Shown here in pieces: positions 1 to 64,000 of a stretch of DNA of 64,000 nt. The notes under the pieces are model-generated. The model was given only the letters and a program-made list of their open reading frames with translations. It had not been told where the DNA came from and searched no databases. The translations under genes were made by a program, and so were the position numbers. This stretch comes from Candidatus Krumholzibacteriia bacterium (GTDB taxonomy: Bacteria > Krumholzibacteriota > Krumholzibacteriia > LZORAL124-64-63), in the NCBI GenBank assembly GCA_016744705.1, contig JADGDU010000006.1, positions 82,119 through 146,118 of the forward strand, read 5' to 3'. How positions within the stretch are numbered: position 1 is the stretch's first letter; the number at the start of each line of letters is the position of its first letter.

Positions 1-539
1 GTCAGGCGGTACACCGGCCCAATGACATCCTGTTCCAAAGCGGGCAGATTCTGGGGCAAAACCTGAGGAAGTACTTCTTCGGGTTTTTCCATGTAAGCGA
101 TGGTGATGGCGCTCCAGATCCGTTTCAGGTCGATCTGGTCTTTCTCCATGGACCGAACCTGGAATGGTTGCACGCCTTTGGCGGCGAGGTTGGTCTGCAT
201 CTCCTCGTCATCCTGAGGGTTATGCACCGTGAATTGGAGCATGCCTTCGGAGACCTGCTCGAAGTTGCTCATTTGCTCGGTGATATCCCGTTCCAGATTC
301 TTGAACTGGTTGGGCATTTTGTCGCCGGGAGTGATATAGAGTTTCACCTGAACCGGCACCTGCAAATCCTGAAGAATACTCACTGCTGCCGGGGACATGG
401 TGAACAGGCGATCACTGGTCATGTCCAGACGGGCACCACGCAAATTGCCCAGCACCGAAATCACCAGGAAGACGATGGTGGTCAGCAGGATGGCGGCGAG
501 GGCAAATTTCAGACGGAAATTATTGAGTTTGCTATTCAT
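1..539 (-). CDS. gldG: GldG-like ABC transporter auxiliary protein (partial, C-terminus outside window)
   Basis: An open frame read from an ATG at 539 runs off the window edge after about 179 residues. It begins with a short cytoplasmic stretch and one hydrophobic helix (about residues 11-31), then has the segments DRLFTMSPAA and KLYITPGDKMP. This layout is typical of the extracytoplasmic auxiliary protein of GldG-type ABC-2 exporters. The ATG lies one base after the stop of the permease gene upstream, so the two are translationally coupled in an ATPase-permease-GldG operon. The substrate is unknown. In gliding Bacteroidota these proteins support motility, but homologues are common in non-gliders, so the symbol denotes family only. 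Confidence 0.75.
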   Translation of the reverse strand, partial: MNSKLNNFRLKFALAAILLTTIVFLVISVLGNLRGARLDMTSDRLFTMSPAAVSILQDLQVPVQVKLYITPGDKMPNQFKNLERDITEQMSNFEQVSEGMLQFTVHNPQDDEEMQTNLAAKGVQPFQVRSMEKDQIDLKRIWSAITIAYMEKPEEVLPQVLPQNLPALEQDVIGPVYRL

Positions 540-540
540 G

Positions 541-1266
541 CTAGTACTTCCGCCCTTCCAGCCAGTAGGCGTTCAGGGTGAGAAAGAGTGCCGAGAGTCC
601 GAGGAAGTAAGAAAGATCGCCCAGGGCAATCACTCCCCGCTGCATCATGTTGTAGTGGGCCGAAAGGCCGATGTATTTCTGGATGAAAGAGCCCAGGCCA
701 TGAACCCAGCCATCGCCCATTTCAGCTACAAAATCCAAGCCGGCAATGAAGACCATGGAGCAAACCACAACCCCCAGAATCACGGCGGAAATCTGATCCC
801 GCACCAAACCGCTGGTGAATGTTCCGATGGCCAGAAAGAGGCCGCCCACCAGGGCCGCACCAAAATAGCCGCTGGCCATGGTGCCCACATCGGGATTACC
901 CAGGGCCATCACCATCAGAGGCAGAGGCAGGGTTCCAGCCAGGGCCACCAGGTAGAAGGCGTAGGCTGCGAAGTACTTGCCCAGCATGACATCTTTGGTG
1001 CTCACCGGCAGGGTCATCAGCAATTCGAATGTGCCCAGACGTTTGTCTTCAGCCCAAAGGCGCATGCTGATAGCCGGCACAAAAAGAATGAGAGTTAGAG
1101 GCAAGGTTCCGAAGAACATGCGCAAATCGGCCATGTTGCTCACAAAGAAACTGGTCATGTACAAAACCGAGTTGAGCATCAGAAAGGCGATAATAAAAAT
1201 GTAGGCGATGGGGCTGTTGAAGTAGGCCCCAAATTCCCGCCGGAAAATCGTATTGATGCCACTCAT
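541..1266 (-). CDS. gldF: ABC-2 type permease, GldF-like
   Basis: The 241-residue protein is almost entirely hydrophobic, with about six membrane helices, and starts MSGINTIFRREFGAYFNSP, the usual N-terminus of ABC-2 permeases of the GldF/NosY type. The motif RLWAEDKRLGTFELLMTLP is the conserved cytoplasmic coupling segment of this family. It lies one base after the ATPase gene and one base before the GldG-like gene, giving the gldA-gldF-gldG order on the minus strand. It probably forms the inner-membrane channel of that exporter. The substrate cannot be read from the sequence. Confidence 0.85.
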   Translation of the reverse strand: MSGINTIFRREFGAYFNSPIAYIFIIAFLMLNSVLYMTSFFVSNMADLRMFFGTLPLTLILFVPAISMRLWAEDKRLGTFELLMTLPVSTKDVMLGKYFAAYAFYLVALAGTLPLPLMVMALGNPDVGTMASGYFGAALVGGLFLAIGTFTSGLVRDQISAVILGVVVCSMVFIAGLDFVAEMGDGWVHGLGSFIQKYIGLSAHYNMMQRGVIALGDLSYFLGLSALFLTLNAYWLEGRKY

Positions 1267-1267
1267 G

Positions 1268-2212
1268 TTACACCACCCCCTTGGGCGAACGTTGGATGTA
1301 GGAGATGAAAGTATCCTCCAGGGAGTAGGGGGCTTCGTTCAATTCCCGCAACTGCCATTGGTTGTTGCTGGCCAGTTGGGCCAGATGGGTGACGAGGTCG
1401 CTGTTGAAATCGCCCCGCACTTCAAACCGGCAGCCTTTTTCTGAAGGCAGCGGCTTGAGGGACTGGACGCCAGGCACATTGTTCAGGGCTGCTTCCACTG
1501 CGGTTGAGTCTTGGTCCACTCCGAAAAAGATCCTGTTGGTGACCATGGCCTGGCGAGTGATGTCGCCCACGTCGCCGTCGGCAATGATGTGGCCTTCGTT
1601 GATGATGACCACCCGGTCTGTGACAGGGCGAACTTCCTGTAGAATGTGTGTGGAGAAGATGATGGTCTTGTGACCGGCAAGGCTCTTGATGAGTTCGCGG
1701 ATGCCCATGATTTGCAAGGGGTCCAGACCGCTGGTGGGCTCATCCAGGATGAGGATATCCGGGTCGTGAATCAGAGCCTGGGCCAGACCCGTGCGTTGTC
1801 TATAACCCTTGGACAGTTCGCCGATGGTCTTTTTATATTCGTAAACCAATCCGCAGGCTTCCACGCACCAATCCAGACGCTGGGATAGCCTTGATCCCGA
1901 GAGACCCCGGGCTTTTCCTACAAAATTCAAATACTCATGAACATTCATGTCCAGATACAGAGGTACATTCTCAGGTAAGTAGCCGATGCGGCGACGAACA
2001 TCCAGGGGTTGCTCCAGGACATCGATCCCATCCACTTTGACACTGCCTTCATCGGCAGCCAAAAAAGTGGTGATGATCTTCATGGTCGTGCTCTTGCCAG
2101 CACCGTTTGGGCCCAGAAAGCCAAGGATTTCTCCTTGGTTGATCTGGAACGATACGTTGTCGAGCGCTTTCATGGTCCCGAAGGATTTCGTGATTCCACG
2201 AACTTCGATCAT
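1268..2212 (-). CDS. gldA: ABC transporter ATP-binding protein, GldA-like
   Basis: A 314-residue ATPase with Walker A GPNGAGKST (about residues 34-42), signature LSKGYRQR (about 133-140), Walker B ILILDEP (about 153-159) and a switch histidine in FSTHILQEV. The last ~80 residues form the C-terminal extension usual in ABC-2 exporters of the drug or GldA type. It heads a three-gene minus-strand operon with a permease and a GldG-like protein. It supplies ATP-driven energy to the complex at the inner membrane. The family assignment is firm; the gliding link is only by name. Confidence 0.88.
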   Translation of the reverse strand: MIEVRGITKSFGTMKALDNVSFQINQGEILGFLGPNGAGKSTTMKIITTFLAADEGSVKVDGIDVLEQPLDVRRRIGYLPENVPLYLDMNVHEYLNFVGKARGLSGSRLSQRLDWCVEACGLVYEYKKTIGELSKGYRQRTGLAQALIHDPDILILDEPTSGLDPLQIMGIRELIKSLAGHKTIIFSTHILQEVRPVTDRVVIINEGHIIADGDVGDITRQAMVTNRIFFGVDQDSTAVEAALNNVPGVQSLKPLPSEKGCRFEVRGDFNSDLVTHLAQLASNNQWQLRELNEAPYSLEDTFISYIQRSPKGVV

Positions 2213-2348
2213 GACGAAGACTCCTCAGGGGTTTTTGGAAACTTGGGGTTTAATAATGCAGCTAATATTAAGACAACCCGAGGCAAACAGCAATTTCCCG
2301 AATTGGTTCCAGAAAAAAAAGAGCTGGCTCCTGTAGGCTGGAAATAAA

Positions 2349-2383
2349 AAACCCCCTCAAAGTTGATAACTTTGAGGGGGTTT
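2349..2383 (-). terminator. Rho-independent terminator after the SUMF1 lipoprotein gene
   Basis: A perfect 16-bp inverted repeat (2349-2364 with 2368-2383) with a 3-base loop. On the minus strand it is followed by a run of T. It lies 21 bases beyond the stop of the lipoprotein gene that ends at 2405, and it separates that gene from the gldAFG-like operon. Confidence 0.9.
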
Positions 2384-2404
2384 GATCGTCCTAAATATTT
2401 ATCT

Positions 2405-4849
2405 CTATTGACCACTCAAGACAAACCGGAAACCGGTGTCATAAGATGCGTTGCTGGGCAAAAAGCCATGGCGAGCGGCATTCCGGCAATCTTGTACTGG
2501 GCTGAAGAAATAACCACCACGTGCTAATCTTTCGTCTCCAGCCAAAGGACCAGGAGGATCCTCAGGGGCCCCGTGGCGGACTACGTATTCGTAGTAATCT
2601 TCGTCGAGCCAATCATTGCACCATTCCATCACATTGCCGTGCATGTCATAGAGTCCCCAGCCATTGGGATCGAGCATTCCCACTTCGTGACTCCATCCTT
2701 CACTGTTCTGGTCATGCCAGGCCAAATCCACAAGATCTACCGAAGTACAACGGTTACCTACAAACAAGATGGAAACGTCATTGGCAAAGGCATTAGTGGA
2801 GCCACCGCGGCAGGCGTATTCCCATTCCACTTCTGTGGGAAGCCTGAAACCGCTGGTCAATGTGGGGTGGGAGCTGCCGCATTGCCAGGTGACGTGGCTG
2901 TAGGCTCTGTCGAAGCCACGATACATGCTGAGCCAGTCACAGTAAGAAACCGCACCAAACCAGGAGACTTCTTTTACTGGATGATCGGCTGCATTGGTGG
3001 AAAGGACCCCGTCGACATAGAAGATTTCTTGATCGCCGTCGTCCAGGTCTAACAATTCAACGGTGGAACCATCGAGGTTATCATTGAGTCCATATTGGTT
3101 TGCCGTGGCATAACCCCGGTCCAGGGCCCATTGGGCCATGGCGATGTATTCGGCATTGGTCACCTCAGTCGATTTAATAATAAAATCCCGAGTTATGGTT
3201 ACAGGGTGGCGGTCTTCATCTCCGCCTCGGCAACCTTCGTTGTTAAGGCTGCCTTGGAAATAATTGCCTGCAGTTATGCTAACGAGATCCAAAAGTTCTT
3301 GATATCCGGCTTTAAATTCAATGACTTCATCACCTGAAAAAGTGATGGTTTCCATACCTGGTTGCATATAACCAGCAACTTCATCCCAGGTAATCGTATA
3401 GGATCCGGATTCCGTTAAGGCCAATGTGGCCATGCCCGATCCCGATTCGGCGTAACCGCCGGGTCCGGCAATGGACCAGCCTGCAGAATCACCCAGAGGT
3501 TGGGTATTGACATGCAATGAAGAGCTTCCCTGTTCAAACAGACCGTCAAAGACCAAGCCTGTGTTGGCATCAAGGGTCTGGGTGCTGGCTGGGGGGCTGG
3601 TCCAACCTGAGATATCATCCCAGGTTAATGTGTATGAGCCAGTGGCGAGGTCGCCGACCAACATTTCACCGCTGCCGTCAAGGCTGAAGCCGCCAGGGCC
3701 AGCCAGATTCCAGCTTGCCATAAGGTCAGCTGGTTGGCTGCGTACGGTGACGCCAGCTTCGGCGGAGACGGTTAAAGAAATTCCATCGGAGGATACGAGA
3801 TCATCGGAAACCGCATCGCCAGGAATCCAGCCATCTTGATCGGCAATGATCAAGGAATAGTTTCCGGGGCGCATTCCGGTCAAAGTTGCATCGCCTGAAC
3901 CAGATTGAACTGTGCCGGTTGGTCCGGTGAGAGCCCAAACCAAATCAGTGGAGCCAAAGGTAGCGGTGATACCCACAGTGCCATCAACAGCCACGTATGC
4001 CGCGGTAATATTGTATTGGGATTCTTCTCCGCCCTCTTCAAGAAGGACGTGAATTATCTGGGGCTGGGGAGTCACAAAGTTGGGCATTTCACCCCATGTG
4101 AGTTCGTATTCTCCATCAAGCGTGAGCTCAATTTTGGTCCGGCCGGTTCCTGTTACGGTAGTGGTCTCATCCCCGGAAGGGCCTTCAAAGGTCCAGGGGG
4201 CCTCTCCGGATTCAATGACCGGGTTGATAACAACCATGCTGTCTGGGTATGAATACTTGCCGGTCAAAAATGCAGCACTCGAGGCTGAAACCGAGATGAG
4301 GCCAGAATTAGGAGTTTCAAATTCTTCAACGTCAACAAAGGTGAGTAAATAATCACCAGGAATGAGGTTGGTGAGGGTGGAGTCACGTGTGGCAGAGACA
4401 GAAAAATCGATACCCGAGGTGCCGGTAAGGCTCCATCCGGCATTTAAGCCATCAGGAGAGGACTTCACCACCGCGGTTCCAGGCTGAGATAAATAAGTCC
4501 CTGTAAATGATAAGTTTGAACCACTGTGGAGGGTTTGCTCTACAACACTGGGCTGGGGTTCATTCCATCCATTAATTTGGGGCCAGGAAATGGTGAAATC
4601 GCCAGAAGGTTGGTTGGCCATCTCAACATTGTTCATCCCGGAAACAGCATTGCCATTGGGAAGGGTCAGAACCCAGGAAACGGGCAGTTCAGACGGCTCT
4701 GTAAGGACATACACGCCACCAACAGAGTTTCCGATCCCTTGGGTTTCGGTGATGGAGTCTACTTCATCATCAGAACAACCCACGACCGCCAAAGCAGCAA
4801 CCAGAAGGATAAAAAGCAACAACGATCGAACAGAATGCCTGTTTGGCAT
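2405..4849 (-). CDS. Lipoprotein with six ~78-residue repeats and a C-terminal SUMF1/FGE-fold domain
   Basis: The 814-residue protein has a lipoprotein signal (hydrophobic stretch ending VVGCSDD, lipobox Cys near residue 25). Residues ~40-510 hold six consecutive repeats of about 75-80 residues with the pattern W.L.GP.G....G.G...L.....G.Y.LTW....GW..P, ending in F.G.Y. They resemble PEGA-like surface repeats. Residues ~515-814 are a formylglycine-generating-enzyme fold: FRLPTEVEWEYACRGG, GLYDMHGNVMEWCNDW and a terminal TGFRFVLS. The cysteine pair of true FGE near the C-terminus is absent, so it is probably not a sulfatase activator but a binding or structural member. GGAGG precedes the ATG at 4849, and a strong terminator follows the gene. 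Confidence 0.82.
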   Translation of the reverse strand: MPNRHSVRSLLLFILLVAALAVVGCSDDEVDSITETQGIGNSVGGVYVLTEPSELPVSWVLTLPNGNAVSGMNNVEMANQPSGDFTISWPQINGWNEPQPSVVEQTLHSGSNLSFTGTYLSQPGTAVVKSSPDGLNAGWSLTGTSGIDFSVSATRDSTLTNLIPGDYLLTFVDVEEFETPNSGLISVSASSAAFLTGKYSYPDSMVVINPVIESGEAPWTFEGPSGDETTTVTGTGRTKIELTLDGEYELTWGEMPNFVTPQPQIIHVLLEEGGEESQYNITAAYVAVDGTVGITATFGSTDLVWALTGPTGTVQSGSGDATLTGMRPGNYSLIIADQDGWIPGDAVSDDLVSSDGISLTVSAEAGVTVRSQPADLMASWNLAGPGGFSLDGSGEMLVGDLATGSYTLTWDDISGWTSPPASTQTLDANTGLVFDGLFEQGSSSLHVNTQPLGDSAGWSIAGPGGYAESGSGMATLALTESGSYTITWDEVAGYMQPGMETITFSGDEVIEFKAGYQELLDLVSITAGNYFQGSLNNEGCRGGDEDRHPVTITRDFIIKSTEVTNAEYIAMAQWALDRGYATANQYGLNDNLDGSTVELLDLDDGDQEIFYVDGVLSTNAADHPVKEVSWFGAVSYCDWLSMYRGFDRAYSHVTWQCGSSHPTLTSGFRLPTEVEWEYACRGGSTNAFANDVSILFVGNRCTSVDLVDLAWHDQNSEGWSHEVGMLDPNGWGLYDMHGNVMEWCNDWLDEDYYEYVVRHGAPEDPPGPLAGDERLARGGYFFSPVQDCRNAARHGFLPSNASYDTGFRFVLSGQ

Positions 4850-4881
4850 TATTTTGCCTCCACTATGCCCAGTAAAAAGCT

Positions 4882-4887
4882 ATTATA
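4882..4887 (-). promoter_or_regulatory. Candidate -10 box for the SUMF1 lipoprotein gene
   Basis: Perfect TATAAT on the minus strand, 33 bases upstream of the ATG at 4849. No good -35 hexamer is seen at 16-18 bases, so this is a single-box prediction. Confidence 0.35.
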
Positions 4888-4945
4888 ACCAGTCAGCTTA
4901 AAATACCTTTTGGGCACGGGGGAGGCAAGTAAAACGAATCAAATA

Positions 4946-7900
4946 TCACCGGACCAGCAACAATTTCCGAATCACTGGGTGGGCCTGACCGTCTTGCAGT
5001 CGGGCAAAGTATTGGCCACTGGCCACCGACAAGCCGGAATCATCCAATCCATTCCAGAGAACTTCATGATGGCCCGAGGGCAAAGCTCTTCGCACCAGGG
5101 TGCGAATTTTCCTCCCTCGCAAATCATAAATTTCCAAAGCAATCTGAGATTGTCCCGTAGTTTGGAATTTCAACACTGTACGAGGGTTGAAAGGGTTGGG
5201 TTGGTTGGTCAGGTTGGAGACCTGGGCCAAAGGAGTTTCATCTTCTACAGAGCTGATACCACTGCCATAAACCAAATGTACCGGTAAATTTTGTGGGCCG
5301 CCCGGGTCATTGCTGCTGAAAATGGCGGTGTCGAAATATAGTCCTTCAGGAAGGCCTTCCGGATCTATGAGGGCCACGGTCTGGATGGAGTCTCCCGGAG
5401 CAATAGCGGCATTGGGGAGGATGATCTCCAGCCAGGTGGAGTTCCAGGTGGCACCGTTGAGGACCAGTGGTAAGTCACCATCATTGCAGATCCAGAAATA
5501 TTCAGGTTCCGCGGTGGGCAGATGCTCCAGGGCCGCTGGTATGTTCACCAATCCCGCGCCAGAATATTGGTCTCTGCCGGCGGAACAAGGGTATTGGGTT
5601 AGATCGATGGCCGTCGTCTCCAGTAATTCGCACACCTGGGGCACAAGCAGGGAGGGGGCGGCGTTCCAAATCAGGCAAAAGGCCGCTGTCACCAGGGGGG
5701 TGGCCATGCTGGTTCCCGAATAGGTGATGTAGCCACTGCTGCCTGCGCAACTGATGACATCGCCACCAGGAGCGGTGATTTCAGGTTTCATCAGCCCAGG
5801 AGTGTAAGGATAGTCGTGGTAGTCTGTGTCGCCGTTGGCATTATCCAGATCCCATTCGGTTGGGCCGTAGCTGCTGTAGGTCCACATGGTATTGTTGCTC
5901 ATGGATGCGCCCACTGAAACCACAGCGGTGGCGCCGCCATGGGGAGCGAACCAAGGGCCTGGGCAATCACCGGGGCTGGCAATATCCGTCGGCACAGGGA
6001 AGTGTCCCCCATAATTATCTCCGTTGCCGGCGGCGCAAATCCAGGGCACGTCAATACTCAAGAGCAATTCGGCATTGGCGCGGTTGGCGCTTCTGACGGC
6101 ATCTGAACCCTGGGCCCAGCCACCACTCAAAGAAAACAGATGCACTCCGTTGTCCAGACCGAACTGGAGGCCCTCGATCATGTCGTCCATATAGCCGGGC
6201 ATGGCTCGCAGGGCCATGAGGGTGGCTCCCGGGGCAGCGCCTGTGGTGGTGCCGGAAGCGCCATCGCCAGCGATGAGTCCAGCGGTGTGTGTGCCATGGT
6301 ACCAATCCAAATCGCCATCATAAGGGTCGTTATCTCCGGAGACTGAATCCCAGCCGTGGTGTGGAAGCTCTGTACCGCCATTCCACATATGCCCGGCCAG
6401 ATCAGGATGATCGTAGGCGATGCCTGTATCCAGGTGCCCCACAAGCAGTCCGGTGCCTGTGAGACCCATATCCCAGGCCTGGTCGGCACCAATATGCTCG
6501 ATATGCCAGGCATTGGCTTTGGCTACAGGGCGGGAGCTTCCTTCATAGGTGACGGAGAGGCCTCCGAAGGGTTCCGATTTTTGGTTGTCCAACCACAGCC
6601 AACCAATGGCTGGATTTTCGCTCAATTCTGTGATGGCATCTGTTGTTAATTCCATGGCAATGGTGCCCGTCAGCCATAGCGGCTGAGGTTGGCCTCCGCG
6701 CCCGGTCCGGACCAAACGGTTGAGCTCGGGTTGCAGGCTGGCGAAAGTGCGCTCCATGTGATTTTTGGCCGCTTCGGTGATCACTTCCCGGCGGGTGGCG
6801 CGTGTGGCGCTTTGCAGGGCTTCGGCCATGGCGGCCGGGTTCAATTGTTGGGCTGGCACTATCATCACCCGATGGGTTTGTTCGGTCCGGTTGTTGGATA
6901 TGGCTTCAGCAAGCGGGTGGTCAATGACCGGCAGGTGGGTTTCGTTCTTTAAAATGGGGTGATCAATCAGTTGCAAGGCCAGGCTGCGTGGCATTTCCGG
7001 CATGATGGTTTTTGTCAGGTGCGAGGGATTCAGGCGCATTTCAGGGTCGCCGTCGATCCAGGTCAGTGAAACGGTGTGCTGGTTATCTTGCTCGTTGGTT
7101 TCGTCTATTTGGTTCAAGGTATCGAGGTTGAATTCAAGACTGTGCTGGCCTGGGGAAACGATGACGGGCAGGTCCTCCATGGGCAGGTAGGTCCCCGTAC
7201 CCAGACCACTCTCCACCGTCCATTGGCCCAGGGGTAGACCATCCAGTTTCAGATTCAATTGAAAACTGCCTTCGATGGCGGCTAATCCGTCATTTAAAAA
7301 GGCAAAGCTGATGAAGGTCGTATCGCCGGCAGCCAAATATCCCTGCTGGCGACCACCACGAATGTTGCTGGCCACCAGGCAGGTGTCCCATCCCGTGGGG
7401 GTGAAAGCAGCCAGGTTGGAAGCGACGGAACGGTTGCTGGTATAAACATTGTGGCCTTGGGTGGCAAAGTCCCGGCGGTCGATCCAGGCGGCGTGCATGA
7501 GACCGGGGGCGGCCACTCCGAAACAAGAATGAAACATAGGTTCGACCCGGGGTTCATCGCTGACGGTGACCACTTCACTGAAGAAATCGGTGTGGCCGTA
7601 CCCACTGCCCAGGCGGCTGGCCAGCCAGAATTCATCCTCCCCGGCTGGGGCGTCCAACCACAAAACTCCCACCACACCGTCACGGGTGAATACGGACGGG
7701 CCTACGCTCTCGTATTCGTCGGCAATGAGGCCAAAGGGTCCGTAAAATGTTTCCCCCGCATCCCAGCTGTAGACGTAGATGATGTCCCCATCGGCCACCA
7801 GGCCGTCGGTGTAGTCTTCCTGGAATACGATGTAGACGTTTTCATCCTGGCAGGCAATTTGGGGGAAGCCGGTGTTGTTGGTGGTGTAGCCGGTGAAGTA

Positions 7901-8983
7901 CCCCAGGTCGCCGAAGCTGCCGTTGTAGGTGTCGGTGGCCATGAGGATTTCTGTTTCCCCACTGTAATAATCGACTTCGGCGTTGAGAAGATGGACCAGT
8001 CCGCTTTCCATGGCCACATCGGGCCACAAATCCTGATAGCCGTCGGGGTTGAAGTAGTCGTAGGTGATGGTCTGCCCGGCGTTGGTGGAATACATGAAGA
8101 TGAGGGTCCACTCATATTGATACAGGTCCCAGTTCACTGTGAGCCAACCTGCTGCAATGAAGACGGTGGCAAAATCGCCCGATCCGGATACGGCGATGGA
8201 GGGAGTGGCGTTGGTTTCTTCAGTGCCCAGGCCCAGAACCCATTCCCAGGTGCTGATATCACCGGCGGCGCTGGTGCGAGAGCGCAAAATCCAGCCATCC
8301 TCACGAATCCAGACCACGTGCACATAACCGGCGGCATCCACGGCAATTTCGGGATGGTATTCATCCAGGCTGAAGGCGGGCATTTCGTTGACAGTCCAGG
8401 TCAGGCCCTGGTCGGTGGATTGTGCGATGTGGATGTCCCGGTCGGTTCCTCCAAGATCTTTGGCGGCAAAGACGGCGTAAAGGTGGCCGTTCAAAGGGTT
8501 TTCAGCCAGGGAGACATACTCGTCGTTCATGTTGGTGGGGTTGGCCAGAAGGGTGTCAGTGGTCCAGGGCAGTTCCCGCTGAGAGATGTCATTTGCCCCC
8601 CGGGGGGTGCCGAGGCTGGGTACCCGGCCACTGGGTGTGTGTCCGGGTTTCTTGGATTCCAGGGTGCGCATGTAAAGGGGGTTGCCCAGTGCTTCCACCA
8701 TGGATTTGATTTCGGGGGTCATGGTTGAAGTGGAGGATTGGGTTTGGCCGGTGATTTGTTTCGTTTGTTTGGTGAAATCTTTTTGTTGGAAGGGATTTAT
8801 ACCGCGTTTGGAGTCACCGGTCTGGCGGAAGGTTGTGCGGGAACGGGTGGTGCTTATGTCCATGGGAGCGGAGGCAGAGGGCGTGATGCGTACCTTCTGG
8901 GGGGTGCCAATTACAGGGGAGCTGAGTAGCAGAAGCATCCCAATTATGGGGAGGTAGAAACGTAACTTGCGACTGCGAAACAT
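4946..8983 (-). CDS. Large secreted S8 (subtilisin-like) serine protease with sialidase-like, CARDB and FlgD-like sorting domains
   Basis: A 1345-residue secreted protein starting MFRSRKLRFYLPIIGMLLLL, a signal peptide; AGGAG (8989-8993) sits five bases before this ATG, so it is preferred over an in-frame upstream start at 9013. Residues ~140-550 contain BNR/sialidase-like propeller blades (for example STDQGLTW). A CARDB-like segment follows (VSPGQHSLEFNLDTLNQIDE). The subtilase domain has Asp in GHLDTG (~850), His in HGTHTAG (~900) and Ser in SGTSMATP (~1090), a complete triad. The last ~80 residues are a FlgD-like domain (NPFNPRTVLKF ... DLRGRKIRTLV ... SGQYFARL), which in FCB bacteria commonly marks export and surface anchoring. 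The protein is probably exported and degrades extracellular protein. Confidence 0.92.
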   Translation of the reverse strand: MFRSRKLRFYLPIIGMLLLLSSPVIGTPQKVRITPSASAPMDISTTRSRTTFRQTGDSKRGINPFQQKDFTKQTKQITGQTQSSTSTMTPEIKSMVEALGNPLYMRTLESKKPGHTPSGRVPSLGTPRGANDISQRELPWTTDTLLANPTNMNDEYVSLAENPLNGHLYAVFAAKDLGGTDRDIHIAQSTDQGLTWTVNEMPAFSLDEYHPEIAVDAAGYVHVVWIREDGWILRSRTSAAGDISTWEWVLGLGTEETNATPSIAVSGSGDFATVFIAAGWLTVNWDLYQYEWTLIFMYSTNAGQTITYDYFNPDGYQDLWPDVAMESGLVHLLNAEVDYYSGETEILMATDTYNGSFGDLGYFTGYTTNNTGFPQIACQDENVYIVFQEDYTDGLVADGDIIYVYSWDAGETFYGPFGLIADEYESVGPSVFTRDGVVGVLWLDAPAGEDEFWLASRLGSGYGHTDFFSEVVTVSDEPRVEPMFHSCFGVAAPGLMHAAWIDRRDFATQGHNVYTSNRSVASNLAAFTPTGWDTCLVASNIRGGRQQGYLAAGDTTFISFAFLNDGLAAIEGSFQLNLKLDGLPLGQWTVESGLGTGTYLPMEDLPVIVSPGQHSLEFNLDTLNQIDETNEQDNQHTVSLTWIDGDPEMRLNPSHLTKTIMPEMPRSLALQLIDHPILKNETHLPVIDHPLAEAISNNRTEQTHRVMIVPAQQLNPAAMAEALQSATRATRREVITEAAKNHMERTFASLQPELNRLVRTGRGGQPQPLWLTGTIAMELTTDAITELSENPAIGWLWLDNQKSEPFGGLSVTYEGSSRPVAKANAWHIEHIGADQAWDMGLTGTGLLVGHLDTGIAYDHPDLAGHMWNGGTELPHHGWDSVSGDNDPYDGDLDWYHGTHTAGLIAGDGASGTTTGAAPGATLMALRAMPGYMDDMIEGLQFGLDNGVHLFSLSGGWAQGSDAVRSANRANAELLLSIDVPWICAAGNGDNYGGHFPVPTDIASPGDCPGPWFAPHGGATAVVSVGASMSNNTMWTYSSYGPTEWDLDNANGDTDYHDYPYTPGLMKPEITAPGGDVISCAGSSGYITYSGTSMATPLVTAAFCLIWNAAPSLLVPQVCELLETTAIDLTQYPCSAGRDQYSGAGLVNIPAALEHLPTAEPEYFWICNDGDLPLVLNGATWNSTWLEIILPNAAIAPGDSIQTVALIDPEGLPEGLYFDTAIFSSNDPGGPQNLPVHLVYGSGISSVEDETPLAQVSNLTNQPNPFNPRTVLKFQTTGQSQIALEIYDLRGRKIRTLVRRALPSGHHEVLWNGLDDSGLSVASGQYFARLQDGQAHPVIRKLLLVR

Positions 8984-9045
8984 ATTGGCTCCTGAATATA
9001 GTGTTAATAGCATGCATGAGTAGGCAAGGCTTTATGTTTTGAGAC

Positions 9046-9051
9046 ATTATA
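9046..9051 (-). promoter_or_regulatory. Candidate -10 box for the S8 protease gene
   Basis: TATAAT on the minus strand, 62 bases upstream of the protease ATG at 8983. The -35 region is only T-rich, without a good consensus. Confidence 0.4.
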
Positions 9052-9089
9052 CCACAAAAACAAGCACAAAAGAACATTAAGGAGTGTCT

Positions 9090-9206
9090 ATGCTCTATTC
9101 ATGGAGTGAGATTTGTTGTTTAGGGGGCCTGGCTTTGTATGGGGATCATTCTTTGACGCGTTGCCACCCATGCCCTACTCTACGAAAAACATGTAACTTT
9201 TCTTGA
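9090..9206 (+). CDS. Possible 38-residue Cys-containing leader ORF upstream of the ECF sigma operon
   Basis: A short frame with a well-placed Shine-Dalgarno AAGGAG (9079-9084), five bases before the ATG at 9090. It encodes 38 residues with five cysteines, including CHPC and a later TC. It ends 42 bases before the TTG start of the sigma factor. It could be a leader peptide or chance; no family is recognised. A candidate promoter at 9153-9181 overlaps it, which argues against both being real. Confidence 0.25.
   Translation: MLYSWSEICCLGGLALYGDHSLTRCHPCPTLRKTCNFS
9153..9181 (+). promoter_or_regulatory. Candidate promoter for the ECF sigma / anti-sigma operon
   Basis: TTGACG (9153-9158), 17-base spacer, TACTCT (9176-9181), about 65 bases upstream of the sigma gene start. 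The -35 is good and the -10 is weak. An autoregulated ECF promoter would have a different consensus that cannot be recognised here. Confidence 0.3.
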
Positions 9207-9248
9207 AAGGATCCCCAACCTGGAGCGTTGGGTAAGGAAGGAGGCGCT

Positions 9249-9815
9249 TTGCACAATCGATCAAATTCATCCGATGACGAACTGATGGTGCAGGGCGTGC
9301 GTGGCGACCAGGGTGCCTTTCGGGTTCTGGTAGAACGCTGGCAAAACCAGGTATTCGCCTTTCTATTGCGTATGCTCGGCAATCCCGAGGATGCCCAGGA
9401 TCTCTGTCAGGAGACATTCATTCGCATGATACGTTCGGCTGACAAATACCAGCCTCAGGGGCAATTTCAGAGTTGGTTGTTCCGCATTGCGGGCAATCAG
9501 GCCCGCAGCCGATTGCGCCGTCAAAAAATCGTACGCTGGGTTTCTCTGGATCCAGACCGGCCCGACCCTCCTGCCAAGACGCCAGATGCCTACGAACAAA
9601 TGGCCCAGGAAGAAACCCGACTGGAAGTCACCCAGGCCATCGATAAATTGCCTGCACGCCAAAAAGAAGCCCTGCTGCTGAAGCAATACCAGGGCCTGAA
9701 ATATAAAGAAATAGCCGAAACCATGGGGCTCACTGTCAGTGCGGTGCAAATGCTGTTGCACCGAGCCATGTTAGCCCTAAAGGACGATTTTTCGCGCAAA
9801 GGAAGTCTAGGATGA
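9249..9815 (+). CDS. ECF-family RNA polymerase sigma factor
   Basis: A 188-residue sigma-70 family protein. Region 2 (about residues 15-85) contains EDAQDLCQETFIRMIRSADK and FQSWLFRIAGNQARSRLRR. Region 4 (about 125-180) contains LPARQKEALLLKQYQGLKYKEIAETMG, the -35-binding helix-turn-helix. The start is taken as TTG at 9249 because AAGGAGG (9238-9244) lies four bases before it; a longer in-frame TTG at 9228 would place this ribosome site inside the gene. It overlaps the next gene by ATGA. With the anti-sigma and periplasmic sensor genes that follow, it forms a surface-stress or metal-response switch of the CnrH type. Confidence 0.9.
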   Translation: MHNRSNSSDDELMVQGVRGDQGAFRVLVERWQNQVFAFLLRMLGNPEDAQDLCQETFIRMIRSADKYQPQGQFQSWLFRIAGNQARSRLRRQKIVRWVSLDPDRPDPPAKTPDAYEQMAQEETRLEVTQAIDKLPARQKEALLLKQYQGLKYKEIAETMGLTVSAVQMLLHRAMLALKDDFSRKGSLG

Positions 9816-10258
9816 ATCCAGCAAAACATCCCTCAGAAATTGATATTCTGGCTTATATTGATGGTGAGTTGGATATCTCTCGGGGCCATGAAATCCAGGC
9901 TCACTGTGATGACTGCTATGACTGTCTGGAATTGCTGACTGGTTTCCGCGAAATTCAAGGTAGGTTGGACGACGAGGTTCCTATGGCGATACCTTTGTCT
10001 GTGTGGCCCGGAGTGGAAAAAGAACTCCAGAATAAGCGCCGAGTTGATTGGGGGCCTGCCTTTGGTTTTGGCCTCTCGGCAGCGGTGGCCGCCGGGCTTA
10101 CCATGGGACTTTTGATGGGAGAACCAGTGAACACAGGAAGTCCTCAGCAGGATACGGTGGCTTGGGCTTCGGCCGATTACCTATGGAATAGCACCGGTGA
10201 TAGTGCGTTGCTGACCACTTTTAGCGTGGATCAATCTGAAGGGACGGGGGAATCATGA
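9812..10258 (+). CDS. Membrane anti-sigma factor with zf-HC2 zinc finger
   Basis: 148 residues. The N-terminal ~45 residues form an anti-sigma zinc-binding domain: YIDGELDISRGHEIQAHCDD, then CYDC, giving HxxxCxxC. A single membrane helix follows (about 85-107, GFGLSAAVAAGLTMGLLMG), and a short periplasmic tail completes the protein. It should hold the sigma factor at the inner membrane until a signal releases it. It is translationally coupled to both neighbours by four-base overlaps, which is standard for sigma/anti-sigma pairs. Confidence 0.88.
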   Translation: MNPAKHPSEIDILAYIDGELDISRGHEIQAHCDDCYDCLELLTGFREIQGRLDDEVPMAIPLSVWPGVEKELQNKRRVDWGPAFGFGLSAAVAAGLTMGLLMGEPVNTGSPQQDTVAWASADYLWNSTGDSALLTTFSVDQSEGTGES

Positions 10259-10830
10259 TCAGGAGCCTTTTCATCATTATGGCGGTTTCTCTCGGATTAA
10301 ACGCAGGATTGTTGTATGTGCGCTACATGGACCGACCCACGGGGCCTTTTCCGGAAGGACACGAACGGCCAGGGAAAGAGCGAGGGGCTCAGCCGGGTCC
10401 AGAAATGATCGTTAACCATCAGCTGAAAGCCAAGACCGAGCATTTGGGATTGGATAATCTGCAGCAGGAAAAAATACGCGTCATTTTGGAAGAAAATTTG
10501 CCTCGTATGGTGGAATTTCGGCAACGCACTGAAGAGGCCCAAGCTCAAATGTCGGCTCTCTATGGCCAGGCCCCTTTTGATGAAGCGGCATTCCTGTCAA
10601 TGGGAAGATTGGCCGCCCAGTCCCGCACCAGTGCCGATTCTCTATCCGCGGTCATTCTCAGTCTGGAGGCTGAGGTGCTGACTGACCAGCAGAGGAAGAG
10701 TTTTGCGGAAGTGGCTCCTATGCACCAGATGGGGCCAGAGGGACCTAGAGGTGCTGGAAGACCTGGAGGACCGAGTGGCCCGGGAGGACCACCTCGTGAT
10801 GGTCGTCCTCCCCGCAAACAGGGGCACTAG
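10255..10830 (+). CDS. CnrX/Spy-CpxP-like periplasmic sensor with collagen-like Gly-Pro tail
   Basis: 191 residues with an N-terminal anchor helix (about 2-22). A helical region follows (about 60-150: LGLDNLQQEKIRVILEEN, LEAEVLTDQQRKSFAEV), typical of the periplasmic heavy-metal sensor / Spy family. The last ~30 residues are rich in Gly-Pro-Arg triplets (GPEGPRGAGRPGGPSGPGG), giving a collagen-like low-complexity tail. Its position after sigma and anti-sigma genes matches CnrY-X-H-type arrangements, where such a protein senses metals or envelope stress. The signal is not identifiable here. Confidence 0.75.
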   Translation: MIRSLFIIMAVSLGLNAGLLYVRYMDRPTGPFPEGHERPGKERGAQPGPEMIVNHQLKAKTEHLGLDNLQQEKIRVILEENLPRMVEFRQRTEEAQAQMSALYGQAPFDEAAFLSMGRLAAQSRTSADSLSAVILSLEAEVLTDQQRKSFAEVAPMHQMGPEGPRGAGRPGGPSGPGGPPRDGRPPRKQGH

Positions 10831-10853
10831 TTAGCTCGGACTGTTAGGCTCTT

Positions 10854-12365
10854 TTAGCGCACCAACATGAGCTTACCGGTGGTGGTCTCATTTCCTGCCA
10901 CGACTCGGTAGAAATAAATGCCGCTGGCAGAAGCTTGACCTTGGCGGTCATTCCCGTTCCAGAACAGAACATGTTCGCCACCACCCAGCTGGCCCACCTG
11001 CAGCTCACGCACCAAATGTCCGGCCAAATCCATGACCACCACTGAAACATGGCTTTCCTGAGCCAAAGCCAATTTGATTTCAACGCGAGGGTTGAACGGG
11101 TTGGGGAAGGCGCTGACGGATTCCAGGATGCTTGGGACCTGTGTGTCGGGCACGTTGGTGTAATTGCCTTCTGGGATGAAGTTCACAAAACCCAGCGTTG
11201 GGTCATCAAACTGATGGTAGACGACATCTTCGGGATCAAGCACGCCCCAATAATTGAACTGGGCCATTTGGTCGAGAGGAGTGTTGTTATAAAAGCCGAC
11301 GATGTTTCCATTGAGGCCATTGTCGTGGATGAAATTTCGCCCATCATCGCCAGGATAATCATTGACTACATTTCCCAGGTTGGGCTGGCCGCCATTGGTG
11401 GCTGCCACTCCGTACCAGTGTCCCTTTATTTCATTTTCCATCAATATGGGGGCGTTGTTTCCGTTGCAGGCCACACCAAATCCCCAGTTCACGGTATCGG
11501 GGTGAATGGTATTGTCAAAGATGGTATTGCCTAGCAAAGTGGGGTTTGCGCCGGTGCTGTAGCAAAGGATGCCGTAGCCACAGCCCGAGATGGAATTGTT
11601 TTCCACCAAAGCATTGCAGCTGGCCCAAAAGGCCATGCCGCCGCTGATCTCGTTGCCACTTCCTTCAATGGTACAACCGCGAATGGTGGGAGAATTGACG
11701 CCCTGCAAACCCACATTGAAATAAGGATAGGGCGACGAATTTTCCTGGTTGTTATTGTCCAATACGCAGTTCTCGAAGGTGGGGGAAGAGGTCAGAGTCA
11801 TGGTGACGGTGCGTTGCTGGTTGTGATGCAAGTGGCAGTCGGTGATCACGCCGTTGGCAGAAGAAATGTCGATGACTTTTTCCAGGCTGTCGTGAATGTC
11901 ACAATTCTCCAACAGGATATCTCCACCAAAAACATCCACGGCCAGTTTGGCATAGGCTATTTCCACATGGTTGAGATGGAACTCTGAACCGGCGTTGGTT
12001 CCGTTGAAGTCGAGGCCGCGCCAAGAGCCGGGGTTGGCCAGATTACCGGTCATCAGGATGGGGTTTTCCATCGAGCCCAAAGCGCGCAGGCTGCCGTGGA
12101 TTTCCAGGCCAATGAGGCCGGATGTGTCCATGAACGTAAGCGTTTGGCCCGGAGCAACGTCCAGGCGGTCGTTCAGGGAGATCACTACAGAGTCATGGAC
12201 TTGGTACATGCCATCGGAGCCGGTCACAGCGCCGCCGGACTGGGAAACGAGTTGGTCTATGGATATGACACTGCCGAGACCAGGGGAGACGTAATCGGCC
12301 AGGGCAGCCGTGGTGGCCAAGGCCATGAAAAGGGCGGTCAGGATGGTGATGTTTTTATAAGTCAT
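10854..12365 (-). CDS. Secreted right-handed beta-helix protein with FlgD-like sorting domain
   Basis: 503 residues with a signal peptide (MTYKNITILTALFMALATT). Residues ~130-390 show repeating parallel beta-helix turns (NxxxxSGCGYGILCY, NTIFDNTIHPDTVNWG, ENEIKGHWYGV), as in NosD/PbH1 proteins. The C-terminal ~80 residues repeat the sorting-type domain seen in the protease at 4946-8983 (FPNPFNPRVEIKL ... DLAGHLVREL ... SGIYFYRVVAG). It is probably exported and cell-surface bound; the ligand is unknown. It converges with the sensor gene ending at 10830, 24 bases away. Confidence 0.85.
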   Translation of the reverse strand: MTYKNITILTALFMALATTAALADYVSPGLGSVISIDQLVSQSGGAVTGSDGMYQVHDSVVISLNDRLDVAPGQTLTFMDTSGLIGLEIHGSLRALGSMENPILMTGNLANPGSWRGLDFNGTNAGSEFHLNHVEIAYAKLAVDVFGGDILLENCDIHDSLEKVIDISSANGVITDCHLHHNQQRTVTMTLTSSPTFENCVLDNNNQENSSPYPYFNVGLQGVNSPTIRGCTIEGSGNEISGGMAFWASCNALVENNSISGCGYGILCYSTGANPTLLGNTIFDNTIHPDTVNWGFGVACNGNNAPILMENEIKGHWYGVAATNGGQPNLGNVVNDYPGDDGRNFIHDNGLNGNIVGFYNNTPLDQMAQFNYWGVLDPEDVVYHQFDDPTLGFVNFIPEGNYTNVPDTQVPSILESVSAFPNPFNPRVEIKLALAQESHVSVVVMDLAGHLVRELQVGQLGGGEHVLFWNGNDRQGQASASGIYFYRVVAGNETTTGKLMLVR

Positions 12366-12441
12366 GAGTCATTCCTTTGAAGGTGTTGGATGTATATTAC
12401 CACCTTTTCTGAGAAAAATGCAATTTCCTTGTGATGGAGAG

Positions 12442-12459
12442 GGTCCGCCCGGGCGGACC
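12442..12459. repeat. Perfect 18-bp palindrome with a T-rich plus-strand flank
   Basis: The half-sites 12442-12450 and 12451-12459 are exact reverse complements. As RNA this would fold to a 7-bp GC-rich stem with a four-base loop, followed on the plus strand by T-rich sequence. It lies in the 244-base gap between the divergent beta-helix and NFACT-R genes and could stop antisense transcription or be a protein-binding site. Apart from this and the start region of the beta-helix gene, nothing was seen in the gap. Confidence 0.4.
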
Positions 12460-12609
12460 TTTGGGCTTTTGTTTTGAGCCTATGTCCGCAAATCTTCCTG
12501 CCGGGTCACTGAAGTGGGGTGGGCTGCCCCAACAACCCTATTGCCCCCAACACCTCCACCAGCTATTCTAAAGCCCGCAAGCCCACACACATTCAACCAC
12601 AGGAACCCC

Positions 12610-13011
12610 ATGCCCAGACCAGAGAATTTCAACCGTTTCGAACCCCGTCTGTGGCGCTACGAGCTGCCCGGTGGCTGGGTGGTTCTGGCCGGCAAGGCTG
12701 ACCAGGATAATGATCACCTTTCCATCAAAATGGCCAAGGCCAATGACTACTGGTTTCATGTTAAAGGACTGCCCGGCAGCCACGTGATTCTCCAGGTTCC
12801 TGCCGGCGAAGATCCCGACAATGGCACCATCAAAGCTGCCGCAGCAGTGGCGGCATGGCACAGCAAGAAACGCGAATCAAAGCAAGTGGCCGTCAGCTGC
12901 ACCCGGGCCCAGTTTGTCTCCAAGCCCCGGGGCGCCAAGCCCGGCACGGTGACCATTCGTAAGGAAAAAGTTCTGAAGGTGCGCCCTGCTATTCCTGAGG
13001 AAAGTGGATAA
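12610..13011 (+). CDS. Stand-alone NFACT-R (RqcH-type RNA-binding) domain protein
   Basis: 133 residues matching the C-terminal NFACT-R/DUF814 domain of RqcH/FbpA proteins: ANDYWFHVKGLPGSHVIL, then AAAAVAAWHSKKRESKQVAV, and KPGTVTIRKEKVL. In full-length proteins this domain contacts tRNA and the 50S subunit in ribosome quality control. Here it is the whole protein, with no NFACT-N, coiled coil or NFACT-M part. The ATG at 12610 is preceded by AGGA; an upstream in-frame extension reads as low-complexity proline-rich sequence and is rejected. It is six bases upstream of the MscS gene, so probably cotranscribed. Confidence 0.85.
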   Translation: MPRPENFNRFEPRLWRYELPGGWVVLAGKADQDNDHLSIKMAKANDYWFHVKGLPGSHVILQVPAGEDPDNGTIKAAAAVAAWHSKKRESKQVAVSCTRAQFVSKPRGAKPGTVTIRKEKVLKVRPAIPEESG

Positions 13012-13017
13012 ACCAGT

Positions 13018-14097
13018 ATGTTTGAGCATTATCAAAGCCTGTTTCAGGAAGCTGTGGTCAACCCTTGGTGGCGTGCCGGTCTCATCACCGGCGGGGCGGT
13101 TCTGATCGGTTTTGCTTTACGGCTGATTTTGTTGCCTGTGCTGAACCGCATGGTCAGCAGAACCGCCAGCAAAATTGACGATAAAATTCTCTCTCGGCTG
13201 AACATCACTTTGATTCGGTTGGTGATCTTGCTGGCGGCTCACCTGCTGGTACGGGATTGGGTTAGTGATCCAGCGGTGGTGGGTCTGGTCGACTCTCTCT
13301 ACATCACCTTGTTGGTGCTCTTTGTGGGCAAGGCTTTGCTGGATATCAGCAATATTGTCTTTCTGCATCTCAGCCAAGCAGCTGACAACTACTCCTGGAT
13401 TCAAACGTCGACCTTGCCACTGTTCAAATTCACATTCAAAGTGGGCCTCTTTGCGGTGCAGACCTACATCATCATGTCGGCCTGGAATATCAACCTCACC
13501 AGCTGGCTGGCCAGTGCCGGAGTGCTGGGCATTGCCATCGGTTTTGCGGCCAAGGATACTTTGGCCAACTTCATTTCCGGTATTTTTATTCTGGTGGATG
13601 CACCCTACAAAGTGGGGCAGTACATCTACATCGATGGGCAAACGCGGGGGGTTGTTACAGATATTGGCATGCGCTCCACCCGGTTGCTGACCAACGACAA
13701 TGTCGAAGTCACGGTGCCCAATGGGGTCATCGGCAATAGCATGGTGGTGAACGAAAGCAGCGGTCCGTCCACGAAAATGCGGGTTCGGGTTAATGTGGGC
13801 GTGGCATATGGCAGTGATGTGGATCAGGTGCGGGATATTCTGATGAAGTGCACCGAAGAGATCCAATATCTGGAGCCCAAGCAGGTCTCCACCGTGCGTT
13901 TTATGTTGATGGGTGAGTCGAGTCTGGATTTCCAGGTGATGGTTTGGGCCCGGCATCCGGCCTTCCGTGGTAAAGTGATTGACGCCTTGAATACGCACAT
14001 TTACAAGGAGCTGGGCAAGGCGGGAGTGGAGATTCCTTTCCCCCAGCGGGACATCACCATCAAGGCCTGGCCTTCACCGCCATCAGCTGGACAGTAG
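13018..14097 (+). CDS. MscS-family mechanosensitive ion channel
   Basis: 359 residues with about four N-terminal membrane helices (residues ~20-175). The conserved pore and beta-domain segment follows: LASAGVLGIAIGFAAKDTL, then FISGIFILVDAPYKVGQYI. A cytoplasmic C-terminal domain with MRVRVNVGVAYGSDVDQVR and FPQRDITIK completes it. It is a small-conductance channel protecting the inner membrane from osmotic downshock. The 3' end overlaps the convergent glycosyltransferase gene by 15 bases. Confidence 0.92.
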   Translation: MFEHYQSLFQEAVVNPWWRAGLITGGAVLIGFALRLILLPVLNRMVSRTASKIDDKILSRLNITLIRLVILLAAHLLVRDWVSDPAVVGLVDSLYITLLVLFVGKALLDISNIVFLHLSQAADNYSWIQTSTLPLFKFTFKVGLFAVQTYIIMSAWNINLTSWLASAGVLGIAIGFAAKDTLANFISGIFILVDAPYKVGQYIYIDGQTRGVVTDIGMRSTRLLTNDNVEVTVPNGVIGNSMVVNESSGPSTKMRVRVNVGVAYGSDVDQVRDILMKCTEEIQYLEPKQVSTVRFMLMGESSLDFQVMVWARHPAFRGKVIDALNTHIYKELGKAGVEIPFPQRDITIKAWPSPPSAGQ

Positions 14098-15084
14098 GCT
14101 GCGCCAAACCGCCTCGGCGACTTTTTCCGGCTGGATGGCCGCCAGCCCCTGGTCTGGGTCATTGGTCTGGCCGGCTTCCAGCACTTCAAATTTCTCTGTC
14201 GGTACATAGGGACCGCAATCTTCCACCGACCACCCCGAGAACAACCCCACCACATTGGTGCCCAGGGCGGCTGCGAAATGCATGGGACCGGTGTTGGGTG
14301 AAACCAGCACGTCCAGGGTTTTCAAGTACCCTTTGTAGCGTTGGAAATTGGGGGGAGAGGTCATCAGGACTATGCTGCCCTCACTGGCGTTGACAATGGG
14401 GTCGATGAAGGGGCGCTCTTCAGGCAGGGCGTCAATGACCATGGCCAGGGAAATGCCTTGTTCTGCAGCCTGGCTTTTTAGAATTTTGGCCAGGGAAGCA
14501 AAATGGGTGCCCGGCCAGGTGCGGTGCTTTTCCCCTTTGCGATCTTTAAAAAGCGAGAAGGAGGAACCGCTGAAGGTGGGGTGCAAGCCCACCAGTTTGG
14601 TGGATTCCGTAAGGCCATTGTCGTTCAAAAGAGCCCGCGCCTGGCGCACTCCATCATCGGTGACGGGCAGGGATATCCAGGGATGCTCCGAGCCACCGCC
14701 AACCAGATCCAGGCATTGCCGGCTGAAATGTCCTTCATTGCTTTGCTGGTCTAATCCATAAAAAGCAGGGGTGAGATCCTGAAGCCAGGAGCGATACAAA
14801 CCGCGGTTTTCAAATACATATATCCTGGTGAAGCTTTCCTGGCGGAAAGCGGCTTTCAATTTTCTTTGCAGCCAAAGAGTTTGGGGAAAGCGGCGGTGGT
14901 AGAGCCAGGTTTGGGTGATGCGGTCAGAAAACCCATGCAGGACCCGCCGGCCTTCGGCTGTGGTCAGCAGGTGGAATTCGGCCGCGGGAAAAGTATCCAG
15001 CAGGACGCGCAGCGCGGGGGTGATCATGACCAGATCTCCTCCAAGGCCAACGCGGACGATTAGAATTTTCTCTTTTTTTATCAT
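14083..15084 (-). CDS. Glycosyltransferase family 9 (heptosyltransferase-like)
   Basis: 333 residues from the ATG at 15084, which has GGAG four bases before it; a 37-residue upstream extension has no ribosome site. The N-terminal Rossmann half starts ILIVRVGLGGDLVMITPALR. The C-terminal half has VGLHPTFSGSS, then SPNTGPMHFAAALGTNVVG and FSGWS, the donor-binding signature of ADP-heptose:LPS transferases. It probably adds a sugar to lipopolysaccharide core or another cell-surface glycan. No other polysaccharide genes are next to it. It is convergent with, and overlaps, the MscS gene. Confidence 0.85.
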   Translation of the reverse strand: MIKKEKILIVRVGLGGDLVMITPALRVLLDTFPAAEFHLLTTAEGRRVLHGFSDRITQTWLYHRRFPQTLWLQRKLKAAFRQESFTRIYVFENRGLYRSWLQDLTPAFYGLDQQSNEGHFSRQCLDLVGGGSEHPWISLPVTDDGVRQARALLNDNGLTESTKLVGLHPTFSGSSFSLFKDRKGEKHRTWPGTHFASLAKILKSQAAEQGISLAMVIDALPEERPFIDPIVNASEGSIVLMTSPPNFQRYKGYLKTLDVLVSPNTGPMHFAAALGTNVVGLFSGWSVEDCGPYVPTEKFEVLEAGQTNDPDQGLAAIQPEKVAEAVWRSLLSS

Positions 15085-15207
15085 GGCTCCAAAATACTCC
15101 GGAAGAACTTGGGTTTCAAGCTTTGAACTTACTCTTTGCTCCTGAGCTTTGAAGTGTATATTTGGTTCTATACAAAGGCCTTTTTCCTCTTTCAAGAAAG
15201 TGAAGCG

Positions 15208-15615
15208 ATGGCACTCAAAGTAGAAGTTTCCGTAGGCGAACTGTTGGATAAAATCACCATTTTGGAAATCAAATCCGAGCGCATCACGGATTCCGCAAAA
15301 GTAGCCAACGTGAACAAGGAACTGGGTATTCTGCGCCAGACCTGGGCCGAATCAGATCTCAGCGCCACCGATGTGAGCGAGCCCATGCTGCGTCTGAAGG
15401 CTGTCAATGAAGAGCTCTGGGAAATTGAAGACGGCATCCGGATTAAGGAAGCCGCCGGGGAGTTTGATGAGAAATTCATCGCCCTGGCCCGCTCGGTCTA
15501 TTTCCGAAACGATGTGCGGGCTGATATTAAAAAAGAACTGAATCTTCTCTTGGGGTCTGCCCTGGTGGAAGAAAAATTCTACGTAGATTACAAAGGTGAC
15601 TCCGAATCCCAGTGA
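15208..15615 (+). CDS. DUF6165 family protein
   Basis: A 135-residue, mostly helical, charged protein starting MALKVEVSVGELLDKITILE and containing RLKAVNEELWEIEDGIRIKE and YFRNDVRADIKKELN. This matches the conserved small family DUF6165, often found near surface-glycan transferases; here it is divergent from a GT9 gene. No catalytic motif is visible and the function is unknown. The ATG at 15208 is chosen because homology-like sequence begins there; the ribosome site is weak. Confidence 0.75.
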   Translation: MALKVEVSVGELLDKITILEIKSERITDSAKVANVNKELGILRQTWAESDLSATDVSEPMLRLKAVNEELWEIEDGIRIKEAAGEFDEKFIALARSVYFRNDVRADIKKELNLLLGSALVEEKFYVDYKGDSESQ

Positions 15616-15619
15616 TTCG

Positions 15620-16732
15620 TCAGTCGCCTTTTAAGCCTTCGAGCAGGGCTTCATTGCTCTCCCACTTCTGCATCAGTTTCAGCATGCCTTCCATGGCGGA
15701 GCGAGGGTCGGCCGATACGGCCCTGCGCCGCAGCAGAGTCAGGGCCTCGTATTCGTCCTCGCCGAAGAACAGCTCATCCCGACGGGTGCCGCTGGCTCGC
15801 AGATCCATGGCGGGAAAGATACGGGCTTCGGCCAACCGGCGGTCCAGAACAATCTCACTGTTGCCGGTGCCTTTGAACTCCTCAAAAATCATGTCGTCCA
15901 TGCGGCTGCCGGTGTCTACCAAGGCCGTGGCAATCACGGTCAACGAGCCACCATTTTCAATGTTCCGGGCCATGCCAAAAAATTTGCGGGGAATTTCCAA
16001 AGCCCGTGAATCAAGGCCACCGCTCATGGTGCGTCCCGAACCGCGCCCGCTTTGATTGAAAGCCCGGCCCATGCGGGTGATGCTGTCTACCAAAACCACC
16101 ACATCATGACCACACTCAACTTCCCGAACGGCCTGGGACATGGCCAGCTGGGCCAAGCGCACATGATCCTGGATGCTTTGGTCGCTGCTGCTGGCCAGCA
16201 CTTCGGCCGGCGTGTTTCTGCGGAAATGGGTGACTTCCTCCGGGCGTTCATCAATGAGTAAAACCACAATGCGGGTTTCGGGAGCGTCGTCATTGATGGC
16301 CTGGGCCAGGTTTTCCAGCAGAGTTGTTTTGCCGCTTTTGGGAGGGGAAACAATGAGGCCGCGGGTGCCTCGGGCAATGGGAGCAATCAAATCGATGATG
16401 CGCAGGGAGGGGTTGCCGCTTTTGCCCAGATTAAAGCGCTTTTCAGGATTGAGAGCCGTCAATTGTTTCAGAGGGGTGCGCTCGGAATAAACTTTTGGGG
16501 AGACACCACAGATGGATTCGACAGTGGCCAGAACCATCCCCTTGGGGCCTTTTTGGATTTGACCAGCCACCATGGAGCCCGTGGATAAGTTAAATTTCTG
16601 TATCAGCTTCTGGGGCACAAAAATGTCGCTGCGGTCAGGAGCAAAAGAGCGGGCGGGGTCACGCAGGAAGCCGCCGCCCCGTTGCAGGACTTCCAGAACT
16701 CCAGCTGGGGAGCCTTGGGGCATAGATGACAT
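15620..16732 (-). CDS. rho: Transcription termination factor Rho lacking the N-terminal helical domain
   Basis: 370 residues. The cold-shock RNA-binding fold begins at once (GVLEVLQRGGGFLRDPAR at about residue 11). The hexameric ATPase follows: Walker A PPKSGKTTLLENLA (about 144-157), Walker B DVVVLVDSITRMGRAFN, and a Q-loop/R-loop segment SGGLDSRALEIPRKFFGMAR. Typical Rho is about 420 residues; the missing part is the Rho_N helical bundle. The function, RNA-dependent helicase and terminator, should be retained, since the primary RNA site and motor are intact. It converges with the DUF6165 gene, five bases apart. Confidence 0.95.
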   Translation of the reverse strand: MSSMPQGSPAGVLEVLQRGGGFLRDPARSFAPDRSDIFVPQKLIQKFNLSTGSMVAGQIQKGPKGMVLATVESICGVSPKVYSERTPLKQLTALNPEKRFNLGKSGNPSLRIIDLIAPIARGTRGLIVSPPKSGKTTLLENLAQAINDDAPETRIVVLLIDERPEEVTHFRRNTPAEVLASSSDQSIQDHVRLAQLAMSQAVREVECGHDVVVLVDSITRMGRAFNQSGRGSGRTMSGGLDSRALEIPRKFFGMARNIENGGSLTVIATALVDTGSRMDDMIFEEFKGTGNSEIVLDRRLAEARIFPAMDLRASGTRRDELFFGEDEYEALTLLRRRAVSADPRSAMEGMLKLMQKWESNEALLEGLKGD

Positions 16733-16862
16733 GGTCGGTCCTTAATGAGTGGTATTGGCAGACTACTCGTGTTCATAAAAATATAGCGGGAGATTGATCT
16801 GCCACAACAATAGCCATGGCAGTCGCACTGTGTCAATGGGTTCCGGCAGGGGCCGCAACGGG

Positions 16863-18176
16863 TTATTCTTCCTGAGCAATCACCTGGCCGCCAATGATCA
16901 CTTCACGGGCCGGTTCAGGGTGGCAAAGCAACAAGGCGGCCACGGGGTCATGGGCGCCGTCGTAACCAATGGATTCCAGATCGAAAACGGCCAGGTCGCA
17001 GGCTTTGCCAACAACAAGGCTGCCAACATCTTCACGGCCGAGGCAGCCGGCCCCGCCCAGGGTGGCCATTTCCAAAACTTCGTTGATACTCATGGCGGCA
17101 GCGCCATGGATCACACGGTGCAGCAGCAAAGTTTGCCGCAATTCAGCCAGCATGTTGCTGCTATCATTGCTGGCCGAGCCATCAACTGCCAAGCCCACTG
17201 GGGATCCGGCGGCCTGCAGGTCCCGAACCCGGCAGACACCGGATCCCAGACGCATATTCGAAGTGGGGCAATGGGCAATGCCCACCCCGGCTTTACCCAA
17301 TCGGGCCACTTCCGCATCGTCAAACCAGATGCCGTGAGCCAGCCAGACGTCGTCTCCGAGCCAGTCCACCGATTCCAGAAAATCTACGGGGCGCTGTTTG
17401 TACATATTGAGACAATAGGTGTTTTCATCCTGGGTCTCACTCAAGTGGGTGTGCATACGGATGCCGTGTTTGCGGGCCAGGGCCGAAGTGCTTTTCATGA
17501 GCTCGGGGCTCACCGAAAAGGGCGAACAGGGGGCCAGGGCGATGCGCACCATGGCACCGGGCTCTGGATCGTGGAACTTGGCAATGACCCGTTCGCAATC
17601 GGCCATGATGGTGTCTTCATCCTGGACCACAGAGTCTGGGGGCAGACCGCCGTCTTTCACCGAGCGGCTCATGCTGCCGCGGGTGGGGTGGAAGCGGATG
17701 CCGGCGTCTCGGGCAGCCAGAATGGTGATGTCGATGAGTTGTTCCGAGGCATCTTGGGGGAAAAGATAATGATGGTCGGTGGTGCAGGTGCAACCGCTGC
17801 GCATCAACTCTTTGAAACCGACCAGGGCGCCCTGGTAAAACTGATCGTCCGTCAGTTGGGCCCACACCGGGTACAGGGTTTTCAACCAAGGGAACAATTC
17901 GCTGTCAGCCACAGGTCCGTAAGCACGGGTGCGCGTTTGGTACAAATGGTGATGGGTGTTGATCAGACCTGGCAAAACCACGCATCCGGTGGCGTCGTGC
18001 TTTTGAAACTTTTCCTGGGGGATGTCTTCAATGATGTCAGGGGCAGGGCCTGAGCCAACGGCTATAATCATGCCGTCACGGGAGGCGACCCAACCGGTTT
18101 TCAAAACCTCTCGTTGGTCGTTCATCGTGACGAGGGTTTCGGCATTCTCCAGTAGAAAAAGTTTTGCATCGCTCAA
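16863..18176 (-). CDS. 8-oxoguanine deaminase (amidohydrolase, ATZ/TRZ family)
   Basis: 437 residues. Metal-binding motifs are NTHHHLYQT (about 70), TDHHYLF, HTHLSETQDE, LAHGIWFDD and the catalytic Asp in AVDGSASNDSSN. CPTSNMRLGSG is the substrate-pocket signature of this subgroup. The overall pattern fits 8-oxoguanine deaminases, which convert 8-oxoguanine to uric acid and ammonia; hydroxyatrazine-type hydrolases are the main alternative. The start is TTG at 18176 with GGAG upstream. It is divergent, 108 bases apart, from a FAD subunit of a molybdenum hydroxylase, so this pair looks like a second purine locus feeding urate to the island at 33-61 kb. Confidence 0.82.
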   Translation of the reverse strand: MSDAKLFLLENAETLVTMNDQREVLKTGWVASRDGMIIAVGSGPAPDIIEDIPQEKFQKHDATGCVVLPGLINTHHHLYQTRTRAYGPVADSELFPWLKTLYPVWAQLTDDQFYQGALVGFKELMRSGCTCTTDHHYLFPQDASEQLIDITILAARDAGIRFHPTRGSMSRSVKDGGLPPDSVVQDEDTIMADCERVIAKFHDPEPGAMVRIALAPCSPFSVSPELMKSTSALARKHGIRMHTHLSETQDENTYCLNMYKQRPVDFLESVDWLGDDVWLAHGIWFDDAEVARLGKAGVGIAHCPTSNMRLGSGVCRVRDLQAAGSPVGLAVDGSASNDSSNMLAELRQTLLLHRVIHGAAAMSINEVLEMATLGGAGCLGREDVGSLVVGKACDLAVFDLESIGYDGAHDPVAALLLCHPEPAREVIIGGQVIAQEE

Positions 18177-18284
18177 GGTGGTGCTCCAAAGGGAAAAAAG
18201 ATCAATTGCGAGTCGTGCTATTCACATCCACTTCGATAAAGTATAGTTGGGACGTTATCAACGCCAATTGTGAAAGAAGGCACT

Positions 18285-19196
18285 ATGCGAAATTTTAAAG
18301 ATTGCAGGACTGCCAATTCTCCTGCCGAAGCCGTGGTTATGCTCACGACTGGGCCCGGCCAAGGCTGCTTCCTGGCCGGTGGGACAAATATTAACAGGGC
18401 TTGCCCGGATTGCGATTTCCTGGTTGATATCACCCAGGCAGGCCTCTCTGGCATTGATGGCAGCCCAGAGGGTGATGTGCTTATTGGTGCCACCACCTCC
18501 CTTCAGGAATGCCTCGACAGCGGGGTTTTAAAAGATTTTGCCGGTGGTGCCATCAGTTGGGTTGCTGGCCAATATCGCAATCGTGACATTCGAACTTCTG
18601 CCACCATTGGTGGGAATCTTTGCCACGCCCTGCCCTCTGCGGATATGGCTCCGGTGCTTATGGTCCTGGGGGCAGTCTGCATCATTATTGATGAAGACAG
18701 TCAGGAAAGTGTGCCCCTGGAAGATTTTTTTGTGCTTCCTGGCCAAACCGTGCTGGATAGCCGCCTGCTGGCAGGGCTGGTCCTGCCTGGGCGGGCGGGA
18801 CGGTGGCAGTGCCAGAGCCACAAACTGACCCGCTCGGCAGAGGGCGTTGCCTTGGTGCAAGTGGCGGTGGCCCTCGAGGTTATAGACGGGATCATCCATC
18901 TGGCCCGCATTGCTTTGGGTGGCGTGGGACCCACGCCTTTACGTTGTCATCTTGCCGAACAGCTTCTGACAGATTTGAAGGTGGCCGAAATGACACCGGA
19001 GTTGGTGGAGGATGTGGCTTTGATCGCTGCCAGCGAGTGCGATCCCGCGGATGATGACCTGGCGTCAGCGGAATACAGAACCGACATGGTGCGCGTATTC
19101 ACCCGCCGTCTGATTTGCCGGGTTCTGGCCGAAGAGGGCATGGATGAGTGCCCTGAGTCCGATCCTGTGGACGATGACCACGGTGGGGCGGCATGA
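18285..19196 (+). CDS. FAD-binding subunit of a molybdenum hydroxylase (xanthine dehydrogenase family), orphan
   Basis: 303 residues with the two FAD-binding signatures of CO-dehydrogenase/XDH medium subunits: LAGGTNINRAC (about 30-40) and RTSATIGGNLCHALPSADMA (about 101-120). The C-terminal domain contains ALGGVGPTPLRC and YRTDMVRVFTRRL. The acidic last ~20 residues (PESDPVDDDHGG) are unusual. No Fe-S or Mo subunit lies next to it. The xdhD-like gene at 38203 has both of those but no FAD domain, so the two could be partners, as ygfM and xdhD are in E. coli; this is inference. The ATG at 18285 has GAAGG six bases before it. Confidence 0.85.
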   Translation: MRNFKDCRTANSPAEAVVMLTTGPGQGCFLAGGTNINRACPDCDFLVDITQAGLSGIDGSPEGDVLIGATTSLQECLDSGVLKDFAGGAISWVAGQYRNRDIRTSATIGGNLCHALPSADMAPVLMVLGAVCIIIDEDSQESVPLEDFFVLPGQTVLDSRLLAGLVLPGRAGRWQCQSHKLTRSAEGVALVQVAVALEVIDGIIHLARIALGGVGPTPLRCHLAEQLLTDLKVAEMTPELVEDVALIAASECDPADDDLASAEYRTDMVRVFTRRLICRVLAEEGMDECPESDPVDDDHGGAA

Positions 19197-19328
19197 TTAC
19201 CCTTGCCAAGAGTTCGGGGACCTGAAAGAATAAGTGGAAAGATTTTCATTCATTTGTATTTCATAATGACGATAGATCTGGATTGGAGTCCGGAACAACA
19301 CCCCCTTCTGGGGAAAATGGAGGATAAG

Positions 19329-19946
19329 ATGAAGATGCGTAAAACAAGTCTCCTGCTGATTTTGGCCTCATTGGCCGCTTTGGTGATCCTGAGTGGTTGT
19401 GGTGGAGGCAAGCAGGTTACCCGTGTGGATATTGAAGAGCAGATCGATCTTTCCGGTGAGTGGAATGATATCGACAGCCAACACGTTTCCGCGGCCTTGG
19501 AAACACAAATCACCAACAGTGCCTGGGTGGAAGACTTCCGTGCCGAAAACGGGAAAAAGCCTTACCTCATTGTGGGCACCGTGCGGAATAAAACTCCCGA
19601 ACATATCGCCGTAAAAACGTTCATCGCCGACCTGGAACGCTCCTTCATCAACGGTGGACGGGTCAAGGTTGTGGCTTCCGCTGAAGAGCGGGATCAGATC
19701 CGCGGCGAACGGGCCGACCAACAGGAATTTTCCAGCCAGGAAACCATGAAAAGCTGGGGCCGTGAAAAAGGCGCCGACTACATGCTCATGGGTGAGATCA
19801 ACATGATCATGGACCAGGAAGGTGGCGATCAGGTCAAGTACTACCAAGTGGATTGTTACCTGGTGGATCTGGAAGACAATACCAAAGTTTGGGCCGGCTT
19901 CGAGAAAATTAAGAAGTTCGTGGGCCGCAGCAAATACAAGGGTTGA
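19329..19946 (+). CDS. LpoB-like penicillin-binding-protein activator lipoprotein
   Basis: 205 residues with a lipoprotein signal (LLLILASLAALVILSGCGGG). The conserved body has GEWNDIDSQHVSAALETQI, RSFINGGRVKVVAS and KGADYMLMGEINMIMDQE, the LpoB/PBP-activator fold (TolB-like N-domain). In Proteobacteria LpoB activates PBP1b at the outer membrane. GGAGG is five bases before the ATG at 19329. It overlaps the next gene by one base (TGATG). The neighbour is a COG3014-type lipoprotein, a pairing seen widely with LpoB-like proteins. Confidence 0.8.
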   Translation: MKMRKTSLLLILASLAALVILSGCGGGKQVTRVDIEEQIDLSGEWNDIDSQHVSAALETQITNSAWVEDFRAENGKKPYLIVGTVRNKTPEHIAVKTFIADLERSFINGGRVKVVASAEERDQIRGERADQQEFSSQETMKSWGREKGADYMLMGEINMIMDQEGGDQVKYYQVDCYLVDLEDNTKVWAGFEKIKKFVGRSKYKG

Positions 19947-21442
19947 TGAAGGTGTCTTCAATCCGCCAATCACAGGGGATTCGGGCGTGGGTGTTTATTC
20001 TACTCACGTCCGTCCTGTTGCTCAGTGGTTGCACCACTTATAGCGACAAGTTTTCCAACCTTCGGCCTCAATTGGTTGAGGGCCAATACGATAGCGCATT
20101 GACCACAGTTGAAGAAGAGACAGGTAGCAAGGACCGCCTACTCTACCATCTGGAACGCGGACTCATTTTGCATTTCAGTGAAAGATACACTGAGAGCAAT
20201 CTTGACTTTGCTGCTGCCGATCGCTTGGCTGATGATCTTTTTACCAAAAGCATGAGCCAGGGCGCCCTTTCTTTGATTTCCAACGACAACGCCATCGACT
20301 ACCGGGCTCGTCCTTTTGAGATGGCCATGGTGCCTTATTATAAGGCTCTCAATTATTTGTACTTGGGTGATCCGAATGGGGCCCAGGTAGAGGCCCGGCG
20401 TGCCAGCCAACTGCTGAACAAATATGTCAATGCGTCGGTGAAAGGTATGCGGCAGGGAGATGGAGATCTCCTGATGCAAGTGCGCAACAACGCCTTTTTG
20501 CTGTACAACGCCGGTATGCTTTATGATTCCGACGGAGAGATCAACGACGCATTTACGGCCTACCGAAACGCCGCCATGGCCTTCCAAAATAATCACACCA
20601 TCCTGGATTTGGACATTCCGCCATCACTGGCCCAGGACCTTGAGCGTGTGGCGGGGCGCATGGGATTTTATTCAGAGCTGGAACAGTTGAAGAAAGATTG
20701 TCCCCAGGTTTTTGCCGTCGCTGGCTTGCAGGCTCCTGATGACTCGGTGAAAACACCGGAAGATTATGAGGCCGCCGTAAAGAACAAAGGCTGGCAGGCC
20801 GGCAACGGTGAAGTGGTCTTCTTTCTGGAGGCGGGCTTTGTGGCCCACAAAACCCAGGTGCGTTTTGACTTTCCTGTTTTTGAAGGGGAAACCTATTCGG
20901 ATTCTGATTATTGGTCCTGGCAGATTTATGCCGGTCTGGGCAATATGCAGGCCATGGTCAAGGGCCGCCGCATAGAGTACTGGGTGTCTGTGGCAGCCCC
21001 GGAACTGCAAGATCCGTTGGGAGTTATTGGCGGTGCCCGCATCAGCGCGGGCGTTGGCGGATCCCATGCCCTGACCTACCAGGTTTCAAACCTGAGCCGT
21101 AAGGCGCGCATCAATTTTGATGCGGAAAAACCCACCATTTTTTTCAAGACCATTGCCCGGGGATTGACCAAATATCTGGCCAGCAAAGAAATAGGGAAGC
21201 AGAGTGATGTGGCCGGGATGTTGGCCAATCTTTTTGGTTCCGCCACCGAAAGTGCCGATACCCGCAGTTGGTTGACCTTACCTGAAAACATCCACTTGGC
21301 CCGCATGAGTCTGCCGGCCGGAATTTATGATCTGAAAGTGGATGTTCTGGATCGCAGGGGGCATGTCCTGACCACGCAGGTTATTCCGGGCGTTGAAGTT
21401 AAAGCTGGTGCTTGGAAATTTGTATCCCATCGGGTTTTCTGA
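19946..21442 (+). CDS. COG3014-type TPR-like outer-membrane lipoprotein
   Basis: 498 residues with a lipobox (LLTSVLLLSGCTTY). The N-terminal half is helical and TPR-like (LVEGQYDSALTTVEEE, YLGDPNGAQVEARRASQLL, NNAFLLYNAGMLYDSDGEI). The C-terminal half is beta-rich and ends RVF. The combination matches the COG3014 family, usually encoded beside LpoB-like activators, so a role in envelope or peptidoglycan assembly is likely. It is translationally coupled to the LpoB-like gene by a one-base overlap. The precise function is unknown. Confidence 0.72.
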   Translation: MKVSSIRQSQGIRAWVFILLTSVLLLSGCTTYSDKFSNLRPQLVEGQYDSALTTVEEETGSKDRLLYHLERGLILHFSERYTESNLDFAAADRLADDLFTKSMSQGALSLISNDNAIDYRARPFEMAMVPYYKALNYLYLGDPNGAQVEARRASQLLNKYVNASVKGMRQGDGDLLMQVRNNAFLLYNAGMLYDSDGEINDAFTAYRNAAMAFQNNHTILDLDIPPSLAQDLERVAGRMGFYSELEQLKKDCPQVFAVAGLQAPDDSVKTPEDYEAAVKNKGWQAGNGEVVFFLEAGFVAHKTQVRFDFPVFEGETYSDSDYWSWQIYAGLGNMQAMVKGRRIEYWVSVAAPELQDPLGVIGGARISAGVGGSHALTYQVSNLSRKARINFDAEKPTIFFKTIARGLTKYLASKEIGKQSDVAGMLANLFGSATESADTRSWLTLPENIHLARMSLPAGIYDLKVDVLDRRGHVLTTQVIPGVEVKAGAWKFVSHRVF

Positions 21443-21446
21443 TTTT

Positions 21447-22796
21447 TCAATTGGGAAACCTGAACTCTTCAAGGCTCATCCCAGTAAATTCGGTCTGACC
21501 CTGGCGGAGGTTCAGCTCCAAGAGCAGTTCGGATATTCTGCGCTTCTGGTTTCTCGTCAATATGGTTTGCCAGCTGCCAATTTCTTTGGCCGATGCTCCA
21601 CGTCCCAAAATGTCCCCATAAAGCGCACCTACAAATCCAGCCAGATTCCCACCTGACCTTTGCCAGTATTCAGCCGACTGAAAATGCTCAATGCGACTTT
21701 TCCATTCCTCTGGCCAGTCTGTCCAATGATCTGAATCCGGTGGTGGGAGTTCTTTTCCGGCCGCCGCCAGATGTTTGCGGCTTTCGGCGCTGGTCAAAAA
21801 CATAGCGGCCCACGTGCTGGGGCGGGCTTCTTTGATCAAGGCCAGCCAGGTTTGCAATTCCTGAGGCAGGACTTGACGGCCAATGGTTTGGGGGTAGAGA
21901 TCCTGGATAAAATCAGACGGGTGGTTGGTGGGAGAATCATCGGCCAAAAGGATCATGGCCTCCCAGCGTACGTAACCAGGGCCCACACGCATGTGACGGG
22001 TCAGATCATCGGGCAGAAACTGGCTGACGGTGGTGGCGCACAGCCCCATGACCAAGGCCAGCTGCCACAGCCGCCGGCCATTTTGGAATTGCTGAGCCCA
22101 AAGCAACATGCCCGCAAAAGTGATCAGCATCACCAAGGGATTGGGCCAGTGGATCAGGGAGAAAACCAGAGCAGCAAATAAAGTGCTGTTTTCGGCAGAG
22201 AGCCCCATGGCTCGCAAGCGGGTGGTGGGAATGTGGAGGAAAGCCACCAGCTGTATGAAGGCGTAAAGGGGATACAGCAGCAGGGAATACCCACCGGCTT
22301 TCAGGTCGGGGGAATGGCCCATGGCCAGGCCTGCCAGGACGGGTAGAAGGATGATTCCCGCATCCAGGAAATAGGTGTATTTGGTTGCATACCAAGGAGT
22401 TTTGGGAGTAGAGGTGGGGCCATGGCGGAAAAGGAACCAAGCCGCAGCCAGGAAAAGACCAGCCATCACCATGGCCAGCGCACCGGGCCTCCCTGCCGGT
22501 AGCAGAAACCAGACGAAAGCGAAGAGCAGAGGGAAGAATAGCAGAAGCTCGGCAAAGGGGCGGGCTCGGTTGCCTTCCTTGGCTGCGCCACCGGCTACAA
22601 AAAGCAGCAGAGCGGCCAGTACGGCCAGCACCAAGGCCAAGGGAGCAGCAAACCCCAGAGCATCATTCCAGGGGCCCCAGGTGGGCCAGGCCAGAGTTTT
22701 TTCCACCGGGGCCAAGCGGACAGCCAAGCCGGCAGTCAGGACGGCCAGAATCGTCAGCAGCCAGGTGGATGCCAGGAGTAGGGGAGATCGGAGCAA
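21447..22796 (-). CDS. Polytopic membrane protein with C-terminal DUF4214-like domain
   Basis: 449 residues. The first ~275 are about ten hydrophobic helices with no recognised catalytic motif. The remaining ~170 are soluble and contain FVGALYGDILGRGASAKEIG, close to the DUF4214 signature (LY...LGR...E...W...L), followed by ISELLLELNLRQGQ. DUF4214 is usually found in secreted or surface proteins; fusion to a membrane module is unusual. The start is uncertain; TTG at 22796 is the first plausible codon. It converges with the COG3014-type gene, four bases apart. Confidence 0.6.
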   Translation of the reverse strand: MLRSPLLLASTWLLTILAVLTAGLAVRLAPVEKTLAWPTWGPWNDALGFAAPLALVLAVLAALLLFVAGGAAKEGNRARPFAELLLFFPLLFAFVWFLLPAGRPGALAMVMAGLFLAAAWFLFRHGPTSTPKTPWYATKYTYFLDAGIILLPVLAGLAMGHSPDLKAGGYSLLLYPLYAFIQLVAFLHIPTTRLRAMGLSAENSTLFAALVFSLIHWPNPLVMLITFAGMLLWAQQFQNGRRLWQLALVMGLCATTVSQFLPDDLTRHMRVGPGYVRWEAMILLADDSPTNHPSDFIQDLYPQTIGRQVLPQELQTWLALIKEARPSTWAAMFLTSAESRKHLAAAGKELPPPDSDHWTDWPEEWKSRIEHFQSAEYWQRSGGNLAGFVGALYGDILGRGASAKEIGSWQTILTRNQKRRISELLLELNLRQGQTEFTGMSLEEFRFPN

Positions 22797-22976
22797 GATG
22801 GTGGCCTTGGGTTGGGGTGAGATGAGATGGGCTGGAATAAAATAACGCCTGATGAGAGTCCCGCCAAGGCCTCTGAATATCTGTCCTATTGAAACGCACT
22901 GAAACTTCGAGAATGTGGTAGTATTGTCAGATGGAAATCACGCCATCATCTATCGTTGATTTTTTGGGGGTTTATC

Positions 22977-24311
22977 ATGTGTCGTCGTCTACCCTGCCTC
23001 GTGTTCGTGATCATTCTACTCTGTGGTGCTCAAAACTCTGGAGCCTCTTGGGGGTTGGCGGGTAGTTCCAGCTCCGATACGGTGAGTCTCTTCCATTGGG
23101 ATTACGATACTCAGTCTTTTGTATTCAGTGATCCTATCGACCTGGGGCAGTACGGAAACTATCCCTACGATGCCGTCAAACGACCCCGGTCCGACAATGA
23201 AATTTGGGTGCCTGGCGCCGCGGGTGACGGAGTGGTTGTCATTGATGAGACCGGCGTTCTGGTCCACGAAATCCCCACGCACGAATACCCGGTCTCTATT
23301 GCCTTCAACCCCTCTGAGGACATTGCTTTGGTCAGTTGCCGAGACAGTGAATGTTTGGATATCATTGATACCAATACCTATGAGGTGGTGGGCAGTCTGG
23401 ATATTCCCGGGTTGTATCAGGGCCCCGGAAACATTGTATTTGATGTGCGCGGGCAACGTTTTTTTCTCGTCAGTTGGTATGATGATTACCTGTTGGAAAT
23501 TTCGGCAGATGGAACCGCTATTGTGGACCAGGTGGATGCGGGGACCAGCCTTTGGCAAATTGCCATCGATCCCAATGCAGGGGATTTTCTGTATGTGACG
23601 GATCGGGGGACGAACCAATTGCGCGTGCTGGATCCGGAAACCCTGGCCGAGATCCAGGCCCTTGATGTGGGGGCAGATCCGTGGGGATTGGATGTTGATT
23701 TTGGGAGAGTTGTGGTCTCGTGTGAAGACAGTGGAGATGTTTATATTATTGAAACTTACACCTGGGATTCCCAGCAGGTCATTCTTCCTGCAGGAGCCGA
23801 TCCCCGGGATGTTTCCATTGCCTCGGGACTGCTCAGTGTTGCCGGGCGGAACCTGCTGGTGGATGTGGCCTACGTTGCCGGCGGTCAAATGTCCGGGGGT
23901 GATCCCATGTATGTGATCGACCTGTATGACGGGAGTATCATTCATGATTTGGATGTGCCCGGGACCAATACCAATGTGGTGGCGGTGGAAGCGCAATGGC
24001 CTATTCCTTCTGCAGTGGATGATCTACCCCTGGCGGGTTTTTTGCCCCTGGTGATTTCACCCAATCCTTTCAACCCCATGACTCAAGTCAAATTTCAACT
24101 CGAAACCATGAATTTGGTCAGGGTAGAGGTATTTGATATCTCTGGCCGTTTGGTCAGAACACTCCATGATGGAATGCTGGATGCAGGGCCGCACCAAATC
24201 AGTTGGGATGGCCGGGATCAGAGCGGTCGAGTCACTTCCAGTGGCTCTTACGTGGTCCAGATAAAGGCAGGGCAGCAGGTGGGCGTAGAAAAAGTGATTC
24301 TCATCAAGTAG
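22977..24311 (+). CDS. Secreted YncE-like beta-propeller protein with FlgD-like sorting domain
   Basis: 444 residues with a signal peptide (MCRRLPCLVFVIILLCG). Residues ~30-350 form repeated beta-propeller blades (GVVVIDETGVLVHEIPT, DIIDTNTYEVVGSLDIPG, TDRGTNQLRVLDPETLAEI) typical of YncE/40-residue YVTN proteins. The last ~80 residues are the same sorting-type module as in the protease and beta-helix proteins (SPNPFNPMTQVKF ... DISGRLVRTL ... SGSYVVQI). The ATG at 22977 follows GGGGG. Probably exported and surface-bound; the ligand is unknown. Confidence 0.82.
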   Translation: MCRRLPCLVFVIILLCGAQNSGASWGLAGSSSSDTVSLFHWDYDTQSFVFSDPIDLGQYGNYPYDAVKRPRSDNEIWVPGAAGDGVVVIDETGVLVHEIPTHEYPVSIAFNPSEDIALVSCRDSECLDIIDTNTYEVVGSLDIPGLYQGPGNIVFDVRGQRFFLVSWYDDYLLEISADGTAIVDQVDAGTSLWQIAIDPNAGDFLYVTDRGTNQLRVLDPETLAEIQALDVGADPWGLDVDFGRVVVSCEDSGDVYIIETYTWDSQQVILPAGADPRDVSIASGLLSVAGRNLLVDVAYVAGGQMSGGDPMYVIDLYDGSIIHDLDVPGTNTNVVAVEAQWPIPSAVDDLPLAGFLPLVISPNPFNPMTQVKFQLETMNLVRVEVFDISGRLVRTLHDGMLDAGPHQISWDGRDQSGRVTSSGSYVVQIKAGQQVGVEKVILIK

Positions 24312-24398
24312 GGTGGCTTGGTCATTCCTGTTTCCCTGGGGCTTCCTGGGAGTTAGTATTGTGGTGTTGGTAAGATCCCTAAACCGTGAGGTTTCCGT

Positions 24399-26102
24399 GT
24401 GGAAGAAAACGTGCAACATCTGATCGAAAAGATCCGCGATTCCATCATCGGCGATGACCGAGCCCTTGATGGACCTTACGGCACCCGCCGTATGACCTAT
24501 GCCGACTATACCGCCAGCGGTCGTTCCCTGGGTTTCATCGAAGATTTTATCCGTGACGAAGTGCTGCCACTGTATGCCAATACCCATACCGAAACGTCCA
24601 GCACCGGCTTGCAGACCACCCGTTTTCGCGAAGATGCCCGGCAGATCATCCGGGACGCCTGTGGAGGCAGCGAAGAAGATGTAGTGATCTTTTCGGGCAG
24701 TGGCGCCACCGGGGCCATCAACAAGCTGATCGAAATTCTGAATCTGCGCATTCCCTGCAACCTGGACCAGGATTATGACTTGTCCAAGTGCATCCCCGCA
24801 GACAAACGGCCGGTAGTTTTCATTGGCCCATATGAGCACCATTCCAATGAACTGCCCTGGCGCGAGAGCATTGCAGATGTGGTGACAATTCCTGAAAATT
24901 GCGATGGCCAAATTGACCAAGAGCATCTGAAGCGGGAGTTGATCAACTACGGCACACGTCCCCTGATCATTGGCAGTTTTTCGGCGGCCAGCAATGTCAC
25001 GGGCATTGTCTCTGACACCGAAGGTGTGTCGCGGCTATTGCACAGTCATGGGGCCCTGGCCTTCTGGGATTTTGCCGCCGCCGCCCCTTATGTGAAAATT
25101 GAAATGGGTTCCGGCGATCAGCCTGGTCGCAGTCCCCTGGGTTACAAAGACGCTATTTTCATCTCCCCTCATAAATTCATCGGTGGCCCGGGAACTCCGG
25201 GCGTTTTGCTGGTCAAACGCAAATTGCTGACCAACCTGGTGCCTTCGGTGCCTGGAGGCGGAACGGTGTCCTATGTCAGCCCCGAAGCCCACACTTATCT
25301 GACCGACTCGGCCCACCGGGAAGAGGGGGGCACACCGGCCATCATCGAGGCTATCCGCGCCGGGTTGGTTTTCCACCTGAAAGAGGCCGTGGGGGCCGAG
25401 TGCATTGAAAAACTGGAGCACGGTTTTGTGGTCCGTGCCACCGAAGCCTGGGCCAAAAATCCAAATATCCAAGTGTTGGGAAACCCTGATGCCCAGCGCT
25501 TATCCATCGTTTCATTCGTCATCAAGCATGGCGAGGAACAGGTGCTGCACCATAACTTTGTTGTGGCCGTATTGAACGATCTGTTTGGCATCCAGGCCCG
25601 GGGTGGCTGTTCTTGCGCCGGTCCTTATGGCCACCGTCTGCTGGGCATCGACCTGGCGCGCAGCATGCGTTTTCATGATGCCATTGATGCCGGTGGTGAA
25701 GGCATCAAACCCGGTTGGGTGCGGGTGAATTTCAACTATTTCATTTCTGATGAGGTGTGCGCCTACATCATCGAAGCCATCGACCTGCTGGCCAATGAAG
25801 GATGGCGTTTGTTGCCCCATTACTCATTTGATCCGGTGTCTGGTGTGTGGCGCCACAAAGACACACGGCCTGGTACCACTTTGCGTTTGGGTGATATTTC
25901 CTACGACTCAGGCCGTATGCAATACCGCAGTGCGCATATCACCGAGCCGGAAATCGCCCTGGCAGAATACATGACTGAAGCCAAGAGTATTCTTGAGGAC
26001 ATGAAACATTCTGCTGATGGAATCCAACATAGCGAGACATCTCCCCCAACCCTTGAAGGAGAGCTGGAGCGCCTGCGCTGGTTCCCTCTGCCTGGTGAAT
26101 GA
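24399..26102 (+). CDS. Class V aminotransferase / cysteine desulfurase-like PLP enzyme
   Basis: 567 residues, well above the ~400 of typical cysteine desulfurases. PLP features are SGSGATGAINKLI, GPYEHHSNELPWRE, WDFAAAAPYV and the Schiff-base Lys in SPHKFIGGPGTPGVLL. A cysteine-rich loop RGGCSCAGPYGHRLLG sits where desulfurases have their catalytic Cys. The extra ~120 C-terminal residues have no recognised motif. It starts at GTG 24399 and overlaps the following methyltransferase gene (ATGA). Whether it removes sulfur from cysteine or handles another amino acid is not decidable. Confidence 0.78.
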   Translation: MEENVQHLIEKIRDSIIGDDRALDGPYGTRRMTYADYTASGRSLGFIEDFIRDEVLPLYANTHTETSSTGLQTTRFREDARQIIRDACGGSEEDVVIFSGSGATGAINKLIEILNLRIPCNLDQDYDLSKCIPADKRPVVFIGPYEHHSNELPWRESIADVVTIPENCDGQIDQEHLKRELINYGTRPLIIGSFSAASNVTGIVSDTEGVSRLLHSHGALAFWDFAAAAPYVKIEMGSGDQPGRSPLGYKDAIFISPHKFIGGPGTPGVLLVKRKLLTNLVPSVPGGGTVSYVSPEAHTYLTDSAHREEGGTPAIIEAIRAGLVFHLKEAVGAECIEKLEHGFVVRATEAWAKNPNIQVLGNPDAQRLSIVSFVIKHGEEQVLHHNFVVAVLNDLFGIQARGGCSCAGPYGHRLLGIDLARSMRFHDAIDAGGEGIKPGWVRVNFNYFISDEVCAYIIEAIDLLANEGWRLLPHYSFDPVSGVWRHKDTRPGTTLRLGDISYDSGRMQYRSAHITEPEIALAEYMTEAKSILEDMKHSADGIQHSETSPPTLEGELERLRWFPLPGE

Positions 26103-27241
26103 TGGAAACTTTGAATTTTGGCAACCGGATTTTGGATCTGAGGCGTTTCCCTTTGCGGGAAAAGGAACCTCTTCGGGCCTGGGATGCCGCGGATGAACAC
26201 ATCCTGAAGAATTTGCTGGAAGATGCCCCGGCACCTGGTAGCAGAGTACTCATTTTCAATGACAGTTTTGGGGCCCTGGCAGTGGCCCTGAATCATCTGC
26301 AACCCCAGGTTTGGTCCGATTCTTTTCTGGCTGAGCAGGGCCTTGCCCACAACCTGGATAACAATGGCTGGGATGCCGGCAGTGTGCCTTTCATTCCAGC
26401 GGATCGTACCCCCAGCGGGCCCTTTGATCTGGTGCTTTTGAAGCTTCCCAAAAGCCTGGCCTTTTGGGAAGACACTCTGTTGCGTTTGCGCCCTTTGCTG
26501 GCTCCCGGGGCTCGCATCATTTCCGGTAGCATGATCAAACACAGCCCCGCCAGGGCCTATGAATTGTTGGAAGATATTCTGGGCCCCACCAAGACCAGCC
26601 AGGGGTGGAAAAAGTCGCGTTTGGCATTCAGTACTTTTGAGCCTGGGCGCACCTTGCCTGAGAATTTGCCAGACGAGACCTATGCTCTGGATGACGGCAC
26701 CGAGTTTTGCAGCGGGCCTAATGTTTTCTCCCGGGACCACCTGGATTTGGGCACCCGTTTTCTCCTGAAAAATATACCAGCCACAGACCAACCTCTTCAA
26801 GTGTTGGACATTGGCAGTGGCAATGGTGTGCTGGCTTTGGCTCTGGCCAAACAGTGTGCCCAGGCCAAGGTGTTGGGGGTGGATGAAAGCTACCAGGCCA
26901 TTGCCTGTAGTCGCCAAAATGCAAAGAATTTGGAGTTGGGCGAGGAGCGGGTGAAATTTAAGATTGCTTCGGGGTTGCAGGAAATACCTGCGGCTTCTTT
27001 TGACCTGGCTATCTGCAACCCTCCTTTTCATCAGGCTCAGGTTGTAGGCGATCAAATTGCCTGGGGTATGTTCCACCAGTCGCGTCGCATCCTGAAAAAG
27101 GGAGGCAAGTTGCTGATAGTGGGCAACCGCCATTTGGGTTACCATGTGAAGCTGCAGCGGTTGTTTGGTAACTGCCGCGTGGTGGATTCGGACCGGAAGT
27201 TTGTGGTGCTGGAGTCTTGGGTTACTGGTTTAGTTGAATAA
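26099..27241 (+). CDS. RsmC/RlmG-like rRNA (guanine-N2-)-methyltransferase
   Basis: 380 residues in two related halves, as in RsmC/RlmG. The N-terminal half is degenerate. The C-terminal half carries the SAM site LDIGSGNGVLALALAKQC (about 233-250) and the catalytic NPPFHQ motif typical of N2-guanine and N6-adenine methyltransferases, preceded by FDLAIC. It probably methylates a guanine in 16S or 23S rRNA. It overlaps the aminotransferase gene by four bases, so the two are likely cotranscribed. Confidence 0.8.
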   Translation: MMETLNFGNRILDLRRFPLREKEPLRAWDAADEHILKNLLEDAPAPGSRVLIFNDSFGALAVALNHLQPQVWSDSFLAEQGLAHNLDNNGWDAGSVPFIPADRTPSGPFDLVLLKLPKSLAFWEDTLLRLRPLLAPGARIISGSMIKHSPARAYELLEDILGPTKTSQGWKKSRLAFSTFEPGRTLPENLPDETYALDDGTEFCSGPNVFSRDHLDLGTRFLLKNIPATDQPLQVLDIGSGNGVLALALAKQCAQAKVLGVDESYQAIACSRQNAKNLELGEERVKFKIASGLQEIPAASFDLAICNPPFHQAQVVGDQIAWGMFHQSRRILKKGGKLLIVGNRHLGYHVKLQRLFGNCRVVDSDRKFVVLESWVTGLVE

Positions 27242-27282
27242 ATTCCCCTCAGGGGATTTCCTGATATCGTAGGAGAGAATCT

Positions 27283-27867
27283 TTGAAAGTTTTGATCTAC
27301 ACCCTCGTGATTCTTGTTTGTTTGCTTTTGGTGGGCGTGAAAATCCGTCATTCCTTTTCCACCAACATTGACCAAACTTCTGGTGCACAAACAGCCTCAT
27401 TGTATGACTTGCAAACCACGACCCTCAGTGGTGAACCCGCCGACCTGGGGCAATACCAGGGTCAGGTGGCCCTGGTGGTTAACACCGCCAGCAAGTGCGG
27501 GCTGACGGGCCAATATGAAGGTATTGAAGCTCTTTACCAGGAATATTCGGCTAAGGGTTTTGTGGTGCTGGGTTTCCCTGCCAATGATTTTCTTGGCCAG
27601 GAACCGGGCACTGCCCAGGAGATTGCCTTGTTTTGCGCCGAGACCTACAATGTCACTTTTCCCCTTTTTGCAAAATCAAAGGTGAAAGGTGAGGAGCGCA
27701 GCGAAATTTATAAATTGCTGTCGTCGGAACTGGCAGAACCCAGCTGGAATTTTACTAAATATCTGGTGGCCAGAGATGGCCATGTTGTGTCCCGTTTTGA
27801 CCCCCGCATCACTCCTGACAATGCCGAATTGCGAGCTGCCATCGAGCAGGAACTGGCCGTTGAATAA
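27283..27867 (+). CDS. Glutathione peroxidase family protein, membrane-anchored
   Basis: 194 residues: an N-terminal hydrophobic anchor (LIYTLVILVCLLLVGV), then a thiol-peroxidase domain with NTASKCGLTGQY (peroxidatic Cys rather than selenocysteine), GFPANDFLGQEPG and WNFTKYLV. The usual GFPCNQF cysteine is Ala here. It probably reduces peroxides, with thioredoxin as reductant, on the periplasmic side. The start is TTG at 27283 with AGGAG upstream. It overlaps the next gene by eight bases. Confidence 0.87.
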   Translation: MKVLIYTLVILVCLLLVGVKIRHSFSTNIDQTSGAQTASLYDLQTTTLSGEPADLGQYQGQVALVVNTASKCGLTGQYEGIEALYQEYSAKGFVVLGFPANDFLGQEPGTAQEIALFCAETYNVTFPLFAKSKVKGEERSEIYKLLSSELAEPSWNFTKYLVARDGHVVSRFDPRITPDNAELRAAIEQELAVE

Positions 27868-28702
27868 TCAGTCGACCTCCTCTCTGAACGATCACTACAA
27901 TCAACCGGACCTGCCGTCTCGTTTGCTCCAAGCCCTGGCTGATGCAGGGCTTGATCCCAGGAATTTGCAATGTGCTGATTTGGAGTTGCTGGATGAATTT
28001 CACATTAGGGGAAAAGACGCCACCAGGGATTTAGCCAAACTGGCCCAGCTCCAGGAGCACCATCAGGTGTTGGATTTGGGTTGCGGAGTGGGAGGCCCGG
28101 CTCGGATGTTGGCTCAGGAAATTGGTTGCCGTGTGCTGGGGATGGATCTGGTGGATTCTTATGTTGAAGCAGCGACGTTGTTGACAAAATTAACCCGGCT
28201 ATCTCACCTGGTCCAATTTCACCAAGGCGATATGCAGGAAATGCCCTTTGCTGACTCCTCCTATGATTGTGTCTGGTCCCAACACACAGTGATGAATATC
28301 GCGGACAAGGCCGCTCTGGCTGCTGAGGTGAGGCGTGTGCTGCGGCCCGGTGGTCAGGCTGTGTTTTATGAAGTGTGTGCTGGAAATGGGAAGCCCGTGC
28401 ATTTGCCTGTGGCCTGGGCCAGCAACCCTGGGCATAGCCATCTTTGTGGGCCCGAAGAATTACGGGATTGTTTTCTGGAGGCCGGCCTGGTTCAGGACTT
28501 ATGGGAAGACGTTACAGAACTCTCTCTGGCCTGGCTGGATGCCTCGGTAGCCCAACGGAAAACCCGAACGGGGGATTCTCCACCCAGGCCAGGACTGGGG
28601 CTGCTCATGGGAAAAGACGCTGGTCTGAAAAGCAAGAATCTGGGACGCAATCTGCGTGAAGGCCGCGCGGTGGTGGTGCAGGGGATATTCAGGGTGAGCT
28701 GA
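27860..28702 (+). CDS. SAM-dependent methyltransferase (sarcosine/dimethylglycine or sterol-type)
   Basis: 280 residues with SAM motif I VLDLGCGVGGPARMLA (about 63-78), the post-I acidic segment LGMDLVDSYVEAA, QGDMQEMPFADSSYDCVWSQ and LRPGGQAVFYEV. This is the pattern of class I small-molecule methyltransferases in the glycine-betaine pathway or related groups. The start is taken as TTG at 27860, overlapping the peroxidase gene; the frame extends further 5' only as a shadow of that gene. The substrate is unknown. The 3' end overlaps the convergent hydrolase by 14 bases. Confidence 0.75.
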   Translation: MNNQSTSSLNDHYNQPDLPSRLLQALADAGLDPRNLQCADLELLDEFHIRGKDATRDLAKLAQLQEHHQVLDLGCGVGGPARMLAQEIGCRVLGMDLVDSYVEAATLLTKLTRLSHLVQFHQGDMQEMPFADSSYDCVWSQHTVMNIADKAALAAEVRRVLRPGGQAVFYEVCAGNGKPVHLPVAWASNPGHSHLCGPEELRDCFLEAGLVQDLWEDVTELSLAWLDASVAQRKTRTGDSPPRPGLGLLMGKDAGLKSKNLGRNLREGRAVVVQGIFRVS

Positions 28703-29663
28703 TAGCCAATTGTTGCTCCACAAATTCCACTGCTCGCCGTTCACTCCAGTATTCCCCACCTGCCTGACGAAACCCTACGTGCCCACCATGTTGCGGTATT
28801 TCCAAATGGAAAAATTCCGATGCCCGAGCTATGTCCCGAGGATAACAGGTGGGCCCCAGAAAAGGGTCATCCATGGCGCTCACCAGCAGCGCGGGGATTT
28901 TAAGGGCTGATAAAAACTGCAGGGCACTGCATTGGCGGTAGTAATCGGCAGCATCGGCAAATCCACTCAATGGTGCGGTGAAAAGATTATCAAAATTTTC
29001 CAACGATTTCACTTGGGAAAGCAAGGAAAGATCGATGTCACGAGGGAACAGCTCCGCTTTGGCAGTGATTTTGGCCGATAGCTTTTTCAGGAAACGTCTG
29101 CTGTAAATCCAGTTCTCCTTGCGGGCCATCATGTCGGTGGTTTCAGCCAGATTGACTGGCACCGAGAACGTTACTGCCGCCCTGAGACTGGGTAAAACAG
29201 CCTGCGTATCTTCCCCCAAATATTTCAAAATGAGATTGCCCCCGAGGCTGAAACCCACCAGAGCGCGGACAGGGTTATCTGCACGGTCCACACAACGAAG
29301 AACCAGCCGCAAATCATCGGTGGCCCCGCTATGGTAGCAGTAAGGTTTGTGGTTGGGTTCACCACTGCATCCGCGATAGTTGTAGCCCACCACATTCCAA
29401 CCACGACGGCCGAAGGCCCGGGCCATGCCGGTCATGTACTGCCGGTGGGCGTTCCCTTCAAGGCCGTGGCAGAGCACCACCGTGGCAGGCCCATCCTGCC
29501 ACAAGCAATCCAGGTCGATGAAATCTCCATCACTGGTGGTGATTCTTTTTCGTTGTAGAGGCAGGGCGGGAACTCGCCGTAGCAGGGTGGGTAAGGTGGT
29601 GGCCACCTGGGCGTTGCGGAAGAGGCGCGACGGTTGGTATGTGGAGGATGAAACTAGGGGCAA
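28689..29663 (-). CDS. YheT-family alpha/beta hydrolase
   Basis: 324 residues. The motifs are those of the YheT/EMB8 group: TTSDGDFIDLDCLWQDGP, HGLEGNAHRQYMTGMA, NYRGCSGEPN, YHSGATDDLRLVL, the nucleophile elbow GFSLGGN (Ser), and the C-terminal His in PQHGGHVGF. It is a cytosolic serine hydrolase or esterase of unknown substrate. The best start is TTG at 29663 with GGGAG nine bases upstream. It is convergent with the methyltransferase gene. Confidence 0.85.
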   Translation of the reverse strand: MPLVSSSTYQPSRLFRNAQVATTLPTLLRRVPALPLQRKRITTSDGDFIDLDCLWQDGPATVVLCHGLEGNAHRQYMTGMARAFGRRGWNVVGYNYRGCSGEPNHKPYCYHSGATDDLRLVLRCVDRADNPVRALVGFSLGGNLILKYLGEDTQAVLPSLRAAVTFSVPVNLAETTDMMARKENWIYSRRFLKKLSAKITAKAELFPRDIDLSLLSQVKSLENFDNLFTAPLSGFADAADYYRQCSALQFLSALKIPALLVSAMDDPFLGPTCYPRDIARASEFFHLEIPQHGGHVGFRQAGGEYWSERRAVEFVEQQLAISSP

Positions 29664-29719
29664 AACACAAATCTCCCGAAATTTTGAATGGTAAGAGCTG
29701 CCGGTCCAACTTTGGGGGC

Positions 29720-30193
29720 TCAGGTTCCATAGACCAGGGAGGCAATGGCTTCCAGTCCTGCTTGGTCGGTTTCGGAGAAAACATCCCGATCATCGGCGTC
29801 TACGTCCAGCACGGCCACAATGGTGCCAGCCGAATCGCGCAGCGGAACCACGATCTCACTCTGGGATCGCGCATCGCAAGCCACATGGCCCGTGAATGCA
29901 TGCACATCCGGTACGATAATTGTTTTTTTCGCATTCACCGCGGCCCAACAGACACCTTCGGGGCCTTCCAGCACCGCGCAAGCCAAGGGGCCTTGATAGG
30001 GGCCCACACATAAGCGACCGGCTTCCAGGCGGTAAAATCCGGTCCAGAAAAAAGCGGGCATTTTGTGGTGCAACAGGGCACAAATAGTGGCCATGCGTGC
30101 TACCGGGTCATCGTTTTTTATGAAAAGCTCTTCTAGTTGTTGGTGGATGCGCTGGTATCGCCCTGCCAAATGATGATTGCCTTGAGAATTCAT
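29720..30193 (-). CDS. msrC: Free-methionine-(R)-sulfoxide reductase (GAF domain)
   Basis: 157 residues forming a single GAF domain with the fRMsr signature: FFWTGFYRLEAGRLCVGPYQ, then LACAVLEGPEGVCWAAV, VHAFTGHVACDARSQSEIV and a C-terminal DVDADDRDVFSETD. The three cysteines used in catalysis (in LACAV, GVCW and VACD) are all present. It reduces free methionine-R-sulfoxide in the cytosol using thioredoxin. It is one gene upstream of the YheT-type hydrolase on the same strand. Confidence 0.88.
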   Translation of the reverse strand: MNSQGNHHLAGRYQRIHQQLEELFIKNDDPVARMATICALLHHKMPAFFWTGFYRLEAGRLCVGPYQGPLACAVLEGPEGVCWAAVNAKKTIIVPDVHAFTGHVACDARSQSEIVVPLRDSAGTIVAVLDVDADDRDVFSETDQAGLEAIASLVYGT

Positions 30194-30415
30194 GTTTCAC
30201 CTTGTTGAGATTAAATACGGGGCAAAATGCTCCCTATATTGAAACAGCGGTATGGCTTCTTGGCAATGGCTCTTGGATTTTTAACTGATAATTGTGCGGA
30301 ATATTTGTTATGAAGTTTATCCCAGCGGAAAAGTTGGGACAGCATTATCTTTGACTTTTCATGTCACCTGTTTAAGGATCTACAAAATAATCACTTCCAA
30401 TAAAAGGATCTTGAA

Positions 30416-31372
30416 ATGAAACCGGTACACTTTCTGACTATATCACTTGTGATCGCGGGGCTTGTCATGGGCAGCGATGCCTGGGCCGCCGGTGATGGGG
30501 AACTCTCTGCCACAGCCGAACGCCACTTGGGCGGCCATGCCTTTATGCCCTCCCAATATATTAGTGACCCTTTCATCGGTACTAACTATTCAAGCCAGGT
30601 GGGTGGAGCCAAGGCCATAAGCATCACCCGTGACATTCATGATTTGAATGGGGACTATCTGACCACCATTGAAGGCAGCGTCATGTTTGGCTCGCTGGGC
30701 ATGAGCTTTCAGCAGCAGATAGGCCAAAAATGGGCTGTGGGTGCCGGCGGTGCGGCTTTGGTGCGCAGTGGTACCAATGCTCTGTCATTTATTAATGATG
30801 GTGCCAATGTCAAAATCAACCAATTTCTCTGGGCCAAGCGCCTTCTGCATCGGGGTGAAAAATCTCAGTTGAGTGCGGGTCTGGACTGGAAATATTCCAC
30901 AGCCACCCTCTTTTCTCCTCTGGAGTTTGCCCAGCATATTGCTGATGGTGGTTCTTTGCTGGACGCACCCTTGGTTCTGGATGTGAAAGCCTGGGCTTTG
31001 CAGGGCTCTGTCCAATGGGCCTATGCCTTTAATCCCACTTATGCCATCCGTGCCAATGGTAGATTTGGGGTTGTTGAAGATATAAATGCCGGTGGCGTTC
31101 TGGTGGCCAACCATCAGGTCTCTGTTATGGGTGAAGTGGATTTCAAAAGCCGGAATGATATACCTCTGGGGATCACACTGGGAACGTTCCAGGGCTTTCC
31201 TTCAGATCGGATTGGTTCTGGTCTGAGCGGTTATCTGTTGGGCTTTTGGTACACTGGAAAAGAAGATTTTGTAGTGGGGTTGGAAACTGGCTGGCTGGAT
31301 ATTCCCGTTGCGGATAACTCGGGCAATCTTGACGGCGCTTTTGGCGTGTTCAATATCAAGTACTTCTTCTAA
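30416..31372 (+). CDS. Predicted outer-membrane beta-barrel protein, unknown family
   Basis: 318 residues with a signal peptide ([19 protein letters not shown]) and a body of alternating amphipathic strands rich in Gly and aromatics ([55 protein letters not shown]). It ends KYFF, a terminal Phe as in BAM-inserted barrels. No family was recognised. It is 19 bases upstream of the methylcrotonyl-CoA carboxylase gene on the same strand, so the two may be cotranscribed. The 222-base gap before it holds nothing else recognisable. Confidence 0.6.
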
Positions 31373-31391
31373 GGGTCAACAGGAGCTGCGG

Positions 31392-32999
31392 ATGAAACGG
31401 ATCAAGAGCAACATCAGTACAAAGAGCGAGTCATTCAGAGAAAATGACCGTATCAACCGAAGCCGGGCCAAAGAGTTGGTTCAATTGCTGGAGGAAGTGC
31501 GAAAAGGCGGCTCAGACCGGGCTCGGCAGCGGCATACCAGCCAAGGTAAGCTGATGGTTCGAGACCGCATTGAGGGGCTCTTGGATCCTGGTGCTCCCTT
31601 TCTGGAGTTGTCCACCCTGGCGGGTCATGAGGTTTATGATGATCCGGTGCCCGCAGCTGGTGTGATCACCGGCATCGGGCATATCCATGGCCGTCAGGTG
31701 ATGATTGTGGCTAACGATGCTACCGTCAAAGGCGGTACTTATTATCCCATCACCGTAAAAAAACACCTGCGAGCTCAGGAAATTGCCAAGGAAAACCGTC
31801 TGCCCTGTATATATCTGGTGGATTCAGGTGGCGCCTTTCTGCCTCTGCAAGCTGAGGTTTTTCCGGACCGCGAACACTTTGGTCGCATTTTCTACAATCA
31901 GGCCACCATGAGCGCCATGGATATCCCGCAGATCAGCGCGGTGTTGGGCAGCTGCACAGCCGGTGGCGCGTATGTACCCGCCATGAGCGACGAGGTTGTC
32001 ATCGTCAAAGAGCAGGGAACCATTTTCCTGGGGGGCCCTCCTTTGGTGAAGGCGGCCACCGGCGAAGAAGTCACAGCCGAAGAACTGGGTGGTGGCGATG
32101 TGCATACCCGCATCAGCGGCGTGGCCGACCATCTGGCCAATGACGATGCCCACGCCCTGCGCATCGTGCGGGATATTGTAGAGAACCTGGGGCCGGTGTG
32201 CACTTCCAGCATTCCCAGCAGCGTACCCGAGCCGCCTCATTACGATCCGGAAGAATTGTATGGTGTTGTCAGTCAGGACCCTAAAATCCCCTTTGATATC
32301 CGTGAGGTCATCGCGCGCATTGTCGATGGCAGCCGGATGCATGAATTTAAGCCTCGGTATGGCACCACCCTGGTGTGTGGGTTTGCGCGCATTCATGGGT
32401 ACAGTGTGGGGCTCATTGCTAATAACGGAATTTTGTTCAGCGCCGAGGCTCTCAAGGCCACGCACTTCATCGAGCTGTGCAATGCCCGAAAAATTCCTCT
32501 GGTATTTGTGCAGAACATCAGTGGATTCATGATCGGCAAAGAGTATGAGCATGGGGGCATTGCGAAAGATGGGGCCAAAATGGTCAACGCCGTCAGCAAC
32601 AGCACTGTGCCCAAGTTTACCGTGGTGGTGGGTGGCAGCTTTGGTGCCGGTAATTACGGAATGTGTGGGCGGGCTTTCCAACCGCGCATGATGCTCATGT
32701 GGCCCCAAGCCAAAATTTCGGTTATGGGAGGGGAGCAGGCTGCCGGTGTTTTGCTGACTGTGAAAAAAGATCAGATGGCGCGCCGGGGAGAAGAGATGAG
32801 CGCTGAACAGGAAAAAGCCATCGTCGAGCCAATCACTGAAAAGTACGCCCAAGAAGGGCATGCCTATTATAGTAGTGCCAGATTGTGGGATGATGGGGTG
32901 ATAGATCCGGTCCAGACGCGGGATATTCTGGGCTTGGGTTTGGCCATGAGTTTGAACGCGCCCATTCCTCCGGTAAAATACGGAGTCTTTAGGATGTAG
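31392..32999 (+). CDS. liuB: 3-methylcrotonyl-CoA carboxylase beta subunit (carboxyltransferase)
   Basis: 535 residues. Diagnostic segments of MCC-beta are present: [75 protein letters not shown], and [20 protein letters not shown] with [12 protein letters not shown] in the C-terminal crotonase half. It transfers carboxyl from biotin to 3-methylcrotonyl-CoA in leucine degradation. AGGAG is seven bases before the ATG at 31392. The partner biotin carboxylase and the next pathway enzyme lie at 61474-63914, on the far side of the purine island. Confidence 0.92.
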
Positions 33000-33073
33000 G
33001 AATGGGGGGGCGGTTTCTCCCCGGAATCGCCCCATTGTAAGGAAATCCGCATAAAAAATCATGAATACCCTTC

Positions 33074-33091
33074 AATAAAATAAATTTTATT
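33074..33091. promoter_or_regulatory. AT-rich palindrome upstream of the purine operon promoter
   Basis: An 8-bp inverted repeat (33074-33081 and 33084-33091) with a 2-base centre, followed by an A-rich run. It lies 13 bases upstream of the -35 box of the plus-strand purine operon. It could be a regulator site or an UP-type element; nothing else supports a specific protein. Confidence 0.35.
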
Positions 33092-33104
33092 AAATAAAAA
33101 AAAC

Positions 33105-33133
33105 TTTACAGGATACAATTATTAAGATAAGAT
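33105..33133 (+). promoter_or_regulatory. Predicted sigma-70-type promoter of the plus-strand purine operon
   Basis: TTTACA (33105-33110), a 17-base spacer and TAAGAT (33128-33133), in an AT-rich gap after liuB. The predicted start near 33140 leaves a leader of about 70 bases before the first gene. This is one of the best promoter matches in the window. Confidence 0.65.
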
Positions 33134-33209
33134 TGTCCTCTTGGATAGGCACTTTGTGTGGCTGATGACCTTCAGCACACCATTATCTGCAAAACGCCGG
33201 GAGATTCCC

Positions 33210-34667
33210 ATGGATATGAAACTCACCAAAATTAATGAAGAAATCGTCACTAAAGCTGCTGCCCGCTGTAAGAAGCAAGGGATTATCATCCCCACCCTGG
33301 CCCAGCAAAAAGATCCCAACCTTGTACCTGACGAAATCAAATCCCAGCTCAAGGATGTTGGGCTTCTGGATTTTAATCCCCTGAATCTTTTTCGCATCAC
33401 CTGGAAAAACGATCCCAAAACCGGCCTGTTCAATGATGGAAATATTGTTGAATTCCCCAGCGAACTGACTGGCGTTAAAGCCCGCATCGTCGGCCTGGTG
33501 GGCAAGCACTTCCCTACGGGATCCCATAAGGTGGGTGCTGCTTTTGCGTGCTTGGTGCCCCGCCTGGTGACTGGCGAATTTGATCCTACCAGCCAATTGG
33601 CTGTGTGGCCCAGCACTGGTAATTACTGCCGTGGTGGTGCCTTTGATGCAAAACTTCTGGATTGCAAGTCCGTGGCCATTTTGCCCGAAGAGATGAGCCA
33701 GGAACGTTTCAATTGGTTGAATGGTGTAGCCGATGAAGTGATCGCCACTCCTGGTTGCGAATCCAATGTGAAAGAAATCTATGACAAATGCTGGGAACTG
33801 CGGGAGACCCGTCCTGAATGTGTCATTTTTAATCAGTTTGATGAATTTGGCAATCCCATCTGGCACTACAATGTGACCGGTGGCATCATTGAAGAAATTT
33901 TCCAAAGAATTGCCAAGCCTGGTCAGCGGATGGGTGCCTATGTCTCTTCCACTGGTAGTGCCGGAACCATCGCTGCTGGCGATTTCCTGCGGACCAAACA
34001 CCCTGGCATGATTGTCACCGCAAGCGAGGCCCTGCAATGTCCTACCCTGTACTCCTGTGGTTTTGGTGGCCACCGCATTGAAGGCATTGGCGACAAGCAC
34101 GTGCCATGGGTGCACAATGTGCGCAACACCGATGTGATCAGTGCTGTGGATGATCAGCAAACCATGGATCTGCTGCGCCTCTTCAACGAAGAAGACGGTA
34201 AAGCTGTCCTGGCCGAATCCGGTGTTCCCCAGGAAACCATCGACGAGTTGCCTTTGTTGGGCATCAGCAGTATCTGCAACCTCGTTTCCGCTATTCAAAC
34301 GGCCAAATATTATGAGATGGATGAACGGGACATCATCTTCATGCCCTTGACTGACTCTGCGGAAATGTACACCAGCCGCTTTGCCGAATTGAATGAGCAA
34401 CAGGGTGCTTACACCCGCGATCAGGCTCAGCGTGATCAGGCTCGCTGGTTGCACGGCAACACCCCTGATTACTTCCGTGAACTGAGCTACCATGACCGCA
34501 AAACCCTGCACAACTTCAAGTACTTCACCTGGGTGGAACAACAGGGTCGCAGCGTAGAAGAATTGCGTCAATTGTGGGATCGGGACTTCTGGACCGAGAC
34601 CTTCAATGTGACTGACCACTGGGATAAACGCATCGCCGAATTCAATGAGCGGATCAAGTTGGCCTAA
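33210..34667 (+). CDS. PLP-dependent fold-type II enzyme (cysteine synthase-like), first gene of purine operon
   Basis: 485 residues. Fold-type II features are the PLP lysine in [13 protein letters not shown] (about 107), the Asn-loop [13 protein letters not shown] and the glycine-rich phosphate loop [13 protein letters not shown]. It lacks the NAFK and TTDGNHGRG motifs of canonical diaminopropionate ammonia-lyase YgeX. Its place before ygeY, carbamate kinase and ygeW is where ygeX sits in comparable clusters, so it may do the same job (diaminopropionate-type beta-elimination to pyruvate and ammonia); that is inference. GGGAG precedes the ATG at 33210; an upstream in-frame ATG at 33141 lacks such a site. 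Confidence 0.75.
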
Positions 34668-34758
34668 GGCCCATCTGCAAGGTGATCGACAGTGTTGGCT
34701 TGGCCTGAAAATGGCCAGGCCATCCCCCAAAAAAATGAAAATTTCAGGAGGCAGTAAA

Positions 34759-35961
34759 ATGCAGGATTTCGAGAAAATTTTAGAAAAAGCTCAGGAATAC
34801 AAAGCCGACATGACCAAGTTTCTGCGGGACATGATTCGCATTCCCAGCGAAAGCTGTGATGAGAAACTGGTCGTTCTGCGCATCAAGGAAGAGATGGAAA
34901 AAGTTGGTTTCGACAAAGTAGAAATCGACCCCATGGGCAACGTGCACGGTACCATCGGTCACGGACCTACCCTCATTGCTTACGATGCTCACATCGACAC
35001 CGTTGGTGTTGGCAACATGGACAACTGGAACACTGACCCTTACGAAGGCTTCGAAGATGATGAAGTCATCGGCGGCCGTGGTGGCAGTGACCAGGAGGGC
35101 GGCATGGCCTCCATGGTTTATGCTGGAAAAATTATCAAGGAACTGGGTCTTGAAGATGAGTACACCTTGGTGATGGTCGGTACCGTCATGGAAGAAGACT
35201 GCGACGGCCTCTGCTGGCAGTACATCGTCAACGAAATGGATCTCAAACCTGAGTTTGTCATCTCCACCGAGCCTACTGATGGCGGCATTTACCGTGGGCA
35301 CCGGGGTCGTATGGAGATCAAAGTTACCACCAGTGGCATCAGCTGCCATGGTTCCGCTCCCGAACGTGGTGACAACGCCATCTTCAAAATGGCTCCCATC
35401 CTGGGTGAGCTCGAAGAGCTGCACACTCGGTTGATCACTGATGAATTCCTGGGCAAAGGCACCTTGACTGTGTCTGAAGTCTTCTTCTCTTCTCCTTCCC
35501 GTTGCGCCGTGGCTGACTCCTGCACCGTGTCCATCGATCGCCGCCTGACTGTGGGCGAAGATAAGGAATATGCTCTGGGCCAGATTCGCGATTTGCCATC
35601 GGTGAAGAAAGCTGACGCCAAAGTGGAAATGTACTACTACGAGCGGGCAGCCTATACCGGACTTGTGTATCCCACTGATTGCTATTTCCCCACCTGGGTT
35701 GTGGCCGAAGATCACGTGGCTTGCCAGTCAGTTGCAGAGAGTTATAAAAAACTGTTCAAAAAAGAACCACGCATCGACAAATGGACTTTCTCCACCAATG
35801 GCGTTTCCATCACCGGACGTTATGGCATTCCGACCATTGGTTTCGGACCTGGCAAAGAAGCCCAGGCCCACGCTCCCAACGAAGTGACCTGGAAAGAGGA
35901 TCTCGTGACCTGCGCTGCCCTCTATGCCGCTCTGCCTAAAGTTTATCTGAGCAAAAAATGA
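34759..35961 (+). CDS. ygeY: YgeY family M20-type hydrolase
   Basis: 400 residues, a binuclear zinc peptidase/deacylase of family M20. Motifs are [11 protein letters not shown] (about 74-84), the metal and catalytic acidic residues in GSDQEGG and [23 protein letters not shown], and a C-terminal His in EAQAHAPNE. It matches the YgeY selenium-metabolism-linked hydrolases of the E. coli yge-ygf region, and is thought to hydrolyse an open-chain ureido intermediate of purine breakdown. AGGAGG lies eight bases before the ATG at 34759. The 91-base gap before it has no other feature. Confidence 0.9.
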
Positions 35962-35969
35962 GGGAAGAA

Positions 35970-36917
35970 ATGAAAGATACAGTTGTAGTAGCCGTGGGTG
36001 GAAATTCCATCATTCGGGATGAAGCCCACAAGACAGTGGCAGATCAATATGACTCTGTTGCCGAAACTTGTGTGCACTTAGCGGACATTGTTGAAGCTGG
36101 CTACCGGCTGGTCATCTGCCACGGAAATGGACCCCAGGTGGGGTTCATTCTTCGGCGGTCGGCCATCGCCTTTGATGCGGCCGGCCTGCATGAAGTTCCT
36201 CTGTCCAGTTGTGTGGCAGATACGCAGGGTGCCATCGGTTTCCAGATCCAACAGGCTTTGGAAATTGAATTGAAAAAACGGGGCATTAACAAAAAGACGG
36301 CCACCATCGTTACGCGTGTGGTTGTCGATTCTGCAGACTCCGGTTTTCAGAATCCCACCAAGCCTATTGGCTCTTTTTTCACCAAGGAAAAAGTGGATCA
36401 GATTCAGGAGTCATACCCGGATTGGAAATTTGTCGAAGATTCGGGTCGTGGATTCCGCCGTGTGGTGGCTTCTCCTGTGCCGGAAGAGATAGTGGAACTG
36501 GATGTTATCAAAGATGTTGTGGATAGGGACTATGTGGTCATCGCTTGTGGCGGTGGTGGCATCCCAGTGATCCGCACCAACGATGGATTCGAAGCTGTGG
36601 ATGCTGTGATCGATAAAGATCTGGCTTCTGCTCTTCTGTCCGAAAAGATCAATGCAAAACGATTCATCATTTCCACCGGCGTCCAACATGTGTGTTTGAA
36701 CTTCGGGCAGGCTGATGAGAAGAAATTGGAACACATTGGTCTGGACGAGTTGAAACAGTACGTTAAGGAAGGTCATTTTGCCGCCGGTAGCATGCTGCCC
36801 AAAATCGAAGCGGCCATCGACTTTATAGAAAAGGGTGGCGAAGAAGTCATCATCACCGCGCCTGAATATCTCAAGGACGCCGTGAACCACAAAACTGGAA
36901 CCATCGTCACCAAGTGA
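35970..36917 (+). CDS. arcC: Carbamate kinase
   Basis: 315 residues. Amino-acid-kinase motifs are VVAVGGNSIIRDEAHKT, CHGNGPQVGFILRRS, SGRGFRRVVASPVPEEI, CGGGGIPVIR, DKDLASALLSEKINA and AAGSMLPKIEAAIDFIEKGG, all typical of ArcC/YqeA. It converts carbamoyl phosphate and ADP to ATP, carbamate then falling to ammonia and CO2. In this operon it is the energy-yielding step after YgeW. The second in-frame ATG (35970) is chosen since GAGGGA precedes it; using the ATG at 35958 would overlap ygeY by four bases. Confidence 0.93.
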   Translation: MKDTVVVAVGGNSIIRDEAHKTVADQYDSVAETCVHLADIVEAGYRLVICHGNGPQVGFILRRSAIAFDAAGLHEVPLSSCVADTQGAIGFQIQQALEIELKKRGINKKTATIVTRVVVDSADSGFQNPTKPIGSFFTKEKVDQIQESYPDWKFVEDSGRGFRRVVASPVPEEIVELDVIKDVVDRDYVVIACGGGGIPVIRTNDGFEAVDAVIDKDLASALLSEKINAKRFIISTGVQHVCLNFGQADEKKLEHIGLDELKQYVKEGHFAAGSMLPKIEAAIDFIEKGGEEVIITAPEYLKDAVNHKTGTIVTK

Positions 36918-36933
36918 ATCTAAGGAGATTGCC

Positions 36934-38130
36934 ATGAGCCGAATTTGCACAAACGAGTTGATCAAGAAACTGGGTTTGCTGAACACCGAGAATATGTATC
37001 TCAACGACTTCCTGCACACCTGGGACAAAACAGATCAGGAACTGTCCGCCATTTATACCGTGGCCACCATTCTTGAAGATATGCGGAAAGATAATATCTC
37101 TTCCAAAGTTTTCGATAGTGGTTTGGGTATTTCGCTGTTCCGCGACAATTCCACTCGCACCCGTTTCAGCTTTGCCAGCGCCTGCAACCTGCTGGGCCTG
37201 GAAGTTCAGGATCTGGATGAGGGTAAATCACAGGTCGCCCATGGCGAGACCGTGCGTGAAACCGCCAACATGGTTTCCTTCATGGCCGACATCATCGGTA
37301 TCCGCGATGACATGTACATTGGCAAGGGCCATGAATACATGAAAGAAGTGGCGAAGTCCATTGAGGTTGGTCATCAGGAAGGTGTTCTCGAGCAACGCCC
37401 CACGGTGGTGAACCTGCAGTGTGATGTTGATCACCCCACCCAGTCCATGTCCGACATGCTTCACATCATCAATACCTTTGGTGGCGTAGAAAACCTGAAG
37501 GGTAAAAAGATTGCCATGACCTGGGCTTATTCACCCTCGTACGGCAAACCTCTTTCCGTTCCTCAGGGCATCATCGGCCTGATGACTCGGTTCGGAATGG
37601 ATGTTTCTTTGGCTCACCCCGAAGGCTACGAAGTGATGCCTGAAGTGGAAGAAATTGCCCGGCTGAATGCCGAAGCATCCGGAGGCTCCTTCACTAAAGC
37701 GGCCAGTATGGGCGACGCCTTTGCTGATGCCGATATCGTTTACCCCAAAAGCTGGGCTCCGTTTGTGGCCATGGAAAAACGGACCGACTTGTATGGCAAA
37801 GGCGACCAGGATGGAATCAACGCTCTGGAAAAAGAACTGCTCAAGCAAAACGCTCTGCATAAAGACTGGGAGTGCACGGAAGAGCTGATGGCCAAGACCA
37901 AAAACGGAAAAGCTTTGTACATGCATTGTCTTCCCGCAGACATCACTGGCGTTTCCTGTGATGAGGGTGAAGTGGCCGCATCGGTGTTCGACCGGTACCG
38001 GGTGCCTCTGTATAAAGAGGCCAGTTACAAGCCATATATCATCGCTGCCATGATTTTCCTGAGTAAATTCAAGAACCCGGCAGATACGTTTGCGGCTCTG
38101 ATGAAACAAGATAAGAATCGGATTCTTTAA
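36934..38130 (+). CDS. ygeW: Knotted carbamoyltransferase YgeW
   Basis: 398 residues, close to E. coli YgeW (396). Carbamoyl-phosphate binding segment STRTRFSFASACNLLG (about 70-85), then KSQVAHGETVRETANMVSFM, QCDVDHPTQSMSDMLHI and HCLPADITG. The family binds carbamoyl phosphate in a knotted fold. In the purine cluster it is thought to move a carbamoyl group from a ureido intermediate to phosphate, feeding carbamate kinase. AAGGAG is seven bases before the ATG, 16 bases after arcC. Confidence 0.93.
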   Translation: MSRICTNELIKKLGLLNTENMYLNDFLHTWDKTDQELSAIYTVATILEDMRKDNISSKVFDSGLGISLFRDNSTRTRFSFASACNLLGLEVQDLDEGKSQVAHGETVRETANMVSFMADIIGIRDDMYIGKGHEYMKEVAKSIEVGHQEGVLEQRPTVVNLQCDVDHPTQSMSDMLHIINTFGGVENLKGKKIAMTWAYSPSYGKPLSVPQGIIGLMTRFGMDVSLAHPEGYEVMPEVEEIARLNAEASGGSFTKAASMGDAFADADIVYPKSWAPFVAMEKRTDLYGKGDQDGINALEKELLKQNALHKDWECTEELMAKTKNGKALYMHCLPADITGVSCDEGEVAASVFDRYRVPLYKEASYKPYIIAAMIFLSKFKNPADTFAALMKQDKNRIL

Positions 38131-38202
38131 AAGTTTCGTACACTGTGATACTATCGGAGTCTGGAATGTCATTGAGTTAAACAACGAACAGGCAGGTGGG
38201 TC

Positions 38203-40779
38203 ATGATTAGATTTTCACTGAACGGCAAGGATATTGAATACACAGGCGATCCCGAAGAATCATTACTTCAGTGGTTGCGATTCGAGACGGAAGTGAAAAG
38301 CGTCAAGGACGGCTGCTCTGGTCAAGGGACCTGCGGCGCCTGCATCGTTGAACTCAATGGAAAACCCAGCTTGGCCTGTTGCAAAACTATGGGCAAGCTG
38401 GAGAATGCAACAATTACCACACTGGAAGGCATGCCTGAATTGACCAGGCAAATTCTGGGTGAGGCCTTTGTGGCCTCGGGCGCCGTCCAGTGTGGTTTTT
38501 GTAGCCCGGGTATGTTGACCCGGACGAAGCTGCTGCTGGATAAAAACCCCAATCCTACCCGGGAACAAGTCACCAAAAAAATCAAATCCCATTTGTGTCG
38601 CTGCACCGGATACGTCAAGATCGTTGATGCGATCATGATGGCATCGGAAGCGATTCGAGAGGGCAAAACTATTACTTCCAATGAGGGAGCCCAATTGGGC
38701 TCATCTCCGCGAAAGTTGCAGGCCTTGGAGCGTGCAGTGGGAGATCCTCTGTTTATTGGTGGTATGAAATTCGACAATATGCTTCATGGGACGCTGCATT
38801 TCAGCGAGCATCCCAGGGCTAGGATTGTTCGTATTGATACCTCCAAAGCCGAGGCTTTGGAGGGTGTTGTTCGGATCTTTACGGCCAAGGACATCCCCGG
38901 CAGCCGCAAAGTGGGTATCGTGATCAACGATTGGGATATGTACATCGCCGAGGGTGAGACCACCCGGTACATCGGTGATGTGTTGGCTATGGTTGTGGCC
39001 GAAAACAAACGCATCTCCCGTGAGGCATCGGCCTTGATCGAGGTTGAGTACGAAGTGCTGGAGCCCGTGACCGATGTGCACGAGGCCTTGAAGGATAAGA
39101 TCAAGGTTCACGAAGGTGGCAACCTGCTCAAAGAAACCACCATCTGCTACGGTGAGAATGTGGATGAGGTATTTGCCAATTCTAAATACGTGGTGAAAGA
39201 GACTTTCACGACTCAGGTCGTTGAACATGCTTTCATGGAACTGGAAAGTTCTGTGTCCCAGTATGAAGATGGGCGCCTCACGGTTTATTCTCAGGGCCAG
39301 GGTATTTTTGAGGACCGGAGCCAAATTTCGAAAATGTTGGGGCTGGATATCAAAGACCTCAACGTCAAGTTGGTTCCTGCCGGTGGAGCCTTTGGCGGCA
39401 AGGAAGATCTGACTGTACAGGGTCATGCCGCATTGGGCGCTTACCATTTGAAAACTGCCGTCAAGGTCAAACTGGACCGGACGGAGTCCATGCGGATGCA
39501 CCCCAAACGTCATCCTATGATCATGGATTACACCCTGGGCTGCGATGCTGATGGAAAGTTCACTGCATTGCATGCTCGTATTCTGGGTGATACCGGCGCT
39601 TATGCTTCGGTGGGTGGCCCGGTTATGGAAAGAGCCGCTACCCATGCCGGTGGTGCTTATTACATTCCCCACATCGACGTCAAATCCAAAGCGGTTTACA
39701 CCAACAATGTTGTCTGTGGTGCCTTCCGGGGGTTCGGTGTCAACCAAGTCACCTTCGCCATTGAAGGCATGATTGATGAACTCTGCGCTCAAACAGGTTT
39801 TGATCGCTGGGAGATTCGGTATAAAAACGCCCTGGATAAAGGTTTAAAAACCACCAGCGGTCATAAGTTGCGCAAAGAAGTGGGCCTCAAAAAGACCCTG
39901 GAACTGGTCAAAAAAGACTACGACAGTGGCAACGTGACAGGCCTGGCCTGCGGTATCAAAAACTGCGGTATTGGTAACGGCGTGCCTGAGTTGAGCGAAG
40001 CCCGCATTGAAATTCTGGCCGACGAGAAAATCAAGCTGTACCACGGCTGGAGCGAAATGGGGCAGGGCATCGACACCGTGGCCCAGCAAATGCTTTGCCA
40101 GTGCATCGGTTTGGACACTCTTGATAATATTGAAGTTATTGTTGCTACTGATAGCGAAACCAAGGCTGGAAATACCACTGCCAGCCGTGGGACGTTCCTG
40201 GTTGGCAAAGCTGTTCTGGCTGCCGCTGAAGATCTGATAAAAGATCTGAAAACCCAGAGCCTGAGTGATCTGGCCGGCAAAACTTACGACGGATCTTACC
40301 TCTGTGACTGGACCACCTCCTCAGATTTTGATGGTGATGTCATCAGTCACTTTGCCTACAGTTTCGCCACCCAGTTGGTGACCCTGAGTGATGAAGGAAA
40401 AATCACCAAGGTGACGGCTGCCCATGATAGCGGCATCGTCGTTAATCCTAAACTCTACGAAGGTCAGATTGAAGGCGGCGTGGTGATGGGACTGGGTTAT
40501 GCCCTGTCTGAAAACCTGGTGCTGGATAAGGGCCATATTGCAGATAATCGTTTCCGGAGTCTTGGTTTGCTGCGTTCCACCGATGTGCCGGAAATTGAAG
40601 TGATCCCTGTGGAGATCTTTGATACCGATGCGCCATTCGGAGCCAAGGGTGTGGGCGAAATTTGCTGTATCCCCACGGCGGCCGCCGCTGCTGGTGCCTA
40701 TCGTGAATTTGATGGCCATAAGCGGGTCATCTTGCCTATCGCCGCTTTGGAAAAACCCACTGCGGTTTTAAAAAAATAA
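38203..40779 (+). CDS. xdhD: XdhD-like molybdenum hydroxylase: fused 2Fe-2S and Mo-binding subunits
   Basis: 858 residues. The N-terminal ~155 hold two 2Fe-2S clusters: CSGQGTCGACIVEL with a following CC (about 37-59), and CGFCSPGMLTRTKLL with CRCTGY (about 97-137). The rest is the Mo-binding subunit: GGAFGGKEDLTVQGHAALGA (about 393), FRGFGVNQVTFAIEG, YHGWSEMGQGIDTVAQQML, and the active-site Glu in KGVGEICCIPTAAAAAG (near 816). This is the XdhD (E. coli, 956 residues) arrangement of selenium-linked hydroxylases. No FAD domain is present; a FAD subunit must come from elsewhere (18285 or 58021). It is predicted to oxidise or reduce a purine. Confidence 0.9.
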   Translation: MIRFSLNGKDIEYTGDPEESLLQWLRFETEVKSVKDGCSGQGTCGACIVELNGKPSLACCKTMGKLENATITTLEGMPELTRQILGEAFVASGAVQCGFCSPGMLTRTKLLLDKNPNPTREQVTKKIKSHLCRCTGYVKIVDAIMMASEAIREGKTITSNEGAQLGSSPRKLQALERAVGDPLFIGGMKFDNMLHGTLHFSEHPRARIVRIDTSKAEALEGVVRIFTAKDIPGSRKVGIVINDWDMYIAEGETTRYIGDVLAMVVAENKRISREASALIEVEYEVLEPVTDVHEALKDKIKVHEGGNLLKETTICYGENVDEVFANSKYVVKETFTTQVVEHAFMELESSVSQYEDGRLTVYSQGQGIFEDRSQISKMLGLDIKDLNVKLVPAGGAFGGKEDLTVQGHAALGAYHLKTAVKVKLDRTESMRMHPKRHPMIMDYTLGCDADGKFTALHARILGDTGAYASVGGPVMERAATHAGGAYYIPHIDVKSKAVYTNNVVCGAFRGFGVNQVTFAIEGMIDELCAQTGFDRWEIRYKNALDKGLKTTSGHKLRKEVGLKKTLELVKKDYDSGNVTGLACGIKNCGIGNGVPELSEARIEILADEKIKLYHGWSEMGQGIDTVAQQMLCQCIGLDTLDNIEVIVATDSETKAGNTTASRGTFLVGKAVLAAAEDLIKDLKTQSLSDLAGKTYDGSYLCDWTTSSDFDGDVISHFAYSFATQLVTLSDEGKITKVTAAHDSGIVVNPKLYEGQIEGGVVMGLGYALSENLVLDKGHIADNRFRSLGLLRSTDVPEIEVIPVEIFDTDAPFGAKGVGEICCIPTAAAAAGAYREFDGHKRVILPIAALEKPTAVLKK

Positions 40780-40807
40780 AACCTGTAACAATGCTGACGG
40801 AGGAATC

Positions 40808-42091
40808 ATGTCGCTCTATCTGAAAAACGCCCGGTTCATTGATTGGCAATCGCTCAAAATCCAGTCTGCCAACATCAAGGTGGACGAAGGAGTGTCCGGG
40901 GGGATTTCATTTGTGGACAGCATTCCCTCAACCGGAGGATCTGATTCTTCCGTCAGGGTCATTGATTGCAAGGGAAAATTTGTTACCAAAGCTTTTGGCT
41001 GCGGTCACCATCACATTTATTCCACTCTGGCCCGGGGGATGCCGGCACCCAAAAAAATCCCCATGAATTTCCAGGAAATTTTGACTTACGTCTGGTGGCA
41101 TGTGGACAAATGCCTGGATAAAGACATGATCGAAGCCAGCGCCTTGGCGTCGGCTCTCTATTGTGCCAAAAACGGTATCACTTTCATCATCGACCACCAT
41201 GCCTCTCCTTTCAACATTGAAGGCTCCCTAACCACCATTGCCGATGCCTTCGACAAGGTGGGAGTCTCTCACCTGTTGTGTTATGAGCTGTCTGATCGCG
41301 ACGGAGAGGGCCCTCGTGAAGCAGGGCTAGCCGAGCATGAACGTTTCCTCGCGGGAGGCGGACAGGGCCACGTGGGGCTACATGCGTCTTTTACAGTGGG
41401 GGATGACCTGCTGAAACGTTCGGTGGAGCTGGCTCAGAAGCACGGGACCGGATTGCATATTCATGTGGCGGAAGACAAAGCAGACCAAGTGGCCTGCTTG
41501 AAGGACCACAATACGCGGGTCGTCAAACGACTTCATGAGGCAGGCGGATTATCCCTTCCGCAAACCATTCTGGGACACTGCATCCATTTGGATGATGAAG
41601 AAAAAGAGATTATCCGCTCCACCGAAGCCTGGGTTGTGCAGAACACCGAAAGCAATCTGAACAACAACGTGGGCCTGGCTAACTACAACGAAATTTCTGA
41701 AAAGATCATGCTGGGTACTGACGGTATGCACTGCGATATGTTGCGTAGCGCCAAGGCCACGTTCCTGTCGGGGCAACCTGTAGAGGGAACAGGCTTTGAT
41801 ACGGCCTACGCCCGATTCCGGAATGTGCATCGGTATATAGCCGAGTGCGGATTCAAAGGTGATACGGACAACAACCTGGTAGTCCTGGATTACGATTCCC
41901 CTACGGAACTGACGGACGATAACTTCCTCGGGCATTTCGTTTATGGGATCAATTCCTCCCATGTGGAAACGGTTGTGGCCCAGGGTAAGGTCATCGTCGA
42001 AGACCGTGTTCTGAAAACTGCCGATGAGGCCGAGATATTGGATTATGCCCGGCAGATGGGGAACAAACTCTGGGCCGAGATGAAAAAATAA
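40808..42091 (+). CDS. ssnA: SsnA-type aminohydrolase
   Basis: 427 residues, metallo-dependent hydrolase. Motifs are FGCGHHHIYSTLARGMPAPK, IIDHHASPFNIEGSL, LHIHVAEDKADQVA, LGHCIHLDDEEK, WVVQNTESNLNNNVG and the Asp in GTDGMHCDM. It corresponds to SsnA, always found with ygfK and hyuA in selenium-linked purine clusters, and probably opens or deaminates a dihydropurine-type ring. GGAGG lies six bases upstream; 28 bases separate it from xdhD and five bases from hyuA. Confidence 0.9.
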   Translation: MSLYLKNARFIDWQSLKIQSANIKVDEGVSGGISFVDSIPSTGGSDSSVRVIDCKGKFVTKAFGCGHHHIYSTLARGMPAPKKIPMNFQEILTYVWWHVDKCLDKDMIEASALASALYCAKNGITFIIDHHASPFNIEGSLTTIADAFDKVGVSHLLCYELSDRDGEGPREAGLAEHERFLAGGGQGHVGLHASFTVGDDLLKRSVELAQKHGTGLHIHVAEDKADQVACLKDHNTRVVKRLHEAGGLSLPQTILGHCIHLDDEEKEIIRSTEAWVVQNTESNLNNNVGLANYNEISEKIMLGTDGMHCDMLRSAKATFLSGQPVEGTGFDTAYARFRNVHRYIAECGFKGDTDNNLVVLDYDSPTELTDDNFLGHFVYGINSSHVETVVAQGKVIVEDRVLKTADEAEILDYARQMGNKLWAEMKK

Positions 42092-42096
42092 TCCAG

Positions 42097-43512
42097 ATGA
42101 GTACTAAAAAGCACATTAAAAATGGAACCCTGGTCACGCCGGAAGGAATTTTTTCCGGCGATGTTCTCACCGATGGCAGCACCATTGCCGCCGTCGGTGA
42201 AGTGGGGCCTGAATCTACTGCAGAAGTCATTGATGCCACGGGTTGTTACGTTTTACCCGGTGGTGTGGATGTGCACACCCATTTGAATCTTAAGCTGGGA
42301 GACCGTCAAGTTTCCGATGGTTTTTATGCGGGCTGTGTGGCTGCGGCCTGGGGTGGAACCACCACCATCATTGACCATCCGGAAGCTGGGCCTGCGGGCT
42401 GCAACCTTCATCATCAGCCTGAATACTATCGAGGCTTGCTGGAAAAAGAGTCCGTTATTGATTACGGCATCCACGGCGTTTTTCAGCATGTGGATGAGGC
42501 CATCTTGGCGGAAATTCCTTCCTTGGTCCAACAGGGCTATTCTTCTGCAAAAGTCTATATGACTTACGGCAACATGTTGGTGCCGGGTGAAGTCCAGCGT
42601 GTACTTGAGGCCATGAAAAATGCTGGTGGTTTGGCGGCTTTCCATGCTGAAGATGATGCGGAGATCAGCAGGCTACGGGCGGAATTTGCCGAGAATGGCC
42701 ATCTGGCTCCTATCTATCATGCCAAAAGCCGCCCTGACTACACTGAGGCTGACAGCATTAAAATCATTGCTGATTTGGCTGCCAAAACCGGAGCGACGGT
42801 TTATATCGTGCACCTGTCCACGGGCAAGGGTTTGGATGTCATTCGGGAGGCCAAAAAATCCGGTGTGAAAATCATTGCCGAAACATGCCCTCAGTATCTC
42901 CTGCTTGACGATTCCTGTTATGAAAAAACAGACGGATTGAAATACATCATGGCACCTCCATTGCGCGAAAAAGGCAATGGCGAGGCTCTGTGGGCCGGCT
43001 TGGCCGATGGTAGCATCAGTGTGGTGGCCACGGATCACTGTTCCTTCTCCTATGCGGATAAGAAAAAATTCTGGCAGGGAGATTTTCGGAAGGCGCCGGG
43101 TGGATCTCCCAGCGTGGAAACACGTCTGCCCCTGCTATTTTCCGAAGGTGTGTTGAAGGGACGATTGAGTTTGCAGCGGTTTGTGGACCTGGTATCTGCG
43201 AATCCTGCCAAAATCATGGGCATCTATCCGCAGAAAGGCGTCTTGCAACCGGGAGCAGACGCAGACCTGATCATTTGGGATCCCGCAGCTGAGAAAATCA
43301 TATCCCCTGAAAGCCTGCACCAACTTTGCGATTATGGCCCTTTTGATGGCATGAACGTAAAAGGTTGGCCCAGGAAGACGATGTTGAGGGGAACAATCAT
43401 TGTGGAAAACGACAGATTCATCGGAAAAAAGGGCAGTGGGCAATTCCTGCAGCGTGCTCCTTTTAAAGATGAAACTTTGTGTAGTTCTGATCATCATGGA
43501 GGCAAACGATGA
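42097..43512 (+). CDS. hyuA: Dihydropyrimidinase/hydantoinase-type hydrolase
   Basis: 471 residues. Cyclic-amidohydrolase motifs are PGGVDVHTHLNLKLGD (His pair), AAAWGGTTTIIDHPEAGP, SSAKVYMTYGNML (the lysine that is carboxylated to bridge two metals), AFHAEDDAEIS, VYIVHLSTGKGLDVI and VVATDHCSFSYADKKKFW. It corresponds to HyuA/YgeZ of the E. coli region and should open a five- or six-membered ureide ring of a purine intermediate. Five bases follow ssnA, and it overlaps ygfK by ATGA, so translation is coupled. Confidence 0.92.
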   Translation: MSTKKHIKNGTLVTPEGIFSGDVLTDGSTIAAVGEVGPESTAEVIDATGCYVLPGGVDVHTHLNLKLGDRQVSDGFYAGCVAAAWGGTTTIIDHPEAGPAGCNLHHQPEYYRGLLEKESVIDYGIHGVFQHVDEAILAEIPSLVQQGYSSAKVYMTYGNMLVPGEVQRVLEAMKNAGGLAAFHAEDDAEISRLRAEFAENGHLAPIYHAKSRPDYTEADSIKIIADLAAKTGATVYIVHLSTGKGLDVIREAKKSGVKIIAETCPQYLLLDDSCYEKTDGLKYIMAPPLREKGNGEALWAGLADGSISVVATDHCSFSYADKKKFWQGDFRKAPGGSPSVETRLPLLFSEGVLKGRLSLQRFVDLVSANPAKIMGIYPQKGVLQPGADADLIIWDPAAEKIISPESLHQLCDYGPFDGMNVKGWPRKTMLRGTIIVENDRFIGKKGSGQFLQRAPFKDETLCSSDHHGGKR

Positions 43513-46500
43513 GTAGCGATCTGTTCACCTGTACTTCTCTGGAATCCCTTTTTAAGTGGGTTTTTGAATACGATAAAACTGGCATGATCCTGGGTATTTC
43601 CAAGGCTCTCTTTTACATCCCAGGTCAGAATGAACCGTTCACTATGGAGCGCTACGGCCAAACTCTGGAAACTCCTTTGGGTCTGGCTGCTGGTCCTCAC
43701 ACTCAGCTTTCTCAGAATATCATTTGTGCTTGGCTCACGGGTGGCCGGTACATGGAATTGAAAACGGTTCAGGTGTTGGATGAACTGGAAGTGACCAAGC
43801 CCTGCATCGACATGTCCGATGAAGGCTATAACTGCGAGTGGTCCCAGGAACTGAAGCTGCATGAATCTTTTGATGAATACCTGAACGCCTGGATCATGCT
43901 GCATGTCTTGCGTGATAAGTTCAATCTGCCGGAAGATCAGAGCGGGTTCATCTTCAACATGAGTGTGGGCTACAACCTGGAAGGGATCATGAGCCCCACC
44001 GTCCAGAAATTCCTGGACATGATGGCCGATTGCACTGAATTGCGGGATAAGAAAATTGAAGAAATTTCCGCCTTCTTCCCTCGTATTAAAGAGATCAACA
44101 TTCCCTCAGAAATTACGCGCAATGTTACGATTTCCACTATGCACGGCTGCCCCCCTGCTGAAACGGAAAAAATTGGTCGCTATTTCATTGAAGACCGCAA
44201 ATTGGATACGACCATTAAGTTGAATCCCACTCTGCTGGGGCCAGAAAAACTTCGGGAAATTCTAAACGACAACCTGGGTTTTGAAACAGTGGTCCCCGAT
44301 TTGGCCTTTGAGCACGATCTGGAATATGAAGCCGGAGTGGCTCTGATCCAATCACTTCTGGAAAGTGCCAAGAAGGTGGGGGTGGCTTTCAATATCAAGC
44401 TGACCAATACTCTCGAAACCACTAATGTCCGGCAAAATCTGCCCAAACATGAAGAGATGGTTTACATGAGTGGGCGTGCACTGCACCCCATCAGTATCAA
44501 TCTGGCGGCCCGGTTGCAAAAAGATTTTAAGGGCAAATTGGATATCTCTTTCTCAGGTGGGGCCGATTGTTTCAACATTTCCGATGTCCTCAAATGTGGT
44601 TTGATGCCAGTGACCATCTGCTCGGATGTTTTGAAGCCTGGCGGGTATGGGCGTATGAGCCAGTATCTGGAAAACATTGAGGCGGATTTCGATAAAGTGG
44701 GCGCCACCAGCATCACCGATTACATGCTGAAGACTTCGGGTCAAGCCACTCTGGAAGAGGCCATCGTCGCGAACCTGACACAGTACGCAGAAGAAGTTAC
44801 GGCCAAAGCTTATTACAACAAAACCGAATATCCCTATGAATCCATCAAGACGGCTCGGGATCTGGAATTCTTTGATTGTGCCGCCGCTCCCTGCATGACG
44901 GAGTGCCCTGCTGGCCAGGAAATCCCCCGCTATCTGAATTATGTGGCTACCGGCGATATGGACCGAGCCTACCAAACTGTGTTGGCCACGAATCCATTCC
45001 CCAATGTTCAGGGTGTTGTATGTGATCACGCGTGCCAGTCAAAATGCACCAGGATCAACTACGAAAAACCCCTGCTCATCCGTGAAGTGAAACGTTACAT
45101 CTCGGATAAATTTGAACGGGATCAATTGAAGCCCGAAGAAGCTAACGGAATTAAAGTGGCCATTATCGGTGGAGGACCTTCCGGTCTCTCATGTGCTCAT
45201 TTCCTGGCTCTGTCTGGCTATGAAATTGATCTCTACGAAGCCAAAGACTTCCTGGGTGGTATGGCAGCTGACGGAATTCCTATCTTCCGTTTGGATGATG
45301 AACGCCTGAAAAAGGATGTTGATGGCATCCTCGCTCTGGGTGTTAAGGCGCACATGAACACCCGGATCACCAAAGAGATGTTCACGGAAATCAGATCTAA
45401 AAGTGATTACGTTTACATTGCTGTAGGCGCCCAGCAGAGCATGCCCCTGGATATTACCGGCATTGACAGTGAGGGCGTATTTGATCAATTGAGTTTCCTC
45501 AGTAAGGTTCGCAAAAACGAAACTATCCCTACGGCAGAAAAAATTGTGGTCATCGGCGCAGGTAATTCAGCTATGGATGCAGCCCGAACCGCCAAACGTC
45601 TGGTGGGTAAGGATGGCGAAGTTGCCATTGTTTACAGGCGCACCCGACGAGAAATGCCCTGTGATCCTGAAGAAGTGCGCGGAGCCTTGGAAGAAGGCAT
45701 CCAATTGGTCGAACTGGCTGCTCCTGAATCCATTGTCGAGGAAAATGGGAAAGTTAAGGGCCTGATGGTGAGCCGCATGAAATTGGGCAAGCCAGATGAT
45801 AGTGGACGTGCCCGGCCCATCAAAATCGAAAATTCCGAATACGTGATTGATGCCGACATCGTGATTCCGGCTATTGGTCAGAAAGTTGTGCTGGATTTCC
45901 TGCCTGGGAACTCCATGACTATCAACGAAAAGACCTATGAAACTGAAATGGCTGATGTCTTTGGTGGTGGGGACGCCTTCCGGGGTGCATCCAGTTTGAT
46001 TCACGCCATTGGTGATGGTCAGAATGTTGCCGTGGAGATCGTTAATCGGGCCGGTAAGGAGCACTTGAAGTTTCATACCCCAACCGATCACCGAAATGTG
46101 GACCTGGATCATTTGCAGGTTTTGCAGGCTCGGCGCGATTTTGGGTCTGGACTGTCGGAAGTGGCTCCTGATGAACGCATCAACTTTGATCTCTTCATGA
46201 GCACGCTCAGTGATGAGGAAGCCACTGAAGAATCGGCCAGATGTTTGCAGTGCGATTTGGTTTGTAATGTCTGCACCACGGTTTGTCCCAACAGAAGTAA
46301 TATGTATTACGAGATGAAGCCGGTGGTCATGCCGGTACAACGTGCGGTCTTGACGGGCAGCAATGTGGAGATCATTCAGGATCAGACCGTTGAAATCAAC
46401 CAGCAGTATCAGATCATCAACATTGGCGATTATTGCAATGAATGCGGCAATTGCACCACTTTCTGTCCTACAAACGGACAACCTTTCCTGGATAAACCCA

Positions 46501-46808
46501 AATTTCATCTGACGGAAGAAAGCTTCCAAAATGCTGACTTTGGTTTCCATTTCGTGGGCTCTTCAAGTATGAAGATCAAAACGAAAACGGGAATTTCAAT
46601 GTTGAAAGTGGATGGAGAAAAATTCCACTATGAAGACAATGATGTTTCTGTCATCTTGGATAGTGAAAGTCTGAATGCAGAAAAGGTGACTTTCAAAAAT
46701 GATGACTGCAACTCAAAAGAATTAATTTCCATCGCTCAGTTTGTTGTGCTTTACAAGAATGTTCGCCCAACTACGCCATTTGCCGATCTGGAAATGGAAG
46801 TGCGCTGA
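43509..46808 (+). CDS. ygfK: YgfK: multidomain iron-sulfur flavoprotein (putative selenate reductase subunit)
   Basis: 1099 residues in three parts. Residues ~1-450 resemble a dihydroorotate-dehydrogenase/PreA TIM barrel (TLETPLGLAAGPHTQLSQNI, NITMHGCPP-like TISTMHGCPPAETEKIG, FSGGADCFNISDVL). Residues ~450-890 are a GltD/PreT-like module: cluster segment CAAAPCMTECPAGQEIPRYL, FAD site AIIGGGPSGLSCAHFLAL (about 552), NAD(P)H site VVIGAGNSAMDAARTAKRL (about 681). The C-terminal ~200 carry ferredoxin-type motifs CLQCDLVCNVCTTVCP and CNECGNCTTFCP. It is likely a reductase moving electrons from NAD(P)H to a purine intermediate. The selenate name is historical. Confidence 0.93.
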   Translation: MSSDLFTCTSLESLFKWVFEYDKTGMILGISKALFYIPGQNEPFTMERYGQTLETPLGLAAGPHTQLSQNIICAWLTGGRYMELKTVQVLDELEVTKPCIDMSDEGYNCEWSQELKLHESFDEYLNAWIMLHVLRDKFNLPEDQSGFIFNMSVGYNLEGIMSPTVQKFLDMMADCTELRDKKIEEISAFFPRIKEINIPSEITRNVTISTMHGCPPAETEKIGRYFIEDRKLDTTIKLNPTLLGPEKLREILNDNLGFETVVPDLAFEHDLEYEAGVALIQSLLESAKKVGVAFNIKLTNTLETTNVRQNLPKHEEMVYMSGRALHPISINLAARLQKDFKGKLDISFSGGADCFNISDVLKCGLMPVTICSDVLKPGGYGRMSQYLENIEADFDKVGATSITDYMLKTSGQATLEEAIVANLTQYAEEVTAKAYYNKTEYPYESIKTARDLEFFDCAAAPCMTECPAGQEIPRYLNYVATGDMDRAYQTVLATNPFPNVQGVVCDHACQSKCTRINYEKPLLIREVKRYISDKFERDQLKPEEANGIKVAIIGGGPSGLSCAHFLALSGYEIDLYEAKDFLGGMAADGIPIFRLDDERLKKDVDGILALGVKAHMNTRITKEMFTEIRSKSDYVYIAVGAQQSMPLDITGIDSEGVFDQLSFLSKVRKNETIPTAEKIVVIGAGNSAMDAARTAKRLVGKDGEVAIVYRRTRREMPCDPEEVRGALEEGIQLVELAAPESIVEENGKVKGLMVSRMKLGKPDDSGRARPIKIENSEYVIDADIVIPAIGQKVVLDFLPGNSMTINEKTYETEMADVFGGGDAFRGASSLIHAIGDGQNVAVEIVNRAGKEHLKFHTPTDHRNVDLDHLQVLQARRDFGSGLSEVAPDERINFDLFMSTLSDEEATEESARCLQCDLVCNVCTTVCPNRSNMYYEMKPVVMPVQRAVLTGSNVEIIQDQTVEINQQYQIINIGDYCNECGNCTTFCPTNGQPFLDKPKFHLTEESFQNADFGFHFVGSSSMKIKTKTGISMLKVDGEKFHYEDNDVSVILDSESLNAEKVTFKNDDCNSKELISIAQFVVLYKNVRPTTPFADLEMEVR

Positions 46809-46828
46809 GTCTAGCCAATCGTATCCGT

Positions 46829-46844
46829 GGAATATTAATATTCC
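46829..46844. promoter_or_regulatory. 16-bp perfect palindrome upstream of the permease gene
   Basis: GGAATATTAATATTCC, symmetrical about 46836/46837, in the 138-base gap between ygfK and the permease. It has the size of a dimeric repressor site. It is not followed by a T-run, so it is not a terminator. Candidate binder: the YheO/DauR-like regulator encoded 1.6 kb downstream. Confidence 0.45.
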
Positions 46845-46946
46845 TCAATTGAAAGGAGCTTGACGAGCTACAAGGATGCATCGATTTCGCTCACTTTTTA
46901 TTGTGTTGGGCAATTCCAACATGAAACCACGTTCAGGAGGCAGTTC

Positions 46947-48362
46947 ATGGCTAACGAACAAGCAGTTAACCAACAATCGTCAGAAATCGTATATGGTTTG
47001 CATGACAGACCACCGGTGGGGGAAAGTCTGTTTGCCGCAGTGCAGCACTTTCTTGCCATCATTGTGGGTATTATGACCCCCCCTCTGATCATTGGTAATG
47101 CCTTGGGCTTTTCCGCTGATACCACGGCTTATCTCATCAGCATGTCGCTCTTTGTTTCTGGTATTGCCACATTTATCCAGTGCAAAAGGTTTGGACCTGT
47201 GGGTTCCGGACTGTTGAGTATCCAGGGCACTAGCTTTGCCTTCCTGGGCACCATCATTGCTATTGGTTTTAATCTGAAGGGTCAGGGGTTGGACGAAAAC
47301 GCCATCCTGGCCACGATTTTTGGCGTGGCTTTCCTGGCTTCCTTTGTGGAAATGATTTTGAGTCGATTCATGCCTTACCTGAGGAAAGTTATCACTCCTC
47401 TGGTCAGTGGTATTGTTGTGACTCTGATTGGTCTGTCCCTCATTAAGGTGGGTATTTCTGATCTTGGTGGCGGGGTCTGGCTGTTGAATAACAAACCCGA
47501 ACTCTATGCAAGTCCTACCAACCTGGCTCTGGGTTTCACGGTATTGGGTATCATTCTTTTCCTGAACCGGTCCAGTAACAGGTACCTGCGTATGGGCGCC
47601 ATTGTCATTGGCCTGATCGTGGGTTATTCCATTGCTGCTTACCTTGGAAAAGTCCCCTTTGCTAAATTGGATGCCGCTCCTTTCTTTGCTGCTCCCCAAC
47701 CTTTCAAATTTGGCATGTGGAAATTTGACATTGGCTCTTTTATTCCTCTGGCCTTCCTGTTTGTAATTACAGCAGTTGAGACCATCGGTGATTTAACAGC
47801 CACTTCAATGGTTTCCAAGCAGCCCATTGAGGGAAAACAATACGCAGATACCATCCAACGGGGTGTGCTTTGTGACGGAACGAACTCGGCCATGGCTGCG
47901 TTCTTTAACTGTTTCCCTGTGACCACTTTCAGCCAGAATAACGGCGTGATCCAAATGACTGGTGTTGCCAGTCGTTATGTCGGATTCTTCATTGCCGGCT
48001 TGTTAGTGATTTGTGGACTTATTCCTTGGTTTGCCACTTTATTCAGCATCATTCCTAACTCTGTGTTGGGTGGAGCCACTCTCCTGATGTTTGGTACCGT
48101 TGCAGCTGCCGGAATCAAGATTATTGCCAGTGCTACCATCAACCGTCGTGGTATGATGATTATCGCTGTTTCCATGGGTCTAGGTCTGGGTGTGGCATTT
48201 GTGCCTGAAATCCTGAATCCTTTCCCCAATATCGTTAAGAGCATTTTCGGTTCTTCCATCACAACTGGTGGCCTGACCGCAATTCTTGCCAATGCGATTC
48301 TTCCTAAAACTGAAGCGGCTATGGAGCCTGTTGGCGATAACCCCAATGTGGTTGACGCCTAG
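46947..48362 (+). CDS. Nucleobase:cation symporter-2 family permease (xanthine/urate/uracil type)
   Basis: 471 residues, 12-14 membrane helices. NCS2 features are LFAAVQHFLAIIVGIMTPPL, QCKRFGPVGSGLLSIQGTSF (the QGxSF loop near residue 96), VITAVETIGDLTATS and NCFPVTTFSQNNGVIQMTGV. It imports a purine or uracil with protons or sodium across the inner membrane; with the neighbours, xanthine or urate is the likely substrate (YgfU/UacT-like). AGGAGG is six bases before the ATG at 46947; the in-frame upstream stretch has no comparable site. Confidence 0.9.
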   Translation: MANEQAVNQQSSEIVYGLHDRPPVGESLFAAVQHFLAIIVGIMTPPLIIGNALGFSADTTAYLISMSLFVSGIATFIQCKRFGPVGSGLLSIQGTSFAFLGTIIAIGFNLKGQGLDENAILATIFGVAFLASFVEMILSRFMPYLRKVITPLVSGIVVTLIGLSLIKVGISDLGGGVWLLNNKPELYASPTNLALGFTVLGIILFLNRSSNRYLRMGAIVIGLIVGYSIAAYLGKVPFAKLDAAPFFAAPQPFKFGMWKFDIGSFIPLAFLFVITAVETIGDLTATSMVSKQPIEGKQYADTIQRGVLCDGTNSAMAAFFNCFPVTTFSQNNGVIQMTGVASRYVGFFIAGLLVICGLIPWFATLFSIIPNSVLGGATLLMFGTVAAAGIKIIASATINRRGMMIIAVSMGLGLGVAFVPEILNPFPNIVKSIFGSSITTGGLTAILANAILPKTEAAMEPVGDNPNVVDA

Positions 48363-48380
48363 TTAACGGATTTGAGACAG

Positions 48381-48405
48381 GGCTCCCGCATTATTTGCGG
48401 GAGCC
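48381..48405 (+). terminator. Hairpin after the permease gene, weak terminator or attenuator
   Basis: A perfect 10-bp stem (48381-48390 with 48396-48405), five-base loop, followed by only three T. It lies between the permease stop (48362) and the regulator start (48423), so it may only partly stop transcription and lower expression of the two genes beyond. Confidence 0.6.
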
Positions 48406-48422
48406 TTTAACTTGGAGATAAT

Positions 48423-49118
48423 ATGACCTCCCAATCAGATTTCGCTAAACTCAAAGTCCACTTTACAGATGAGGACAGAGCCATCCTGGAGTCGCACAAA
48501 TATGTTGCTGATGGCATTGCCTTGTTGATGGGGCTTTACTGTGAAGTGGCGCTTCACAGTCTTGAAGACCCTGAACATGCAATAATCAAAATTGTCAACC
48601 GCCACCACACCAACAGAGATGTGGGGGCCCCGCTAACTGATCATGGTGTCCAGTTGCTTCTTGAATTCATTGAAAGTAATAAACAGCCCATTTCGTGCTA
48701 CACCACCATGAGTGCCAGTGGCGAACCCATGCGGTCAGTATTCACTATCATTTCCAATGCTGGTCGGCCCATCGGCTTGTTGGGTGTTAATTTCAATATG
48801 AGGGTTCCTTTTTCTGAATTAATATCAACCTTCAGTTTGTTCAATAATTGTGCGCAAACACCTGCCAGTGCGGCTCCTCCTACATCTTCCAATAGTATGG
48901 AAGATCTTGTACGCAACGCCGTCTCTGGTGTTGTGCATCAAATCAGTACAGATGCAAGCATTCCCAACCATGAGAAGAACAAATACATTGTTTTTGGTCT
49001 GCACGAAAATGGCATTTTTGACATCAAAGGGTCAGTCATTCTGGTGGCGGAAGAGCTTCATCTTTCGAAATTCACCATCTACAGTTATATCCGCGAATTA
49101 AAAGAAAAGTCCAATTGA
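48423..49118 (+). CDS. YheO/DauR-like PAS-HTH transcriptional regulator
   Basis: 231 residues. The N-terminal ~125 residues match the YheO-like PAS domain (YVADGIALLMGLYCEVALHS, NRHHTNRDVGAPLTDHGVQL, SVFTIISNAGRPIGLLGVNF). The C-terminal ~60 residues are a helix-turn-helix of the DauR type (YIVFGLHENGIFDIKGSVIL, LHLSKFTIYSYIRELKEK). In this family the PAS domain binds a small ligand and the protein usually represses neighbouring catabolic genes. Its place in the purine operon makes it the best candidate regulator of the island. GGAG lies five bases upstream of the ATG. Confidence 0.83.
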   Translation: MTSQSDFAKLKVHFTDEDRAILESHKYVADGIALLMGLYCEVALHSLEDPEHAIIKIVNRHHTNRDVGAPLTDHGVQLLLEFIESNKQPISCYTTMSASGEPMRSVFTIISNAGRPIGLLGVNFNMRVPFSELISTFSLFNNCAQTPASAAPPTSSNSMEDLVRNAVSGVVHQISTDASIPNHEKNKYIVFGLHENGIFDIKGSVILVAEELHLSKFTIYSYIRELKEKSN

Positions 49119-49142
49119 GTGAAAGCCCAACAGAGGTAAAAA

Positions 49143-50318
49143 ATGAAATTCAAATACAAATGCACCCAGTGCAAGACCGAGTATGACATTGCGGCTGACC
49201 TTATGGTGTGTCCGAAATGCACTCAAAAACAAAAGGCAGATGAGCCCGTACGAGGTATTTTGGAAGTCACCTTAGAAGGCACCGCCAACAGCGATTTTTC
49301 AGTCTTCGACTTGCTCCCGGTGGATGAAGAATTTTTTCCTCCCATCCCTGTAGGGAATACACCTTTGTGGCAGCCAAGTAATATTCGCAAACAAACGGGT
49401 TTTATAAATCTGTTCATTAAGGACGACGGGGTAAATCCTACATTCTCTTTCAAGGATAGGGCTTCGTATTTGGTTTCCGCTTTCGCAAAACAACATGGTA
49501 TCAACGAGATCGTTTTAGCGTCTACCGGAAATGCAGGATCTTCCATGGCGGGGATTGGGGCTGCGGCCGGTCAGGATATCACAATCTTCCTGCCTGAAAC
49601 GGCACCCGAAGCCAAAATAGTGCAATCGCTTCAGTATGGAGCGCAGGTGTATAAGGTTAAAGGGAACTATGATCTGGCTTATGATTTCTCCTTGGAATAT
49701 TCGGCCATAAAGGGTGGGATGAATCGGAACACTGCCTACAATCCTATGACCATCGAAGGCAAGAAAACCGTATCGTTGGAAATCTTCCAGCAAATGCCAG
49801 CTGCCCCGGATTATGTTTTTGTTTCCACTGGTGATGGTTGCATCGTGGCTGGTGTGATCAAGGGCTTTAAGGACCTGATGAAGTTGGGTTTGATTAAAAA
49901 GGTACCGGTGGTTTATTCGGTTCAGGCTGAAAACAGTGATGCGCTGTATCGGGCTAACCAATCGGGTTCCTTTGAAAACATCCCTACTTCTACGGTTGCT
50001 GATTCCATCTGTGTGGATGTGCCTCGTAACGGATATCATGCTCTCAAATTGCTTAATGATTTTGGTGGGAAAATCATCAAAGTTTCTGATGAAAGTATTA
50101 TTGAAGCTCAGCACAACCTGGCGTCCAGCTGTGGGCTCTTTTCAGAGCCAGCGGGTGCTACGGCCTTTGCTGGGTTTATGGCCGTTAAGGGCGATCTGGA
50201 AGCTGATGCCAATGTTGTTGTCATCTCAACAGGCAATGGTTTGAAAGATGTGGCTTCAGCCTTGAAGGGTGTGACTGCACCGGGGAATTCCATTAAAAGC
50301 GTTCAGGAAATCCTTTAA
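49143..50318 (+). CDS. Threonine synthase-like PLP enzyme with N-terminal zinc ribbon
   Basis: 391 residues. The N-terminus has a zinc-ribbon (CTQCKTEYDIAADLMVCPKC, two CxxC pairs). The PLP fold-type II domain follows: PTFSFKDRASYLVSAFAK (Schiff-base Lys, about 105), STGNAGSSMAGIGAAAG, VFVSTGDGCIVAGV and VVISTGNGLKDV. Threonine synthases make threonine from phosphohomoserine, but the last gene of a purine operon is an odd place for that. A beta-elimination or ammonia-lyase role on a diamino or ureido acid is possible, and is inference. It ends before a bidirectional terminator. Confidence 0.8.
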   Translation: MKFKYKCTQCKTEYDIAADLMVCPKCTQKQKADEPVRGILEVTLEGTANSDFSVFDLLPVDEEFFPPIPVGNTPLWQPSNIRKQTGFINLFIKDDGVNPTFSFKDRASYLVSAFAKQHGINEIVLASTGNAGSSMAGIGAAAGQDITIFLPETAPEAKIVQSLQYGAQVYKVKGNYDLAYDFSLEYSAIKGGMNRNTAYNPMTIEGKKTVSLEIFQQMPAAPDYVFVSTGDGCIVAGVIKGFKDLMKLGLIKKVPVVYSVQAENSDALYRANQSGSFENIPTSTVADSICVDVPRNGYHALKLLNDFGGKIIKVSDESIIEAQHNLASSCGLFSEPAGATAFAGFMAVKGDLEADANVVVISTGNGLKDVASALKGVTAPGNSIKSVQEIL

Positions 50319-50340
50319 AAAACTGAATAAATTGGTAAAA

Positions 50341-50369
50341 AAAGAGGGCCCCAATGTGGGGCCCTCTTT
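50341..50369. terminator. Bidirectional terminator between convergent purine operons
   Basis: A perfect 13-bp inverted repeat (50341-50353 with 50357-50369), three-base loop, GC-rich core, A-run on the left and T-run within the right arm. It lies between the plus-strand operon ending at 50318 and the minus-strand gene ending at 50394, so it can serve both. Confidence 0.92.
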
Positions 50370-50393
50370 GCGTAAGCTACTAGAGCCGGATAT

Positions 50394-51149
50394 TTAGAAT
50401 ACCCATTTACCCATGAACTGTACGTAGTTTTCATCGAGGTCTTTGATACCGTACTTGTTGGTCCAGTACTGGTACTCGATACCGGCATAGAAATTACCGG
50501 GTTTGTCGGAGAAAGCACCAAGATCAAGAAGCAGTTGGGGCTGGGCGAGGAAGTTGGCTTCGTGAAAACCACCGGCACTACCTGAATAATCCAGGAAACC
50601 ACCAAAGGAAAGTTGTGCACTACCCAAGGTGAAAGGAAGGTTCCAGGAAGGGCTGATCTGGTAAGTGACATCTTCTTTAGAAGGGTCGTTACGAGCAAAA
50701 ATATTGAGGGCGAAGAATTTGAAGGCAGGGATATCCAGGTCAAAACCAGCACCGTACAGATACACCCGGCCACCATCATTCACGTTGAGCTCAGTAGCAA
50801 TCAAAACGTCTTTGACAAAGCCAAATCCAACGTTGCTTCCGGTCATTTTGCTGAAGCTCAAACGAGGATGCCACTCACCATACAGGCTGGTGTTGACGTC
50901 GAAAGGTTGGCCAATGTCGAAGAAGAAAAAGTTGTCACCATATTTCCAGGCGCTTGCATGTTCAAGGGTGATGATAGTCTTGTCCACGTCCATGGTCGTC
51001 ATGCCATCTGGGCCAAATGAAAAGTCCTGACTCTTGGTACCATACAGTACTGACATGGCAGTGCTGGACCAGATAGCTGCTAATGAGGATCCAACCCCAA
51101 GCATGAGGATGAGTGTGGAAAGTAAGACGATTGTTGCGATTCTCTTCAT
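50394..51149 (-). CDS. Tsx/OmpK-like outer-membrane nucleoside channel
   Basis: 251 residues with a signal peptide (IATIVLLSTLILMLGVGSSLA) and a beta-barrel body: SVLYGTKSQDFSFGPDGMTT, TIITLEHASAWKYGDNFFFF, FFALNIFARNDPSKEDVTY and a terminal Phe (GKWVF). The FFFFDIG segment and overall size match Tsx/OmpK nucleoside-specific channels or the related DUF5020 group. With the BMP-type ABC transporter beside it, nucleoside or purine passage across the outer membrane is the likely role. It has its own promoter and an AAGGAG site. Confidence 0.75.
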   Translation of the reverse strand: MKRIATIVLLSTLILMLGVGSSLAAIWSSTAMSVLYGTKSQDFSFGPDGMTTMDVDKTIITLEHASAWKYGDNFFFFDIGQPFDVNTSLYGEWHPRLSFSKMTGSNVGFGFVKDVLIATELNVNDGGRVYLYGAGFDLDIPAFKFFALNIFARNDPSKEDVTYQISPSWNLPFTLGSAQLSFGGFLDYSGSAGGFHEANFLAQPQLLLDLGAFSDKPGNFYAGIEYQYWTNKYGIKDLDENYVQFMGKWVF

Positions 51150-51199
51150 AGGAATCTCCTTCAGGGTACTAGCGTTTTTCTTGCTGAACGAACTGATAC

Positions 51200-51229
51200 A
51201 TTATTCATCTAAAAGGACATGTTTGTCAA
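51200..51229 (-). promoter_or_regulatory. Predicted promoter of the Tsx-like gene
   Basis: On the minus strand: TTGACA (51224-51229), 18-base spacer, AATAAT (51200-51205), with an A-rich stretch upstream of the -35. The predicted start near 51193 leaves a leader of about 45 bases. Confidence 0.65.
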
Positions 51230-51305
51230 CTTTTTTTGGCTTATTTTTCAGTCTTTTTATAAGCTTTTTTTTCTCCTGATATCTTACTAATCCTTTATAA
51301 AGAAA

Positions 51306-51334
51306 GGAGGTGAGCTTAGAACAAACTCACCTCC
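51306..51334 (-). terminator. Terminator after the BMP-type binding-protein gene
   Basis: A 9-bp inverted repeat (51306-51314 with 51326-51334), 11-base loop, followed on the minus strand by T-rich sequence. It lies 38 bases past the stop at 51372 and insulates the Tsx-like gene, which has its own promoter. Confidence 0.75.
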
Positions 51335-51371
51335 CTATAATATTGAAAATAATATCAAAAAAGTAATGGAA

Positions 51372-52457
51372 TTATTTGGGCATTTTACCCAAAACACCTT
51401 CCACATAATAGTTCATACCCAGAAGGTCATCATCCGTGAGAGACTTTCCAGCTTCGACGACGATCTTGCCACTTTGGTCTTTGAGAGGACCTTGGAAGGG
51501 GTGCAAAGTGCCATTGGCAATAGCCTTGGTGCTGGCTTCCACATGAGCTGCAACATCTGCGGGAACGACAGGGTTGAGAGGAGCCAGTTTGATAGAGCCC
51601 TCATTGAGTCCGGACCATTCAGAAGTCGATTTCCAAGTGCCATCAAGAACAGCCTTAGCGATTTTCACATAGTAGTCACCATAAACATGAGTGGCAGCAG
51701 TGAGGTGTGCTTTGGGTCCATATTTGGACATGTCCGAGTGATAGGCGATGGAAAATACGCCTTTTTCTTCAGCGGTCATAGTAGGTGCAGTGGAGTCGGT
51801 ATGATGAGTAATGACATCACAACCCTGGGTGATCAAAGCTTCGGATGCTTCGCGTTCCTTGCCGGGATCAAACCAGGAGTTAACCCAGATAACTTTAACT
51901 TCGACATCAGGGTTTACCGACTTGGCTCCCAAGGTAAATGCGTTGATACCACGGATTACCTCAGGAATAGGGAAGGCTGCCACATAACCCAGAGTATTGG
52001 ATTTGGTCATCTCGCCGGCAACGATTCCAGAAAGGTAACGGGCTTCATAGAAGCGGCACATGTAGGTGCCAACATTTTTGGCTGTCTTATAACCGGTGGA
52101 ATGTTCGAACTTAACGTTGGGGAACATTTTAGCCACTTTAAGAGTGGGGTTCATGTAACCAAAAGAGGTCGTGAAAATCAGATCGTGGCCACTCTTGGCC
52201 AAATCTCTGATCACCCGTTCCGCTTCGGGGCCTTCGGGTACACTGTCGATGTATTTGGTTTCAATTTTGTCACCAAGGGCCTTTTCCATTTCCAATCTGC
52301 CGAGGTCGTGCTGGTAGGTCCAGCCGGCATCGCCAATGGGGCTAATGTAGACAAAGCCTACTTTGAGTTTTTCTTCAGCGAGGGCGGACATTGAAAATCC
52401 AGCCATGCACGCCAGAAGGACAAAAAAGGATACGACCTGTTTTTTTGTGATTCCCAT
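51372..52457 (-). CDS. BMP-family (nucleoside/purine) ABC transporter substrate-binding protein
   Basis: 361 residues with a signal peptide (VVSFFVLLACMAGFSMSALA). Features are KVGFVYISPIGDAGWTYQHD, LIFTTSFGYMNPTLKVAKMF, VEVKVIWVNSWFDPGKEREA and GCDVITHHTDSTAPTMTAEE, typical of the BMP (PnrA/TmpC) family that binds purine nucleosides. Its cognate ATPase and two permeases follow upstream on the same strand. It is set apart by a terminator at 52592-52616 and a likely own promoter, fitting the higher expression usual for binding proteins. AAGGAGAG precedes the ATG. Confidence 0.9.
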   Translation of the reverse strand: MGITKKQVVSFFVLLACMAGFSMSALAEEKLKVGFVYISPIGDAGWTYQHDLGRLEMEKALGDKIETKYIDSVPEGPEAERVIRDLAKSGHDLIFTTSFGYMNPTLKVAKMFPNVKFEHSTGYKTAKNVGTYMCRFYEARYLSGIVAGEMTKSNTLGYVAAFPIPEVIRGINAFTLGAKSVNPDVEVKVIWVNSWFDPGKEREASEALITQGCDVITHHTDSTAPTMTAEEKGVFSIAYHSDMSKYGPKAHLTAATHVYGDYYVKIAKAVLDGTWKSTSEWSGLNEGSIKLAPLNPVVPADVAAHVEASTKAIANGTLHPFQGPLKDQSGKIVVEAGKSLTDDDLLGMNYYVEGVLGKMPK

Positions 52458-52511
52458 CAGCTACTCTCCTTCGAGTAAAACAATATTACTTATCCGGGTG
52501 AACTCATAAAA

Positions 52512-52517
52512 ATTATA
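52512..52517 (-). promoter_or_regulatory. Candidate -10 box for the BMP binding-protein gene
   Basis: TATAAT on the minus strand, 55 bases before the ATG at 52457. No strong -35 is seen. Support comes from its position after the terminator of the upstream genes. Confidence 0.45.
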
Positions 52518-52591
52518 CTAGTCTGAACTGACTGAAATTACAAGAAGCTTTACTTCTTTTTCCACAAATTTTGGAGCCGTAAAATAGAAAA

Positions 52592-52616
52592 ACAGGGAGC
52601 AAATAATGCTCCCTGT
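52592..52616 (-). terminator. Terminator after the second ABC permease gene
   Basis: A perfect 10-bp stem (52592-52601 with 52607-52616), five-base loop, then a T-rich run on the minus strand. It is 25 bases past the permease stop at 52641 and ends the xdhA-to-permease operon, before the separately expressed binding-protein gene. Confidence 0.88.
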
Positions 52617-52640
52617 CACAAACCTCAATATTCTCGATTT

Positions 52641-53576
52641 TCAGGAATGCGGTTGGCTTGGGTGATAGGTTACTCCCAATGAAGCCGGCGAGTTCAAGCG
52701 GATGGTATTGGGGTCTCTGGAGATAAAGACCAAAACGACAATTGTCGCAAAATACGGAAGCATGGAAAGGATTTGGGCGGGAATTTCAATGCCAAATCCC
52801 TGCACATGAAACTGGGCAATTGTAATCCCGCCAAAGAGGTAAGCACCAATCATCACCCGAGCTGGTCTCCAGGTGGCAAAGACCACCAAGGCTAGGGAGA
52901 CCCAACCTCTTCCGGCCACCATATTTTCCACCCACATGGGGGTGTAGGCGATGCAAAGATAAACCCCTCCCAAACCAGCCATGGCCCCGCCAAAGAGAAC
53001 GGCCAAATACCGAATGGCGATGACATTATAGCCCAGGGCGTGAGCCGACTTGGGAGCTTCCCCAATGCCGCGCAATATCAAACCGGATTTCGTTTTGAAA
53101 AGGAACCAGGAAACACCGGCAAAGAGCAGCAGGGAACAATAGATGAGGATGTCAAAAGAGAAGAGCAATTCGCCTAAAACGGGGATGTCGCTCAGCAACG
53201 GGATATGCAGTTCCGGTACTCCGGACAGAGCCACGCTAGTATAGTCTAATCCCAGAAATGAGCTGAGGCCCACTCCAAAAATTGTGAGAGCCAAGCCACT
53301 GGCCACTTGATTGGCCATGAGGTTCAAAGTGAGGACCGCAAATATTCCCGCCATGAGAGCTCCGGCTGCCATCCCACAAATAACTGCCACCAGGATACTT
53401 CCAGTGGTGGCCATACCGATGAAGCCACTGATGGCACCCACCAGCATCATTCCCTCAACACCCAGGTTGAGCACACCGGATTTTTCGGTGACCAATTCGC
53501 CAAGGGCCGCGTAGACAAAGGGGGTACCTGAGGCCACGGCGGCCACAAGAATTTTAATTATGATATCAAAATCCAT
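52641..53576 (-). CDS. Nucleoside ABC transporter permease (second)
   Basis: 311 residues, about eight to nine membrane helices, of the YufQ/NupQ-type branched-chain-permease family: GTPFVYAALGELVTEKSGVL, then NLGVEGMMLVGAISGF, and AGLGGVYLCIAYTPMWVENM with VAGRGWVSLALVVF. It pairs with the permease encoded just upstream to form the inner-membrane pore. The ATG at 53576 overlaps the upstream stop by one base and has GGGGG nearby; an in-frame start eight codons earlier would overlap more and lacks a site. Confidence 0.9.
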   Translation of the reverse strand: MDFDIIIKILVAAVASGTPFVYAALGELVTEKSGVLNLGVEGMMLVGAISGFIGMATTGSILVAVICGMAAGALMAGIFAVLTLNLMANQVASGLALTIFGVGLSSFLGLDYTSVALSGVPELHIPLLSDIPVLGELLFSFDILIYCSLLLFAGVSWFLFKTKSGLILRGIGEAPKSAHALGYNVIAIRYLAVLFGGAMAGLGGVYLCIAYTPMWVENMVAGRGWVSLALVVFATWRPARVMIGAYLFGGITIAQFHVQGFGIEIPAQILSMLPYFATIVVLVFISRDPNTIRLNSPASLGVTYHPSQPHS

Positions 53577-54652
53577 TATTTTGCCCCCTTTCGGGTCCAA
53601 TTAGGGATAAGTCGGTATTCAATGAGAAAGTCGGTGGCCAAAAGGTAAAAGAGCAGGAGTCCCTGGAAAACACCGGTCACGGCAGCTGGAAGGTCCAGGT
53701 TCATTTGGCCCGATTCACCACCAAGATAGAGAAGGGCCATGAGGAGACTTGAAAGCAGAATTCCTCCGGGATGGAGCCGTCCAACAAATGCAACGATGAT
53801 GGCGGCATAACCATAACCGGGTGAAACCGATGGCAGCAATTGCCCAATGGGGCCAGCAATTTCCAAAACTCCCGCGACGCCTGCCGCGGTACCACCGGCC
53901 AACAATCCGATCCAAATCAGTTTCTTGTATTTGAAACCGGCGTAAGAGGCTGCATTCTTGGCCAGTCCTGCCACCTGGATCTGATAGCCAGTGAAACTCT
54001 TTTGCAGCAATATCCAACCGAGGACTACGCCAAGCACCGCAATCAAAACACCCAAATGAAGACGGGTGCCTTCCTTGAGAATGGGCAAGAGAGCCGAGTC
54101 AGAAAATAGAACAGACTGTGGAAAGCCATATCCCTGGGGGTCTTTGAGGGGACCATGAACAAATAGGCTCAACAAGAGGATGGCCACATAGTTCAACATC
54201 AGCGAGACCAAAATCTCGTTGGCATTAAAAACGGTTCGCAAAAAAGCGGGAATAGCGGCCCACAAAAGGCCACCTACAGCACCAGCCAAAATCATCAGAG
54301 GCAGGACAAAGAATCCATCATTGGTATTAAAAACGATGGCAATGTAGCCTCCGAAAAGTGCTCCGATGGCCAATTGGCCCTCGGCTCCGATATTCCAGAT
54401 GCTGGCTCGAAAGCCCACAGCCAGCCCGGTGCCGATAAGCATCAGGGGAGCGGCTTTAATAAACAGTTCGCCCATGCCATAAACATCGTTGATGGGTTCG
54501 ATAAAGAAGGCATGAAAGGCATCGAGGGGATTCTTGCCCAAAAGGCTGAAGATGATGAGGCCACTGAAGAGCATGAGTAAAGCAGCAATCAGTGGCGAAA
54601 GGAACTTCATGGCCTTGGACGGTTCGGGGCGTGCTTCAATTTTGAATAACAT
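53576..54652 (-). CDS. Nucleoside ABC transporter permease (first)
   Basis: 358 residues, about nine membrane helices, YufP/NupP-type: GELFIKAAPLMLIGTGLAVG, FRASIWNIGAEGQLAIGALF, FNANEILVSLMLNYVAILLL and SPGYGYAAIIVAFVGRLHPG. The IWNIGAEGQ motif is the coupling-loop signature of these permeases. It is two bases after the ATPase gene and overlaps the next permease by one base, so the ATPase and two permeases form a coupled unit. Substrate is inferred from the BMP protein: purine nucleosides or bases. Confidence 0.9.
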   Translation of the reverse strand: MLFKIEARPEPSKAMKFLSPLIAALLMLFSGLIIFSLLGKNPLDAFHAFFIEPINDVYGMGELFIKAAPLMLIGTGLAVGFRASIWNIGAEGQLAIGALFGGYIAIVFNTNDGFFVLPLMILAGAVGGLLWAAIPAFLRTVFNANEILVSLMLNYVAILLLSLFVHGPLKDPQGYGFPQSVLFSDSALLPILKEGTRLHLGVLIAVLGVVLGWILLQKSFTGYQIQVAGLAKNAASYAGFKYKKLIWIGLLAGGTAAGVAGVLEIAGPIGQLLPSVSPGYGYAAIIVAFVGRLHPGGILLSSLLMALLYLGGESGQMNLDLPAAVTGVFQGLLLFYLLATDFLIEYRLIPNWTRKGAK

Positions 54653-54654
54653 AA

Positions 54655-56211
54655 TTACCCTAATTCTTTGGAGGCTGTATGGCTCGTCTTTTCAGATGGA
54701 CCCCCGGGAAACATCCCGCTCATCCATAGACCGATCGCTTCTTTGCTGGTTTCCTCTACGGCAACAGAGGGAGACATGCAGCCTTCTGCAATCACAATGA
54801 GCCGGTCACAAATTTCAAAGAGTTCATCCAATTCTTCGGAGATCACCAGAATGGCCGAACCTTCATTGCGCAGATCGATCATGGCCTGGCGAATGATGTT
54901 GGCGGCACCCACATCCACTCCCCAGGTGGGCTGAGCCACCACTAAGAGTTTGGGGGCTTGAAGAATTTCCCGGCCGGTGATGTATTTCTGAATGTTGCCA
55001 CCAGAGAGGCTGGTGATAGGATCTTTTTTGGACCCGCATTTTACAGCAAAATCACTGATGCATTTCTGTGCAAAATCGGCTGCTTTATCCAGCTTGAGCA
55101 AACCCCGACCCACCATGCCATGACGGTGTGCGGTGAGGATGGCATTGTTGGAAAGAGTCATGCCGGGCACGGCGCCACGGCCAATGCGCTCAGCGGGAAC
55201 AAAGCCCATGCCCAGATTGCGTCTCTGGTCTGGGTTTAAATTTCCCACGGGTTTCCCATCGATGGTTATGGATTCTTTCACTTCACTAGAGTGTTCGCCA
55301 CTGATGGCGTAAAGCAACTCCTGTTGTCCGTTACCGGAGATTCCGGCAATACCCACGATTTCGCCACAATTGACACCAAATCCAATGGATTGCAAATTGG
55401 TACCAAATTGGTCGTCCGCTATTTTGGAAAGGTCGTTCACTGCCAGACACTCAGCGCCGTTCAGGGCTGGTTTTTCCCTGGAACAAACGGGAAGCTCTTT
55501 GCCAATCATCATGCGGGCCAAACTGGAAGCGGTTTCTTCGGACGGTGTGGCATAACCTGTGACTTTTCCGCCCCTGATAATGGTGGCGCTGTGACACAAT
55601 TCCAGGATCTCATCCAATTTGTGGCTGATGTAGAGAATGGAGCAGCCCTCATCGGCCAAGCGGCGCAGGGTTTCAAACATGGTGCGCACAGCCTGGGGGG
55701 TGAGTACGGATGTTGGCTCGTCCATGATCAGCAGTTTTGGCTCTTGCAACAAGCATCTGATGATTTCGACTCTTTGGCGCAGGCCTACTGGAAGGGAGTG
55801 CACAAGCTGATTGGGGTCAAGGGGCAATCCGTATTCAGCGGATACTTTTTTAATGCGAGCTGCCAGGGTTTCCAGATCCTTGTAACCGTCCATGGCCAAG
55901 GCAATGTTCTCGGTCACGGTGAGAGTTTCAAAGAGGGAAAAATGTTGAAAAACCATTCCGATGCCGAGTTTCCTGGCGAAGGCGGGATTCTGGATGGAGA
56001 CCTCTTGGCCATCCCACAGAATTTTCCCTTCATCAGGTTTCACCACACCGTAAATCGCCTTCATCAGAGTGCTCTTGCCTGCTCCATTTTCTCCAAGCAC
56101 GGCGTGGATTTCACCCGGGGCAATGCTCATGTCGATGGAATCATTGGCGATGACCGTCGGATAGGCTTTGGTCATCCCCTTGAGTTGCAGGCGCGCAGAG
56201 GTTTTACTCAT
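54655..56211 (-). CDS. Nucleoside ABC transporter ATP-binding protein (double ATPase)
   Basis: 518 residues with two ABC modules. The first has Walker A GENGAGKSTLMKAIYG (about 37-52) and Walker B LLIMDEPTSVLTPQA. The second is degenerate, as usual in this family: GISGNGQQELLYAISGEHSS in place of a good Walker A, with LSGGNIQKYITGREI as signature. This is the YufO/NupO or RbsA-type layout for BMP transporters. The ATG at 56211 has AGGAG five bases upstream, preferred over an in-frame start at 56235 that would overlap the guanine deaminase stop. Confidence 0.92.
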   Translation of the reverse strand: MSKTSARLQLKGMTKAYPTVIANDSIDMSIAPGEIHAVLGENGAGKSTLMKAIYGVVKPDEGKILWDGQEVSIQNPAFARKLGIGMVFQHFSLFETLTVTENIALAMDGYKDLETLAARIKKVSAEYGLPLDPNQLVHSLPVGLRQRVEIIRCLLQEPKLLIMDEPTSVLTPQAVRTMFETLRRLADEGCSILYISHKLDEILELCHSATIIRGGKVTGYATPSEETASSLARMMIGKELPVCSREKPALNGAECLAVNDLSKIADDQFGTNLQSIGFGVNCGEIVGIAGISGNGQQELLYAISGEHSSEVKESITIDGKPVGNLNPDQRRNLGMGFVPAERIGRGAVPGMTLSNNAILTAHRHGMVGRGLLKLDKAADFAQKCISDFAVKCGSKKDPITSLSGGNIQKYITGREILQAPKLLVVAQPTWGVDVGAANIIRQAMIDLRNEGSAILVISEELDELFEICDRLIVIAEGCMSPSVAVEETSKEAIGLWMSGMFPGGPSEKTSHTASKELG

Positions 56212-56231
56212 AACTTCTCCTGAATGTGTGC

Positions 56232-57557
56232 TCATTGTGCAGATTGTTCATGGACAAGGCGGCCAGCCACATAAGTGTGAGAAATACTCCTTTCGTCACC
56301 AAGAATAACCAGGCTGAAAAAGAGATCGGCCAAACTGTCCACTCGCTTATATTGCTTAGCTTGAAGTGTGGTGGCCTGGGGGTCGAGCACCACAAAATCA
56401 GCTTCTTTGCCCACATCGAAGTTACCTATCAAATGATCCATGGAGAGAGCCCGGGCTCCTCCCAGGGTGGCCGCATAAAGGGCGTCCCAGGGAGAAAGAT
56501 TTTGCCCTTGCAGTTGAAGCACTTTGTAAGCTTCAGCCAGTGTCCGGAGCATGGAATAGGATGTTCCGCCACCAATGTCGGTAGCCAGTCCCACCCTGAT
56601 TTTATGATCCCGGGCTTTTTTCATATCAAACAAGCCACTGCCTAGAAAGAGATTGGAAGTAGGGCAGAAGGCCATGACGGAGTCCGTTTCCTGGAATCGG
56701 TCATATTCCTGGTTTTCCAGGTGGATGCTGTGTCCAAAAATGCTACGGGGGCCAGTCAATCCGTGGTGATGGTAGACATCAAGATAGTTTTCCCGTTGGG
56801 GGAAAAGTTCTTTGACCCATTGGATTTCTGCCAGATTTTCTGAAAGATGAGTTTGCATGTAGACGTCAGGAAATTCTTGTTTCAAGGCCCCGGCCACGGC
56901 GAGTTGCTCTGCTGTGGAAGTGGGGGCAAACCTGGGGGTGATGGCATAGTGCAGCCGCCCTCGGTTATGGAACGTTTCGATGAGGGCCTTGCTCTGGTCG
57001 TAGCTGGTTTGGGGAGTGTCGAGTAATTCCGCTGGAGCGTTCCGATCCATCATCACTTTTCCGGCAATGAGGCGCATGTTTGTGTGTTCGGCCGCTTCAA
57101 AAAGGGCAGATGCAGAAATGGCATGGACTGAGCAAAAAGCAGAAGCAGTGGTGGTGCCGTTACGCAGAAGTTGTTTCAGGAAGAAGCTGGCCATGTCCGC
57201 AGCATGGTCGGCATCATGAAATTCTTTTTCGGCAGGAAAGGCATGCCTTTCAAGCCACTGCAGCAACTGCTCCCCGTAACCGCCCACAATGGCAGCCTGG
57301 GGGAAGTGCAGATGAGTGTCCACGAAACCGGGAACAATCAGTTTGTCCTGATGGTGGTGAAGGGGACAATCTTGGGGGATGAGATCTTTGCCATCAGCCC
57401 AGGAGCCAAAAAACGTAATGCGCCCCTGTTCCAACAACAGCAGACCATCTTCAAAATGCTGGATGTTTTCATCCGTACAAGATGAGGGATCGCATACGGT
57501 TTTCGCATGGAGAAACCGGCCGCGGATGGCACTTCGTTCGAGTTTTTTGTCGGTCAT
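56232..57557 (-). CDS. guaD: Guanine deaminase
   Basis: 441 residues, metal-dependent amidohydrolase: [70 protein letters not shown] and [20 protein letters not shown], a pattern close to GuaD. It turns guanine to xanthine and ammonia, feeding the xanthine dehydrogenase encoded just upstream on the same strand. It overlaps xdhC by four bases (ATGA) and lies 20 bases before the ABC ATPase, so uptake, deamination and oxidation are in one transcript. Confidence 0.92.
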
Positions 57558-58021
57558 TTTTTAGCAGCTGATTTTACGGCATTGACGATGCTCGTGTAAC
57601 CAGTGCAGCGGCAGAGGTTGCCGGCATGACCCTTTCTGATCTCATCATTGGACATGCTCTGGACGTCGTTTTGCTCCAACAGAGCCGTGCTGCTCATGAT
57701 GAGGCCGGGAGTGCAAAAACCACACTGGACTGCGCCCTCTTCCACATAAGCTTCCTGAATAACAGTGAGTTTGCCGTCTTTGCATTCGCCTTCTACGGTG
57801 CGGATGGCTTTGTCTTTGGCCCACACAGCCAGGTAAAGGCAGGAGTCTAGAGGGGTTTCGTCCACCAGCACAGTGCAGGCTCCACATTCGCCCACGCCAC
57901 AGCCCTGCTTGACACTGGTGTACCCCAGGTCGCGCAGCACATCCATGAGAGATTTGCGGACATCCACATTCAATTCATAAATCTTGCCATTGATGGTCAT
58001 TTCGATATTCATGGTCTTCAT
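57554..58021 (-). CDS. xdhC: Xanthine dehydrogenase 2Fe-2S subunit
   Basis: 155 residues (E. coli XdhC 159). First cluster [21 protein letters not shown], split over residues ~42-62 with a plant-type ferredoxin fold; second cluster CGFCTPG (about 101) and [13 protein letters not shown] (about 138). It passes electrons from the Mo centre to FAD. The ATG at 58021 overlaps the FAD-subunit stop by one base, giving the E. coli gene order xdhA-xdhB-xdhC. Confidence 0.93.
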
Positions 58022-58896
58022 CACAACGCAGCCCCTTGGTTTTCCACAGCCCGGCGGATTTCTTTTTTTGCTAAGGTCTTGATGATGTGCAGGCGGAATT
58101 CCTTGCTGGCGCGCCAGGAGGTCCGTGGCGTCACATCTTCCACAAGGGCGCTTGCCATCTTCTCCAAAACTTCTTCACTCAGAACCTGGCCCTGCACAGC
58201 CTGTTCGGCTTTGGTGCAGCGCAGGGGCCTGGGGGCCGCAACGGTGAAGGCAATTTTAATAGTCTGGATAGTTTCGCCATCCATTTTCAGTCCCACACCG
58301 CAACCGATGGTGGCAATGTCCATGGCTCCGCGCATGGCGTATTTCTGATAGCAGGCGGTGAAGCCTTTGTAGTTTTCCGGCCGGGCCACAAAATGGGTGA
58401 GAATGTCGCCTTGTTTGAGGATGGTGCGTCCGGGGCCGGTGTGGAAGCCGTTGATGCTTTCAATGCGCTGGCCATCGACGCCTTCAATCACCATGTCAAA
58501 CTCATAAACCAAAGCGCCGCAGGCACTGTCAGCGCTTACGGCACCGTTGCAAATATTACCCCCCATGGTGGCGCAGTTTCTTACCTGGGGACCGCCAATG
58601 GTCGATAGGCTTTCGGCAACCATGGGCAGATGCTTCTGCACCAGCTCATGGTTGATGATGTCGCTGCAACAGGCGAGGGCGCCAATATAAATATTACCCT
58701 CATCGTCCATCTTGATCTCGCGCAACTCATCCAGGTGGTTGATATCAACAACCCGTCCGTAATTGGCGTCGCCACCATGCAGGCGCACCAGAACATCGGT
58801 GCCACCGGCCAGAATCCGGGACTTGGGGTCACTGTTCAAAGCTTGTACGGCATCCGCTACACTGCTGGCGTGATGATATGAGTCAATGGGATACAT
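58021..58896 (-). CDS. xdhB: Xanthine dehydrogenase FAD-binding subunit
   Basis: 291 residues (E. coli XdhB 292). FAD-binding signatures are [14 protein letters not shown] (about 33) and [20 protein letters not shown], and the C-terminal domain has [15 protein letters not shown]. It hands electrons from the Fe-S subunit to NAD+ or another acceptor. The ATG at 58896 has CAGGAG eight bases upstream; an extension to 58920 overlaps the xdhA stop region. It lies one base after xdhA. Confidence 0.92.
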
Positions 58897-58897
58897 A

Positions 58898-61207
58898 TTA
58901 TTCGCTCCTGGGGGAATCAAAAAGCCCCGCTTCGCTGAAGTGACGGAACAGGACTTTAGGCGTCATGGGCATCTCGTTGATCTTGACTCCGGTGGCATCC
59001 AGGATGGCATTGCGGATGGCAGGACCTTGAGAAATTGTGGGTGGTTCGCCGAGAGATTTATTGCCATAAGGGCTTGTGGGGTCAAAGGTTTCCACAAAGG
59101 CATGGCTCAGCTCGGGAATATCTACAGCGGTGGGGATTTTATAATCCAGCAGGTTGCCGTTATAAATCCAACCAGTTTTGGGATCGACCAGCAACTCTTC
59201 GAAAAGGGTCATGCCGATACCCATGGCCATACCACCATGGACCTGCCCTTCGGCGGCCAGGGGATGGATGATCTTGCCTGCGTCATGCACGTTGAGGATT
59301 TCCTTGATCGTGACAGTGCACATCTCAATGTCCACTTCCAGATCAACAAAAGTGCAGCCATAACTGGGGGCGTTGGTCTTGGTTTTGGTTGAGACCTCGG
59401 CGCACAGTTGGCCACCGCGCTCCTTATGATAAAAGGTGTCCATGGCCAATTCACTCAGCTCGATGACGTCTTTGAGAACCTTACCCTGCTGGTCCAGACT
59501 GACGATGGTCCCGTTGATGAGATCGAGTCCGTCATGGACCTCGTCGGTCATTTCCCGGCAATGGCTGAGAATCTTTTCTTTCAACTCACTGGCAGCTTCA
59601 TGGATAGCTGGGGCCACCACGTAGGTTTGCCTGGAGGCGTAGGCTCCGGTGTCAAAGGGAGTGACGTCGGTGTCCTGATCGGAGACCACATGGACGGCGT
59701 CATAAATGACTCCCAGGCTTTCGGCGGCCATTTGGGCCAGGGCCGTATCGGAGCCCTGTCCAATTTCCGTGGCGCCCACCTGCATGTGCACAGTACCGTC
59801 CTGGTTGAGCACGAGACGACAACCGGCAATTTCCACACAGGCTGGATAAGTTCCCGACCCGTAGCTGAAAGACGATACACCTAAACCCCGGCGAATGGAG
59901 CCAGTCTGTTGGGCATATTTCGCCTTGCGGCCATCCCAATCAATGATTTCTCTGCCTTTTTTGAGGCAGTCCACCATGGCCACGGAATGCTTAAGATTTC
60001 CGGTCTTGGAGATGATATCACCGTGGACTGCAGAGTTTTTAATGCGGAAATCCACAGAATCCATGTTGGCGGCCCGGGCGGCATCCTCCAGCAATCCTTC
60101 GATGCCGAAGAAAATCTGAGGCGACCCATAAGCGCGCATGGCGCCGGCGGCGGGGATGTTAGAATAGTGTGTGGTGGCCGTGAATTTGGTCACACTGCGT
60201 GGGTACAGGTTACAGGACTTGGTACCGGCCGCCATGGGGATGGAATGGCCGTGGGAAGCGTAGGCTCCGGTGTTGGAAATAACATCCAGCTCCATGAACT
60301 TCAGAATACCTTCGTTGGTGACGCCTGCTTTGGCGCTCATGGACCAGGAATGGCGAGTCCGAGTGGCCACCAATCCTTCATCCCGATCCAACTCGATTTT
60401 TACGGGCGTGCCATTCATTTTGGTGGTCAGAAAGGCCACCATGGGTTCCAGAACCACATCCTGTTTGTTACCAAAACCACCACCGATGTAGGGTTTGATG
60501 ACGCGGACTTTGGACCAGGGCATATCCAGAGCCTGGCCCACGATGCGCCGGCAGATGTGAGGGATCTGGGTGGAGCTGACAATGACGATGTGGTCGTTGC
60601 TGTCCATATAAGCATAGGCAACGTGATTTTCCAGATGGCAATGCAGGATAATAGGCGTGCTGTAAGTGTCTTCCACCACGGTATCAGTGGCCTGTTGCGC
60701 ATCCGTGAGCGAGCCGTTCATTTCAAAAGAAGTCTTTTTGACGACATTGCCGCCTTCATGAATGGCTGGAGCATCAGGGGCCATGGCAGCCTCAGATGTG
60801 ACGCATACGGGAAGTTCATCGTATTCCACAACCACGGCCCGGGCCCCCAGTTCAGCACTGAGGTGATTGCGGGCCACCACAATGGCCACTTCATCCCCGT
60901 GATACCGCACATGGTCTGTTAAGAGAAGTCTGTCGGCCACATCCTGGTAGTTGGGGTCGAGGTTGTAGGGGTGACCGGCGGTGGGGAATATTGTTTTGGG
61001 CACATCGGCAAAAGTGAAGACGGCCTCCACACCAGTGATGGCCATGGCGGCGCTGGTATCAATGTTCTTGACCATGCCGTGGGCAATTTCGCTCCGGACA
61101 TATTTGGCGTGCAACATTCCGGGCATACTGTAGTCATCGGTGAATCGGGTTTTCCCGGTCACTTTGGCGACGACGTCTTTGCGTGTGTGAGATTCACCTA
61201 TTGCCAT
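58898..61207 (-). CDS. xdhA: Xanthine dehydrogenase molybdenum-binding subunit
   Basis: 769 residues (E. coli XdhA 752). Features: DYSMPGMLHAKYVRSEIAHG, YIGGGFGNKQDVVLEPMVAF (Mo-domain core, about 245), MRAYGSPQIFFGIEGLLED, VGATEIGQGSDTALAQMAAE and the active-site Glu in KSLGEPPTISQGPAIRNAIL near the C-terminus. It hydroxylates hypoxanthine to xanthine and xanthine to urate. It is first in the minus-strand operon. No XdhC-type cofactor-insertion or Mo-cofactor cytidylyltransferase gene is in the window. Confidence 0.93.
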   Translation of the reverse strand: MAIGESHTRKDVVAKVTGKTRFTDDYSMPGMLHAKYVRSEIAHGMVKNIDTSAAMAITGVEAVFTFADVPKTIFPTAGHPYNLDPNYQDVADRLLLTDHVRYHGDEVAIVVARNHLSAELGARAVVVEYDELPVCVTSEAAMAPDAPAIHEGGNVVKKTSFEMNGSLTDAQQATDTVVEDTYSTPIILHCHLENHVAYAYMDSNDHIVIVSSTQIPHICRRIVGQALDMPWSKVRVIKPYIGGGFGNKQDVVLEPMVAFLTTKMNGTPVKIELDRDEGLVATRTRHSWSMSAKAGVTNEGILKFMELDVISNTGAYASHGHSIPMAAGTKSCNLYPRSVTKFTATTHYSNIPAAGAMRAYGSPQIFFGIEGLLEDAARAANMDSVDFRIKNSAVHGDIISKTGNLKHSVAMVDCLKKGREIIDWDGRKAKYAQQTGSIRRGLGVSSFSYGSGTYPACVEIAGCRLVLNQDGTVHMQVGATEIGQGSDTALAQMAAESLGVIYDAVHVVSDQDTDVTPFDTGAYASRQTYVVAPAIHEAASELKEKILSHCREMTDEVHDGLDLINGTIVSLDQQGKVLKDVIELSELAMDTFYHKERGGQLCAEVSTKTKTNAPSYGCTFVDLEVDIEMCTVTIKEILNVHDAGKIIHPLAAEGQVHGGMAMGIGMTLFEELLVDPKTGWIYNGNLLDYKIPTAVDIPELSHAFVETFDPTSPYGNKSLGEPPTISQGPAIRNAILDATGVKINEMPMTPKVLFRHFSEAGLFDSPRSE

Positions 61208-61302
61208 TATCAGATCTCCATGACCCTTTTATTGTTGTCCCAATGCGGAAGGGGGCTGATTCACCGCATGTTTCCTGTTCTCTACTATAAATATCTCTTT
61301 AA

Positions 61303-61331
61303 ACTCTATCTTAACATACTTGCAACGTCAA
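61303..61331 (-). promoter_or_regulatory. Predicted promoter of the xdhABC-guaD-ABC operon
   Basis: On the minus strand: TTGACG (61326-61331), 17-base spacer, TAGAGT (61303-61308), leaving a leader of about 90 bases before xdhA. The leader contains a 6-bp inverted repeat (61243-61248 with 61264-61269). The 266-base gap between xdhA and liuC holds nothing else recognised. Confidence 0.5.
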
Positions 61332-61473
61332 TGCGCAAGGATATTTTACAAAATAAAATAAATTGCAGCGGTCAGGTCCAATCTTATCTCAGAATAGGCT
61401 GGATTCCCGGGCCGGGTATGCCCTATTCTTCACCCATAAGATTCTGAAATCCATGCTAAGGGAAGGCTTGATC

Positions 61474-62355
61474 ATGTCTATCCAACAGGAAGCCGTGGGG
61501 CGCGTGCTCGTGGTGACCATTGATAATCCTCAGATAAAAAACGCTTTTGATGCGGCCACCATTCAAGAACTGCGGGATGTTTTTGACTCCATCGCCTTCC
61601 GGGACCCCCTTCCTGTAGGGGCAGATCCCCAACCCGACATTGGTCCTGGTGGGCAGTTTCGCCCCCATGTGATTGTCTTGCAATCATCAGGAAATGTCTT
61701 CTGCGCAGGCGCCCACCTGGGAGAAATGAAAACCCTGGGCGAAGCAGATTATCAGCAAAATGTGGCTGCAGCCATGGAAATGGGCGGCATGTTCCGGGCT
61801 GTTCGCAATTGCCCGGTGCCGGTGGTGGCCAGGGTCCAGGGACCGGCCTTCGGTGGCGGAGTGGGCCTGGTGGCGGCCTGCGATATTGTCGTGGCTGGTC
61901 CAGCCGCAAAATTTGCCTTTTCAGAAGTGCGACTGGGGCTTGTGCCTGGAGTGATCAGCCCTCTGGTCATCGACCGCATTGGCCAGGCTGCTGCTCGCAC
62001 TTATTTTTTGACTGGTGAAGCCATCGAGGCCGATGAAGCTTTCGGTCTGGGATTGGTGGACCGTCTGGCTTCAAGCAACAAAGGCCCCGGTGGCCTGGAT
62101 GATATTCTGGAAGCTACGGTGGACTCTCTGCTCAAAGGCGGCCCTGGGGCCTTGTCTCTGTGCAAAAGTCTGTTGGAGGGAGTCCAGAGTCTGGGCTTTA
62201 ACCGCAGCGCGGAGCTCTCTGCCCGCATGATTGCCGAAGCCCGCACCAATGAAGAAGCCCAGGTGGCCCTGGCCTCGTTTTTTGAGCGCCAAAGCCCCCC
62301 GTGGATTCAAGATGAGCAGTGGCCTGGAGTTTCGCCGGTGGAAGGAAACGAATGA
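61474..62355 (+). CDS. liuC: Methylglutaconyl-CoA hydratase-like enoyl-CoA hydratase
   Basis: 293 residues of the crotonase family. Oxyanion-hole segments are SSGNVFCAGAHLGEMK and RVQGPAFGGGVGLVAACDIV; then FAFSEVRLGLVPGVISPLVI, the catalytic-Glu region and a pattern typical of AUH/LiuC. The residue-30s loop carries an insertion (GADPQPDIGPGGQFRPH). It hydrates 3-methylglutaconyl-CoA to HMG-CoA in leucine breakdown. GGAAGG is seven bases before the ATG at 61474. It overlaps liuD by four bases (ATGA). Confidence 0.85.
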   Translation: MSIQQEAVGRVLVVTIDNPQIKNAFDAATIQELRDVFDSIAFRDPLPVGADPQPDIGPGGQFRPHVIVLQSSGNVFCAGAHLGEMKTLGEADYQQNVAAAMEMGGMFRAVRNCPVPVVARVQGPAFGGGVGLVAACDIVVAGPAAKFAFSEVRLGLVPGVISPLVIDRIGQAAARTYFLTGEAIEADEAFGLGLVDRLASSNKGPGGLDDILEATVDSLLKGGPGALSLCKSLLEGVQSLGFNRSAELSARMIAEARTNEEAQVALASFFERQSPPWIQDEQWPGVSPVEGNE

Positions 62356-63914
62356 CCCCGCAAAATAAAAGCCGTCCCCATCGTCCCATCGGCCGCGTAC
62401 TGGTGGCCAACCGAGGCGAAATTGCAGTGCGGGTGATCCGTGCCTGCCGGGAAATGAACATTGGCACCGTGGCCGTGTGCTCCCATGTAGACCGCCACGC
62501 TCTGCACGCTGAACTGGCAGACGTTTCTGTGGTGATTGGTCCCGCTGAGCCAGGCGAATCTTATTTGAGGCCGGATCGCATTCTGGAGGCGGCCAAGGCC
62601 ACGGATTGCGACGCCATCCACCCCGGGTATGGATTCCTGGCCGAAAATGCCAACTTCGCCCGGGCTTGCCATGAGGCAGGGCTGATCTTCATTGGACCCA
62701 GTCCTGAAGTGATTGAACAGATGGGCGAGAAAACGGCGGCTCGGGCCATCATGGAAAAAGCTGGTGTGCCGGTGGTGCCGGGAGCCCTGCTGCCCGAGCC
62801 CGACTCCGATGGCAATTTCCCTTCGGAGGAAGTGCTGGCCATTGCCGCCTCGGTGGGCTATCCCCTGATGGTGAAAGCGGCTTTTGGTGGTGGGGGCAAG
62901 GGAATGCGTATGGTGGAGTCGGCCGATTTGGTGCTGGCAGCCTGCTCCGGAGCCTGCCGCGAAGCTCTGGGGGCCTTTGGCAACGGCACTGTTTATATAG
63001 AGCGGTTCATTCATCGTCCCCGGCATGTGGAGTTCCAGATCTTTGGAGACAGCCAGGGACACGCGGTGCACCTTTTTGAGCGCGAGTGCTCTATCCAGAG
63101 ACGCCATCAGAAGATCATTGAAGAAACACCCTCGCCAGCACTGACTCCGGCACTGCGTGAAAAGATGGGGCAGGCCGCTGTGGCCGCCGCCCAGGCCGTG
63201 GGCTATGAAGGGGCCGGCACGGTGGAGTTTCTGCTCAGTCAGGATGGTGGCTTCTACTTTTTGGAAATGAACACCCGCCTGCAGGTGGAGCACCCGGTGA
63301 CGGAAATGGTCACCGGCGCAGATCTGGTTCGCACCCAAATTCAGGTAGCCGAAGGCCGGCCATTGCCCTGGACCCAGGATGATCTTACATCCCACGGTCA
63401 TTCCATTGAGTGCCGAATTTATGCCGAAGATCCAGAGAACGGCTTTATGCCTTCGCTGGGGGAAATCTTGTTGCTGAACGAACCTTCGGGGCCAGGCATC
63501 CGTATTGACAGCGGCATTCGCCAGGGTGATGAAGTGACCATGTATTACGACCCGATGATCGCCAAACTGAGTGTGCACGCGGGCAGTCGCCGCAACGCCA
63601 TCGACCGGGCTATCGGAGCCCTGAAGCAGTATGCCGTGCTGGGTGTGACGACTAATGTGGAGTATCTCATTTCCATTTTACAGGAAGGTGCTTTCGCCGA
63701 TGGCCATTTGCACACTGGCTTTCTGGATGAGATCATGCCCCATTGGCAAAGCGATCTCGACGCCGATGATGGTTTGGCTTTGGCCGTGGCCGCGGTGGCC
63801 GAACATGAACGGGTGAGCCGGGGCACTGCCGGGGCGTCTTCTGCCCAAGCAGAAACCTTACGGGCCACACCCTGGTCCAGTTTGGGCCGCTTCCGGTTGA
63901 ATGGATTGGGTTGA
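62352..63914 (+). CDS. liuD: Acyl-CoA (3-methylcrotonyl-CoA) carboxylase, biotin carboxylase part
   Basis: 520 residues. Biotin-carboxylase motifs are RVLVANRGEIAVRVIRAC, HPGYGFLAENANFARAC, KAAFGGGGKGMRMV (ATP grip), RRHQKIIEETPSPAL, EMNTRLQVEHPVTEMVTGAD and GGFYFLEM. It ends at RFRLNGLG, where typical MCC-alpha (~660 residues) continues into the BT and biotin-carrier domains; these are missing from this reading frame and probably begin in the next gene at 63943. GGAAGG precedes the ATG at 62352. It carboxylates biotin for the LiuB carboxyltransferase. Confidence 0.9.
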   Translation: MTPQNKSRPHRPIGRVLVANRGEIAVRVIRACREMNIGTVAVCSHVDRHALHAELADVSVVIGPAEPGESYLRPDRILEAAKATDCDAIHPGYGFLAENANFARACHEAGLIFIGPSPEVIEQMGEKTAARAIMEKAGVPVVPGALLPEPDSDGNFPSEEVLAIAASVGYPLMVKAAFGGGGKGMRMVESADLVLAACSGACREALGAFGNGTVYIERFIHRPRHVEFQIFGDSQGHAVHLFERECSIQRRHQKIIEETPSPALTPALREKMGQAAVAAAQAVGYEGAGTVEFLLSQDGGFYFLEMNTRLQVEHPVTEMVTGADLVRTQIQVAEGRPLPWTQDDLTSHGHSIECRIYAEDPENGFMPSLGEILLLNEPSGPGIRIDSGIRQGDEVTMYYDPMIAKLSVHAGSRRNAIDRAIGALKQYAVLGVTTNVEYLISILQEGAFADGHLHTGFLDEIMPHWQSDLDADDGLALAVAAVAEHERVSRGTAGASSAQAETLRATPWSSLGRFRLNGLG

Positions 63915-63942
63915 GATCTCACTATATTGAAAGGGTATTTTA

Positions 63943-64000
63943 ATGCTTTTTAATTTTAGAAATCAGGAACAGGATACTGCGGTGGATGTGATCCGTCAGG
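63943..64000 (+). CDS. Start of a separate BT/biotin-carrier protein of MCC-alpha (partial)
   Basis: An ATG at 63943, 28 bases after the liuD stop, with GAAAGGG nine bases upstream, opens MLFNFRNQEQDTAVDVIRQ before the window ends. In unsplit MCC-alpha the segment after RLNG reads similarly (LRFRDG..TEHTVEV-type), so this looks like the detached BT/biotin-carrier half, in a different frame. Only 19 residues are visible. Confidence 0.5.
   Translation, partial: MLFNFRNQEQDTAVDVIRQ

Follow-up and report, generated by a model that had tools for sequence, protein, structure and literature searches.

XdhD or XdhAC of the reductive urate pathway converts urate to 2,8-dioxopurine (PMC12507026). In E. 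coli, ygfM adjoins xdhD, and YgfM co-purifies with active, NADH-dependent XdhD (PMC12507026). YgfM is a separate FAD subunit and the proposed electron input to this fused Fe-S/Mo urate reductase. The XdhAC-type enzymes of Enterococcus and the clostridia have no FAD subunit, and another donor has been assumed (PMC2276186, PMC12507026, PMC12990295). They belong to the selenium-dependent xanthine dehydrogenase/XdhAC group (TIGR03311; E. faecalis EF_2570, C. sporogenes XdhAC), in which Fe-S and Mo parts are fused, no FAD gene lies alongside and no dedicated FAD subunit is known. The physiological electron donor of XdhAC is a stated open question (PMC12990295).

Molybdenum-hydroxylase FAD subunits are represented among solved structures by the CO dehydrogenase flavoprotein CutM/CoxM (1ffv_C, 1n60_C), which sits in a complete three-subunit enzyme. 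8-Oxoguanine deaminases have also been solved (3hpa, 7ww2; Hall et al. 2010), and enzymes of this type accept isocytosine and guanine as well (PMC6186785). We found no relevant literature on orphan FAD subunits, nor on urate in the Krumholzibacteriia.

The deaminase and FAD-subunit gene pair

The stretch of DNA analyzed here (the window) is 64,000 nucleotides long and comes from a 4.43 Mb draft assembly of 155 contigs that is 94.7% complete. The named members of its family are Candidatus Krumholzibacteriia, and the window's own genome is labeled G000 among the family genomes compared. The first-pass annotation described an 8-oxoguanine deaminase gene divergent from the gene of an FAD subunit with no Fe-S or Mo gene next door, and both parts of that description hold. 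The amidohydrolase gene (16863..18176, minus strand, TTG start) and the FAD-subunit gene (18285..19196, plus strand, 303 aa) are separated by 108 bp (18177..18284). The next gene is an LpoB homologue (19302..19946, plus strand; PF13036, 125.8 bits), with neither an Fe-S nor a Mo gene between.

The deaminase scores 619.1 bits against the 8-oxoguanine deaminase equivalog NF006055, above the cut-off of 532. Its nearest solved chain is 3hpa_A (E 1.2e-123), its alignment to the solved enzymes is near full length and its dN/dS is 0.064 between G000 and G003. Its activity, deamination of 8-oxoguanine to urate, is predicted.

In a search of the whole assembly, FAD_binding_5, MoCoBD_1 and Fer2_2 each occur at exactly two loci, all inside the window. 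One hydroxylase set is complete: XdhC-XdhB-XdhA, which has its own FAD subunit and lies with a guanine deaminase gene (56232..61207, minus strand; the Xdh set at 57.5-61.2 kb). The other is the protein at 38203, described at first as having Fe-S and Mo domains with no FAD domain; the domain search returned Fer2, Fer2_2, MoCoBD_1 and MoCoBD_2 and agrees. Within the assembled genome, this protein is the sole hydroxylase that lacks an FAD subunit, and only one FAD subunit, the protein at 18285, lacks a hydroxylase of its own. A different partner hydroxylase, named in the first-pass annotation as evidence against the pairing, was looked for in the assembly and was not found.

Repeated loss of the Fe-S and Mo genes

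Of the 38 family genomes, 22 contain an FAD-gene orthologue. Chance arrangement is no concern because the gene holds the same position in these genomes. Sixteen of the 22 have the order deaminase (divergent), FAD, Fe-S, Mo, LpoB, three of them read across a contig end (G014, G030, G036). The FAD gene is an orphan in the other six, namely G000, G001, G003, G005, G023 and G006. LpoB directly follows the FAD gene in the orphan genomes except G023, and in all genomes read that far the FAD locus is followed by LpoB and then a lipoprotein-like ORF. The contig of G006 holds just the C-terminal part of the FAD gene, a 189-residue piece.

The Fe-S and Mo genes of relatives occupy the position of a deletion scar in the window (19193..19301, plus strand), which consists of a short ORF with an ATGA overlap of the FAD stop, then sequence from upstream of LpoB. 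The short ORF at 19193 was considered as a relic of the Fe-S gene start; it is compatible with the start in G002 and too short for proof. In G023, an in-frame remnant ORF of 282 aa lies between the FAD gene and LpoB (L073:9304-10152). In it, the 2Fe-2S domain from the N-terminus of the Fe-S subunit is fused to pieces of the C-terminal region of the Mo subunit.

The junction sequences are unlike one another between G000/G003, G005, G001 and G023. The scar spacer is visibly common to G000 and G003, so the loss in this pair predates their split. In a gyrB+rpoB tree, the intact pair G002/G004 is nested in the orphan clade of the same genus, with G005 outside (98% support), and G023 and G006 belong to other genera. 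The FAD gene tree agrees with the species tree, its deep nodes being weak. On this placement of intact and orphan genomes, the Fe-S and Mo genes were lost at least four separate times, unless both returned to precisely the same site by re-insertion. The comparison of gene order shows that the orphan FAD gene once headed a separate FAD-FeS-Mo operon and is what survives of it.

The proposal of a split enzyme is changed by this result. The FAD gene originated in its own operon, not with XdhD; its present pairing with the XdhD-like protein (XdhAC) is supported by exclusion, co-occurrence and selection.

Sequence, fold and selection of the orphan FAD subunit

The orphan protein matches PF00941 (83.4 bits) and PF03450 (67.3 bits). 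Its AF2 model (pLDDT 87.9, pTM 0.87) has as best Foldseek match 1ffv_C, the CO dehydrogenase flavoprotein (E 9.9e-25, TM ~0.84), and is predicted to keep the normal fold of a hydroxylase FAD subunit. CutM/CoxM is the closest solved fold, but it works in a complete enzyme, whereas the orphan has no partners in cis. The flavin motifs AGGT (A31-T34) and TIGGN (T107-N111) are present, as is D120. The near-invariant D35 and D187 are missing, being N35 and G187 in the window protein.

E. coli YgfM also lacks both aspartates and shares the D187G change, with Gly-Leu where G000 has Gly-Val. The segment 183-188 is presumably the NAD-binding loop beside the flavin, judged from bovine and rat xanthine oxidoreductase. 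The loop changes are compatible with a working electron-input subunit because YgfM has a similar Gly-Leu there. Identity of the orphan as YgfM itself was rejected (72.4 bits against a TIGR03312 cut-off of 241.5), and relatives with intact operons score about the same. Orphan FAD proteins are no nearer to YgfM by score than those of complete operons; therefore, convergence is confined to the loop. In-frame TGA codons in other FAD genes were considered as selenocysteine; in G024 and G015 these are terminal stops read through.

The FAD gene has a dN/dS of 0.108 (dS ~1.4) between G000 and G003. Their divergence postdates the loss since both share the deletion scar. This value resembles those of XdhB (0.104, same pair) and of the FAD genes of intact operons (0.058-0.171), and the FAD gene has thus been under ordinary purifying selection after the loss of the Fe-S and Mo genes. 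XdhAC has a dN/dS of 0.068 in the same comparison.

Measured against the deaminase, orphan FAD proteins evolve at about twice the rate of those from intact operons. The FAD/deaminase protein branch-length ratio is 1.7-3.7 in orphans and mostly ~1 in intact operons, with some noise from short branches. The 16 intact proteins share 83 invariant positions, of which G000 keeps 70, G005 68, G023 71 and G001 49; the partial gene of G006 keeps 39 of 60. Four or more of the five orphan lineages are changed at each of positions 105, 153, 187 and 188 (G000 numbering; P=0.003, random placement), while 36 invariant positions never change in orphans against 21.6 expected. PF00941 scores fall from ~97-107 bits in intact operons to 68-85 in most orphans.

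XdhAC and the urate-reduction cluster

The protein at 38203..40779 (plus strand) scores 900.7 bits against TIGR03311 (cut-off 830.45) and is by score a member of the XdhAC group, a urate reductase/xanthine dehydrogenase with fused Fe-S and Mo parts and no FAD gene alongside. That group has no known dedicated FAD subunit; in the window genome, one is available in trans. The surrounding genes at 33.1-46.8 kb are those of the reductive urate pathway. PALP (YgeX-like), M20 (YgeY-like), carbamate kinase and OTC (YgeW-like) genes precede xdhAC (33141..38130, plus strand), and SsnA-like, HyuA-like (dihydropyrimidinase) and YgfK genes follow it (40808..46808, plus strand).

E. coli has the same pathway genes. 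Its ygfM adjoins xdhD, whereas the window FAD gene and xdhAC are 19 kb apart. The two reductases also differ in their Fe-S cysteines: XdhD of E. coli MG1655 (L159:3317-6187) has lost those for 2Fe-2S in its N-terminal ferredoxin-like domain, while the window XdhAC, like XdhC, keeps them. This loss raises the question of the electron route from YgfM to the Mo site.

In known hydroxylases, the first 2Fe-2S loop is turned toward the FAD subunit. This loop reads C-x5-C-x2-C in XdhAC (window 38203-38400; L080, L081, L082, L122, L123) and C-x4-C-x2-C in XdhC and in the Fe-S subunit of the lost operon.

A selD gene is present in the window genome, which is not specific for selenium at the Mo site of XdhAC. 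It has one in-frame TGA in 11 of the 11 genomes tested (G000:C67:1631-2545 and 10 relatives), which suggests selenocysteine use in these bacteria, with SelD itself a selenoprotein.

A close relative of the window XdhAC (at least 67% identity) is found in G000, G001, G002, G003, G005 and G023. It is carried by five of the six orphan genomes versus one of the 16 with complete operons (G002, where XdhAC and an intact operon coexist). Counted the other way, the orphan state occurs in five of six genomes with XdhAC and in one of 16 without it (G006; one-sided Fisher P=0.0013, with no correction for shared ancestry). Counted as loss events, XdhAC-bearing lineages account for at least three of the at least four. 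On a contig of G006 other than that of its orphan FAD gene, an Fe-S gene and the truncated start of a Mo gene lie with no FAD gene on the contig (L119, G006:C82, 1-766), a candidate partner of that orphan.

In two other families of the class (L084 and L086), xdhAC is immediately preceded by an FAD gene that closes another hydroxylase set. In G041 (L084:6605-8893), the Mo gene of that set, which precedes the Fe-S, FAD and XdhAC genes, is broken into two ORFs; L086 has the same gene order with the Mo gene intact.

Regulation and urate supply

The urate cluster of G000 is preceded by the palindrome ATTTTATTNNATAAAA (33084-33099, exact), as are those of G001 and G023; this is the single exact copy in each genome (a 4.43 Mb assembly in G000). 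In G000, it recurs with one mismatch at 61344-61359, between the xdhA operon and the next gene. G005 has one copy upstream of the xdhA operon, and one copy also occurs in the G002 genome. No exact copy was found in G004 and G014, both of which lack XdhAC, or in G003, where the urate cluster is present. ATTTTATTNNATAAAA is a candidate operator, and a YheO-like PAS/HTH protein (48423-49118) is the candidate regulator.

The palindrome is absent from the deaminase-FAD spacer of the window and is not visible in the listed orthologous spacers. The spacer carries a TATAAT-like box toward the FAD gene, and such a box is seen by eye in most relatives' spacers. The view of this locus as a satellite of the same pathway is weakened, since the deaminase pairs with the operon with or without the urate cluster, and a place in the urate regulon is disfavored by the missing palindrome. 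The deaminase had also been proposed to supply the urate feedstock. This role is possible, but it was overclaimed; guanine deaminase and XdhABC at 56-61 kb are a more direct source, beside which the deaminase share of urate is probably small.

Function of the orphan FAD subunit

The reading that we prefer, with a probability of about 0.48, is that the FAD gene is the leftover of a dismantled operon, kept by selection and reassigned to XdhAC. An ancestral three-gene hydroxylase operon (FAD, Fe-S, Mo) diverged from the 8-oxoguanine deaminase gene. The comparison of relatives shows that it lost its Fe-S and Mo genes and retained the FAD gene with its promoter. The FAD protein would then have been reassigned to XdhAC, the only hydroxylase in the genome that lacks an FAD subunit. 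Electrons would pass from NADH to FAD, through two 2Fe-2S clusters and to the Mo site, and XdhAC would reduce urate to 2,8-dioxopurine as E. coli XdhD does with YgfM. The deaminase would provide a minor feed of urate from 8-oxoguanine. Reassignment to XdhAC is likely, though unproven. The sixth orphan genome, G006, also counts for it, with its separate FAD-less Fe-S/Mo pair, as do the D187G change held in common with YgfM and the FAD genes next to xdhAC in L084 and L086. Counting against it are the loss of D35 and D187, with the same flavin-loop columns altered in every orphan lineage; the faster evolution of orphans and the lack of an operator in common with the urate cluster; the intact operon beside XdhAC in G002 and the orphan without XdhAC in G006; and the 19 kb separation, hence no operon support. 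The lack of an FAD subunit alone does not make XdhAC anomalous or call for a missing partner because the E. faecalis and C. difficile versions lack one (PMC2276186, PMC12507026).

The FAD protein may instead have been kept for another job, as a free-standing flavoprotein or with a non-hydroxylase partner, with the correlation with XdhAC arising from common lineage or from redundancy of the old hydroxylase. We consider this unlikely. The convergent flavin/NAD-loop changes in independent orphans and the lack of co-regulation with the urate cluster would fit such a job, and XdhAC works elsewhere without FAD (PMC12990295), but the protein keeps its fold and dinucleotide-binding motifs, and its gene is not linked to any other plausible partner, the neighbors being LpoB and the lipoprotein-like ORF.

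Slow decay of a gene with little or no function is improbable. It would account for the faster evolution of orphans, the invariant positions lost in G001 and G006 and the falling PF00941 scores. The dN/dS of the G000/G003 pair contradicts it in the window's lineage, and the reading frame is free of stops and frameshifts in the five orphans whose full gene was read (that of G003 from two contigs) and in the G006 piece.

There is very little to recommend the orphan as an alternative FAD subunit that swaps with XdhB. Apart from XdhAC, the only Fe-S/Mo subunits that the genome encodes are XdhA and XdhC, but XdhB is intact, adjacent to them and constrained, and the orphan is distant from it (28% identity; 118.9 bits against the XdhB model NF043083, cut-off 310, where XdhB at 58021 scores 384.1). 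Least probable of all is that the orphan still has Fe-S and Mo subunits of its own, encoded in the 5% of the genome that this fragmented draft does not cover. In G000, the syntenic site is sequenced in full and holds neither gene; the site is empty in its sister G003 as well, and the other four orphan genomes likewise lack these genes there.

The preferred reassignment to XdhAC can be extended, tentatively, to subunit capture across the family, in which several XdhAC-bearing lineages independently dismantled the old hydroxylase and re-tuned its FAD subunit to feed XdhAC electrons from NADH. If true, this would supply the electron-input subunit of an XdhAC-type urate reductase. The orphan is a concrete candidate for the electron-input protein of such reductases in one bacterial class, and the repeated loss of two of three subunits is a natural experiment for that candidate. 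Such a history would, moreover, clearly exemplify the loss of the catalytic core from a multi-subunit redox enzyme whose flavin module is kept for another enzyme.
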